Below, one piece after another: positions 1 to 64,000 of a stretch of DNA of 64,000 nt. This DNA is from Pomacea canaliculata (Eukaryota; Mollusca; Gastropoda; Architaenioglossa; Ampullariidae): contig NC_037591.1 in NCBI RefSeq assembly GCF_003073045.1, forward strand, positions 39,820,589-39,884,588, in the 5' to 3' direction. Made by a program: the position numbers and the translations under genes. The stretch's first letter is position 1. Every line of letters begins with the position of its first letter. The notes under the pieces were generated by a model. The model was not told where the DNA came from. It made no database searches and worked only from the letters and a program-made list of their open reading frames with translations.

Positions 1-2959
1 CAGAAAGAGAGAGCCATGACACCTTTAATGTCAATGACTTCATTTTGACACTGGGGGAAATGTCTGCTGCTGACAGATCTCACTGCCACAGAAAGCAGAA
101 GAAAGATATTGTTTGTGAACACTGCACTCAAGTCAAACCCCTATTTTTACTTTAAATAATTCTTTAAAAATTATTTTATTTCATAAAGTTTACAAGTTTT
201 TATTGGCCTATATTTCTTCATTTATTTACAAAAATTATTTATTTTGGTTTTATGTCCATTTTTCACAAGCTTATGTTTTAGACGGTAGAGTGCATAGCAG
301 AATTATATAGCTGTGCTATTTATCTAAATCAATGTTTATGAAATGGCTATATATTATCTTTTAATCTTTCTATTATTTTACTCTTATGTTTGAAAAAAAT
401 GTACAAGTTCTAGTATCTGTGTTATCATCAAAGTAAAACTTGCCTTGACAGATGAAGTATTTATTAGCTTGTTCTTTTCTGGTTTGAAACAGAGAAGCCA
501 ATATACTGCTCTGCTGAATGGTATTTATTTTTACTTGTCCTAACACTCTTGTTAACAGTGCTTAAATGTTATCTTCTTACCTCGGCAATGATAAACAACT
601 GACGATAAACAGAATGTTACATGGGATGTGAGGCTGTACCAAAAGCTTTTCTTTATACAATACAAATTAAGTGATTTTTAATTGTTATCTTCACGCAATA
701 TATTAACATTCTTTATCCAAGGCTAAAAGATTACTTGAAAAGATTTTTGCGCTGAAATATTTTATTTATTTTTTTACAATATAATTAATAGATATAAATA
801 TCTAAAACACATAAAATACAGTATTTAACATGACAGGAAATGTACAGAAAAATATATAATGTAATAAGTCATTTAAGAGTACATCCTTCAGCACATCAAA
901 CCATCGAACATTATGTATACATGTCTCTTTGTTATCTGTAGAATCTTTTTCGTATCTTACACATGTAAGTGATGTTTGAGGTAGATCAGGCGGTCGGGTG
1001 GTACAGCGGGCAAATCGCTTGTCATCAATAATTTTATTATCAGGTACACCTCTAAGTCTTGGCAAAGGTACTCGAAAAGAGTATTCTAAAAGTCTTTGAC
1101 ATGATATACTTAATTTACTGGCTCCAGCGGAGCAATTTATTAAAAAAGTAAATAATTTAAATTACCTACTTACATCTCAAATCCCATTATCTACCGTTTG
1201 ACGAACTTCCTTGAACTTTTCAGACGTAACACAAAAATAGTTTGCATGGGATGTACGACTGCTTGCATGTGAAGTGAGACTAGCTTTTGAGAGCATGAGA
1301 AAAATGGTCTCTACTAGATAGGATGAGTGGCAGAGAACCTTGCAATCTCAAATAAAATCAACACATGTGACACACTACCACACAAACATAATAATACAAC
1401 TATATTATTATTTTAATAATACAACTAATGGCAGCACTGTCACTACCGGTGATCAAACAACAAGAAAGAAGAACGAAATTTCCAAAAAAAAAGCATCTTT
1501 ATCAACTGATTATCCACAACAATAATTTACTAGAAGAAAACAAGAATAAATATATTGCAGCACGTAGTAATCGCCTCAAAGGCTTATCTTAATAGAAGGA
1601 GTATAAGGTACCTACGGGAAGGATAGACAAAAAGTCAAAAACCTTTTTCTTTAACAGCAAAACACCTTCATTAAACCAAAACGATGAATGCCAAAATTAC
1701 AAACGTTCTGAATATGGAGTTTTATTTGCAAACATGGTTTAAATATTTAAGTCCTTATAAAGTTGGGACATTACTTACATTTAAAAAAAACAATAAACAA
1801 AAAACCCAAAAAAATTCCACCAAACATTTTGTCGACTCTCTGTCATCATAAGCGAAATATCAAAACGAATTGTAACGGGAATCAAATCAGAGAGAGAAAT
1901 CTCTAAGCCGGAAGAACTTATCGACTTACCGGACCTGTGCCAACAAAAGAGCTTTACACTTCTATTTAACGGAGCAAAAACAAAAAATGGTTTCAAAAGG
2001 AAACAACTCAGAGAAACTCTCTAACATGACATGTGTTTACTCGAGATAAGAGCCAGCAAGGTTAGTTTTTAGGAGCCCAGCGACATGTAGTCAAGTGACC
2101 AAAGTTCAACATGGAGCAAGACAACACCGTGTCTCTTGTAGGAAACATTAACCCTAATTCATCCCCAGATAAATGTTGTGTAAAGACAACACGGTGTCTG
2201 CTCTAGGTTTTATCAGCTCTTACTCATCACCAGAGAAATATTGTGTAAAGCTTGACAGCTATTTGTCTCAAAACTGTAAGTGTCGCGCTTCTCTACGATG
2301 TTCATGATTCGGAGAATTACGAGCTCGATAAAAATTTACCCTTTTTTTTTTTTTTTTGTTAAATTGATATTTGTAGGTACATTCGGTATCTAATGTTGAT
2401 GATTAATATGCTTTGAGAACGATACTGTTAACTGTCAAAATCGGTAGCAGAGGTCAAAGATATAGACTTATACGTATATCTCTTCTTAAAAGATATAGAT
2501 TGTAAATGTATTTTTAGAACATTGAGTGTAAATATATACCTTGCACACAATGTAGACAGAATTTATAATGAATATTTTCCATCGCTTTACACGTTTTCTA
2601 AAAAACAAACAACAGCATACAAGTATTTTACAGGCAATAAGATGACACTATGGCATACGACAGACAAAAGTCAAGTCTACAGGTAAAGCCGAGTAATGAA
2701 AAGAAATTATTATTGTTGTTTTTCTTTGCAGACTCGTATGTGTCAGACATTGCCCAAATTATTCGGAAGAGTTTTTCTCCATCACGGTGTTATCTACACT
2801 GTCCAGCCACAACTTGATGAGAGGAACACTTCTGCTCACTGGTGTTTATCGTGAGCTGAGCACAAATGAAATCTAGTGACGACTGCTTGTGAAGTTTGGA
2901 CTTCCTGAGCTGGCAAACAGCCTGAGTATTGCAGGCGAACTGATTTAGAGCAATCAAAA
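1..2959. other. AT-rich intergenic sequence
   Basis: No supported gene. Short open frames on both strands lack recognisable motifs. Only the 65-bp tandem repeat stands out. Confidence 0.5.
2115..2252 (+). repeat. Imperfect 65-bp tandem duplication
   Basis: GACAACACCGTGTCT and CCAGATAAATGTTGTGTAAA are repeated 65 bp later with a few substitutions. It is intergenic. Confidence 0.6.
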
Positions 2960-3690
2960 GACAAAGATAAAGAAATAAAAAATTAGAGCAGAAGTCAAAG
3001 CATGAACACTATGAGACATACAAATCCTATTAGAGTATATAATAATAATTAGCGCAAAATTTGTAAAGCGCTTATTCACACTCTTAAGGAGCATGCGTTT
3101 AGCGCCCAGCAATAAGAGCCAAATATGGACATCATACAAGGGACAGGAAAACAAACAAATAACATATGAACCATAAAACAGTAACCAACAGTACTAGCCA
3201 AAAATAAAATCAAATACAGAAAACACAAAGAGGAACCAAACAACAAGAACAAGAGCTGACAGTAACATGATATTGTAACAGGAAGGATGTGACAAAGGAC
3301 TAGCATTATGGGATAGGTTGTTAGGAGCAATGTTTACGGAAGAGGTGAGTTTTCAGCGCACGTTTAAAAGATTTATTATTGGGAAGGTGGCGGGTATGGA
3401 AAGGGAGAGAGTTCCATTGCTAACTGCACAATAACTAAACATCCTATGGTCATATGTTAATTGTTTTTTTTTGGTGACAGGAAGAGTAGGAATACGATCA
3501 TCAGAGGAGCGGAATGGTCTAGCTGGGATGTAAGGGAAGAGCAGTTCAGAGATATAGTCAGGGCAGGTGCCAGCAGAAAAATTAAAATACAGCACGGACA
3601 GTTTGTACTGGATGCCAGAACTGACGCAGTGACAAGACCACCATTTGTGAATTTGCGAACTGTAAAGATAGAACAGAATCCAGGATAGTC
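2960..3690 (-). mobile_element. 3' end of a CR1/L2-like LINE
   Basis: The minus strand reads through a typical C-terminus of LINE reverse transcriptase: GIQYKLSVLYFNFSAGTCP, PARPFRSSDDRI, and a worn form of the usual SFSYxAPxLWNSLP...LKTHLF end. A 3' tail with AAGCGC and a run of ATAATAATT follows near 3040-3075. It lies directly beside the I-like relic, so two unrelated LINEs abut here. It is 5'-truncated and broken. Confidence 0.5.
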
Positions 3691-3739
3691 AGAAAGAAGT
3701 TCCTAAAAGCGTTGAAGAAAAATGAGGTCGCTAGTGTCC

Positions 3740-6330
3740 CTTTTTTTTTAAGGCTGGAGGGTCAAGACTAATCTCTGGAAGGCTTTAAGGAAGAGCTGGT
3801 AGTATAGGGAGAGGTTGTACCTGTTGAACATCTACTCTGGCAGCTTGTAAGTGAATTGCAACACGGAGTGAAAATGTTTTTGCATACAGGGAAGCACGAT
3901 GATGTCCAAAAACAGCACGGTTCACAGGGTTTCCAGGATGAGCTTTTAAACAACAGACATAGGATAGCATGAGTTTCAGATGAAGGAGAGGCAGTGGAGG
4001 TTCACCAGCTTCTGCGTACAAAGTTTGTACAGGAGTGATGCGGAAGGCACCCAGAGAGATGCGGAGTCCTTGATGATAAATAGGATCGAGAATTTTGAGG
4101 TAGGACCATCGAGCAGAGCCATAGATGATGGATCCATAGTTGAGCTTGGAGGGGACCAGGGCACTGCACAGACGAAGAGGGACTGTGCGGTCCGCCGCCG
4201 TGGTGACATGGCCAACTACTCTAAGAATGTCTAAGGCTTTCTGACAAGACAGGAGGAGAGATTTGCTATGAGAGAAAAGACAGTTTACGGTCAAAACTGA
4301 CCCTAAGGAATTTTACTTCCTAGACCACTTTGAGTACCGTGCCATTAACAGAAATAGATGGGTTTGGAAACATACCTCGCAGCTTACAAAAGTGGATGCA
4401 TACTAACTTTGGAGGAGAAAATCTGAAGCCATTTTCTGTCGCCCACCTTTGTACAGCATTTACACACAGTTGTAGCCGGCGTTCGAGGCATAGCATGGAT
4501 CGATCTCAAATAAATAGTGCAAAGTCATCTACCAATGTCTGCATATTACCTCATCTACATAGCACGTAATTTTTAGATAACGAGGCCTCCAAACCTGGAC
4601 AGAGGTCAAGATTGAATCTATTGTGATGCTACCCTGAGGGAAGCTCTTTTCCCTTTTATGAGGATCAGACAGGCTAGACCCTTCTCGAACCTGAAAAAGG
4701 CGATGAGAAAGTAAAGCGTGAAGGTCCAACAGAATACCCTGCTTCCAGTTAGTGTCGTACGCCTTTTTCAAATTAAAAAAACACCTCTTTGCCGACTAAG
4801 GCATCCCTGACAAAAATGTGAAAAAGGACCAAATGGTCCAGGGTGCCGCGGCATTTTCTGAAGCCACGCTGCAGGTAGGAGAGGAGACCTTGAGATTGGA
4901 GATGCCAGGTGAGCCGTGCATTCATCAAGCGTTTTAAAATTTATCACAGACAGCTAGTAAGAGCGAGAGGACGGTAAGAGATCGAAGGGATCCTTGTCAG
5001 GTGTTGGGATGGGCACTACAACTGCCCCTCTCCTCAAAGGAGGGAAACAGTTGGGCACGCAAATAAAGTAAAGATGTCTAGAAGGAGGAGGAGAGAGGCC
5101 TGTGGAAGATGAATCAGCATCTGATAAATATTTGTCTCCGCCCGGTGCAAATTTCTTGCACCTCTGAATGACCTGCAGCAGTTCAGAGAGAGAGAGAGAA
5201 GGTAGTTTGTATTTTTTGGAGTTATTGGAAGAAAAGTCATAGCCATAAGATTCCTGTATAGACTTCAGGAACTGGAAATGTGAAGAATAGTGATAAGAGG
5301 AGGAATTGTGAGCAATGGCGTATGCCAAAGAATTAGAAACATTTTGTGGAGGAGGAGGGTGGAGCAGAGGGACTGACAGGCGGGCCAATCTGCCTTACAT
5401 CCCACCCGCCGTTATAAAGATTATCGTTTTGCTCCAGACTACTTTAAAATTCTAAAATTATACAAAGGTGATCGCTGCCGCACAGGTCTTCGTGTACAGC
5501 CTAGTTAAAATCTAGCAACAGTGCTGGGCTGACCATTGATAAATCCAGTGCTGACACTGTGCTACTGTATGGACGACAAAAGGTGTCAGACCCGTCGTTC
5601 TAAAGGCAGGGATCACTTTCCATAAAAAATGATTGCAAACAACTCTCCTCTGGGGTAAGTCGAGGTCCCGCTCTACAAAGAGTGGTGTCCGTTAAAGTCA
5701 ACCAAGGGATGGACGGGAGTAGGGAGTTGGGTGAAAAAGCCCTCAAGGTCCTGTAAGGATATCAAATCACAAAAAGGAATATAGACACAGGAAAAACTAA
5801 TAGCCTTTTTCCAGGGTAACCCAGGAAGCAACAGGTTAAAGAGGAGTTGAAAGTGTTATCTGGCTAAACAAAAGGTGGGAGCGAATGAGGTGAGTCCCAT
5901 CTGAAGGGACATCAGTCGGAGAACCCTGACGTAAAACTCAAAAGCCTTTGAAGAAAATGAAGAGAAGGTAGGGGAATAGTCTGCTATAGTGCTATAATAT
6001 CAGGAGAGAAACGAGATGCTAGGCATTCGAGTTCTTCAAAGTTGGCTCGGATCCCTCGACAGTTCCATTGAATGATTGCAGACGTAATTTATCTGTGAAG
6101 GAAAGATGCAGAGCGCCTCACAGAAGAAAATTGACAGGTGGCGACGGGATGGAGAAGGCAACACCAAACGTCGCTCACGACATTCATCCCCTGCTCGCCA
6201 AGACAAAAGTGACAACAGTCTTGGCTCTGACTCTGTGGGTCTTTCCATTGTGGTCATATAAAGCCACAATACTTGCACACGGTTTTGGTGTAACATCCAT
6301 GTTAGAGGGCATATGGTTTGGGAATGGCCG
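3740..6330 (-). mobile_element. Degenerate LINE, I/Nimb-like
   Basis: Read on the minus strand, the pieces come in LINE order. Near 6320-6180 is a Cys/His-rich end of an ORF1-like protein. At about 6085-6010 is the start of an APE endonuclease (IIQWNCRGIRANFEEL). At 5390-4954 is a pre-RT segment (VSNSLAYAIAHNSSS). At 4770-4530 are RT motifs (KAYDTNWKQGILLDLH, then YVDE where YVDD is usual). At 4290-3785 is the RT thumb region (LVPSKLNYGSIIYGSA). An A-tract on the minus strand near 3741-3749 marks the 3' end. Many stops and frame changes split it, so it is dead. The clade is judged from motif style only, and no RNase H was recognised. Confidence 0.65.
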
Positions 6331-7189
6331 ATAAACTGTTTTTTAATATGAATGAATCACATATCAGCCAAAACATTAACATCACTTCATCTTCTATGAA
6401 AGGTTTGGCTACACATTCCAAAGTAAACATCTTGTCATAGTAGAAAAAAAAACACAGCTTAAATATTACATAGTTTTCTAAAACAACTTAGGTACACACG
6501 AAAAAATAACCAAATAGAATGTGCTCAAATTAATTTGAACAAAAGTTAACGATATGTATGTGGATTGTATTGCAATGTAATTTGTTTTTATTTGTGTTAA
6601 GCGCATTGATTCTGCTCTATAATGATGAAATGCACTGTGAAATTGTAATTATTATGATCATTCCAAAACCGTAATTATAATAACATCGCTTGTGCTTTGA
6701 TGTCCAGTTCACAAATGTTTGAGGATACTAAGATGTGTCACTGGGTGTCAAAGATGACAGTCGTTTAAGTGTTTGACGACAGCGAACAGCGTTAGCAGCG
6801 AAGTGCAGCACAAGAAACGACAGAAAACGATCAAATTAAATAATTCTCACGTATAGCAGTTTTTAACAAACTTTTTTTGAGCTTCTGCGTGTCTTGGTGC
6901 GTGCATTGCCTAACATACATCAGTACACTCAACACAGGGAGGATCACAGCAGTAGCCCACCTTCTATAATTCTTTCGTTGGTGTGCTCATTCATTCATTC
7001 TACAATAAACATGTTAACTTATGCTCAGTCCTTTATGCTTAATGATGCTGACAATGTGACGATAGTAGAAGCTGATAGTGGCTAAAAGTGTAGGGTGTGG
7101 TTCAGCACAAACATCTACACCGACAAACATCTACACACACACACAGTCACAGGACGAACGGCTTTGTCTCGTTCACGTGTTCATCCTGG
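6331..7189. other. Intergenic sequence with a LINE-tail-like motif
   Basis: Near 6595-6660 the pattern TTAAGCGCATTGATTCTGCT, then ATGCACTGTGAAATTGTAAT, then ATTATTATG resembles the 3' tail of CR1/L2-like LINEs on the + strand. Nothing else is recognised. Confidence 0.3.
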
Positions 7190-7421
7190 TGCGTGCGATC
7201 AGCCAATCATCGGAAACAGTCACGTGACGACAAACTTTGCATACTGACAAACCATTGGCGATCATCTCTCAAGTCTAGAAGAGGAAGCTGTTGGAAGGAG
7301 GAAGTGAATTTGTCTCTTGTTAAACAGAGAAACAACTGATTACAGAGAGGAGCGTATCTTAACAATTCTCTCAACCAGAGCTAAAACCTGTGTCATCAGA
7401 TCGGAGAAACTACATCTTGAG
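7190..7421 (+). other. Possible 5' UTR exon and promoter of gene A
   Basis: The first coding exon of A is preceded by an acceptor (TTATTTCAG, ending 9136), so the 5' UTR must start further upstream. A GAG|GTGAGT donor at 7421/7422 closes a GC-richer stretch without microsatellite. Just upstream are a CCAAT motif (7203-7207) and two CACGTG E-boxes (7174-7179, 7221-7226). These fit a promoter followed by a non-coding first exon. The link is inferred from spacing and signals only. Confidence 0.35.
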
Positions 7422-7470
7422 GTGAGTTTATGTGTGTTTTGTCATAGTCGTCCTCATCTCCTCCACCGCC

Positions 7471-7471
7471 G

Positions 7472-7530
<59 letters not shown>

Positions 7531-7694
7531 TCATCATCGTCGTCGTCGTCGTCATCATCATCATCATCATCATCTCGTCGTCGTCGTCGTCGTCATCATC
7601 ATCATCATCTCATCGTTGTCGTAATCTTCATCTTCGTCGTCATCGTCGTCATCATCATCATCATCATCGTCGTCGTCGTAATCATCATCATCAA
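7471..7694 (+). repeat. (TCA/TCG)n compound microsatellite
   Basis: TCATCA runs are broken by TCG blocks over about 220 bp. Open frames reading poly-His, poly-Ser or poly-Ile here are products of the repeat. It lies just after the proposed gene A 5' exon. Confidence 0.9.
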
Positions 7695-7699
7695 GCATT

Positions 7700-9136
7700 G
7701 ATCCTATCTGCCTATAAGGCTACGCATGTGCCGTCTTCTGGGCTTCTTAACATAAGTGTGCGTCTTGAACCTTCGTCTACGTCTGTGTGCAGACGTCTGG
7801 AGCTTGTTTTTTCAGTTGGCTAATATCAGGCAGTACTGTCCGTGGTGTTGTGTTAATTGCAACCCTCTGAATGTCTTTTGTGATTCATGTGCCAGTACTG
7901 AGGAGCTGACTCATGTCTTCTCTTACATTTTTATGTGTTAATACCTTGCAAAACTGTTGCGAGAGACAAACCTTTGTTCTCTGAAAGATTTATAGGTGTA
8001 CTAGATAAAAACAAAAAATGATTGCTTCACTGCAGATGCTTTGGCAAAAAAAAAAGACATCCAGCAAGCAAACAAACAAAAAATCCAATAAGGATGTAAA
8101 GAGACAATAAGAGGCAAGAATGACAACAAAGACACGATTGAATGGTACTAGCTGGCTACTTACATTCCTTGTTAAAACAGGGAATAAGGTCTAGTAATAA
8201 TTATGAGGACTTATATAGCGCATATCCAAAAATGATCTCAGAGCTCTTTACATAAATCATAAATAAACTAAATCATCAACAACCACTCACCCTAAAACAT
8301 GTAAAGACAAACTCACATGTACAACATACACTCACTGATACACAAACAACACTACAGACACACGCTATACACACTCACGGTCTTGTCTTTCATGGTTTGC
8401 ACAGTTAGGTGACCTAAGAACGATAATTCAAGTGAACCTAATACTTCTTATCGCAAGCAGTTACCTACCTTTAAAATTTCTGGTAAAATAAAATAGTAAA
8501 AAATAATACTGATGGAAGCAAAAATTAGACCCAGTACAATTTGCAGGAAGATTTACGGAAGATTCAAGTTATTAATTTTAAATACATTATGTAGACATGC
8601 ATGTGGAAAAAAAGGCAGGTGCCTTTACATTGGTGTTCTTTTACTATACAAACTGACCTTTTGACGACTGTGCGGGGCGAAGGGTGGACCTAACTCGCCC
8701 GAAAGAGGAGACTTCTGGCTCGTTTCACCCGACTTTCTCCCTCTCGTATCCACTCGTCCACACGCGTACGCAAAGGTAATCACTTCCACTCAAGAGTGAA
8801 GACACAGCCGACAACACAGTTGCACAACATATAAAATAATGATTAAAACAAGAAATGTGAAATAAGGTTTAACATGTTAGAATGAGATCCCACACAGATA
8901 CTCCGGTATCTCCCCAGTCATAAACCATTTACCAGTTTGTAATAATGTAAACAAAGTTGACGAACCCTCTTAATAACGCTTTATCTGATAAATACAGAAT
9001 TTGCTTTTGTTCTAAAACGTCACTAGGTGGACTAGTATAGGTTTTACTCTTGCGATCTGTTTTAATTCTTTACATTTTAAATGAGACTTAAATTCATCGA
9101 ATGTTCTTATATTTTCATCTCCTGCTCTTATTTCAG
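7700..9136. other. Presumed intron 1 of gene A
   Basis: No coding signal. Around 8195-8260 the minus strand carries a LINE-tail-like AATTAT...TATAGCGC...CTCTTTACAT pattern. A GC-rich patch at 8650-8790 is unexplained. Confidence 0.3.
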
Positions 9137-9144
9137 TGATCACG

Positions 9145-12100
9145 ATGACTCTGCAGCTTCTTGTGTGTTTGTTTACACTCGTGATTCAGCACCACGTACA
9201 GAAAACACGAGGTAAGATCACGAGGTGGTCACAGAGAGGGTAGGAATAGTTTGGCTAAAAATCAGCAACAACCTACTCGTCCCGATCCCTTCAACATCCA
9301 TGCTACCATATTGTCAAACTAAGGTTATGAGGCAAAATGTTTATTGTGTGAAGTCTTACAACGTAGTCTTGACCTTTGATGTCCCAACAACTTTGTTTAT
9401 ATTCTAGCCTGTGGCGGTGTGTACACCTCACCCAGTGGCTCCATCTCGTCCCCGCTGTACCCCAGTCAGTACCCGCCTAATGAAGACTGTACCTACATCA
9501 TCAACACAACACAGGGCCATCGTATCACGTTGACATTTGTTACATTTGAAATCGAGGCTGCAACCGATGCCTGCGAGCTTGACTCTTTGGAGGTTTGTGA
9601 TTGTTTCTTTGTGTGTCTGTAAGAACGGGTTTTCTGTAATCATAGAAATACAGCATAAATAATTGTGACACTTGTTTAAAATGTTCGCATATATTGCAAT
9701 ATAGTATTTTAATTGAGGGTGTTAGTAGAATTTATACTTTTTATACTTTAAAAACAATCCAGTTGGAATAAGAAAGAAGTACAGGAGGTTAAAAACATAT
9801 TGAACATTGGATTGCTGTGTGATAGCGAGTAGTCGATAACGACTACAGATAAATACAAATGGAAAATGAAAAATCAAAACAAGGCTTACAAACTTGATGT
9901 AGGAGAGCGGCTAAATTTTCAACTCTTTTTGGCAGCAATGTGTCTGATGTTAAAAACTTAAACTAAGAGAGCAAACATAATTTGTTGTATTTTTAACAGT
10001 ACGTTGATATTGCTTATTGCTTGATATTATTGGCCAACGTAATCGGTCCAAGTAACATTATGTAAGAAAATTGTTAAAGATTTTACTCAGGAGATATCTC
10101 TCAACTTATCTCTCCATCATCGTCACTCCGTTTCCCACAGGCTCACTCATTGTTTCCCATGTTTCTTCTTGCATACAATTATCAAAATATCTGATTTATT
10201 TAATCGCTCGATACTGAAAACGCAGAGACACGCGAAAAGTTTATTTTATTAACATATGTCAGTGTAGAGAAATAATTGTGACCCTCCACGACGAAATGAG
10301 TCTAAAGAGATTTGCGAAATTGCATATTTTTGAAAAGTACTCGTTCTAAACTTTCTCTTGACACAAAAGTTGTTGTTTTAGTCTTAAAATTGAGTGAGTT
10401 ATAAACGTTTGAAGTGTGAAAGTACGGTGGCGGCCATTTTGAGAAAAGCGGGTTCAAAGATTAGCGTCAAGATGGCCGACCGTGTCTGTTTACTCTTAAA
10501 CTTTTGCAGACAAAGGATTGGTTAATATTTAAATCATTCTTGAAAGAAGTTGAACATACAGCCTCCGGGCTTCCTGGCAAGGTATAACACGATGGGTTAT
10601 GACAGGGAAACAGTCTCGACACAGTGTGAATTTCGTCTGAAAGCAGTACGGATCGCGGTAGGGTACTTCGATTAAACCGTATTTGAAGTCACTTTCTAAC
10701 TTTTATTTTAATATAGCAGAGTATTTTCCTGATAGTTTGATAACCAAGGAATCCATTTTTAAAGACAAGTCGAACTACACAAAATTGACCCCTATCACCT
10801 TTCGGGGCCTCGAGCACAAAACTGTTCCGCGCGACTTGAGACTCATTTCGTCGTGGAGGGTCACAAATAGTTATGCAGAAAGCGATAATCAAAAACATAA
10901 AATTGCTTCTTTTTAGTTTACTTAACTATAATCCCAGAGACGCATTTTTAGCCATGATATAAACAATGATACAAATATGTAAAATAATAATAAGCATCCG
11001 TGTATATATATCCCCAACCGATTAAATAAAATCGTAATAATCTATCAAATTAAAACGAGATTTACATACTATTAAAGCACGTATCAATATCCAGCTAATG
11101 AAAGATTGACAATAAGTTTGTTTAAATTAATAAGTTTACTGTTTGCTGACATATTTATGAGGCAGTTTATTGAAGTTTAACCTAAATTGTATTGAGTAGA
11201 CTCTTAAGGCAGGGACAAAATTTATCAGGTACTTCTCTAAAATAAAATCTTTTTTAAACATAAAATAAAAATATTATGTGTATACATGTCTTGCTTCCAT
11301 TCTTGAATAAACTGATCCTTCAAACATAGCATTACTTGTTCTTTATATTTGAGAAAAGCTACAACCAAGATTCCAGAAGGAAAGACCTCAAGTATCTAGT
11401 AATGAGCCTCCTAGTTACACCGGCGTACATCATATACTTAGATATCAAATAAAATCTTGCCCATTGGAAACAGCAGCGCGGGTAATTTGTGTGCTACACA
11501 GTTATGGTATACATAATCATAGTCTTAACCGGAAAAAGTAATTTTGCAAAGACTTCAAAGACAGGAAAACCTCTATTTTTCCCTTAATATACATGTTGGT
11601 TTGCTTGCTTTTACAGTCAGCATCATTTTCAAAAATCTTAGTTGTATCCTGTAACAAAGATCAAGAAATTTCAAATTGTATTTTTCCCTTCCATACAGCA
11701 AACTAAGTTTTATGCATACATCAATAAGGACAATTTAAATATCAAAGAGTGATCTTTCGTACGTTTATTAATCAATGAAACCGCACCTTTATTTCTAAGT
11801 ATACATTGTAATTTATTAGTCATATTGAATTTCATATTGTAATTAACATTGCTGTTCTTTGGTACTTAAAATCCCCTACCACCTCTTCAACTTTGCCTTT
11901 AAAGGTCGGATATAGTGTTTACATGCAGATGGTATTTTCTAAGTGCGTTCGGGATCTCATTAGAATGTTTTCAAGAGTAGGAGACTATAACTAATATATA
12001 ATAGTTAAAACAGGTTCACAGAATGGCCCACATTATGGGAGTCATATTCCTTTGAAAAGGTTTGTAGCAATACCAATTTATCAACATAAATGCGTTGAAG

Positions 12101-15100
12101 TCGTTTAGTAACAACACCCTGTATTGTTTTCTCCTCTATGTTTCGAAACTGGCTCTCAGTCCAGTTCCCCGTAATAAATGGTTTAGCATCGTCCTTTCAT
12201 AATACTTGCCTCCAGAAAAATGATCTTTTGCACCACACTTCCCGACAGTCTACCCAGGGTTTACGAGATGCCTTCACTTTACTGACAGGCAACAACAACA
12301 ATCACTACAAGACACAATTTACAGAAAAATTCGGGGTTTATATAGTTTTAATCGTCCAGAAAATTTAAATATTTAGCATGTTATATGTGTTGTACAACTA
12401 CATGCTTGTAGGAATCTCAAGATGACTGGGGTGTATGTGGGTTATTTTCTGATATATAAAAAAATGAAATGTACATTAGCGCTAGCAGTCATCATCGGGA
12501 ATATTTTTAATATTTGATAAATTTATGCTCACATGCTAAGATCCGCGATGGAAGCTCCGAGCTGTCACCGTCTATGGGTATCTTCTGTAACACGAGTGTT
12601 CCGGACAGAGTGAGGTCCACGTCTAACACCATGTGGATCAGATTCCGGTCTGGCTCACAGTCAGGCACTGGCTTCAGTGCAAATTACTCATCAGGTAAAC
12701 AGCGATTGCCAAATTGTTACGATTCTGTCCTTTAAATTTTTAGTTTCTTTTTTCTCTTGTATTATTGTCTGGTATATGTCAAGGACATGAAGACATACAG
12801 ACGTACTACATTTCAGAATATTTTTCTGCTTGTTTATCCTAAAAAATACTGTTTTTGCCCTTATTTGTTCAGCTCTTCTTTCCACACAGAAAACATATCA
12901 GCAACTGCAAACGTATAACGTATAGAAAATATGACAATCACACTGTGACATATCCCTAATATCAAACAAATCGTCATTAACATTGGGCGGTCCGGTGGCG
13001 CAACGGTTAGCGCCTGTCACCAATACAGTGAAGGTTGGCTGTCCTGGGTTCAGGTCTCGTCTTGGGCACACTGTTCTTTCTCTTCAAGTGACATCTGTTT
13101 ACAGGGCTGACTGTCTTGCTTGCCGTGATATAGCCTAAGTTGCTGGCAGGGCGTAAAACACTAATTCCCCCCCCCCCCATTTACACAGTATTTAGTCGAA
13201 TTACAGCATACTATGTCCACTACACTCCATAGAAAGAAGAGGCGATGAAAAGAATATCTTTGTAGACGACAAAGACACCATCTTATGGAGGATCGAAGAA
13301 AGGACATGAACCTCGAGAAGTAAGGTCTTTGTAGTTGGGTCGTCGCCATCATGTACCCAGGCTTCAGAAAAGAATAAAATATCGACATCATGGTCAAGAA
13401 TATAAAATGTCGCCTGCAACGAGATCGGTTTTGTCCACTGGGTTAACAAACTTTGCTCTGAACAGAAACCTGATTAAACCCACGGCGGAGATGTTAATAG
13501 AAGAAGGAGAATACAAGGCAGGTGTAATGGCAGGTAGTAAGGCACGAAACACATTAAAATCTCGCAGTAAAAAAGTTCGAAACATGGGAAAAGAACAGCT
13601 GACCACAACATCTGGATTAGGTGGCAATCGTTAACCTCTTTAGTCAAGATATTAAATAAACTTTTCCTTTTCCTCGTCTCTCTTTACTGTTTTTTCCTAT
13701 CTCTTGTAAATGGCAACTTCTAAAATACAGGTTTATTCCCTTCAGGAGAACTAACTTAACATAAGAAAACCGTGAGGTTTTTTAACTTGTCAAAATGCTC
13801 CAAATTAGCTAGGGTGTAAGTACTTCCTAATTCTCAGGTCGAAAGATTCTTTGTATGGAATACTGTCACTGAACACAACACGAAATTGCGTTCAGCCGAA
13901 GCAATACTTAAACAGTTATTGTTCTTTCTTTTATTTTCTTGTCTCTCCTTTTTCCTTTTTATCTCTTCAATTTTTCCGATCTTTTTCCTTCAATTAATCT
14001 TACTTTTTTCCTTGTGTTTGTAATTATTTTCATTTACTTTGTTTCCTTTATGAACCGAAAAAATTGCTAGTGAGACAGTTTCTGAGAAAACATTGTTTGA
14101 CCGCGAACTCTTCACCTAAATGTGAAACCACTTTATTTGTCCACAGCAATCATTCCACACAAGTTTCTCCTTGTCACTGACTTTTATAACGGCATCCGTC
14201 GCATAGACATCGACACGGGAAGTAATGTTACAATCCGTCCCGATGGTCTACAGTACCCATATGGTATTGACTACGATCCAGTAGACGGTCGTGTCTATTG
14301 GTCAAATCAACAGGAGAAGACCATTCGATCCGCTAACCTTGATGGCAGCGATGTTCGGCTGGTCCAAAGTGTTAATCAAGGTAAAGTAGCTTAGACACTA
14401 TGGTAATATATTCTAGATTTATGATAAATTAGTTAAGAACATTTGATAGCAATTAGCATTAACTTATTTTGTATATCTTATTTGTTTCTACTTAAGTTAA
14501 AGCTTAAAATGCTTTACATACAGGGAAATACAAAACAAATATAAAATGCATGCTACACTCATAGGGACATGTTTGCTGGGACAATTCAACAGCAGCACAC
14601 AAAATTCAAGATTCAAGATTCTTTATTATTTCATCCTCCAAGGGTATTGAGATATTAAAAATATACCCACACATGCTCACACATATTACTATCTTTATCA
14701 GTAGTATCTATTATTTACATACATACACCTACTGGTTGGTTTAGTAAATATATATATAAACCAACAGCATCAGCAGCAACAACAGAAAAAAGGAAGAAAG
14801 GGAAATAATTTTTTGTATCATCCACTCTATCTTTCTTCAAACTTCCCCGTGTATACCTAAATAAGGTACCACAAAGAAAAAAACCGTAAACCAAAGCAAG
14901 CCAAGTTAGCTAAATATTAAAATAGTCAAGCAGCCATTTCATACATGGCAAAAATCTGCAAGTAAAAAATAAGAAAATGAAGACCATTGACATTCTAGCC
15001 AGGTAGACAGGAGACATAACTGAAAAAGACCCATCTGGTGTCCTAAAATCAGTGTGGATATGGTTTACTGTAACAAAGTTTGTTCACTGTGTTTGATCAC

Positions 15101-18100
15101 TGAAATGTCTTCATTAATACATCCTTCAGACATCCTCATTAGTCTTCTGGCTCTATTTTACTGCCATCTTATGTTTTTTTTGTAGTCAGCAAAATCGCTG
15201 TAAAGTAAACAATAGTCGTCAGGAAAGTGACAGGAAAATAATAAAGTCTATCTGTAACTTATGTAAATCGCATTATGTAATTATATAAGAGAAAGACATG
15301 ATCAAAATGAAAACCACTAAGTTCAATAAACAGTATAACTATGTAATTACACAGATATTAACACATTCATCCCGGACCTTCAATTAGCATACTACTATAC
15401 GCAACAAGTTTAAGTATTAAAAAATAAATCATAAATAATAAATGTTAGGATGACATACCAAATTTATGAAGTTACGAAAAGAAATAGTTCTTACTTTGTT
15501 TTACTCCATTGTTAAATAGAACTTTGCTGTAAAAATAAGGTAAATTATAAAATAATATTTCTATTAAAAAATACAAAATCAATACTCATTGAGACGTCTA
15601 GTCCGATGGACAAAGTATATTAATGGCTACACAACAGTCCGGACAAAATTAAAACTTTACTTACCAACGTGGGAGGTCAGGACTTATTAGCCTCTGATGT
15701 TCTCGTTGAATTTTGAATAAAAGAAAGCAACTGTTTAATTTCGATTTCCTTCTAGTAATGTGTGTTATTGGTTCAGTGACCGAACTTCTCTGAAGGTTTT
15801 TGAATTAGTGTGATGTCATCATAGATACTCATTTGTTAACTGTCTATAAGGAGGTCGACTATGGGGCCTTTCTGTGGACTCTGTGTCGAGGCTACTATTC
15901 TACGCCGACGGCGGCAACCATGTCATCGGAATGATATCACTGGACAACAACAGTCATCATATTGTCGTCGATTCAGACATCGGTCGCCCTATAGACATCG
16001 AGCTGGACAAACACAATAGGTGACTATACTAAGACTTGGAAATGATGATAAACACATTGAGCTCCTTATTTTTATTACTTTTACAATGCTGACAAATAAT
16101 ATAACAGTTCATATTAGAGACTTTATTCTTAAAACATATACAGCTGTGTGATGTACATGCTAATGATCATATACTCGGGACTTTGAATAAGAGATACAAG
16201 AAGAAACAAAAAAGGTTTTCAATAAGAAAAAAATTAAAACAGAAAGAACAAAATACTTGTCTTGTAGGCAGCAGCAGTTAAAGATATTGAGTAGCTGTTC
16301 AAATATGGAAACCTGTGTTGAAATCGTTCTCCGATTCTTTGTACAAACAACAGTGTGATGTACTGGAGTGACACTCCGAGGAATAAAATAGAGAGGTGTA
16401 ACTATGATGGCTCGGACCGTCAGACATTTATTTCCTCCATCGTGTATCTTAAATATCCAACTGGCCTTGCTTTGGACACAGATGGTAAGATGTTTCGTTG
16501 TTTTTTGCACTTTTTACTTATTTTTAATGTCAAGATGTTCTTACTTGTCTTTTTGTATCATTAGTTGTTTCTTTCACCTTTAAAAACTTAGATTTTCTTT
16601 TAGAAAGTTCCCTTTATTCTCTTGACCTGTGTATTTAAGGATGTGTTGCTTGTTTGTATCTCAATTTTCTTTACTTTGCTTAAACACATCCAAAGGTGTA
16701 CATATTCGTGTCTGTTCATTCCTGATTTCCTCCAGACTGTTCATTCGTATGCAAGTGAAGAATGAATGTATTAACAACAGCATGGATGTGTGAACGGTTG
16801 GATGAATGGATGTGAATGTGAAGGGAGGAGACTTTACTGGGCAGATGCAGGTACACAGCTGATAGGATGGAGGGGTCTGGACGGCAAAAATACTGGAGTT
16901 TATTTTAAACATCAGGACTCGTATTTTATTGGCCTGGATATCTACCAAACTGAGTTGTTTGTCACGGACCGGAGACCTAACAAGTAAGCATTAAGATTTT
17001 TCAATGTCATACAGCAGGAAACAAAGTTCTTTTTAACATAAGGACAGGAGGTACAGAATAGACAAAAAGCTTTGAAACATTTTCAAGTAGCAGCAGTGAA
17101 AACCGTTTTATATATCTTTTCATTTGCCAAGGTTTAGAAAATTCCTTATGTAATACTTATACTTAACCTTTTTGTTGGGTAGTAGCAAAATTTGAGCTTT
17201 TGGAATTGTGATGTAAGAGAGAGATATATAGTTCAACGTAGACTCAAAAGGTCTGGGAGTCATTATGAGGGGGTTATCACCCTGACAGTTATACAAGTGT
17301 ACCGTGTTGTGTGAATGTGTGGTCGTGTCACTAAATAGTGTTTACTATAGGCGAGTATTCTATCAGTTGTGCCATTCCCAGAGTAGTCTGTGTGGAGAAT
17401 AAAGTTTGAATACTTTGAGAAAGAAGAGAAAAGTGAACAAGTAATTCCTTGTCCAGACAAGATAAACCTTTGTAAGTTCTCTATTAATTTTCTGATTATA
17501 TTTCGTAACTGCGAGCAGTTTTAGATGCAAATAATTGAATACTGAGCTAGTAATAGAATTAGTGTGGGAAAAAGATAGAGTTAAATAATGAGTGAATGTG
17601 TAACGAATATTATGATGGAGGACTAATTCCAGTAAAATGAGCAGGAACTGCTTAAGGGAGAGAAGAACGGAGGAACGACGAGCCCAGACACGCTCGCAAG
17701 TAGGAAGAAGTCGAATCATCCTTTCATCTACTTTGCAGTCGACAGAGAGACTGCACCGAGATAGTACAGAGGTTCTACCACAGTCACAAAGGGACAGCAC
17801 CGAGATATTACAGAGGTTCTACCACAGTCACAAAGGGACAGCACCGACATATTACAGAGGTTCTACCTTAGTCACAAAGGGACAGCACCGAGATATTACG
17901 AGATCATCCGTGTTTCAGAGAATATTGAGATTTCACTGGGAGGCGGCGTGATCATCGCTACTCCCTGATGAACGAATAGAATCCTCTAGCTGATAGTTTT
18001 CTTCGTGGGTGTGTTGTGATAACCAAAGGATAGTTCATAACACAGAGACAAGGAATGCTACCCTTACATAGAAAGGCCACACAATGTAACAAGCTGGTTT

Positions 18101-21100
18101 GTATAGCGACTTCCAAACACTTACAGACGGGCTCAAAGCTCGAGACATGACTGTCCACAGCTCATGGCGATGGACGGAGCCACAGTAATGTGGGAGAACA
18201 TGTTGTAGCTGCTTGGTTAATACAACTTGTTTCTGTACATAAGACAACTCGTGATGTAAGTTTTCTACAATTACAATGATGACAATGATCAACTTGATTA
18301 GTCCGAGTTGGCAGTTTAAACATGGGAAGGTGCTCTAATTACAGTAAGTTGAAAATAAAAGTAGAACAAGTTCACTGCAAGGTGCAGCGTTAAACTAATA
18401 GTTCTGTTAATAACATTAAAGTCATTTGCTTAGAAATAAAGGTATCATTCCAAAGAGTACAATTTAAAACTCTAAATTTTTTGCTCGTGTTATAAAAAAC
18501 ACTTGATTGCTAATATTTTTACTTTGTTGTGCATCATTATTATTATATATAACTATATAAAACAAACGAAATTTGCAGGGCTGTGCATACGAGACTTTTT
18601 TGTTATATTTTGTATTTCTGTGTCCACTCACTACCACCACCTTTCATCACGTGATGCTTCACAGAGCCAGCGCTTGCGGGTAGGGGGGGGGGAGATGACC
18701 GCCTAAGGCCCCACGCCTGATTGGGGGAGGAGGAACATTAACACGTGCACCATGGAAATGAGGGTTCCCAGTCACTTAATCCCCAGACACTTCATCCCCG
18801 ACATTTAATCCCCGACTCTTCATCCCCTAGACTTTTAATCCCTAAGCACTTAATCCCCAGACACTTAATCCCTAAACTAAATCCTTAACTAAAAAAATTA
18901 TGAAGTCAGCGAAAAATTTAATTGAAATTCAAATTCAAATCATGCTTTTAACTTCAACGTCATTTTAACTTCTACAACATTAGTTAAAGTTTATATAAGC
19001 TAGTAAATTTAATGTTCTTTAACAATATATACTGTATTTACGTATGCTTGAAGTAGGATAGAAGTTCCGGCATGCGATCATGTTGTGGCATTGACTCTGC
19101 AAGCATTTCGAAGGAATCAACAATGTCTTCTTCACGTACATAGGCAAGTGCTGGGAGGCATCTGACCATTCCTCGTAACTCGTCGTCTTCGTAGTCACTT
19201 CTCATCGCCAGTTCAGTGACTTTGCATAATACCGCTCGACTTAAGCGAAAGTAACAGCCCGTTACTTTACATGACTAAAAGCGGTCATCGCAGCTTTCTC
19301 AAAGTCTGTTACTATATATTGTCTCTGGAGCTGCATTAGGCATGAGCTCTCTAACTGCATCCAACAATCTATTATAGGTTGCACTTCATTTATAAGGATT
19401 AAGTGTCTGGGGATTAAGTGTCGGGGATGAAGTGTCTGGGGATTAAATGTCTAGGGGATGAAGTGTCGGGGATTAAGTGTCGGGGATTAAGTGACTGGAC
19501 ACCGAAATGAGACAGTCCGTCATTTTTATTTCCCCGCTGTGTACACTGTGGCGGTTTCTAAAAGCCCCGCAACCCCCTAGCGCTGGCTCTGTCATTTAGT
19601 AAGCCAACAAATACAACAAAATAAAATGGACATGATATAGCTAGAAAAAAATGTTGTACTCATTTAAATATTGTGTTTATACAGACACTTCGCAGAAACA
19701 ACACACATCTATCGCATTGGCAAAAATAGAACAATAAGGGCGACTGTACAAGTTAAAGGGAGAGTAAACGATGTTCGGGTCTATGCCGAGGAAAGAATAC
19801 ATAAAGGTGAGTAAACATTCTGTAGTGGCAGGAAACTTAAGTGAAAAAAAAGGTGAGTCTAATGTAGAAATGTACAGATTAGACCTTTCTCTGATGGCTC
19901 CTTTATTTGTCTGTTTTTCTGGACTTTATTTACTAGCACCTCAAAAAGCAAGAAAACTTTCTATACAGATATACATTTTCTTCACTCGTATCTTTACTCG
20001 TTTATCTGTTGTGCACGCCACTTGGGATTGTCTTGACCAGTGGTGAGCGGGTCAACTCCGTCACATTCGCCATTCAGTTGCTTTACTGTCCACTACGGTG
20101 TCGCTTCTTCTCCTAAAGAACTTCTCGCTTCTTCTCCTCTTCTCCTTAGAGCACCGGCCAAACCAAACATGACAACACCAGCAATCTATGCTTCTTCCCC
20201 GTAACAAGTAAAGGTCCCAATGTCCCAGGGTGCCAATCGTGCTTTGTACTATGTGATTGTGATCCTTGTAGCAGGTTCGTATCATCCTTCTCATGGCATT
20301 TGGCTACAAACGCCTGTACTGGCAGGTGCATATTGACAGGTACAGTGACACACACTTGTACACCAAGAGGGGAATATAGCGGAACTTGTACATGTGCTTG
20401 ATGGCATTTTTACCTGATGAGCTGGACTTGTTAATGGTCTGGAAAGTTAAATTTTTATAAACACGATTCTTTCAATGAAACTTACTGGTTGGGTTGCATT
20501 TCCTACCCATGTCCACCCTGTTACTGTTGTGATCATGACTGGAAGTCCGCAGTCAGCTGTCATGGTTGAACAGGGTGGCCTTTAAGGGCTTAAAGCTTTT
20601 CAACTACTTTAGCTGTATTCTGTTCTTTTGAATTCCTGGTCTGTTTCTGCCATTGGTGTTAATATAACTTTGTTCTTGTTAGTGTTGGTCTCTTCATAAT
20701 ATATATGTAGAGCTTTGTAAAACATGGTAGAAAAAAATTCCACGCGGCTCGCAAAAGAATGACATTTTAAGTTCTAATTCCTTTAAATAATCTTTCTCTT
20801 TGTTTGATACATCACACAGAAAGCAAAAGCATCAGCCGTATTATCTTTAAATGTGCTAACATTATGAAATCTGCAAACACAAAGTGTCGTGTGTCACACT
20901 CATGGCTCAACACAGGTCGGGGTAGGGCAAGGTAGGGATGGGAGGGAGGAGGCCCTGAGGATATTCCTACCCTAGGTAAGTCCGGTGGCCACGGTGGAGA
21001 TGGTAGAGTTACGAAGGTTAGTTCTACACTAGCCCTACGTCCTTTCTACTCAGGCTTTTATGTCTCTCATTCCCATGTGGTTGTTTTGTGTCAGTCGTAG

Positions 21101-24100
21101 CGGACGAGCTGACAGGTGAGAATTTTGTAAGACAGGCGCTGAAGGAGTTACCTAATGTGGGAGAAGTTTGTGCTCAGTTCTGTAACGATTCGCGATTCAG
21201 GGAATCTAATTAGATTCCTTTTTATTTTTAATTCTCCTTGTGGTCAGGGAAGAGCATTCGCGCGAGCGCTGACGCGGCACTGCGTGACTCATTCTCTTAC
21301 GTCATTGAGGAAGTTGACGTAAGTAAGCGTGGCACAGCGTAACTAGGGCGACGGTAGTCAATGGAGGGCGAAGCCATGGCGACCCTGCAACATTGTACTT
21401 ATGATTGGTCGGCACAGTCTCCAAGAAAGTCTGTGAAGAGGTCGTCCTAGTTACCTGGTCGCGAATGGGCCTGATTGGTCAGGAGGAGGAAAGGAACCAG
21501 TTAACTTAGTAAATCGGACGTTTCTCGGGACAGTCGAGACCGAGCAGTGAAGGAGTCAAGAGCTCTGTAGAGAGTAAACATTGCGTTAACGGCTTTCAAC
21601 GTTATTTACAGCGTTCTTCTGTGGGAGGTTATCACTTGTATTCTGAGGTGTATGGATTCGATGGGAGTGTATCGACTTCACCCATACAAGTGATATGGTA
21701 TTGGCCATCGTGGATTTGGTGTAGGTATTGATTCCATTGGAATATATCAGCTTCGCCGATACAAGTGATGTGGCATTAACCACCTTAGACTCACGAACTT
21801 CGTGAAATAATTCGTTGGATTTAATCTGCTGCCCCATTCGGTCATCTCGCCAGCCCGTCAGACAACCATAGGAGAGGGTTGGGCGGTGTGGGAGAAGTGC
21901 TATTTTATTTTATTTCATTCTCATTTCTTCACCATTTAATTTCCTAAACATTAAATGTGTTAATCGTTTGCAGGACCTTTTTGCTGAAAAAGGTGGAAGA
22001 GTGCGGCGAGCAGATGTTTACACGCGCTTGCAGACACACTTAACCCACTCTTCTCAAAAACGTTACAAATTCCTTAGAGCATTGAACTGTACCGCGTTGT
22101 GTTCCTAAAGCTCAAATCCAATAAAAAAAATCGTCTTTTCTTTTTATTTTTCATCCTGGATCCTCGAACTCCGATCTCAGTCAGTGTTTTCAAATGGTCG
22201 TCTTCAGTCCAGAACATTGTCGAATCGTCAACAGTCTTCGTTTCCGATGGACGTCTTCGTTAATCATCCTCGTCAGTCATCATATCCGTCGCTGTCATCG
22301 CCGTGGACGGATCGCTGCAGCCATTGAGTATGACGGACACAGGCTCAGCTCCTCTTTCTTGTATCCGTCCTCTTGTTACCTGCGTATGCTTAGCATATCA
22401 GCCCTCTCTAGCCTTCCTGGTACTTCTGCTGCGGCGTGTTTGCCTCTTACAGCGTTTAGGGAGAGGGTTGCGTTTGACCCTGTGACGTCAGAGGTCAGTT
22501 TAGTTTTGAGCTCAAGCAAACAAATGCGGTTCCGAGTCATTTGCTGGTGTTAAACAATTTGTTGTGATTAGTTGACTGTGCTTTTTGTTCGTATCTTTAC
22601 GTTATGTTTTTGGGGTCCTTTTCTTCTTTCTCTCTAAATTATTAGTTCATTAATAAACCTGTATTTTATATTGTACTCATGAGCCCTCGAGTATTTGTTC
22701 ACTAAGGAGCCATTGGTTTCGTCGCTAGTTTCGGGCGTTCGAGTGTCTATATGTTTCTCTGTGTGTGTGTGTGTGTTTGTGCCTGTGTGTGCCTGTGTGT
22801 GCCTGTGTGTGTCTCTGTGTGTGTGTCTTTGTGTACCTGTGTGTGTCTGTGTGTCAGAAGCCCGCAGCACTCGACTGCGTTACACGACAGAAAGTTAAGC
22901 CTAGAAAATGTGTTTTATGCTTAGTTTAAATTCTTTATATATTTTATAGGGCTGTCAAATCCTTCTGTGTGTATTGATATTTAAGGGTTTATTTCATGAC
23001 ACACAAAATCTTCTCTTTTCTGCAAATTGATCGAGTACACTTAATCTTTAAGCAACCTTTATGTCGAAACCTGTAGCTGTGTTAATTTTTTAAACTGTCA
23101 GCCACATGTTCATATTTTCTGCATCTACCTCGTCGGCACTAACAAGCGATCAAACAACAAGAAGTGAAACTACAGGTAGTGTTGAAAGTTTCGGAGTTTT
23201 TTATTTGATTGGTTGGTTTCTTTATTAGGCAAGTGTTTTCACCTTGAGGTGATTCCGCACTATGAGAGACAGGGATGGGGCAAGAACCCAGAGTACCTGT
23301 GAACAAGTTAGGGGACACATACGATGTCACATACAGAGAGTGTCCCCAGACGAGATCTGAACCCTGCGCTCTGACTGAAGTGGCACTAAGCGAGTGATTT
23401 AATCACTACACTAGCCATTTAAATAATTAGAAGTACCCCTTGCTAAAATCTTTGAACTCGCTTTTCTCAAAATGGCCGCGCCGTACTTTCACACTTCAAA
23501 CGTTTACAACTCACTCAATTTTAGGACTAGAAGAACAACTTTTGTATCAAATCCAGTGTCAGATCCTTTCGTGTACATTGATCTTTGATGTTAGTATCTC
23601 ACAACCGACAAAGGCTTTTCTTCTGTTATCCTAGAATGAGATTTCGTTAGCTATATCTGCAAACAACCTATAGCCTTTATTTATATTTATTTTCAGCAAT
23701 CTCCTCACCAGCACCAGGAAACGATCACACAATAAGTAATATTAGTAAAGATAAAAGTGCAGGTAGTATTGGATTATTCGCTTTTTATTTTATTTTTTTG
23801 TCTTATAGTAACTGTTGTAAAATATTGTTATTTTACTAACATGTATAGCTGTCACACCTCCATTGCATGAAGAGCTCAAGATACTACACACCACTATAAT
23901 ATCAAATCTTTTTCTGTACACGTGTTAGTCTGGAGCATGTTATCTCGGAAACAATTCCTCGATCATCTCAAATGTATGAAATAGTTTCTTTGCAAATGAG
24001 AGTTCGCTTCTCTTATATCACCAAGCGCTCCTCTCAACCCAAAGATTTGTTGGACAAGAAAAGACAAAAATGACAAAGTATTTTGGATGACCATCTACTT

Positions 24101-24762
24101 CACTTATATATTGACAGTCATGACTAGTTAATCTCATACTTTCGCTGATGTCTCTCTTTAATCCACATAGTGCTTTATCGGGTAGTGTATGTATGTAGTT
24201 TGTATACATGTAGGCTTGAATGTATCTGTGTCTGTATTATTACACGAGAGAAATGACATCAAAAATAAATTGTTGGATTGTTGTTATTACTTTTATTACA
24301 TTTTTGCGAAACAGACTCTGATGGCTCTAAGACATTAAACATCATTTTGGTCGGCGTCATCGTTGCCTTGCTAGTAACTGTGGCCATCGCCACTCTCATC
24401 GTTTTTATAAAAAAACGGAAATGTAAGTAAACATCAGGAAATATTATTAACATAAAAGTAAATAAATAATGCACCAAAACAACAAAACAGATTGAAACAT
24501 TTAATACTCTGATTACACTTTAAGCATGACAAACATAACAGTTAAATCACACAAAGACAAATCATGTCATAAATTATCTCCAAGCTCACAGATTTGTGTC
24601 CCCCGATACACACGCGTGTTGCCGCCGGGTGACAACCCTGAGAAGAAATCACTCGGACATCGTCGGTCAGTTGTGTCGGCCACAGGTCAAAGGTTACACA
24701 CCGTCGCCCAAACTATCGATGTCGCTATGGCAACGCTCGAGGAAATGAAGAACATTTGCTGA
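9145..24762 (+). CDS. Receptor gene A: CUB / YWTD-propeller / TM protein lacking the EGF exon
   Basis: Hand-built exons: 9145-9211, 9408-9592, 12541-12694, 14147-14380, 15851-16019, 16354-16484, 16824-16983, 19685-19806, 23697-23762, 24315-24422, 24542-24762. They sum to 1617 nt, an open frame of 538 residues. Residues 1-22 are a signal peptide (MTLQLLVCLF start). Residues 23-135 are a CUB domain with its four cysteines (ACGG, EDCTY, DACEL, IFCNTS). Residues 136-407 are a six-blade YWTD propeller (VYWSN, LFYAD, VMYWSD, RLYWAD). A short stalk and a TM exon (NIILVGVIVALL, then KKRK) follow. All joins keep the phase seen in the paralogues. Unlike B, C and D it has no EGF exon; the 8-to-stalk join is phase 1 to 1, so the frame survives. 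The tail has only one tyrosine (RYTRVL). The acceptors of exons 3, 5 and 7 are weak, and the last exon start is the least certain. Ligand is unknown; a surface receptor role is inferred from the domains. Confidence 0.74.
10277..10865. mobile_element. MITE-like inverted-repeat element, gene A intron 2
   Basis: The ends are perfect 27-bp inverted repeats: 10277-10303, beginning TGTGACCCTCCACGACG, and its complement at 10839-10865. The 589-bp element has no transposase. Part of the interior (about 10375-10450) recurs in reverse orientation at 23455-23525 in intron 8, which shows the sequence is dispersed. I could not define a clear target-site duplication, so the superfamily is open. Confidence 0.6.
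12985..13178 (+). mobile_element. tRNA-derived SINE with poly(C) end, gene A intron 3
   Basis: The head has Pol III promoter boxes: an A box (TGGCGCAACGG, 12996-13006) and a B box (GGTTCAGGTCT, 13047-13057), spaced as in a tRNA gene. The body ends in GGCGTAAAACACTAATT and a run of about 12 C. It is nearly the same sequence as the copy inside gene B. The flanks carry only an approximate target repeat, so it is older than that copy. Confidence 0.75.
13180..13680 (-). mobile_element. LINE endonuclease fragment in gene A intron 3
   Basis: On the minus strand, around 13450-13300, two overlapping frames give an APE-type endonuclease piece: VDKTDLVAGDIL, then LDHDVDILFFSEAWVHDGDDP, the LDILFLTETW motif of CR1-like elements. 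It is a truncated relic with at least one frameshift, lying immediately next to the SINE at 12985-13178. There is no evidence of host coding function. Confidence 0.5.
14381..15850. other. Gene A intron 4
   Basis: AT-rich, no open frame of note. A TTCAAGATTCAAGATTCTTT motif near 14607-14626 resembles dispersed repeats of marine invertebrates, but I cannot assign it. Confidence 0.3.
17745..17900 (+). repeat. 44-bp minisatellite, gene A intron 7
   Basis: About three and a half copies of a 44-bp unit containing GACAGCACCGAGATATTACA and TTCTACCACAGTCACAAAGG. Unit starts are at 17791, 17835 and 17879. Copies differ by a few bases. The unit is not a multiple of three and the region is intronic. Confidence 0.85.
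18661..19592 (-). mobile_element. Foldback-type Mutator-like (MULE) element with subrepeat arms, gene A intron 7
   Basis: Each arm (18768-18890 and 19396-19499) is a tandem array of a 14-17 bp unit of the form CACTTAATCCCCAGA or CACTTCATCCCCGA. The two arms are inverted copies of each other. The outer ends match as ACAGAGCCAGCGC and its complement. Between the arms, the minus strand (about 19385-19040) reads as a MULE transposase piece across frames: VTDFEKAAMTAF, then GCYFRLSRAV, then DYEDDELRGMVRCLPALAYV. This is a non-autonomous, decayed element. No clear 8-9 bp target duplication was found. Confidence 0.62.
21181..22067. mobile_element. Possible solo LTR fossil, gene A intron 8
   Basis: An 887-bp segment begins TGTAACG and ends CGTTACA, an inverted TG...CA terminus. 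It is flanked by AGTTC and AATTC, a 5-bp near match. It is GC-richer than the surrounding intron, has CCAAT boxes (GATTGGTC), and has no coding region. This fits a lone LTR left by recombination, of unknown family, and old. A DNA-transposon remnant with the same termini is the alternative. Confidence 0.33.
22757..22855 (+). repeat. (GT)n-rich microsatellite, gene A intron 8
   Basis: TGTGTG runs are broken by TGCC, TCTC and TTTG. Open frames on both strands across it are repeat products. Confidence 0.85.
23208..23424 (-). mobile_element. tRNA-derived SINE (different subfamily), gene A intron 8
   Basis: On the minus strand there is a tRNA-like head (TAGTGTAGTGATTAAATC with CACTCGC), then a B box GGGTTCAGATCTCGTC, a body of about 150 bp, and a tail AATAAAGAAACCAACC near 23210. 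The family differs from the poly(C) SINE apart from the promoter boxes. There is no coding role. Confidence 0.6.
23455..23640 (-). repeat. Partial inverted copy of the MITE interior
   Basis: The segment with CTCAAAATGGCCGC, GTACTTTCACACTTCAAACG and CAACTCACTCAATTTTA is the complement of sequence at about 10385-10450, with few differences. The terminal repeats are not seen here, so it is a fragment. Confidence 0.5.
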
Positions 24763-24870
24763 TTATTTGTTTCATCCCAGTGAAAATTCTCCTTTGCAAA
24801 ATGAAGAATGGAAACATTCTCCTGTCTTTTGTGTACACAGACTTTTATTTCATCGTTACAAAGGTGAGAA

Positions 24871-24876
24871 AATAAA
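24871..24876 (+). terminator. Poly(A) signal AATAAA, gene A
   Basis: This is the first AATAAA after the gene A stop codon (24760-24762), about 110 bp downstream. That distance suits a short 3' UTR. Confidence 0.45.
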
Positions 24877-24879
24877 TTT

Positions 24880-27499
24880 GTTTAATATCAGTCCCATGGT
24901 TTGCAAAGCTTTCATCACATGTAGCATAAACATAAAAACTTGAAGGCCTGTATCTATTTCATAATTTGCATAATGTGCAGCAGATCTAAAATTTTAAGCA
25001 ACATGATTGCTTTCCTCTAGTTTTGTATTTGTATTTCCAATTTCTATCCAAATAATAATTATAACAACACCTTGTAATGCGCAACACCACGATCAAGATA
25101 GGTCGCACTCGCTGCGAGACCAGAAATGACAAAAGAACAGAAAGTGGACAGTGAGTTGTGTACAGACAGAAGGTAAAGCAATGGATGAAGATATGAAGGA
25201 CACAGTAAACAGCTGGAGCTGCACTTGATGGTTAACATGACAGACACTATTGTCAGGGAGTTATGGATAATTATTCAGGAAAGTACTTTGTGAACAGATA
25301 TGTTTTCATAGAGCAGGTGAATGTAGCCTTGTAGTCCGAGTGGCGATTATGATGTGAATAGAGGTCCACACGGAGGACGTCTGATGAGATGTCAGAGGTC
25401 AGAATCGTGTAAAGCTAACGCAAGATACACTTAATTAATATACGGTTCCAACCCTACTATTGGCCGTATGCACAAGGTAAACATGTGTATGTACAGTCCT
25501 GTTGTCTATATTATGGTTCTTTATCTAACCACCATGACGTCACTGAGCTTGTGTCTCGCGAGAGAAAATAACAGTTATTGCGATGTTTGTTTACAACAAG
25601 GACGCCGGCGCACAGACAGCAGCCAGTTACAATTTAACCTTCGTTTAGTTTATTGCTTGTGAGCTCAAAGCAAAATTCTATATTTGTTGTAAACAAAAAT
25701 ATACAGTAAAGATGTCTTGTATTGTTATGATCAGGTATTTGATTCCATTAATAATATTAACATATTAGTGTGTCACAGCCTTGCAAATTAAGTAGACTGA
25801 TGAAGGAGAATATCAACACAGGAGATCAGTCTGGTGTTGACTGGTAATTATGGGGTGAGTGACCTACGAGCCAAAGGATTTATTTATAGACTATACATTT
25901 ATTTTAGCCAAAGTGCTGTACCATAACGCTAGCCTGAGTGTAATATTTTTCTGGGACAGTTTTATATTTGTTATTGCATGTTGAGACTGCTACATAGAAA
26001 TTGCCCACCTTTCCTAAACCTTTATAAATGTATCTGTCAACAGTTTTGGCAAAACAATCAACTAAATCGTTTAATTATTGTCACATGAATAAGGTGATTA
26101 GTGGCACAGTGGGTGAAGGCACCTATCACCAAGATAATAAGAATCGGGAATCGCTGGTTTGTATCTCTTTCCCTTTTGGTTATTTAATTAATATTGTTAT
26201 TATTAAAACCAAATTAAACGTTTCGTGGTTTGAGTAAAATTAAACTTTGTAATAAAGTTTATAATAAAGAAAAAACATTAAATAGTTTCACACTAAAAAA
26301 ATATACCATAAAATCATTATTCAGTAAGTTGAGCCATGAACCAGTCAATCATTTATTTGTACAATCATTGTTCTTAACCACTTGTTCTAGGAGTCCCGCG
26401 TGCTCCTAGCTCTGAAACTGTAATTAAAAGGAAATGCCATCTTGATTGTGTCTTATTATTCGTATCTAAAGGTTATTTTATGAATGAGTCATAAGTGTAG
26501 TTTTTTTTTCAAAAGACTGAATTTTGTTCACTGTAAGATAAAACATAACAAAATATTTGCTGAAATGTGATAGAAAATTATTACAAGATACAATTTATGA
26601 TTTGTAAAAGACAATTTTCCTGTTTGCTAGAAGCAAGTCAATAAATAATAAAGACTTCAAGCCAGAAATAAGAAGACAGGTCCTGTCCAGTACCACGATA
26701 CTTTCATACAAGCTTCTTAGTCACTCCTTGAAGGACTTTCAAGTGCAGTTTGGGCGGTGGACTTTAAGCTCAAGTGTCCTCATCACATCATCAAGTATGT
26801 CTTCATGTTTAAGCCGTTCGCAAAGCATGCCAATGACTTTTGTGGGAAGTGTTTTTCTAGATGTTGTAAGCGTGTAGTTTGACATCAGAGGTTGCCTGAT
26901 TTATGATTGGGAGTAATTGTTTAGTGGGTTAAGGGTTTGCCATCAGCTCCCAAATTATCCGTTACCTTGACGATGTAGGAGTCGCCACCTACTACACTAA
27001 AGAAATTGCCAATGTCCGAAGACTTACTTTCGTGAATTGAGCGCTGCGGTTACAGATTTGAAGTATAATTACTTTGATATATATATATAAACTAGATACA
27101 TTTATAGGAGCGGTAGAAGAACGGTACATATATCAACAGCCAACATCAAACAGGAAGTGGTCATCCCTCAGCTTAGGGTGGGGTCACATGCATCCATTAT
27201 TCTTCAATGTCCTTAGAGGCCGCAGGCAGCTGACGAGAAGCACGTGTTTCTCCTATCATGCACTCGTGTATGTCCTATCTATCCGAAATGGAAGTTCCTC
27301 GCTTGTCCCTCAAGTCTTGAGTTATTTATATTCACGTGATATACCTTTATGCTGCTATGAATTTTTTTCATAAGTTTATTGAAATCTGAGATTGCCTTGT
27401 TGGACCGTATACGGCGCGTGGCCGGACGTTCCTCACCCCTCATCTACGATGACAGTTTCCTGTCAAAACTCGACCTTTCATCACGTGTACTGCTAGGGT
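24880..27499. other. A-B intergenic spacer
   Basis: No supported gene. Apart from the SINE fragment at 26090 and an isolated TGACGTCA near 25533, I see no clear structure. Confidence 0.4.
26090..26170 (+). mobile_element. SINE head fragment in the A-B spacer
   Basis: GATTAGTGGCACAGTGGGTG resembles an A-box region, followed by CACCTATCACCAAGATAATA and then CTGGTTTGTATCTC as a worn B box. This is the tRNA-like head only. Confidence 0.33.
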
Positions 27500-28200
27500 C
27501 AAGTGCTGCGAAAAACTTCCTGTTAACAGCAGCCATTAAGTTAATATGACAGTTTAAAAACTTGAAAGTAAAAGTCCTTCCGTATATCTTCATTTTCTGT
27601 CCTGTTTTTTCTCTCCTCCTTTATTTGTGAGTATACAATAATATACTATATATAGAAAGACACTATATATATATATCAAGCACACAAAAGTCTTCTGACG
27701 ATAAAAAAGACAACTAAAAGGCAGTTTTTGTACGTGTTTGTTTGTGTGTGTGGTTGTATATTTCATTGACATCAAAATATTAAGACACACATAAAGTAAC
27801 ATTAAGATTTCTAAGCAACTGTTGTATCAAGCATACACTTGGTAGAAGTAAAATTAAACATACAGACAACTTTTTTATTAGTTACTTAAAGTACAACGAA
27901 ATAATAAACTGTATTTTAGTTAAATTTTATTGTAGAGCCTGTGATTCATAAAAGCAGTTTTTTTTAATTTGACTTCTCAAGTTTAGTGCAGGGTGAAGGG
28001 TGTAAACAAATTCTTCCGGTAAACAGCAGCCCGTAAATGTTACAGTTTAAAAACTTCAAAGTAAGCGTTCCTTTTCTATTTCCTCATTTCTTTCCTGAAC
28101 AATTTGCTTCTGCTTTCATTTCCATGTGTGCATAAAAGTAAAATAAAAATAACGCATTAATTATTGAATGTATATCAATTGCCACATATAATCATTTCAG
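27500..28200 (+). promoter_or_regulatory. Duplicated 5' flank of gene B with two possible non-coding first exons
   Basis: Two diverged copies of one segment lie at about 27500-27620 and 28000-28110. Both contain an AACAGCAGCC core, then CAGTTTAAAAACTT, then a donor-like GTAAAA or GTAAGC (after 27567 and 28060), then a pyrimidine-rich TTTC/TCCTG stretch. The coding leader exon has an acceptor ending at 28200 (TCATTTCAG), so at least one upstream non-coding exon is needed. Either copy could supply it. Exact transcription starts cannot be read from sequence. Confidence 0.4.
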
Positions 28201-28205
28201 TGAGG

Positions 28206-28435
28206 ATGGAACTAGTGCCGACTATAGTATTCCTTGTATCAATCTGTGCAGTCGCTTCTCAGCAACGAGCCGAAGGTAAGAGAAATCTTGTAGGCACACA
28301 AGTGAATAAGAATGTTATACTATTCTTCTAAACGACATGAAAACATTATTCTAGCTTATCTCAGAATTTCAGTCGCTCGGTGTCCGGTGTAACGCTCTTT
28401 GTTTCTTTTTTATTTTAATAATAATAATAATAATA

Positions 28436-28532
<97 letters not shown>

Positions 28533-31500
28533 TGTACTGTGAAGTGTGCACACATCGTTGTCTTTTAGTATTATGTCTGTTTAATAAATATTTTTAAACC
28601 TCATTATCATTCGATTTTTTAATTGATGTATCTTATATAAGGAAAGATAATATTTTGTGTCTTATTGCACTATCATTACATAACTACTATATGCTTGAGT
28701 TTATTGAAGTGTCTGACCTCATTACGCTTTTATCATACACAGATCTGTTGTTTGGTTGTTTTACCTTTACATTTAAAAAGATCACCTGTTCGTGATTTGC
28801 TTAGTTTTCTATAGTCAGTGTGATTCTGCCTATTTAGTGGTAAGGTATTTTATACAGAGTGAGTAATATATGTATCTTTCCTAAATATTGTCGTTTAGTA
28901 TGTATTTCTTCAAAGTGAATACAATTCTAGAAGCTTATTGTATGTTTTTAAAAGGGAATGTTTCTTCTACAGTAGTACTGAGGGTGAAGAGTTTGTAGAC
29001 CATAACGCGTATTTGTTTCTCTCTAGATTGTGGAGGCAATTTCACACAGCCTTCTGGTTCCATTTCGTCGCGTGAGCGGCCCAGTGGCGCAACGGTTAGC
29101 GCCTGTCACCAATACAGTGAAGGTTGGCTGCCCAGAGTTCATTTCTCGTCTCGGGCACGCAGTTCTTTCTCTGCACGTGGCATCTGTTTACAGGGCTGGC
29201 TGCTTGCCGTAATATAGCCTTAGTTGCTGACACGGCGTAAAACACCAATGCCCCCCCCCCCCTCCATTTCGTCGCCATTGTACCCAAGAAGCTACCCCAA
29301 CCATCAAGACTGCATCTACGTCATCCAAGCCGTTGAAGGGCACCGCGTGACTTTGCAGTTTGTCGTTTTTAAACTGGAGCCAGGCTCCACCCCCAGTGTC
29401 TGTGACCACGACTACGCGCAGGTGACTGTCACGCGCATGTGAGATGACACCTGAGACACCGCAAGCTTCTCCTCTCTTCTGTCTCCTTTCTAAGGTTTAG
29501 TGGTACAACGAATGAACACTGGTACAACAAATATTAAATGTCTTGTGTTCAAATCTCATCTTGGCCACATTGTTTTCTCATTCTCTATTTGTAGCTGTTG
29601 TTTGTGATATCACCTTAGTTTCTGAGTAGAGGACCACTATAATCACCGCCTTCCCCTTCTCGATTTTCCCTCTTATTTTGAATGTTTATCAGTAAAACTA
29701 CATTGATAAGTGAATAATAGAATCAGGTAATATTTTCATCTGTTCAATTAAACAAGATTCGGGATGGCGATTCTGTGGTGTCGCCCTCTGTCGGCATTTA
29801 CTGCAACTCAACGTTTCGTCCCAAAGTGAGGTCAACGAGAAATGTCTTGTGGATCAAATTTCATTCCGACTTTTCAGTGTCCAAACCTGGCTTCGAGGCG
29901 ACCTACACTACAGGTGAGACATAGAGTGCAAGTAAGGCTTTGAGCAAAAGTCTCTAATCTTGCAAAGACCTTGATACCACTTGTATTACAGTGTTTTGGA
30001 TAGAATGTGGCGATAACAAGATAACATATTTCGATAATAAAATGTGAATAGCAAATTAGTGATAGTTATCCAAAGAGTCTCTTTTATTTAGTTCAGCACT
30101 TTGAGCATCACTTGTCTTCATTGGAAAGAGATGGAGATGGTAGGAATTTGGATAAAAATAATAGCAAGGCTCCATCAGTAAGATCGCTGTAGAGAGTCTG
30201 ATTTTTATATTCAGGAATCATTCCCCAGAAGTTTCTCCTGACGACCAACACGTATCTCCATGCCATTCACCGCATGGACGTGGACACCGGAAGTAACTTC
30301 GTCATCCCAATAGACGGCCTGTCAAACCCTATTGCCGTTGACTACGACCCAGTGGATGGTCGATTATACTGGACGGACCTCGTTGAAAAGACGATTCGTT
30401 CCGCAAACCTCGATGGCAGTGGCGTGCGTCTCGTCCGGAATCTCGGCCCTCGTGAGTTCCTTGTGAAGTAGCTATGCTATGTTCCAATGGAGTTCCAATG
30501 TAATGGTTCCAAGTCCTTTTGTGACCCCTGTGTGAACGTCCTAGTTATGGCTAATCTGTAAATAAGTTTTAACTATTTTAATTCCCTCTTTCTCTGTCTT
30601 TCCCTCTTAAAAGAAACTTGTGTACAGTTTTAGGAGAAGCTTATGTAAAACATAAACCTTGAGTGGACAGAGAAAGCAATCATACTTTCTGTTGTACAGA
30701 AGCAGTGCCGGATGGACTTGCAGTAGACTCTCTCTCACGGCTAATCGTCTACACTGACACAGGAAATGACGTCATAGCCCTGATAGCCATGAACAGCTAC
30801 AACCACAGAGTTGTCGTCCAGTCCGACCTCGACGAACCCAGGGCCATAGAACTGGATAAACACAGTGGGTGTGTTGATTGCTGATATCTCGAACATTAAA
30901 AGAAGAAAGACGACAGTCAGTCTCAGGTCATTTCCTCTCCCGGAGTCCAGCAGGATCCCGAGCACGAGCACAAATAAAACCCTGGACAAAAAATAACTCT
31001 GGAAAAATCTAACAATCATTGAATTTTAAATATAGGATACTACTAATCAAATATTCCCCAATTTAAAATTTACATTCATGTGACAAAAAAATCAATTTGC
31101 TTCTTATTGCTAAATAAAAATAAATGTTCTCACAAATTCTGCAGTAGAACTGACAAAACTATCATGGCTGTAACCAAACCAAGCTAAAGTCATACGAGAT
31201 TACGCTGATGATGCTAATGAAAATTTTTCATTGTCGATTTAATTACAGAAGTTCACTAGTAAAGTGCAAGGTCTAGTTAAGTGTTGGGAGGTCTCAGTTC
31301 TTGGACATATCAAGCTCACTCTGTATAGTTCTGTGCTCATCGTGCTAAAGGCAAACAACAAAATATATTGAGTCAGAACTGAACACCTGTAGAGAATGAA
31401 ATGAAGATGCATGTAAACTCTGTAACTCTGCCGCCATGACAAGGAGTTAATTTATTTGTCAAGAAAGAGTGATGTACTGGAGCGACTGGGGCGCCACCCC

Positions 31501-34170
31501 TAGAATAGAGCGAGCCAACTATGACGGCACTGGACGCAAGACTCTGGTGTCAGGGTTCCAGTACCTGCACTGGCCAAACGGTCTGGCTCTGGACACAGTC
31601 GGTGAGTCTCACTCTTCTCTTCCATTCTCAAACCAGTACTCTAGGTTTCATTTGGTTATACTAATATAATGATCTCTTTGTATGAGGTAGAAGTCCATTT
31701 TCCTTCGATTATGTTTACCGTTGAATTGTCACCCCTGTTTGAAGGGAAAAAGGGAAAACAGGTACAAATTATATATGATTTTCCTTTGCAGTTCTTTGAC
31801 ATAAAAATTAACAGGTCCAAGTGTCTGGAAGCATATTGTTTCAACAACAAAAAAATAGCTTCATCAGCTAAAACTGTAGAATAATTTTTCTCTGTGCACG
31901 TATCCTCAGGTTTCTTTATAGTCATTCATAACGATATATGTGGTGTTTGTGTGTGTGTGTAGCCGGCAGAGTCTACTGGGCAGATGGATATACAAGTAAA
32001 ATTGGATGGACGGACTTGGAGGGCACAGTTGTCTCCATAGTGATCTTCCTTTCAGGCACACATAGAATGTTTGGTCTTGACCTTCATCTCAATAACCTCT
32101 TTGTTACAGACTGGAGTGACACAAGGTAAAGCTTTTACTGATGAGAATATTTGCCCATTGTTAATGACAAGGATTCCTTTACGATTCCGGCTTCTTTACC
32201 CTATTTGAAGCAGAGGTAAATAAAAGATGTCACAGTCGTAACACACATAAACAAAGGTGTGAAGCGAATTAAATTTTGTTAAAACATGAAGTCACTGAGG
32301 CTTATCGAGGTGTGATCAGTCTTATTTACAATGTCTTAGTGAATGAAGATTTTCATTAACGGTGTCACAGTGTCCAGCCTACTACCACCTACATCCACCG
32401 CATGAGTGCTGACGGGACTAACAGGAAAACTATTGGAGTTGTGAATGGACGATTAAACGACATACACATCTACTCGGAAGAATTAGAGGATAACGGTCAG
32501 TGAGTTCTGTTTATTCAAATCAAACTACTCTCCTACCGCTCGATTCTTGGTGGTATTATTTTTTATTTGTGCATTTCTTGGGGTTGTATGACAATAGTTA
32601 TTTGTAAGATGGTAGCATTGTTTCCATTTACTGTTATTCAGATGGGATAATGTAAAGAAGTTTTTGAAAAGCTTCAAATTTTAGTACTTACCTAGATTGA
32701 ACGAGTTAACATCGTGGAAGCTTGGAATTGCGAAATTAAAATCCAAATTCCTTGCGCTTGATACATACCTTTTATCTTTTCTGTCTTCGTAACAAGTAAT
32801 ACAATGTTTGTTCTTCTGTAGTGAGTGTCTCTTTAGAATTTTATTCCTGGAGTTTATGCTTTACAAATGTCAGATCCAAATGGTTGCGGCAACAATAATG
32901 GTGGTTGCGACTACATCTGTGTACCTGCACCCGGCAACACCAGTCAGTGTTTGTACCCGGATGGTATTGCCACCGGACACATCATCACCAGCGTCCCCAC
33001 GGGCTCTAAGACAACCACCCGTAATGACATCAGAATGACCAGGCCTGTCATCAGTGTCACACCTGCTGGTCGGAAAGTCACAGCTGGCAGTCAAAGATTT
33101 GCAGCTGCTGTCAACAAAGTCTTAGCTGCCATAAGTAAAGGTCCATCTGACATCAACACACGTACACCCAGCATCTCCAGAGTAAAAACTGTGGTCACCA
33201 ATTTCAGCAGGGACACAAGTACAATCCACGGTAGGTGTTTTGAAGACTTACCTTTAGTAGAAGAACGATGACCAGATATTTATAACTTGGATGCCAAATA
33301 TCTATGGTTACCGGACATTTTTAGGTGATCACTGACCTATACTCAAGATAACAGAGGTCGTCTTCTTTTAAGTTTCAGAGGCTCCCATCATCAGTCCTCA
33401 ACTTATCATATTTGTCATCGGCTGTATTATCGTCAGCGTTACAGCTGCATCATGCGTCACTTTCATCATCGTCTATAAAAGACGAAAACGTAAGAAACAG
33501 ATAGATATTACTAATAAATGTATACGCTGGTTGTTTTAACGGATGTGTATATTTTTATATGGTTGTAATGTGTGTTTGTACCTGATTATATGTATGAGTG
33601 TATGGCCCTAGTGAGACTTTCCATAGCAAACCACTCAGCTTATAGTTTCTAAGTGTAGCTGCATGCAGGAACACACCAAATTCTTCCAATTAAAAAAAAT
33701 GTAATGTACCTGATGCTTACAGGACATTGTCTAACTTGCTGTGTATAGGTGATCAGAATAGCCATACGACTGCTGTGACCTCGGCACCGGAGGTTGACCG
33801 TCCAAGTCACATAGAAGCGCCACCTATAGACATATTCTCCACAGACTACCTGACTCCAGTCGCTGCTGACTCGAACTACGAAGATGAGGAGCATATCTAC
33901 CACGAGCTACACACCATTTATGACACTTTTAAGGCCACGTGTATGTATTTTTTTCTTGTTTTTGTATATTGTATTATTTTTTATTCAGTCTCCATAATGC
34001 AAGAACACAAATCCGCATTTCAATTGCTCGATCAGTGCAGTCAAAGAATATCATGTATCCATACAGCAATCACATTTTACAATTACAAGGAAGCTAAGGA
34101 GTCAAAACTCGAGTATGTTTTGTATTTTACAGCCCGCGACAGTGGAGACTACCTGAAGCTTACGAAGTGA
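28206..34170 (+). CDS. Receptor gene B: CUB / YWTD-propeller / EGF / TM with tyrosine tail; CUB exon interrupted by a SINE
   Basis: Exons: 28206-28275, 29027-29421, 29757-29913, 30215-30451, 30700-30868, 31468-31601, 31963-32125, 32371-32495, 32874-33230, 33379-33489, 33749-33940, 34133-34170. Without the 204-bp insertion in exon 2 the sum is 1944 nt (647 residues). Order: signal peptide ([16 protein letters not shown]), CUB to about residue 139, propeller to about 415 (RLYWTD, LIVYTD, VMYWSD, RVYWAD), an EGF motif with four cysteines ([12 protein letters not shown]) fused in one long exon to an 85-residue Ser/Thr-rich stalk, a TM segment ([13 protein letters not shown], then KRRK), and a tail with YLTP, YEDE, YHEL, YDTF and YLKL. 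The SINE keeps the length a multiple of three but brings an in-frame TAG in its 3' part, so this allele should end inside CUB. All other exons are open, so the loss looks recent or polymorphic. The exon 6 acceptor is weak. Confidence 0.8.
28416..28532 (+). repeat. (AAT)n-(ATT)n palindromic microsatellite, gene B intron 1
   Basis: About seven ATA/TAA units turn directly into about thirty ATT/TTA units. The two halves are complementary, so the tract could fold on itself. Confidence 0.9.
29072..29262 (+). mobile_element. Young SINE inserted in the CUB exon of gene B
   Basis: A 191-bp SINE of the same family lies between perfect 13-bp direct repeats TCCATTTCGTCGC (29059-29071 and 29263-29275). 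It has an A box (29085-29095), a weaker B box near 29134-29147, and a 12-base C tract at its 3' end. It splits the conserved CUB stretch SISSPLYP. Insert plus duplication is 204 bp, a multiple of three, but an in-frame TAG follows CTTGCCGTAATA in the SINE. Confidence 0.88.
29490..29670 (+). mobile_element. Diverged SINE in gene B intron 2
   Basis: An A-box-like TTAGTGGTACAACGAATG and a B-box-like GTGTTCAAATCTCATCT are followed by a CCACATTGTTTTCTCATTCTC body resembling the 12985 SINE. It is old and heavily mutated. Confidence 0.4.
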
Positions 34171-34248
34171 CAACAGATGTTGCACGTGCCCAAGACTGCG
34201 CCGGACTAGCTGCTCTTCGATGTTTCTCTTTTTGTAAAGCAGCCGACA

Positions 34249-34254
34249 AATAAA
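34249..34254 (+). terminator. Poly(A) signal AATAAA, gene B
   Basis: This AATAAA lies about 80 bp after the gene B stop codon (34168-34170) and is followed by TG/T-rich sequence, as expected for a cleavage region. Confidence 0.55.
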
Positions 34255-34259
34255 AATGT

Positions 34260-35908
34260 GCTAAATATTTCATTATCCATTGAACTATTTTCTTCCTTTT
34301 TTGCGTAGAGTTAATAACATTATTGAGAGTAATAGTCTTTATTTTGACTGTTAATCTTCATGCTACGTTTGGCCATGATGAAGGAAACGTTTGTCTTTTC
34401 TTGTCATTGCACATTGTCATCCAAGAAAAAACTGCACATGGATAAATAAAGTCAAAGCACATTGTTTTCCTTTTTGTTATTGTACATTCTGCAACTATAA
34501 AGCGACTCACGAACCAAGATTTTCCTGTTTCTGTGTCTGGAAGTCCGATACAGGGGAGAGTACTTGAATGCACAGGATCGAAAGAAGGTGTCTGTATTTA
34601 TATTCTGTTGCATCAAACTGAAGGCCAGCTTTCATGGTCCACTGCTTCTTCATCTCATGTGTGATACATCAACATGTGGTAGTTGTTTCATTGTTGTCTA
34701 AATTATTTTCTTATCACATGGTGCGTCTTGCCACTGACATTATCATATGATGATCCAAAACATTTTTTTTGGTTGATATTCTTCATACTACTTAGATATT
34801 ACCTCTCAAAGCGATTATGTATTAAAACTAAAATATTTGATGACTTGTGTGATAAACAATATGCAGTTTAAAAAATAAATGTTATTGACTTTTATGCTTT
34901 GTTATGATTGTTTGTTGTTATAAGTGGGCAAACCAACAAGAGATTGTACAGCTTGTTAAATGAAAAGCTGTTTTGTTTCAGCTCTCATTTTAACGCATTA
35001 AACTTTCATTTAAATTTTATTAAAATAAAACGAAATGCATCAGACTTACAAAATCATTCTAAAAATGAACTTGAATTTGTTTGTTTTCTGTTTATGTATA
35101 GTTGAACGTATTTGTGTGTTTTTCTTTTTAGTAAAGCGCTTTGAGTCCGTCTTTCCTTTGATGGGAAAAGCGTTACACAATTACATCATCACAGCAATCA
35201 TCATTCAACAAGTGCTGAGGGTGGCTTGAGTGACTTTTAACCTTCGTTGATCATTGGAGTTCGATGTGTATTGGAGATAATTTATCATTGCAATGTGACT
35301 GTAGGATGTACTGTGTGTATCCGTGGGCCACTGATTGTAGTTTATGCTGTATGTGGAGCTTCTGAGGCTGATCACAAGATGTAAGATGCAGTGAGGAAGG
35401 TATTCACTCGTTTAGTTCTTATTCACTCTCCAGGATGTTGGCAAAGTCACATCGACTTCGATCTTGCCGCACCTCATCAAGCAACATGCACGTGAATGGA
35501 CTGAATTTTTTTTTATAAAGCATTGCGAGTCATCTGCCCTATCCCTATTAGAAAACACGGCCACAGTTAAAACCTCTCGCCTTTTGTCAATGTTTGATGT
35601 GCGCCCCACACTTCACTCCGTGCTTGTTCAACATAAGAGCTTGCTAAGGGAGAGCACTTCCTGGTCTATTCTAAACACACCGAGTTCGTTCCTCCTAATC
35701 ATCAGTGCATCTGTCATTCGATTTCCACCTGGACTGTGCACTCAAATGGGAAATATACTACGAGTCACACTGAGTAATTTAACAGGTAAGTCATTTTACT
35801 CAAATTGTGTTCACACGCCACAGACTCCATTAAAAATTTAAATTCAGATTTTGTTTGTTGAGATGCCATAGCAACATTTAAATGTCAATGTTTTGGTTTT
35901 CATTTCAG
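34260..35908. other. B-C intergenic spacer and gene C 5' region
   Basis: A LINE-tail-like GTAAAGCGCTTTGAGT with AAAAGCGTTACACAATTA lies at about 35130-35185. A donor-like AACAG|GTAAGT at 35785 could end a 5' exon of gene C, because the coding leader exon has an acceptor ending at 35908. No separate gene is supported. Confidence 0.35.
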
Positions 35909-35916
35909 CAAACCAG

Positions 35917-38900
35917 ATGATTACTCTTCTTATTTTGTGTTTCTTTACATTTGCAATTCATCGGCAAGTGCAAGGTAATCACTAGTGAATCAACATTCTA
36001 AGAGTGGTTTAAAATTATATATTAACAAACGTTTATGTCTGTATATTTAAATGTATCTGTGTTTAAATATCGACATGTCTGTGCTATTGTCAACAAAAGC
36101 TTTGCAAACACACATAGACATATGGGTGAAATTACTCATAAACACAAGCGTACGTGGTAAGCTCTGATACATATAAATATATGTTGCATGATTAGTTTAA
36201 AATGTTTGTTTTAAATTCTTTGTTTTAAATCCTTTAATTATTATTTCATTTAAGTTACTATATGATTGCTTGTTTAAGGACAGCTTAGTCTAAAATCTGT
36301 TTCCTAGCTTGTGGCGGTGAATACACTTCACTCACTGGTCTCCTATCGTCTCCATTGTACCCGAGTCAGTACCCGCCTGACCAGGATTGTGTTTACATCA
36401 TCAGAGCACCACCAGGATATCGGATCACCTTGACATTTCTCCGTTTTGAACTCGCAGATGAAACGGATAACTGTCAGCACGACTATCTACAGGTATAAGT
36501 AACATTGAAGGTACAAAGAGTTAAAATTTCTAATTTGCTTAATGTAACATGAATGCATTCTGCAATATGTTGAGAGTGATTACAAAGTGTTTGGTTTCCT
36601 CTCACTTTCTGACACATTAACTTCTGGGTTAAGACTGTTCTCAAACAGACAAATGAACAAACAGGTTTGATATTATTAGAATCCTTAAAGAAAACTTTTG
36701 GATGGGCTTAATATCATTTCCTTCTAATTAAGTAAAGGTTAATACCAAATACTTTTTAATCCAAGTCCAAATCAGTTTGCATCCTCTGTTCTTGACACAT
36801 GCACCTACAAATATCGATATGCAAAAACTTGTTAAAATCGTGTGTTTACACAGACTAACTAACATTTGTTTATCACATTATTGCCGTAAGAGCTGAGGAC
36901 TTTACAGCAGAAACTAGTTACCATCATGGTCTCTGTGGCCGCTTGATCTGCTTAGTGAAAAGTGTAAACATGTATCTCGAGAACAGATGAACAGCATTCA
37001 ACTGATTTGCCCTGAAAATTACCTACAATTTCACTTAATAAAATTAAAGGTTGGCAAGGTAGAAGTGAATGCTTTGACGATCCTTCATCTCTTCGTTTGA
37101 AGATTAGAGATGCGGGTCAGGGACATCACCATTCTTGTCTATCTACTGCACACCACAGCCTACACAGACGATCATCATCAAACACATGTGGATCAGATTC
37201 CGTTCTGACTCATCTCAGTCCGCAGCTGGCTTCCATGCGAGCTACACTGCAGGTGGGAAAATACATCTGATAAAGTTATAATAAAAACCTAAGGAAACTA
37301 TTACCAACATGTTTCTACTTTAAGGAATATACAATGTCAATATCTACTTAAGTAATGCAAAATTATTACACGGATAAGAACATTGTACCAAATAGCATTT
37401 AAACATTTCAAAATGATTAGAAATGGTCTAGAATCCTCCATAAATATTTATAATGTTTAAATACTATCAAGGGTATTTCTTTGTCTATATTGGTCTAAAT
37501 CAACAGTAATGAATAAACAATAATAAATGTTAAAAAAGTAACCATACTTATTCTCTAAACTGTATCAGGAACAATGTGCCATATAATATATATAAAATAA
37601 GAGAGTACAACAGTTGTTATCAAAATATATTTATATTTGTAGTGAGCCAATAGTTTTCTTCATTCTAGGTTTGTTGGTAAATAAATTAATTTAGTTACTG
37701 TGAGTATATGTGATTTGATGTTTGTTTTTGTTTGTATATATGAGCGTGTGTGTTTTGTTAAAGTTTATGGACAGATGGCAATAACTTTCTGATCAATGCA
37801 GACCTGTTCCTATTTTCCTCAAAATACACTTGCAAACTCAATCAAGCTGTAATCATCCTACGTCAAGGGTATTGTATGTTTTCTCTATTTTTATTTTGAT
37901 GTTGATATTTTACTTAAACAAAATTTAAACCAACTCCGATTGTTTGGATTGTCTGCAGCCATAATCCCCCAAAAGTTTCTCCTTATTACCGCATCTGTGC
38001 TATCGGGGTATGTGGGTATTAACAACATAGACATCGACACATATAGCACTGTTGACATTCCGCTCATTGGAGTACAAGACCCTGCTGCTGTTGACTACAA
38101 CCCAATGAATGGTCGCTTCTACTGGACAGACAATGGGGAGAAGACCATCCGATCAGCTAATCTTGACGGCAGTGATGCTCGGCTTGTTCGCTATTTAGGA
38201 TTGGGTAAAGTCTTTCATTTAAAAACACTATTGCATAATATATATATAATTATATACCGAGCATGATTTGTCTTTAACTCATAATAATAATAACTTCTTT
38301 TAACTAACTTCTTTTTTGTAAAAGCGAATACAAGCAACTAGCTGGATGTGTATAAAAGAGAACTGAATCGACCAATGCCAATCGAGGATGCAATCTATAT
38401 TTTTCTCTTTGTCCTGCCTTAGTTTTCTTATGGTGGAATATAATTATCTACAGGTCGTAGCTCAGTAGTTATTCTGGCTCCAATAGATTGGTACGGGGAA
38501 AACAATTTACATGATATAGCCTGTTTTCTTTGAATTCTCAAGAACTTAAATTTGCTTTACAGACTGTTTAGACTCTCATCACAGCTAACTGTAACTACTG
38601 TATTCCCTTTTTAAATATTTCTAAAAACAAGAAGATTAAATGCAAAATAAAATTCGAAATAAGGTTTATACTTATTCGGTTGTTTGATAATAAAAATACA
38701 GTTATGATTTCCAGCCTCTGTACCAGACGGCCTGTGTGTAGACGCACTGTCCAGGCTCATCTTCTACACAGACGCAGGCAATAAAGTCATCGGCATGATC
38801 ACCATGTACAGCAACACTCATCGAATAGTCATCAACTCCTCACTTGACATGCCGAAAGACATCGAGGTTGACAAACGCAATGGGTAAATATATTTAATTT

Positions 38901-41900
38901 AACAATAGGCTAATTAATTCAACATTGGAGAAATCAAATTACTCAGAAAAACAAGAAATAAATTGCTGATCACGTTAAAGTGCTGAAACAAATGAGATGA
39001 AAATATAGACACATTAGTTTTGTCCCAGATATCCAGTTTATAAAAAGTACTAGAAAAAGTACCCAGTGAACAGGATTGAAGAGTCAACGCACTCTCCTAG
39101 CAGAATTTAAAGGATGCAAAAACCATTTGTAAATGATTCAGTTGAAAAGGGGACATAATGCTGCGACGCCGACCACTGCCCTCTCTTCTCTCCATTTTCA
39201 TTCTCTCTCACCGTCTCATGAAGTGCCTACTGATTGAAGAGACGATTTAAGCTAGCTTTAGGATAGGATACTCAACTGTGGATCACATGTTTACCTTGAT
39301 GGGTTTGATTCAGAAACAATTCTCTCTTAATAGTAAACTATATGTGGCATTTATAGACTTTGAAAACGTTCTCTATTCAATAAATAGAAACTTATTTTGG
39401 CCCATTTTGTCAAAAATGGGTTTCCATGCAAGTACTTTAGATCCATTAAAGTCATGTAAAATAATGTAAAAAGAAAGAATTATATGTGGAGCACAGCTAA
39501 CTGATTATATAAAATGCACTAAGGTGGTAAAGCAATGGGATGTGTGTAGTCCTGTATTACTCTCTTTTTAATCAATGAATTGGCAATTGAGATAATTTAG
39601 AATGTAAAACATGGAGCCTCCCTTTCTATAGATTACTGTAAATGATAACCAAATTAGGGTAATGTACTGGACCGACCGTGGCGCCACACCTACCATAGAG
39701 CGAGCCAACTATGACGGTACAGGACGTCAGACTCTGGTCTCAGGGGGCGAGTATCTCAAACAACGAACGCCATCGCTCTCGACACAGTCGGTGAGAATTT
39801 TTCTTATCAATCTATCCTTCCTTTTTTTCTTTTCCTGTCTTATTTGTTTTCTGTGTTATTACCCTATATGAAACATTTAAAATAATTATATTCTATGAGC
39901 TCTTCCGTTTATATATATATATATGTTTTTACAGACAAACAGTTTTTGCTATAGTTTTTCTATTTTGGTGTGTGTGTGGTCTCCCTGTTGTGGATGTACA
40001 CATGCAGAAGGCAGACTGTACTGGACAGATGGTGGCACGCAGAAGGTAGGCTGGGTTGACCTGGAAGGGAGGAAGACTTCAGTGATTCTACAACAACCAG
40101 GATCAGTCTTTCACGGCATGGACCTCTATCTCAATGACTTCTTTGTGACGGACTGGAGGTTGGTAGTGCTATCATTTAATTTCTTTATTTCTATTGCATA
40201 TAGAATATGTCAAATATGTTTCTTCAGCTGACTTTATGGCGGGAATATGATTATTATTACCAAAATTCAAATTTATTTACCCTAAATATTTACTGTCGTG
40301 TTCTGAGCGTGCAGAACTAAGCCAGTCGTGCTCATTTTAAAGGATAAAAAACAAACTTTTTCAGTTTTCTAAATCGCAATCAGACGATAAAAACACATCT
40401 TTATCGCTATGGCAAGGACGGCGGCAACAGAAGGGAAGTTGCGAACTCTCGCTCAAGATTAAATGATATCCGTGTCTACGCTGAGGAAGTCGAAGATAAA
40501 GGTCAGTGAGCAGACATGGTAGTCATAAGTATAGACAGCAATATTTTACCTGGAAACACCATCCACAGGCAAACGATCTCTTTCCGTCCTCAAGAATTCA
40601 TGCCCGCGAATAAAATATTAACCGATATTTTTGAAAATTTATTTCTATTAAAGCTACAATACAGACAACTGTTTGTGGTACTCTGTTTTAAGGAGCTTTT
40701 TGAAAAGAATTACTTGGTGTGAATTATGAGGAATAAAGGTTTTGTTTTATTATAGTAAAATCAAATGAAAGGTTGTGGTGTATGGGACAGAATTCACAAG
40801 TTGTGATGTAGATCAAAAGCTAGAAAGTAACAAAAATTATTGACACAATATATGACACACAAAGTGTTGAACAAACATATATTTTATTAGAATATACATC
40901 AGAATTTGAATATTACTTCCTGGGTTTTTTTTTTCATGTTTAGTTGTTTGAATACAAATGGATGTTGAATTGAGTAACCGGCAACCGACCTCAACAAGAC
41001 GCTTAAGCAACTGAATCTTCCCCAACTCTCAAACATAGCGAAATACCTGACAGGTTGAGCTTCATTAAATTTAAGCTGCTAAGGGGAAGTAATCGATAGT
41101 CAAACTATTTTTAAAGGATTCAGTAGTTTCCTCCCTTATATATTTATTTACGCACAGAGCGATTATGATGCGACCGCTACTTGTGGGCGGATGGGAATCC
41201 CGGTTACTATTCGGTGAGAATGAGACTTGTAGTGATATCAGAGTTCTGCTACTTCCAGACCTCTAAGTACCGATGTCAACCCCAAAACTTATCTTTAAGG
41301 GGACGGCAGCGAACAGCCCAGTATGTCTACACTTCATAGTTTAAATCTTTATTTCAGGGCCGAACGGATGTGGAAGCAACAACGGTGGTTGTAGTTACAT
41401 CTGTGTACCCACACCTGGCAACAGAAGTAAATGTCTCACTGAGGACGGAGGATCTAGTAGGTAACCTGTTAATGGCTTGAAAATAGTTACAAGCAAAATT
41501 ACCTATCAGAAAAAGTTGTAATCTCAGTTTAGATAAATTACATATCTATAATAATAACACATAAAACATCAAAATTTCCTGTTGAAAACTATTCTTCTGC
41601 TGAATATAACTCGTAGAATACAAACGATAGCTTAATTAAATTTTCCTCTCGATACCAAAGGCAAAATAAAAAAGAACGTTATTTTTTAATGATAAAAATG
41701 GAAGAAACAATCATCTTAACTACATGATGCTACTTCTTCAAATATTCATCATGTGTGTATACACACTTGTCAGAAGTCTTAAGGGAAACATTTAGATGTT
41801 CAAGACACTCCATGTGTTGTCGTCTGCCGCGGCAAGAAAAAAAACTAGAAAGGCAAGAAAATATGCATTTGTAAGATAACCCGAAGCCTAAAAGCTCGAT

Positions 41901-44900
41901 AGCAAAAATAATTTGTTGTCGAAAGTAAGGACGATGACACTTCGTTACAAAAGAAAATTAAGATGTTATCAGTATCTCTTGGCAACATTTTAAGTTAATG
42001 GGCTACCTTCCATCAGCAATTTTCCAACATTACATTGTATTACGAAAAGTAATAATGTAAGTGCAACTTGCAGAGTAGCTTCTTGCAGTAAAGCTCCAGG
42101 GTCTTTATCATGCTTAGTCATAAGTATTAAGAAAAGTTGCGAGCTGCAGTAGTCTGTCATTAGGTCCGAAACAAAGACAAAGAGCACTTCACATGTGAGA
42201 ATTTCTACTACGTAAGGATCTACAATAATAAATACCCATGTAGCTATTGCAAAATAACTGCTTTTAATACAGGAATATCTACTTGCAGACGTAGCAAAAC
42301 TCATTTTAAAAAATTAGCCCTTAACTGCGATATTTATTTTTTTATTGTTTTTCCTCGAACTACAGCAAAAAGTGAAAGTCCAACGACTGGCAGCTCAACA
42401 AAAGCACGTGATCTGGTCACACCGAGCTCTACAAGGGATCCCAACATACCAGCAGGTAACACTGAACTGATGTTGTATTGCATAATTTATCTCTTGCAAC
42501 ATAACAAAAGGTCTATGCTAAGAAGTCTGCGGTTTATGTCTGTACGTACACCCGTAAAAATACACTGGTGGATAATTGATTATGGTGTTTGAAAAAGCAA
42601 GTGCATGGCTTTTAAATGGATAATTAAGTGCTTTCTTTTATTATGGTGCATGGTAATAAAGGGCACTTTTCAAATACCAGTACCAATATATTTCCATCTA
42701 TCTCTATTAGCAATTCTACCTCTAGTATCTAGGATTGTCACCCCCATCTTGCGGCATCCTTACCAGCACCTACAAGAATCTATTTTTTTCCTACAAGGTA
42801 GCCGTTTACACTATGGATGTGAATGCTGTGAGTTTTAAACACCTAGTTGTCATAGATTAATATTCGATACGCCTTCTACAACACATATACAGAATATTTG
42901 AAGGCTTTCTTAAGGAACTTGATTCAAATCACAAACTCAAAAAAACTTCCCAACCTTTCCAATAACTTAAATGACCCCATCACAACTCTCTAGCTCGCAA
43001 ACAAGAAGATTGCAACACTGGTCAGTACATATGGTGTAACGATTATCAACCAGGACCAAGCAAATTATATTAAAGGAAAGAGACCTATCGCTACATTCTG
43101 TTCTTTTTATTAAAATATCGACAAGAAAGGAAGAATAAAGCAAAAACTGAAAGCAAAAATTCGAAGTAGCAGGGCACTTCTTTAAAGTCTACCATTACTT
43201 GTCGTAAAAGAAAGTAAGATAGAGAGAGAGCTACAGGAGGGACGGGGAGAGAGACAAAGCATAGCATGTGCAACAGTTTGCTAATCTTCTCTTAGAAAGA
43301 TTGCAACATTGTGTCATCCAATTCCTTTTTCTGTTTTTCAGAATCAGAGTCTGTGAGCACTAACACCAAGATCATCATTGCTGTCTGTGTTGTGGCGGCT
43401 GTAGTAGGAATTGCTGTCATCATCACACTCTTCATTTTCTTCAAAAAAAGACGTAAGACGCATGACACCAGCTCGGGTGATGCATGTCTCCCCGTCCTTT
43501 ATGTCTGTACATTTGTAGTCATTGTCATAGCAAATGTACATTTTGTAGTCATTGTCTCAGTTCTTCTGCAACCAAAAATGTACAAAGATGCCTGTGCTCA
43601 TTTAATGTCCATAGACTTGTGCTTTAATTTGCCTTGACTTTTAATGACATTTACAAAAAACCAAAAAGTGTTAAAAATTATCTTAATGCAACTTTATTAT
43701 AAATAATTTTTTTGCTCAAATGGGTGACAGAAGAAGAATAATAGTGAATGTGTCTGTCCACAAAGAGATGACCTAGGAACATATATTCTTTCGGATGATA
43801 GGATGTGCAGGTGGAAGCAATCGCAAAGAACTCGTGGCTTCCACGCAGAGACACAACACACGTGAAGTCCCCCTGGGGTCACTGACAGCAACATCAAATA
43901 ATATTTCAGGTGTTAATGCTCAGCACAATGACCACAGCTATCAATCCGGTTATAGAGAGGGCAACTCTAGTGACGCAGGTAGGTACACTAACCATGCTTT
44001 TTGTTCAAGTATAACTGGTCTAAGTATAATTGGTTTACACAATAATAGTTGTCTTCTCCTTCTGCCATACAAATATTTGGGAGCAAAACTTGTTATTAAG
44101 TATATCTTGTCTGGTCGGGAGGGGTGAGGACAAGAATTGTTCATACATTAGCCAAACCCTGGTTTGGTTTCGTTGCGACGATAACGACTCTAAGGAGAAT
44201 GGAGAACTGGTAGCTGATCATCCCTTTCAAACTGAAGTCTCTTACCATGTCAGTCTTGTCATCTTATTACCTGAGTGTTTAAAAATAATAATAGTAATAA
44301 TATGTTGATTTGTAAAATCTTTTCCCCACCGTTAAAGACAGGATCAAAGTGCTTTAGTAAAACAAAAACACACAAACATTGTAACACTGGATATCTGTCT
44401 CAAAAACAGTTAAAAAATTGCTGAAAATTAGCCGAATTCTTGTAGTATGATAATCAGGTTAGTTTAGCAATAACTAAGAATTATCCAGAATTGCTTCACC
44501 CACACACCCAGTGCTCCGTGGACAATGTTTTTGCGTTTGAACTCGCTCGAGGGAACATTTTACAACGGTTTTAGCCTTGTACAGCCTTGGCATTGTAGGA
44601 CTTGACCTTTTCGTGCCCCATGATGTAGTGCTTAAAGTTGTTAAAGACTTACACAGAATACCTTGTCGCTTGATTACCCCATGTTAATTTTGTCATCAAA
44701 ATCGTTTTGCTGTACAGAGTAGGTTGTGTCGACATAGATTATCAATAAATAAATGATTGGGATCCTACATGCTTGCAATCTCGGGCGATGTTTTGTGCAG
44801 GTGAGACAAACTGCGAACAACCTGCGATAATCACACCAAAAAAGCTCTATCCTTACATCACAATGGATAGACAACCAGCTACACAGACAGGTGAATACTC

Positions 44901-44955
44901 TAAATCGACTTATCAAGAAGAACACCTTTATGACGACTTGAATCTCCGCCATTAG
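35917..44955 (+). pseudogene. Receptor gene C: CUB / YWTD-propeller / EGF / TM paralogue with frame disruptions
   Basis: Exons by alignment with gene D: 35917-35974, 36308-36492, 37103-37252, 37959-38204, 38715-38883, 39658-39790, 40008-40158, 40365-40501, 41358-41456, 42366-42455, 43342-43452, 43811-43978, 44801-44955. Domains match D: signal peptide (MITLLILCFFTFAIH), CUB, propeller (RFYWTD, LIFYTD, VMYWTD, RLYWTD), EGF (GSNNGGCSYICVP), stalk, TM, and a two-exon tail with YITM (a PI3K-SH2-like YxxM) and YDDL. Exon 3 is 4 bp shorter than in D and exon 6 is 1 bp shorter, so the frame is lost in CUB and again in the propeller. All five losses are one base of a doublet (gg, aa, cc, cc, cc), which also fits consensus errors in a long-read assembly. 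Splice sites and all other exons are intact. It may therefore be a young pseudogene or a functional gene with base errors. Confidence 0.72.
39250..39610 (+). mobile_element. LINE reverse transcriptase fragment in gene C intron 5
   Basis: The + strand encodes RT core pieces: STVDHMFTLMGLIQKQFS, KLYVAFIDFENVLYSINRN, then, after a stop, CGAQLTDYIKCTKVVKQ, DVCSPVLLSLFINELAIE. This matches the usual order from the palm FxDFxKAFD motif to GxxQGDVxSPxLF. It is fragmentary and dead. Gene D has no equivalent at the matching site, so it entered C after the C-D split or was lost from D. Confidence 0.55.
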
Positions 44956-45190
44956 CCGATGAGTTACAGGTAGGTTCACTTAACACACGGTCTCCAAACT
45001 TAAAATACAGTCATTTTGAAAATGTTGCTCTCCTCCCTATTCTTTTGTAAAAAATATTTTACTATCAAAAAAAATATATCATAATATATGGAAATAGATA
45101 TAACCGAAATGATCTATTAAATATAGCAAGAAACTCTGTTTACATAAAACACATTTTCTACAATCTTAAATATTTTTAAAACCTAAACTT

Positions 45191-45196
45191 AATAAA
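45191..45196 (+). terminator. Possible poly(A) signal AATAAA, gene C
   Basis: This is a good AATAAA about 235 bp after the last codon of gene C. The flank is very AT-rich, so a chance match is possible. I found no close equivalent after gene D; the next clear one there is at 59988. Confidence 0.3.
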
Positions 45197-45690
45197 AATA
45201 TTAAATTAGTCTACAGTAATGTTAAATATATTTTTACAAGTTTTCTTCTTTCATGTGAATTCTTTTATTTGTCTACTTTAAACAGGAGCGGACAAAGCAG
45301 AAACATCTTTACTCAATTATCTTTTTTTAAACTTGCGAATCATCGAAGATTACCAGCACACAAAAAAAAAGAACAGCAACATATGCATGGCTGTCACAAA
45401 AAAGCATTTATTTTCAGCGCCAGTGTTTTACTCATAGGGTACCCTTACAAAGTGCTAGGTTGTCCACATTTCTCCTGAGGTATGGCACAATTTGTTCTTC
45501 CTAGTAGCATTTTTACTTTATTTGTACCTGCCGATAAAATCTTACAACGTAAACAACTCTCATACACGAATATGCTCTAGAGCCAAATATTCCATCCAAA
45601 AAATAGCCTGCAACCTTAAAAATTGCTATTCCAATAAAATTTGGTGAGAATCAAAGAAAGTGTAGATCTGATTTGATATCAAACAACACC

Positions 45691-45718
45691 ACCCTGTCAC
45701 ACACACACACACACACAC
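45691..45718 (+). repeat. (CA)n microsatellite
   Basis: A short CACACA run in the C-D spacer. A related run lies in the duplicated segment near 61279-61292. Confidence 0.8.
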
Positions 45719-46389
45719 TCCAAGTCTCCAATGAATAACAAAAAAATCTACTATAGAGCAAACTGCAAAGCGGCGCAAACAGCACTGTAAGGGGAGGGCA
45801 GCAAGAAAGTAAGGATGTCACTATTACGACTGTTATCTCCCTTACCACACACAGACAGCAGTGTCTCACCTTTCCTTTAATTTGATTTGAACTCAGTCTG
45901 ATAGATGTGACATTAACTGTACGATCCAGGTACCTCGACTATTTCAAAATGAAAAACAAGACAAGTTTTGGTGTAATTATTGATTCTGAGGTATATAACT
46001 AGAAAATGCTTTTGTACATGAAATGCTGTATAAATATAGTTTCTGAGATTTAAAATTGTTGTTGTCGTTTTTATCGTCTCATCTTTGGTAACGCTCTCGT
46101 TAAATGTCTGACATGAGGCTGCTTTACTTCTGTATTTTCATTTGAATAAAGCTACCTGTCATCAAATATATGTTGTTAGTTATCTCTGTAATTAAATATA
46201 TCTGTAATTTCCTTCGATTACAAAGATTGGTCAGAGTATAAAAACGTGTGGAAAAACAAAATACGTAGATAGATCAGACTATGAGGAAAAGTGAACGAGG
46301 TTTTACCACTGCAATAAGGGAGCAACGATCCTGAAAGCGGGACCCTGGACTCTTTTCCGAAATAAACTTGTTTAACTAAACCCAGTTTA

Positions 46390-47290
46390 AAACAGACAAG
46401 AATATGACCGCCAGCCACCGCTACGATGGTTTACCAGAAATGTTCGTAACCCTAAACCACTTCTTGTTGAGTGTTGAGAGCTGTAGTTACACCCCGACCC
46501 CACTTTGTCTACACTTCAGACATCTCACTGTTCTAGAAACTTCCTCCCTTGAAACGTGTGTTGACTCCGAATGAAGTTTGCACAACTCGGGTGTCTGAGT
46601 TACCCTCGCACGTTTCGGGTTTTCTGTTGTTCCTCCTATGAGGAGTTTCTCCTTCTTAAATGAAAAATGTGTTTTCTTATGTCGTTGGTCGAAATCACAG
46701 GAAAATATGCTCTCTCCTTCTCTCCTGCTCTTTTATCTTCTATGGTCATGACAAATGGCAATCTGACAAAAACGATTTTTTTAATCACAAAATGGCCATT
46801 GTGTAATATTTCCTTCCTCTAACGGTGCTTCAATGTTTGAGTTCCGAAGAAAAAGTGAGCTTATTGTAGGGCTACGAGTTTTGGAGTGATTGGTTGTATT
46901 AACTACGCTCATCTCTCCGTCTTTGAGCAATGAAGTATAATAGTTTTTCCTTTTTCCTGCTGACCTCCACCTAACCCCAATGCAAAAACAACAAAGAGAA
47001 CGTGCTTTGCTTAAGGAAAACTGAGGAGTTACTCTCGCCCTTATACTCATAAAACCTCTACATACTAAAGTTAATTATCAGCTATTTTTCTGTGCTAGAA
47101 ACTACACAACTCGGGTGTCTTAGTTACCATCCATACATACACAGAAAAAAGTTTTGGGGTTTCTGATCTTGCTTCTACGAGGAGTTTCTCCTCACTTAAT
47201 GAAAAAATTGTTTTTTATGGCGTTGATCATAGCCACACTGAAATAGGCTTTATTGTCTTTGATTGTCTTTTTATTGTCTTTTTAACAAGA
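46390..47290 (+). repeat. Gene-spacer repeat block upstream of D (copy 1)
   Basis: The block holds ACCAGAAATGTTCGTAACCC, CTACGAGTTTTGGAGTGATT and two copies of a GAGGAGTTTCTCCT-centred segment (about 46640 and 47180). The same units recur in the same order at 62480-63620, and a third copy of the GGGCTACGA...GTATTAACTAC part lies at 48717-48845. It appears to be the upstream portion of the duplicated gene unit rather than an interspersed transposon. Confidence 0.6.
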
Positions 47291-47664
47291 TTTTATCTTC
47301 CATTGACTTTAAATAACTTGCAGCTTAAACGGGTGTTTTCATAAAACATCGAGAAAAATCTTTCAGATAAGCGTGGATATATATGAGGTGCATTCTCCCA
47401 GCTGTTCAGCATCTTTGATAATTTTATGCAAGAATCTTCCCTAACCCTAAAAATGTGTTTCCCCTCTTGATCAGGGATGATTCCATATGTAATTTGTTGT
47501 TTGAAATAAACTGTTTTTGAAAAATTCTGAACATCCATTAAATTTGTAATTTAAATTTCATTGCCATAGAGAGAGCCAAGGTCATCTTATCTGTTTATAT
47601 AGATCACCAACAAACACCACAGAACTCATTTTCTTGTCTGTTTTTCCGGACTCACAAATGTAAC

Positions 47665-47930
47665 ATTTCACACCACTTCTTCACTCTCTTCACTGGCTAT
47701 GAGTTAAAGCAACAATAGACTACAAGCTCTTGACTCTATGCTATGAATTCTTTGAAGGCTCCTCTCCCTACTTCTTTACTTGTCTGTCCACACTCCTGTC
47801 CCAAAACCTTGGCTTCTCATCAGACTCCAGCATTCTATCCTCCCTCCCATAGACAGTCACATACGGACAACGGAGGTCCTCCCTCTGTGCTACTAAGCAG
47901 GGGAACTCTCTTCCATTGTCTCGTGCACCA
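47665..47930 (+). mobile_element. CR1/L2-like LINE RT C-terminal fragment upstream of gene D
   Basis: Across shifting frames the + strand reads as the LINE thumb/C-terminal segment: a worn LHWLPV motif, DYKLLTLCYEFFEGSSPY, a SSDSSIL block, then TYGQRRSS and GNSLPL. It is the same kind of element as the fragment near 3.0-3.7 kb. It ends about 15 bp before the CRE-like cluster. Confidence 0.45.
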
Positions 47931-47945
47931 ATGGCGTCTTGTGTC

Positions 47946-48210
47946 TGACGTCTTGTTTACGTCATTGGTTCCACGTCATTTGAAGCAGAAAATGACGTCA
48001 TATACAAGTCAAAAGAAGCTGCTCGAAAAATAGCCGAGTGAGCGGCAAAACACGACGGCCTTCTCCGCCATCTTGTTTATGACTCTCTCAGTGACATTCC
48101 TCTCAACTTGTGCCTCTTCCATTTGATTCGCCTACTAATCTCTGTTCTCATCGTCATCCGCCGGGGCTCGTCGAGCGTTGTGTTGTGTGTGTATATATAT
48201 AATACGTCAC
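47946..48210 (+). promoter_or_regulatory. Cluster of CRE/ATF-like sites upstream of gene D
   Basis: Four CRE or half-CRE motifs lie in 55 bp: TGACGTC at 47946, TACGTCA at 47958, CACGTCA at 47972, and a full palindromic TGACGTCA at 47993. A fifth, TACGTCAC at 48203, follows a TATATATAA run. CREB/ATF or bZIP binding is the usual reading of such sites. A donor-like GTAAGT follows at 48222, so 48215-48221 could end a 5' exon spliced to 49455. Function is inferred. Confidence 0.42.
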
Positions 48211-48716
48211 GCGAATGCAAGGTAAGTGTTTGTTCGTCATATTACATTTATGTTCAGCAATTTGTCTCAAAAAATTATTAGAAAATAAAATTTGAGTCGC
48301 ATCAAACTAATTAAACCAAGACATTAAGAATTTTCAAATGAATGGTTGTAAATCTCTGCCAGTCCTGTTGATGAGTACTTTATCGAAATGAGTATACAGT
48401 ATGTTATATATATATATATATAAGAAAATTAAATGCTCTTGTAATTGATAATAAATAAGTTTAGGCTTTCAATTGACTAAACCAAATGAGAATACTTTTT
48501 GCAGTAAGATTTTTAAAGTGGACTTTAAATTTGAGTTTACAGATGACAGGGCAGGAAAAGTGAGTGGTAAACGACGGGCTTGCTTGAGATACTGTCAGCA
48601 ATGATTATGTAGATTATTTTTTCCTTAAAATTAGTATTATAACGTGAATAAAGCAGAAGCACTCTTTCCATTTTATGTTGGGGATTTTTCCTCTCCATGG
48701 CTTTCCTCCTTATACC

Positions 48717-48845
48717 CATTGTGTAAGATTTTTTCCGGAACTGGGATCTTCAGAATTGTGCAAGGAAAACTGAACTAATGGCAGGGCTACGAATTTTCTG
48801 ATTGGCTGTATTAACTACATCTATCTCTTCGCCTTTGCATAGTTA
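48717..48845 (+). repeat. Third copy of the promoter-proximal spacer module
   Basis: About 130 bp similar to 46793-46930 and 63490-63620 (ATTGTGTAA, GCAGGGCTACGA, GATTGGCTGTATTAACTAC). It ends about 70 bp before the alternative leader exon of D, so it may hold promoter elements. Confidence 0.5.
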
Positions 48846-48912
48846 GAAAACGTGTGAACGCGAGCACATATATCGACACAACCATCGAAAGGCGTTACAC
48901 GGCGCAAGGACA

Positions 48913-48967
48913 ATGGCCTCCACGTTTTTGTATTTTATTACATTTGGAATTCACCAACAGGTGCAAG
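48913..48967 (+). CDS. Alternative leader exon of gene D
   Basis: An ATG opens a short hydrophobic leader (MASTFLYFITFGIHQQVQ) that ends at a GTAATC donor in phase 1. The sequence and donor match the later leader exon (FFTYAIHQQVQ) about 550 bp downstream. Splicing it directly to the CUB exon at 49812 keeps the frame and gives a 606-residue protein. Splicing it through the exon 49455-49520, which is 66 nt and symmetric (phase 1 to 1), also keeps the frame. A TATA-like CATATATC lies about 45 bp upstream of the ATG, so the exon could have its own promoter. It could instead be a dead duplicate of the leader exon. Confidence 0.6.
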
Positions 48968-49462
48968 GTAATCACAAAATTTTTCAACATCTTAAAACTG
49001 TCCTTAGTTAACTAAAAGCTTAGTTTTTAGTCCCATACAAGTAGATGTTGTGTCTGTTACCAGTTATTATTATTTCATGCTCTTGCTCCCCAACCCAGCA
49101 CCCACCGATACACACAAACTAGATATAAGCAGCAGAACTAAAGCCATCAACAAATTTTACTTTTGCACAGAAGTAGATTAATGTTTGAATTAACAACATA
49201 TATAAAACATTTTATTATTTATCAAACACTTAGTATAGTTTTAAAATGAAATAAATCATGAATATGTCACAAAAAATTGACAGGTCTCTTGATGATTACC
49301 TTATGTAAGGCAATACAGAACTCTTGTTAATTAGTTGACATAAATGGTATCCATGTTCGATATTCTTCAACGTGTGTGAGTATTAATTCCGAGATATATA
49401 TATATCATCGTTCAGCAAACTTTAAAACGGTTAATGGTGTGGTTTTCATTGCAGCAAACCAG

Positions 49463-52400
49463 ATGATCACTCCTCTTATTTTGTGTTTTTTTACATATGC
49501 GATTCATCAGCAAGTGCAAGGTAATTGCTAGTAAATCCAACATTCTAGAAGCGATTAAAAATAATATATGAACACAAGGGTGTGTCTGTATGTATAAATA
49601 TATGTCCGTCTTTTAAATACCGAGGTCACATTGTTAAAGTCGAGAAACGCTTTTTACACGCACACACAAACAGTGGATCGGGTGAAACTACTGAGAAAAT
49701 ATCTATAAATATGAGTTGTATTTTTTAAAATCCTTTCCTTCTATATAATTTAAGGTAGTAAATGATTCCTAGCTAAATAAAAGCTTAAATAGTCTAAAAT
49801 CTGTTTCCTAGCTTGTGGCGGTGAATACACTTCACTCACTGGTCTCATATCGTCTCCATTGTACCCGAGTCAGTACCCGCCTGACCAGGACTGTGTTTAC
49901 ATCATCAGAGCACCAAGAGGATATCGGATCACCTTGACCTCTGTCCGTTTTGAACTCGCAACTGATAGTAATAGTTGCCAGCAGGACTATGTGCAGGTAT
50001 GAATATAATCAAAGGTATAAAGATTTAGAACTTCTAGTTTACTTAATGTAGCAGCATGAGTAGCTTTTGCAATGTGTCTTCCAATGGTTCAAAAGTATTT
50101 GTTTTTCTCGCACTTTCTCGCGTATCAACTTCTGGGTTGACTGTTCACAAACAAACAAACTGGTTTTTGTCTATACTGGTTCGATTAAGAACGACCTTAG
50201 TTAAGGTTTGTTCTGTAATTTATGTCATTTGCATCCATAAAGAAAGTTGCTAGGGGATTGGTGGTGGCTCAATATTATTTACTTCTAATAAAGTAAAGCT
50301 TAATACCAAATACTTTATCAAATCCAAATCTAAGTCCACTTCCTCTACTGTTGACACACACGACTACAAATATCGACATGAAAGAAACAAATGTCAGAAT
50401 CGTGTGTACATACAGACTAATTAACATTTGTTTATCCAACATTGCCGTACGAGCTGAGGCCTTTACAGCGGAAACTAGTTACCATCATGCTCTCTGTGCG
50501 CTTGATGTCTTTAGTCAAAAGTGTCAGCATGTGTCTCGAGAACACATGAAGTGCATTCAACTGATTTGTTATGAAATTTACCAACAATTCCATTGAATAA
50601 AATTATAGCTGGGAAAGGTAGAAGTGAATGTTTTGACGGTCCTTCGTTTGAAGATTAGAGATGGCGAGTTATGGACGTCACCATCTTTGGGTATCTACTG
50701 CAACACCACAGGGTACACCAGACGATCATCATCAAACACCATGTGGATCAAATTCCATTCTGACTCATCTCAGTCCGCAGCTGGCTTCCAAGCGAGCTAC
50801 ACTGCAGGTGGGAAAACCTAAATCTTCTGTACAATATGTCATGAATGTTTTATACGGTAGATACACACCTGTCACATGATCTGGTAAACATACAATAGAA
50901 ACTAAAGAAATTAAACTAAGGAAACTATTCAAAACATAATCCTACTTTCAAGAAATTAGGTTTATCTCAACACATATGCAAACAATGTAAAATCATGTTT
51001 TGAATAAAAACATTTTTTTTCTTAGTCTAAATCACTCGACAGTCCACAACAAACGCTAATCAGTAATAAAAGCAAAAATAATTTTAACCAAGGTAATTCT
51101 CCAAACTGTATCAGGAACAATAAGCTATATATATATAAAAGTTACAGTTTTCTTTCAAAATATCTGTTAAAAAAAGCCATTTGTAGCGGGCCAAGAAACT
51201 GCTTAACCTACATATGTTTAAACACGAAATTTAATTACATTGAGTATATTTGGTGTGTACGTATTTGTGTGTGTGTGGGCCTGCGTGTGTGTTTTGTAGA
51301 AGATTGTTATGTATGAATGGCAATGACTTTCTGAGGAATGCATACCTCTTCCTCTTTTCATCAAACAATACTTGCAAACTCTGTCAAACTTTTATCACGT
51401 TGCGTCAAGGGCATTGCATTTTTATTTATTTTTATTTCAACATTAATTACACTAACTCCAATTGTTTCGATTCTCTGCAGCCATAATTCCCCTAAAGTTT
51501 CTCCTTGTTACCGAATCTCCGCTATCGGCGTATGTGGCTATTCTTTACATCGACATCGACACGATCACCAATTTTGCCATTCCTCTCGATGGACTACGAG
51601 ACCCTGCTGCTGTTGACTACGACCCGATGACTGGTCGTGTCTACTGGACAGACAATGTGGAGAAGACCATCCGAACATCGAATCTTAACGGCAGTGATGC
51701 TCGGCTTGTTCGCTATTTAGGATTGGGTAAAGTCTTTCATTTAAAAGCAGGATTGCACTATATATAATTATATATATATATATTACATAATTCGCATGAA
51801 TTTTCTTCTAATTTGTGTAGGGAAATATAGGGAACGCAATGGAACTGAATAGAGCAATGCCAATCGAGGATGTACTCTTGGTTTTTCTGATTGTCCTGCC
51901 TTAGTTCTCTAACGATGAAACATTACCTTAGACAAGTCGTAGAATTGTAAGGATTATGAATCCAGTAGATTGGTACATACAATTGTTTAAATTATTTATT
52001 ATTTAATTTAAATTAAGAATAAATTAAATTTCTTTCACAGAATGTTTTCAACATTCTCATGACAGCTAGCTCTGACTACTGTATTCCATATTTCAATATG
52101 TATAATAACTAAATAACTTAAATAACAAATGATAATGGAGATGGTTTGTTTAAGACTAAAAATTACATTTATGATTTTCAGACTCCAGGCCAGACGGCCT
52201 GTGTGTAGACTCACTGTCCAGGCTCATCTTCTACACAGACGCAGGCAATAAAGTCATCGGCATGATCACCATGTACAGCAACACTCATCGAATAGTCATC
52301 AACTCCTCACTTGACATGCCGAAGGACATCGAGCTTGACAAACGCAATGGGTGAACATATTTAATTTAAAGATAGACTAATTAATTTAATGTAGAAGACA

Positions 52401-54232
52401 AAAATTCTTCAGAAAAAATTGAAAAACCGTTGATAACGTAACAATGTTTCAATAAATGAGGTAAAATTATGGGCACATTGTTATTATCCTAGATATTACG
52501 TTTCTAAGAAGAACCAGACAGGCTACCCAGTCAACTAGCTTGAGGAGTCATTGTGTCCTCGCAACAAAATTCAAAAGATGCACAAACCGTCACTAACAGA
52601 TTTAATTGACAGGGGACGTAACGCTGCGCTGCCGACCACTGCCCCGACTTCCTTCCCCTTTTTTTCATTCTCTGTCGTTGTCTAACTACGTGCCTTTTGG
52701 AATGCTGCTAGTATTAGCTATACGAGTAAGCGTTAATTTGAAGTTAATAGCGACATCTTACAATACCAAAGATAAGCATAAAGATGATACAGAAATAAAT
52801 ACACCAGTCAAATACACTCTACAACCTTTCCGTATACAAAGGATTTGTCTAGCACACAAACACACGCCATGCACATTCATTTACACACTAACCCTGTCTC
52901 TCTTAATTATATTATAAGACGTATAATGTCAAATGTAAACAAGTTAATGAAAATATTTGAAAGACAATCATTTATACGCAAATTTCATTTTACGAATATA
53001 AATACCAAACTAGGGTGATATACTGGAGCGACCGTGGCGCCACACCTACCATAGAGCGAGCCAACTATGACGGTACAGGACGTCAGACTCTGGTCTCAGG
53101 GGGCGAGTATCTCAAACAACCGAACGCCATCGCTCTCGACACAGTTGGTGAGATTCTCTGCTCATTAGTCCATCCTTCATTTGTTTTCCTTTCCTTTCTT
53201 ATTTGCCCTTGTGTTATTATAATTTATGGAACATTTTAAATATTTCTTTGTGAGAATTTCCATTTTTATATAACTGTTTTTGCTATAATTTCTGTATTTG
53301 TATGTGCTCTTTCTCTCACTTTTATCTGGATATTCACGTGCAGAAGGCAGACTGTACTGGGCAGATGGTGGCACACAGAAGGTAGGCTGGGTGGACCTGG
53401 AAGGGAGGAAGATTTCGTTGATTCAACAACAACCAGGATTAGTCTATCACGGCATGGACCTCTATCTCAATGACTTCTTTGTGACGGACGGGAGGTTGGT
53501 AGTGCTATCACTTTATTTCTTTATTTCTATTCCGTATTACTGTCAAATATTTCTCTTCAGCTGACTTTATTGCAAAAATATGTTTATTATTACCAGAATT
53601 TAAATTATGTTTTACTAAATACTTACTTATATGTAGAGATGAACCAGTTTTGTTCATTTTAAAATATGAAGTAACCTTACCTTTTTCAGCTTTCTTAATC
53701 TCACTCAGTGGGTAAAAACACGCATATTTCGCTATGGCAAGGACGGCAGTAATGGAAAAAACTTGTTCAGCCACCCCTCAAAATTAAATGACATCCGTGT
53801 CTACGCTGAGGAAATTGAAGATAAAGGTCAGTGGGCAGGTCACGTGTAGACAGCAATAGTTTACCTACAAACACACTGTAGAGGCAAACACTGTCATGTG
53901 ATGATAGGAGGGTTCTACAACACTACTTCTCACTACCGATGTCTAAAGCTTATCTTTAAGGGGAAGGCAGCCAGCACTCCGGTATGCCTACTTTTCATAT
54001 TTTACACCTGGCTGCCTCATTGTTATCACAGGGCCAAACGGATGTGGAAGCAACAACGGTGGTTGTAGTTACATCTGTGTACCCACACCTGGCAACAGAA
54101 GTAAATGTCTCACTGAGGACGGAGGATCTAGTAGGTAACCTATTGATAGCTTGTAAATAGTTGGAACGGAATTTATTAATCACAAACAGCAAGAATCTCA
54201 ATGCAGATAAAGCACATTTTATAGTAATAGTA

Positions 54233-54291
<59 letters not shown>

Positions 54292-57200
54292 TGATGATGA
54301 TGAAAATGATGGATGGTGGATGATGATGGATGATGGCTGAAGATGGATGATGATGATGGTGGTGGTGGTGGTGGTGGTGGTGGTGTGTGGATGAGGATGA
54401 TGAGGATGATGGATGATGATGATGATGGATGATGATGGATGATGGATGATTGATGGATGATTGATGGATGATTGATGATGGATGATGATGATGATGATAT
54501 GTTGTCGAAAGCAAGGAAGGTAAACCTTCGTTACTACAGAAACTTGAGAAGATGCGATTAGTATGTCTTGTCAGAGTTTTTAGATTAATGGGCTACCTTC
54601 CGTCAGCTAATTTCCAACATTACATTGTATTATGAAAAGTAATAATAACTGTCAGTGCAACTTGCAGAACAAATTCTTGCAGTAAAAGTCCAGAGTCTTT
54701 GTCATGGTAAGTGATAAGTACCGAGAAAAGTTGCCAGCTGCAGTAGTCTCAGTCATTAGGTCCGAAAAAAGGCGGAGAGCACTTTAAATGTGAGAATTTC
54801 CACTACAGAAGGAGAAATAATAATAAATACCCACCTTAGCTATCGCATAATAACTATTCCTAATACAGGAATATCTACTTGCAGTAGCAGTAAAACGCCT
54901 GTTCTTTTTTCAAATTTAGAGCTTAACTGTGATATTTATTTACTTTTATTATTTATCGAACTACAGCGAAAGGTGAAACTCCAGCTACTGGCAGCTCATC
55001 AAAAGCAAGTGATCCCACCATACCAGCAGGTAACTAAACCTTAATAGCTACCCCAAACCTCAGAAAGAACACAGTGGCACAATACACTTTCATTAGCAGC
55101 ATCAGTAGCAACAAGCAACCCAAACTCTAGACTAAGATAAGACAGACAAAAGATTTTCTTTTTAATAAACACCTACATGTAAGAGATACCAAACCGTCTA
55201 AATCAAGGCCAAAAAGTAAAAGCTAAAACCATACACCACCACGGCAGAACAGACAGGCCTCCTACGCACAGGCAGCAGGTAGCACCAAAAAAAACAACAA
55301 CAACAACAACAACAAGAACAAAACAGAGAGAGAGAGGTCACCAGCGCAGTCCACCACCACGGCGGACAAGACAGGCTTCAAACCCACAGCTAGCAAGAGG
55401 CAAATGAGGGCACCACACTCTACAAAAACAGTCTCGGCAAACCTAACCAAAAAGAGAGAAAAGGGCACAAAAAAATAGATAATACCTGCTGCGTTACAAG
55501 ACAACGACATCCTCCCTACACCCACATCCCCAAAAGATCCTTACCCACTAGAATGCAAAATCACCGCCAGGTGGAAGCGCTTTCCCTTAAAATAAACATT
55601 CCATTGAGAGAGAGAGAGCTACAGGAGGGACAGGGAGAGAGACAGTACACATCATGTGCAAAAGTTCGCTGTTAGAAAGATTGTAACATTGTATCACCCA
55701 TTCCTCTTTTTGTTTTTCAGAAGCAGAGTCTGTGAACACCAAGATCATCATTGCTGTCGGTGTTGTGGCCGCTGTCGTAGGAATAAATTTCATTATCACA
55801 CTCGTCCTTTGCTTCAAAATAAGAAGTAAGATCCATGACACCAGCTCGGGTGATGCATGTCTTCCCCGTCCTGCATGTCTGTACATTTGTAGTCATTGTC
55901 ATAGAAAAATGTTGCTGCTAACAAAACACTAAAAGTAGTATGCACATTAACACTAGATACACACTTCTCCGGTGAATAAGCTCAAATGTACAAAAAAGCG
56001 AAGGAAACTGGTAAGAAAACTTAAACGTTTCTACACATTTAATATTTATTTCTGGTTATTGAAAGCGACTTGATGTCAAGATAAAAAAGGAAACGCTTTT
56101 ATTACTGAGCTACACAACATAAAGCAAGTGTTGAAATATATGGTTGTAAACAGGTAATATACGAAGAAGAATGGTCAATGTATTTGTGTCCACAAAGTGA
56201 TGACCTTAGAACATACATTCTTTCGGATGATTTAATGCGCAGGTCAAAGCAATCGCAAAGAACATGTGGCTTTCACGAAGAGATATAACAAACCTAAAGT
56301 CACACTGGAGCCATCGACAGTCACAACAAATGGTATGCCAGCTGTTGATGACGAAGACATTTACCACAGCCCTCAATTCTGTTATAGAGAGGACAACTCT
56401 AATGACGCAGGTAGGCACACTCAGTATGCTTTTTGTTCTCGTCAAACCAATTATAAATACTCGAAATAGAATTGGTTTACTGGAAATAACGATTCACACA
56501 TCATGGTTACCACAAATCCTGTTTCAATTGTTTGTGTTGAAATGTGTCAACAACCACAGAACTCAGGTTTGAAATGTATTTCTCAGGTAGTAAGTAGATG
56601 ACAAAACGCGCAGATTATGATTATATATATATCCATTCTTCACTGCTTAGTTCAAAAAACTCTGTCAAATCAGATTTTAATTTCACATCTTATGTTTGCC
56701 TACCTCATCATACTACGTATCTGGCTTCTTACACTAGGACATTCCGTAATGTTTCAGACCTCTGTTCTGTTGATCAACTAAAAGATATTTTACTGGTCTA
56801 CGCGAATGAGTTACATGTCTTTTCTGTAGTCGTTGGTTGTTGTAGTAATTGGGGTAGCTAGGGCATGGAAATCGCCCAGAGTTACAATCTAGACTAAATT
56901 TGTGGACACATCTACAGCCAAGGGACCCTATAGATATTTAAAATGGTCCTTGTGTACAAGCATTTAGAGGACTTTTATGGGGGGGATGGTACCATTCACA
57001 TCCAAACATCAACAGAGGTGAGCCCGGATGGCAGCAGCCATAAGAGAATATGCAAACAATGTCTGTGACAAATGGACAGTCACGACTTTTAAACATAATG
57101 GCTACACAGAGAAACATTCAATGCCATGTCACACCTTGTCAGACGGTGAGAGTTTTCTTTGCTCCCTGCTGTCACCTGAGGCGTGACAAGTCTTCCTTAT

Positions 57201-58087
57201 GTTCACGTGACTAGCTGATGATTGGTTGAAGGATTGTGGTGGTGTGCTTGTCCAATGTCAACGACAGACAGGTTTTTGCATTACTTGTATGATATGAAAT
57301 TCTTTCCTTATTGTAGCTACTGACGTGTGAACCTAGTACGGAGATTTTGCCCTGTACAATTTCGTTGTTGTGCCTTCTAAGATTCAACTTCACTCACATA
57401 CCCAGTGCTCCGTGAACAATATTTTGCGTTTAATAACGCGGGAACATTTTACAACGATTTTAGCCTAATTAACTATTCGATTACAGCCGTGGCCATTGTC
57501 CGACTCGACATTTGAATGCCCCACGTTGTAGTGCTTATATTTCTAGAAGACATTAACGTATGTTTTGTCCATTAAGAAGTCTGCAATAGCCGTTCTTAGT
57601 TTCTTTGCTCCTTCAAAGTCAAAGTTATCATCAATAATCATAAAAGGTACAGAAACAACTTAAACATATTCTCTCACAAGCGATCAGCCCGAAAAGAACG
57701 TGTCATCAGCTTCTCACCTGGTTGATTGTAAGCTTTACCGCTCAAAACACAAGTAATATCTAACCAAGAAAAATGAAGGCCGTTGAAGACTTGCACAAAA
57801 TACCTTGTTACTTTATTCCCCCATGTTAATCTTGTCATCACGAATCATTTTGCTCTACTGAGTAGATTCTGTCGACATAGATGATTGACTTGGATCCTAC
57901 ATGTTTGCGTTCTCGGGCGATGCTCTGTGCAGGTGAGACAAACTGCGAACAACCTGTGATAATCACACACAGAGAGCTCTATCCTTACATCACAATCGAG
58001 AAACAATCAGCTTTAGACACGGGTGAATACTCCAAATCGACTCATCACGATGAACACGATTATGACGACTTGAGTTCCTCCCATTAG
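49463..58087 (+). CDS. Receptor gene D: intact CUB / YWTD-propeller / EGF / TM receptor with tyrosine tail
   Basis: Exons: 49463-49520 (coding part), 49812-49996, 50654-50807, 51481-51726, 52182-52350, 53014-53147, 53344-53494, 53690-53826, 54032-54130, 54967-55029, 55721-55825, 56243-56410, 57933-58087. They sum to 1824 nt (607 residues). Residues 1-19 are a signal peptide (MITPLILCFFTYAIHQQ). Residues 20-132 are CUB with four cysteines. Residues 133-411 are a six-blade propeller (RVYWTD, LIFYTD, VIYWSD, RLYWAD). Residues 412-444 are an LRP-type EGF motif cut to four cysteines, 445-465 a Ser/Thr stalk, 466-500 the TM exon (KIIIAVGVVAAVVG), and 501-607 a tail with YHSP, YRED, YITI, YSKS and YDDL. 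The EGF donor is taken as GTAGGT, because the next GT would put a stop in the stalk. Exon 8 starts at the upstream AG because the nearer one gives a stop. This is the best model of the cluster and the template for C. Specific ligand and pathway are unknown. Confidence 0.86.
54231..54499 (+). repeat. (GAT/GGT)n compound microsatellite, gene D intron 9
   Basis: About 270 bp of GAT with GGAT and a GGT block (about 54357-54385). It is absent from the matching intron of gene C, so it expanded after the C-D duplication or was lost in C. Confidence 0.9.
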
Positions 58088-58099
58088 CCGATGCGTTAC

Positions 58100-59848
58100 A
58101 GGTAGTTACTCAGCACACGGTCTCATCAGCTTTGATTGATTAAAAGACTCGTTTTGATAATGTTGCTCTTCTCCCTGTTCTTTCGTGTACAAATATTACA
58201 CAAAGCAGCCTAGGAGAGAAGAGACAGTTGCTTAACTAAAATTCTCTTGCTGATATGACAATCGAGATAATCAGACTTATTTTTTTCAACATTACAAAAT
58301 TGAAGACATAAATATCTTAACTTTATAAGCCTATGCTGTTAAATATTCAGTGCATGAATAATTAGCAAAAATGGTAAGGAGAATTTACTGTTTATACAGA
58401 CATTAGGAGTTGTACATAAATAGTCAACCAGCAGAACATTAAATATCAACCTTAATAGTTTGCGTTTTTTACAGATATCTGTAGATATATGCGATATAAA
58501 ACTAACCTGTACATTTCAGCCTCCAAAACCATTTTTTTTTTCCATTCACTCTCTGTCCGAAAATGGATTCCATCTTATTTTTAGTATATTGCAGGGAATA
58601 TGAACTATACAAAACGTCTCTTAGGTGAATCGATGATTTTAACCTGGTGTAACATTTATTTTTATTCAAGGGGAAAAAAGCATGTAAGCGCGGACATGTC
58701 TTACACTGGGAACATCATCGCCGCCGCTCAGCAAAGACTATTTTGATGAATGTTGTTATCTGCTGTGTCCACCCGAGTCCCTCTGAGGGCAAATACAGTG
58801 TCATCAGCATTTCGAACAAATTATTTGTATTAATGAATAGAGGTGTGTGCATTTGTATATACACGTGAAACACATATGAATATTTCGAATTTATGTTTTC
58901 AATTCTATGTTTGCTTTTCATTCGACAGCAGTGGAAAGAAAGTCGAATTCAAAATAACTGTGTACTAAAAGATCAAGACTTTTCATAGATCGTGCTGAGG
59001 AAATATAGAGGGACAGGGAAATAATCACCATCATTGAGAGGAAAGAAATCAGACAGGATCCACTTGGAGCACAGAAGAAATGAAATATAGTAGTTTGAAA
59101 ATACACTCTGACTTTGTCAATTGATTAGTACGTTTGATTTATATTTGCCTATATTTTGTGTCATATATGAAACATGTATCGTCATATTAGTTTACCTCTC
59201 ACGACTTATTTACACTGAGCTGTGTCTCCTTTAATTTATATCCTGCTGCTCTGCATTGAAACCTATTCTACGTTTTCACTCGTTCTTTACGAATTTGTTC
59301 ATGCTCTTACCAACCTTAATGCATTTCCACAAAGTTCTTGAGAATGATTGGCAGATTTGAGAAGGACGCATCTTTTAACACGTAGTCTTTTCGTCCTCTC
59401 AGATATCCTCCGTATATTCTGTACAACGAGTGTCAACTCATTGTTAAAGATTTATAAAACATAATTGAAATTGATGGCATTGAGGTCAGCTACATAAAAC
59501 AACAATGATTTGTAAAGATTTGTGACATTGCTTAAAACAGCTTTAGATGAAACTTTATCAAAGTTGAATCGCTTATTCAAGGGACAGGACCCAGAGATTT
59601 TTCTGATATTTGTTTTTTTAGTTTTTGAATCTGCACTTCTGTATTTTTTCTGACTAAGATATTCAGCTTGTGCACAAACATTTACTGAAAAAATTAAATA
59701 GTTCTGTTATCAAAGGGTCTGTCAATGAATTAATTTTGCTAACTTCTGTGTTATATTGCTTAAGCTTCTTAACTTTTTAGTTGAGTGAAGTTTGTTGTTT
59801 GCGTTGTTTATGATTGTGATTATGATTGTGATTGTTATTGTGATTGTT

Positions 59849-59895
<47 letters not shown>

Positions 59896-61239
59896 CCTTT
59901 CTTTTGTTTAGCCTGCAAGTATAACAAGGTACGAGCATGCTTAATTTTATTAGTAGAATTATAAACTTGACTTATACGTAGATGTTAAATAAAATTTTCA
60001 GAAAATTTATGTTTGGAGTCTTTAAGCCTCACCTTTCTGTTTCTAGATTGTATGAGGGTCCACTCAGCTCTCTCCCGTGTACATCAGGCAAACATTGTAC
60101 TGACACGATATATGGAAATTGAAATCAGGTCTGCTTATTGATGTTGCAAAGAGAGAAATCGGTTTGTCTCATAAATCATGGTATCATTATTAGAATAAAG
60201 ATATATGCATGAAAGAACGAAGCAAACTGATTGAATAAAATTTAAAAAGTTACGGCACCACCAGAAGCAAGTTTTATGACGGGTCGGATGACTCGTCAAC
60301 GTACAAGGACGCCCATGCTACTCTCGTGATGCAAGCACCTCACTCCCAATCTTGAACAGAAAAGCATTCAGGACCGATGAAGCGCCACCTGTCTACATTC
60401 AGGAACGGAGGGAGGAGAGAGACTTTTCTCTTCTCAAGTTCTCCCCAGTCCACGCCGTTAAAGAAGGATTTTTTTTATTATTTCATCTCTTCCCTGCGTC
60501 TCGAGGAGCTTCTGACTGCATTGTTTTTTGGGAAGGACGGGCTCTTGCCGACTATGCGCCTGTAATGATGAATTACCTTGTTAGTAAATTCAAACACTTA
60601 GCGATTGAGCTATCTGTCCTTTCTCTCTCCTCCCCGTCTCTCTTTCACACACACACACACTGTAGTAATAATGAAAGTAACTATCCTGGCATGTGCACAA
60701 AATTCTTTCAGGCCTTGATGCATAGTTAACACCTAAATTGTTTAGGTTTTTTTATCCTAACTGCTAAGTTAAGAAATTCCCCTGAATTTCCCAAGTCACT
60801 AAGCAATGGTACTGCTTGGAATAAAATTTCACAAGATTCGAGGAAAAAGAAATTATCGACAGTTGTTTCGTATAAACCACGATGCCAAACATTTCTTTCG
60901 ATTGTTAATTCCTATACTGGAGGCACAAACACTTGAAAGATTTTAAGTTTTGAAGTTTGTGCAAGCATGCATTTTGTAATAAATACAATGCATAATAATA
61001 ACTTTAATTACTGAAATTTAGTGATCTTGTGACAGATCGGCGCCTTTTGTAATAGAAGTTGGCGAAAGTAAAATGTCAGAGCTCTGTTGTTTTAGTGAAA
61101 TTTACTGTCACAGAACTTGTGTAAATGTTCTGTAGTTAGTACAAGCTCTCTGACATAGAACTGTACGAGTCTTTATTTAAAACTTACCTTCCTTATAATG
61201 AGATTCTAATGGCTCCAATGAACATTAAAACATTTACTA
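58100..61239. other. Spacer 3' of gene D
   Basis: AT-rich with a GAT microsatellite. No gene or RNA is recognised. Short open frames, including one near 60352-60729, show no motif. Confidence 0.4.
59849..59895 (+). repeat. (GAT)n microsatellite
   Basis: About fifteen GAT units after a TGATTGTTAT-rich lead-in, in the spacer 3' of gene D. Confidence 0.85.
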
Positions 61240-63720
61240 TAGACCGAACTGCACGATTGGGACTGTTGTCTCCCTTTCACACACACACACAAACAAACAA
61301 ACAAAGCCGTATAGAGGTGTCTCTGACCTCTCCCCTTTCCTTTCATTTGATTTTAACTCAGCCATTTTAGATGCGACATCAACTGGAAGATCCCAGAAAC
61401 CTCGAATAATTTAAAATGAAAAACAAATAAAGAATGTTGCAAGTAATTTTAATTTTAATGTAATTGTTTGATTCTGAGTTATAAAACAAAACAAAAAAAA
61501 AAACCGTCCTGTACATGAAATCCACAGTAGAAATATATATCTAACTAAACATATCCGTAATTTCTTTAAACTAGCTAGATTGGTCAGTGTATAGAAGCCC
61601 GGGAGAAACAAAATACCGTCATTTGATCAGAATATGAGGAAAAGTGAATGAGGTTTTACCACTGCAATTCAAGATTATTCAAGGAACTGTAGATGTGTTA
61701 GTGTGAACGTCCCTGGACATCACCGACAGTTTTCGTGCGGTGTGGGCTAATTGAGTTGCAGCCCTTTTGAAGGAGGAAGAATCACCTTCCCAGACTATTC
61801 CTCGATCGCCTTCGGTCCAGCACCCAGCAGCGCCTGGGCCAGGGCAACCGTTAGCCTCGTGACGTCACTGTGGAGTACCGCTACTGTGACTGCGGGAACC
61901 TCCTCCCCGACACCGCCATTGTGTACGGCCTTGGAGTGGCATCCGTCGCTAAGTTACAAAGAGCGACCAACGAGTTTCCTGTCCTACCCCCTCGGGGAAG
62001 GAAAAAACTCTTCGAGTGGATTACAAGTGAGATTTTCGTTATTCGTATTCAAACTGACTGGAGATGCGAAGGGCGACAACCCTACGTTAGAAGCCCAACT
62101 GTGAGTGTGGTTACAGGCAACGAGTTTGAAGAAGTACTGAGAAGTTTAGGGAGGGTGTGTTAGTGAGTCGGAAAACGTGGTTAGGAACTGATGCTTTGAA
62201 GACTAGAACACTGGAAACTGTTGTATGCTACAAACTGAGGGAGTGATATACATATATAATAAAGAGTAGAAACTATCACATTGCCATACGTTTACTTAGA
62301 TGGTTTTGACGATCTTCCCAACGAACTGTGTGTTGAGACATTTTTTTACGAATATAATTATCTATGTCGTGTCCTGAGCAACTTGATAACATGATTTGGA
62401 CAGCCTCAGGCAATCGTTGTATTGTGTGTTGACAGAACACGTACGGACGCCGTGTGTGTGTTGTTCTGGTGAGAGGCGGTGTCCGTGACACAGACAAGAA
62501 TATGACCACCAGCCACCACTACGATGGGTTTACCAGAAATGTTCGTAACCCTAAACCACTTCTCGTTCGAGTAATGCGAGCTGTAGCTACACCCCGACCC
62601 AAATGCACACCCGGACATCTAACTGTGCTAGAAACTTCTCCCTTTAAATGTTTTAATGCGAATGCAGTTTGCACAACTAGGGATGTCTCTGTGTCTCTGT
62701 GACCATCCCAACTTTCGGGTTCTCTGCTCTTGCTTCTATGATGAGTTTCTCCTCATTTAATGAAAGATGTGTTATGGTGTTGATCCCAGTCACAGTAAAA
62801 TATGCTTTTGTTGTCTTTCATTTCTCAACTGCTTAACTGGTGGCTGCTTATTGAATGCCTTTACATAACCATGCTAAACACCCCTCAGCCCTTCCAAACC
62901 CCTCTTTAATCCCTAATCGAAGCGCACGATGAACCACTTTGCCTAAAGGATACTGTCGGCAATGATTATTGGGATCAAATTTTTTGTGAAATGTTCACTT
63001 TTATGTTATAAAGTAAAGTAGAAGTTATTCTCACATTTTATTCTGCGCATTTTTTTTTTTCGGTAAGTGCTTGGGGAAAATACGAACAGAAATACGTCAT
63101 GACTACAAAGTTGTTTGTGCTCATTTGCGTTATATTAAGTGTTGGAATTAGATGAGTGTCTTGGTGAGTTTTATTGTAGACAGACTGGGTAAGCAGGAAA
63201 GAGATCAAGGTCAGGGTTCATTAATTTCGCGCATGCGTAGAATCTTCTGGAGAACATTTCATAACTCTCATGAGATTTGCGCAGTTACATCTTGCCTTGC
63301 CTGAAATTTATTGAATACTGAAATCGTAGGTAGTGTAAGAGCTCTATCTATGGTTTTCTAATTTCACTTTTACAAAGTTCTATCATTGCGGCGATTCTGT
63401 ATTATGTCTGCAACTGCTGTTCAACAACAGAGAGACAGCACACACCAGCTCTCCTGCTCTTTCATCTTCTATGGTCATGACAAATGACATCAATACCAAT
63501 TGTGTTGTTTTCCAGATACTGGAATTTTAGAATTCCGAAGAAAAATTTAAACTGATTGGGCTATGTGTTTTGGGGCTGCCTGTATTAGTCAGGCCTCTTT
63601 CTTCGCCTTCGTGTAATTAGAGATCACTGTTTCCTTTATCCTGTTGACTTGTTACACCCGACACAAATGCGAAATTAAAAACAAGGTGCTGTGTTTAAGG
63701 AAAACTGAGGATGTTGTATT
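61240..63720 (+). repeat. Gene-spacer repeat block downstream of D (copy 2)
   Basis: The segment follows the order of 45660-47050: the CTATAG..CTGCA and CACACA part, the TTTCATTTGATTTTAACTCAG part, the ACCAGAAATGTTCGTAACCC part, and the stretch from GAATTCCGAAG to GTATTAGTCAGG. About 700 bp around 61680-62280 has no match in copy 1. Upstream flank sequence of this kind normally precedes a gene copy here. Confidence 0.55.
61755..62165 (+). other. GC-rich coding-like island of unknown origin
   Basis: Compared with its AT-rich flanks, this piece is GC-rich with few stops. One frame reads FEGGRITFPDYSSIAFGPAP onward; another, from about 61867, reads VEYRYCDCGNLLPDTAIVYG and continues to a stop at 62161. 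A shift between the two frames near 61865 would join them. A TTGCAG acceptor-like site ends at 61760. I do not recognise the product; the GGRITFP start faintly recalls a ZU5 domain. It is probably a captured exon or pseudogene fragment in the spacer. Confidence 0.28.
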
Positions 63721-64000
63721 GCGAAAATGATCTAAATCTTTAACATTTAAATTTGTACATTTTTTAATTGTAGGCTGTCAAAATTTAAGTGGATTTATCT
63801 GCCGATGACATCAAATTATTGACAGTTTCAAAGACTTAAGATAAAAGAAAACTCCAAGAAGATTTATTTCACACTATTGTAATTATCCGTCAAGGTGCCA
63901 TTCTTCTCTGAGGACTTTCAGCAAGATCCCCTGTAAACAAAGTGATTCCACAATTTCCCTTTTCATCGGTGATATATTCCGTCTGTGCCTTCAAACAAAC

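Follow-up and report, generated by a model that had tools for sequence, protein, structure and literature searches.

The closest described counterparts of the locus reported here are the SINEs that have landed in genes, among them Alu, B1/B2, and the canine SINEs, and the inactivated copies of tandem gene families. Target-primed reverse transcription is the established route by which SINEs insert. The canine merle allele is reportedly an example of a SINE landing in a gene. Pseudogene formation in tandem families that evolve by birth and death is a general class of event. For the proteins involved, the nearest known counterparts are the LDL-receptor-related proteins LRP2, LRP4, and LRP6. The propeller of gene D, one of the genes described below, matched the PDB chains of these three receptors at 1.2e-169, 1e-138, and 1.6e-74, respectively.

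The window analyzed here is a 64,000-nucleotide stretch of contig C2 (NC_037591.1) of the apple snail Pomacea canaliculata, and the genome searched was a 24-contig assembly of 440,159,624 bp. The window contains four tandem gene copies (A, B, C, and D). Read base by base, the first CUB exon of gene B carries a 191-bp SINE flanked by perfect 13-bp direct repeats. We consider it probable that this SINE marks a young loss-of-function allele in a birth-and-death cluster, buffered by related genes and possibly still segregating. The features of gene B and of the insert are listed in Table 1.

Table 1. Features of gene B and of the interrupting SINE (window coordinates; a slash marks a splice junction).
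Feature	Position	Strand	Basis or remark
Predicted signal-peptide exon, phase 1 donor	28206..28275	+	167-bp stretch around exon 97.0% identical in B'
Interrupted exon for the first half of the CUB domain; 191 bp if the insertion is subtracted	29027..29421	+	acceptor TCTCTCTAG, donor CAG/GTGACT
Target-site duplication, left copy, TCCATTTCGTCGC	29059..29071	+	sequence; two alignment blocks overlap at empty site in B'
tRNA-Arg-like SINE, 191 bp, sense to gene B	29072..29262	+	sequence, genome copies, alignment
GTGAGC, weak donor-like site at 5' junction	29072..29077	+	PWM 5.4
First in-frame stop TAG, within SINE	29215..29217	+
Second in-frame stop TAG, within SINE	29221..29223	+
12-C tail of SINE	29251-29262	+
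Target-site duplication, right copy of TCCATTTCGTCGC	29263..29275	+	sequence, alignment
CUB domain second-half exon	29757..29913	+	gene model
YWTD-propeller exon	30215..30451	+	gene model
YWTD-propeller exon	30700..30868	+	gene model
YWTD-propeller exon (exon 5)	31468..31601	+	gene model; 133/133 aligned bases identical to a paralogue
YWTD-propeller exon	31963..32125	+	gene model
YWTD-propeller exon	32371..32495	+	gene model
EGF-like and Thr/Ser-rich exon	32874..33230	+	gene model
Predicted transmembrane exon	33379..33489	+	bounds judged by eye from alignment

A first-pass annotation of the window had described a 191-bp SINE between perfect 13-bp repeats, and its coordinates hold base for base. 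It had also placed the insertion in a coding CUB exon with a gain of 204 bp. This is upheld by the sequence, by the empty site in the sister gene B', and by the Pfam CUB match of the sister protein (E 3e-29), which in addition matches Ldl_recept_b (LDL-receptor class B repeats, E 8e-24). The gain of 204 bp corresponds to 68 codons. The in-frame TAG that had been reported is present, with the exception that there are two such codons and not one. If the insert is left unspliced, translation from the predicted start of gene B would stop after 86 residues. With the insert set aside, all eight modelled exons of gene B are open and bordered by GT-AG. The earlier statement that the other exons are open is accurate for the seven other modelled exons, and the predicted signal and transmembrane exons are open as well. 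A tail exon follows the transmembrane exon. The original observation is real and was well described. What it missed were the SINE-free sister, the large gene family, the second stop, and the more distant in-frame acceptors.

A protein search with gene B located an unbroken exon at C2:40009752-40009946, on the opposite strand and approximately 160 kb away, that is 91% identical to the CUB exon of B along the full length of the latter. This exon belongs to B', whose sequence runs uninterrupted through the target and constitutes an exact empty site. Window positions 26124-29071 align to positions 1569-4497 of the duplicate, and window positions 29263-30192 align to positions 4485-5415. In the sister, these blocks share 13 bp, which is the target duplication. 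Because the break in the alignment falls exactly at the insert and comes with this 13-bp overlap, the insertion is not a chance resemblance. Because B' holds the exact empty site, the insertion is real and younger than the duplication that separated B from B'.

The duplication is inverted and at least 18 kb long. It spans window positions 25030-43234 and holds genes B and C on one side and B' and C' on the other. Alignment of window 25.0-43.2 kb with C2 39996000-40014400 (minus strand) gave blocks of 88.8-95.3% identity with several breaks, and the blocks over gene B are 92.6-94.3% identical to the B' copy. The left end is real: the alignment ends at window position 25030, while the fetched copy extends 479 bases further, and window 24300-24900 has 21 matches besides itself, none of them at the expected position (40.0141-40.0147 Mb). 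The right end at window 43.2 kb is the limit of the fetched stretch. It is not sharply defined, since window 45900-46400 matches the inverted copy at the expected place with 76% identity over about half its length. Window 47600-48200, also used as a probe for the right end, is a common repeat and was uninformative. Among the 106 listed matches, none lies near 39.989 Mb, where a counterpart of gene D would be expected.

The same comparison bears on whether the insertion is an assembly artefact, or whether B and B' are diverged alleles wrongly placed apart. We regard either possibility as very remote. In its favor, the assembly report describes PacBio reads, Pilon correction, and removal of alternative haplotype contigs (PMC6129957), and the adjoining gene C has single-base deletions of the kind typical of uncorrected long-read errors. 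The similarity that persists on the right side points the same way. In addition, a population study prints a median nucleotide diversity of 0.00427 to 0.0580 (PMC11417965). Unless it is a misprint, the upper value would overlap the divergence of B and B', and divergence by itself would then leave the two possible as alleles. Against an artefact, an assembly error cannot create a SINE with a perfect 13-bp target duplication. Against alleles, the noncoding divergence of 4.85% exceeds the heterozygosity of 1-2% given for the sequenced genome in the assembly report (PMC6129957), and the copy is inverted and distant on the same contig. The left alignment end, the missing match to window 24300-24900, and the lack of a gene D counterpart argue against alleles as well. 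From these alignments, B and B' are read as an inverted segmental duplication, and the allelic interpretation is disfavored.

The insert can be assigned to a multicopy family. A search of the snail's own genome gave 2371 candidate places, and the 40 that were scored match at 96-100% on many contigs. Thirty copies (L001-L030) were extracted from these 40. In 29 of the 30, an exact repeat at least 8 bp long flanks the element, and in all 30 a run of 6-17 C precedes the target repeat. To our knowledge, a C-run tail is unusual for a SINE, and a search of the open-licence literature found no paper on a poly-C-tailed SINE. No description of this SINE was found in the open-licence literature on Pomacea, gastropod tRNA-derived SINEs, MetaSINE, coding-exon insertions, or resequencing and insertion polymorphism.

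The head of the SINE is identical at 24 of 32 positions to a 32-mer present at eight places in the genome. We take this 32-mer to be the 5' part of tRNA-Arg and the eight places to be candidate tRNA loci. None of 2000 base shuffles reached 24 of 32. Among 30 fetched tRNA loci, the best matches to the head were L057 and L064, both called tRNA-Arg(TCT) by ARAGORN; in this comparison, minus-strand tRNAs were compared unturned and were thus at a disadvantage, and the ARAGORN calls cover 22 of the 30 loci. The Rfam tRNA model gave no match to the insert at E up to 10, and a 4-kb stretch screened with E up to 1 gave none either; ARAGORN reported no tRNA genes in the window. The head has thus diverged from a foldable tRNA, and the tRNA relation rests on pairwise similarity because the Rfam model gives no match. 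Recognition by that model is not a strict requirement for SINEs. With a tRNA-related head, dispersed copies, and target duplications, the element has the properties of a tRNA-derived SINE.

Window 12984-13178, between two gene A exons, holds an older member of this family that is 86.7% identical to the SINE in B. A possible old, decayed SINE fragment lies at window 29494-29604, in the intron immediately after the interrupted exon; its translated similarity is weak (42% over 36 residues).

Between B and B', 339 of 6992 noncoding sites differ (4.85%), and 57 indel events separate the two. The coding sequence has 52 differences and no indels in 1533 bp, where approximately 12.5 indels are predicted from the noncoding rate. 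The overall dN/dS ratio between B and B' is 0.255, and it falls to 0.16 if the Thr/Ser-rich stretch is left out. Differences were assigned to branches using two further paralogues as outgroups. This covered 42 of the 52 differences, of which 8 could not be assigned; 10 others, in the Thr/Ser-rich stretch, were left out. The B branch has 7 nonsynonymous (N) and 9 synonymous (S) changes, fewer N than the approximately 77% expected if neutral (p 0.005). The B' branch has 5N/13S and is also constrained compared with neutral (p 1.6e-5). The two branches do not differ significantly in N/S (Fisher p 0.48). Changes that could be assigned within the CUB exon amount to 4N/2S for B and 0N/3S for B' (p 0.17). 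Relaxed constraint on B after the insertion was not demonstrated, as these counts give it no significant support. The absence of coding indels and a dN/dS of 0.26, in spite of the noncoding divergence, indicate that B was under constraint for most of its history.

The age of the insertion was estimated from the SINE itself. The copy in B has one private change in 171 aligned bases when 29 copies are compared (one of the 30 was dropped because its end motif is missing). The copies compared were selected from a large family by likeness to the copy in B and are the members most similar to it. The nearest, L002, lies on another chromosome and has one difference in 171 positions. If the private change was already in the parent copy, the insertion would be younger still. 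The point estimate of the age is 0.006 changes per site, with a 95% interval of 0.00015-0.033. It is roughly one fourth of 0.025, the per-branch age of the duplication that separated B from B', and is close to the depth that a species with 1-2% heterozygosity would show; the upper limit of the interval exceeds the age of the duplication. The probability of observing at most one change is 0.07 at the age of the duplication and 0.49-0.79 at the depth of 1-2% heterozygosity. The age of the SINE is compatible with polymorphism at that level of heterozygosity.

The upper limit of this age is what an alternative can draw on in which B is a settled pseudogene carrying an old, fixed insertion. That reading appears unlikely. 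The modelled exons of B carry no other lesion and no coding indel relative to B'. Only 7 of the 16 changes assigned to the B branch are nonsynonymous, well under the neutral share, and the SINE has a single private change. The recency proposed by the first-pass annotation is favored by that one change in 171 bp, the SINE-free sister copy, and the constrained reading frame. That the insertion is recent and perhaps polymorphic is offered as our best guess and not as a result.

The splicing options around the insert were scored with a matrix whose donor and acceptor sets each consist of 30 sites in genes A-D, a small sample of related genes (one gene A exon bound was adjusted and one gene A exon was omitted). 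The junction site CGC/GTGAGC had been noted earlier as donor-like. It is, but it is weak: its score is close to the lowest among real donors (5.2-10.8), and 29 of the 30 score higher. It looks accidental because its first bases vary among SINE copies. It had also been stated that none of the AGs tested near the 3' end restores the frame. This is correct for the two nearest AGs past the C tail, which would start the exon at 29289 or 29292. Acceptors 29330, 29339, and 29384, however, are in frame with the junction donor, as is 29309 by phase. All four would likewise keep the frame if joined to a phase-1 donor, for example that of the signal exon.

These in-frame partners leave room for an interpretation in which splicing removes the SINE as a new intron, or alternative sites bypass it, giving an altered in-frame protein and a partly functional B. 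It is helped by the junction donor falling within the real range and by two further pairs. The top in-frame pair among the best 15 joins donor 29123 (AAG/GTTGGC, 6.3) to acceptor 29330 (5.3) and retains some SINE-coded residues. The pair 29095/29224, inside the SINE, keeps the whole CUB domain plus SINE-coded residues. The sites themselves speak against it. Acceptors 29309, 29339, and 29384 score 0.5, 2.3, and 3.0, below all 30 real acceptors (minimum 4.0), and 29224 scores -0.3. Use of 29330 removes at least 18 CUB residues, including a conserved cysteine, and the nearest AGs shift the frame. Skipping the CUB exon shifts the frame as well, since the exon measures 191 bp uninterrupted and 395 bp with the insert. 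On paper, in-frame splices that avoid the stops do exist, mostly at poor sites and with an altered CUB domain. Judged from these scores, rescue by splicing is unlikely.

A more specific version can also be formulated. The SINE would be a segregating splice-switching allele, with the junction donor and the C-tailed 3' end yielding a CUB-shortened or truncated secreted receptor. We think this most improbable. If true, a large receptor cluster with a possible role in recognition would gain diversity both in gene presence/absence and in isoforms.

The preferred reading, a young loss-of-function SINE allele, would proceed as follows. A SINE RNA was presumably copied into the site by the reverse transcriptase of a LINE. 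The unspliced insert would be translated as the signal peptide, 15 CUB residues, and then SINE-coded residues. The mRNA would probably be removed by nonsense-mediated decay, because many introns follow the stop. The resulting allele would be a loss of function buffered by B' and the many paralogues. The features of such an allele are present at the locus: the frame is interrupted, the modelled exons carry no other lesion, and the sister is intact. The SINE may be carried by one allele only, because the assembly collapsed haplotypes (PMC6129957).

The cluster that would provide this buffer is large. Matches to the first propeller exon number 73 (B and B' included) on C2 between 39.52 and 41.39 Mb, among 150 scored of 529 candidates. 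They define a 1.9-Mb stretch of one chromosome, including window genes A-D, that holds a CUB/YWTD-propeller/EGF/TM receptor-like family. Among the matches listed, those elsewhere are few and weaker. Loss of B is probably buffered because so many related matches lie on one stretch. Of the CUB-exon matches scored on C2, 40 of 41 cross the SINE site unbroken, and only B is split. No description of this cluster as a CUB-domain or LRP expansion in apple snails was found in the open-licence literature.

In exon 5 of B, 133 of 133 aligned bases agree with a paralogue at 39.958 Mb, while the adjoining exons are 76-82% identical. Window 31466-31616, which covers exon 5 and a few intron bases, is 99.3% identical to L052 3436-3586. 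Exon 5 is likely a short local gene-conversion tract produced by homogenization. Gene conversion could also erase or spread the SINE. Exon 3 of B, 94% identical to a paralogue, may be another conversion tract.

Gene C was considered as a second dead gene and rejected. It contains frameshifts in the second and fifth modelled exons (window 37103-37252 and 39658-39790), both with single-base deletions relative to sister C' and gene D. These deletions are probably best explained as uncorrected long-read errors.

The insertion in B seems to be a clear, though ordinary, instance of a mobile element breaking a spare gene copy. Its value is that a clean, datable SINE insertion sits in a coding exon under constraint, and that the same chromosome offers a natural empty site at a distance of approximately 160 kb. 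The insertion would be an easy marker of gene loss in a large receptor cluster. It can be typed at once because resequencing of 173 snails is public (PMC11417965). The cluster itself, with 73 propeller-exon matches over 1.9 Mb, is the broader lead.

Compared with the systems introduced above, the locus resembles Alu, B1/B2, and canine SINE insertions in that a short non-coding retroposon with target duplications disrupts a gene and can be dated by divergence from a sister copy. It differs in its tail, which is poly-C and not A-rich, and in its position, which is in sense orientation in the middle of a coding exon. It differs also in its host gene, which has a SINE-free near-duplicate and many paralogues. 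Since B has this duplicate and many further relatives, a knock-out would be much less consequential. As in birth-and-death pseudogenes, one copy of a large cluster is probably inactivated while its sister is intact. Unlike that class in general, the inactivation is by a SINE, and the exact empty site is preserved in an inverted duplicate. With LRP2, LRP4, and LRP6, the snail genes share a YWTD propeller and an EGF-like module. Unlike these receptors, they have one propeller behind a single N-terminal CUB domain, a single transmembrane segment, and a lineage-expanded cluster.
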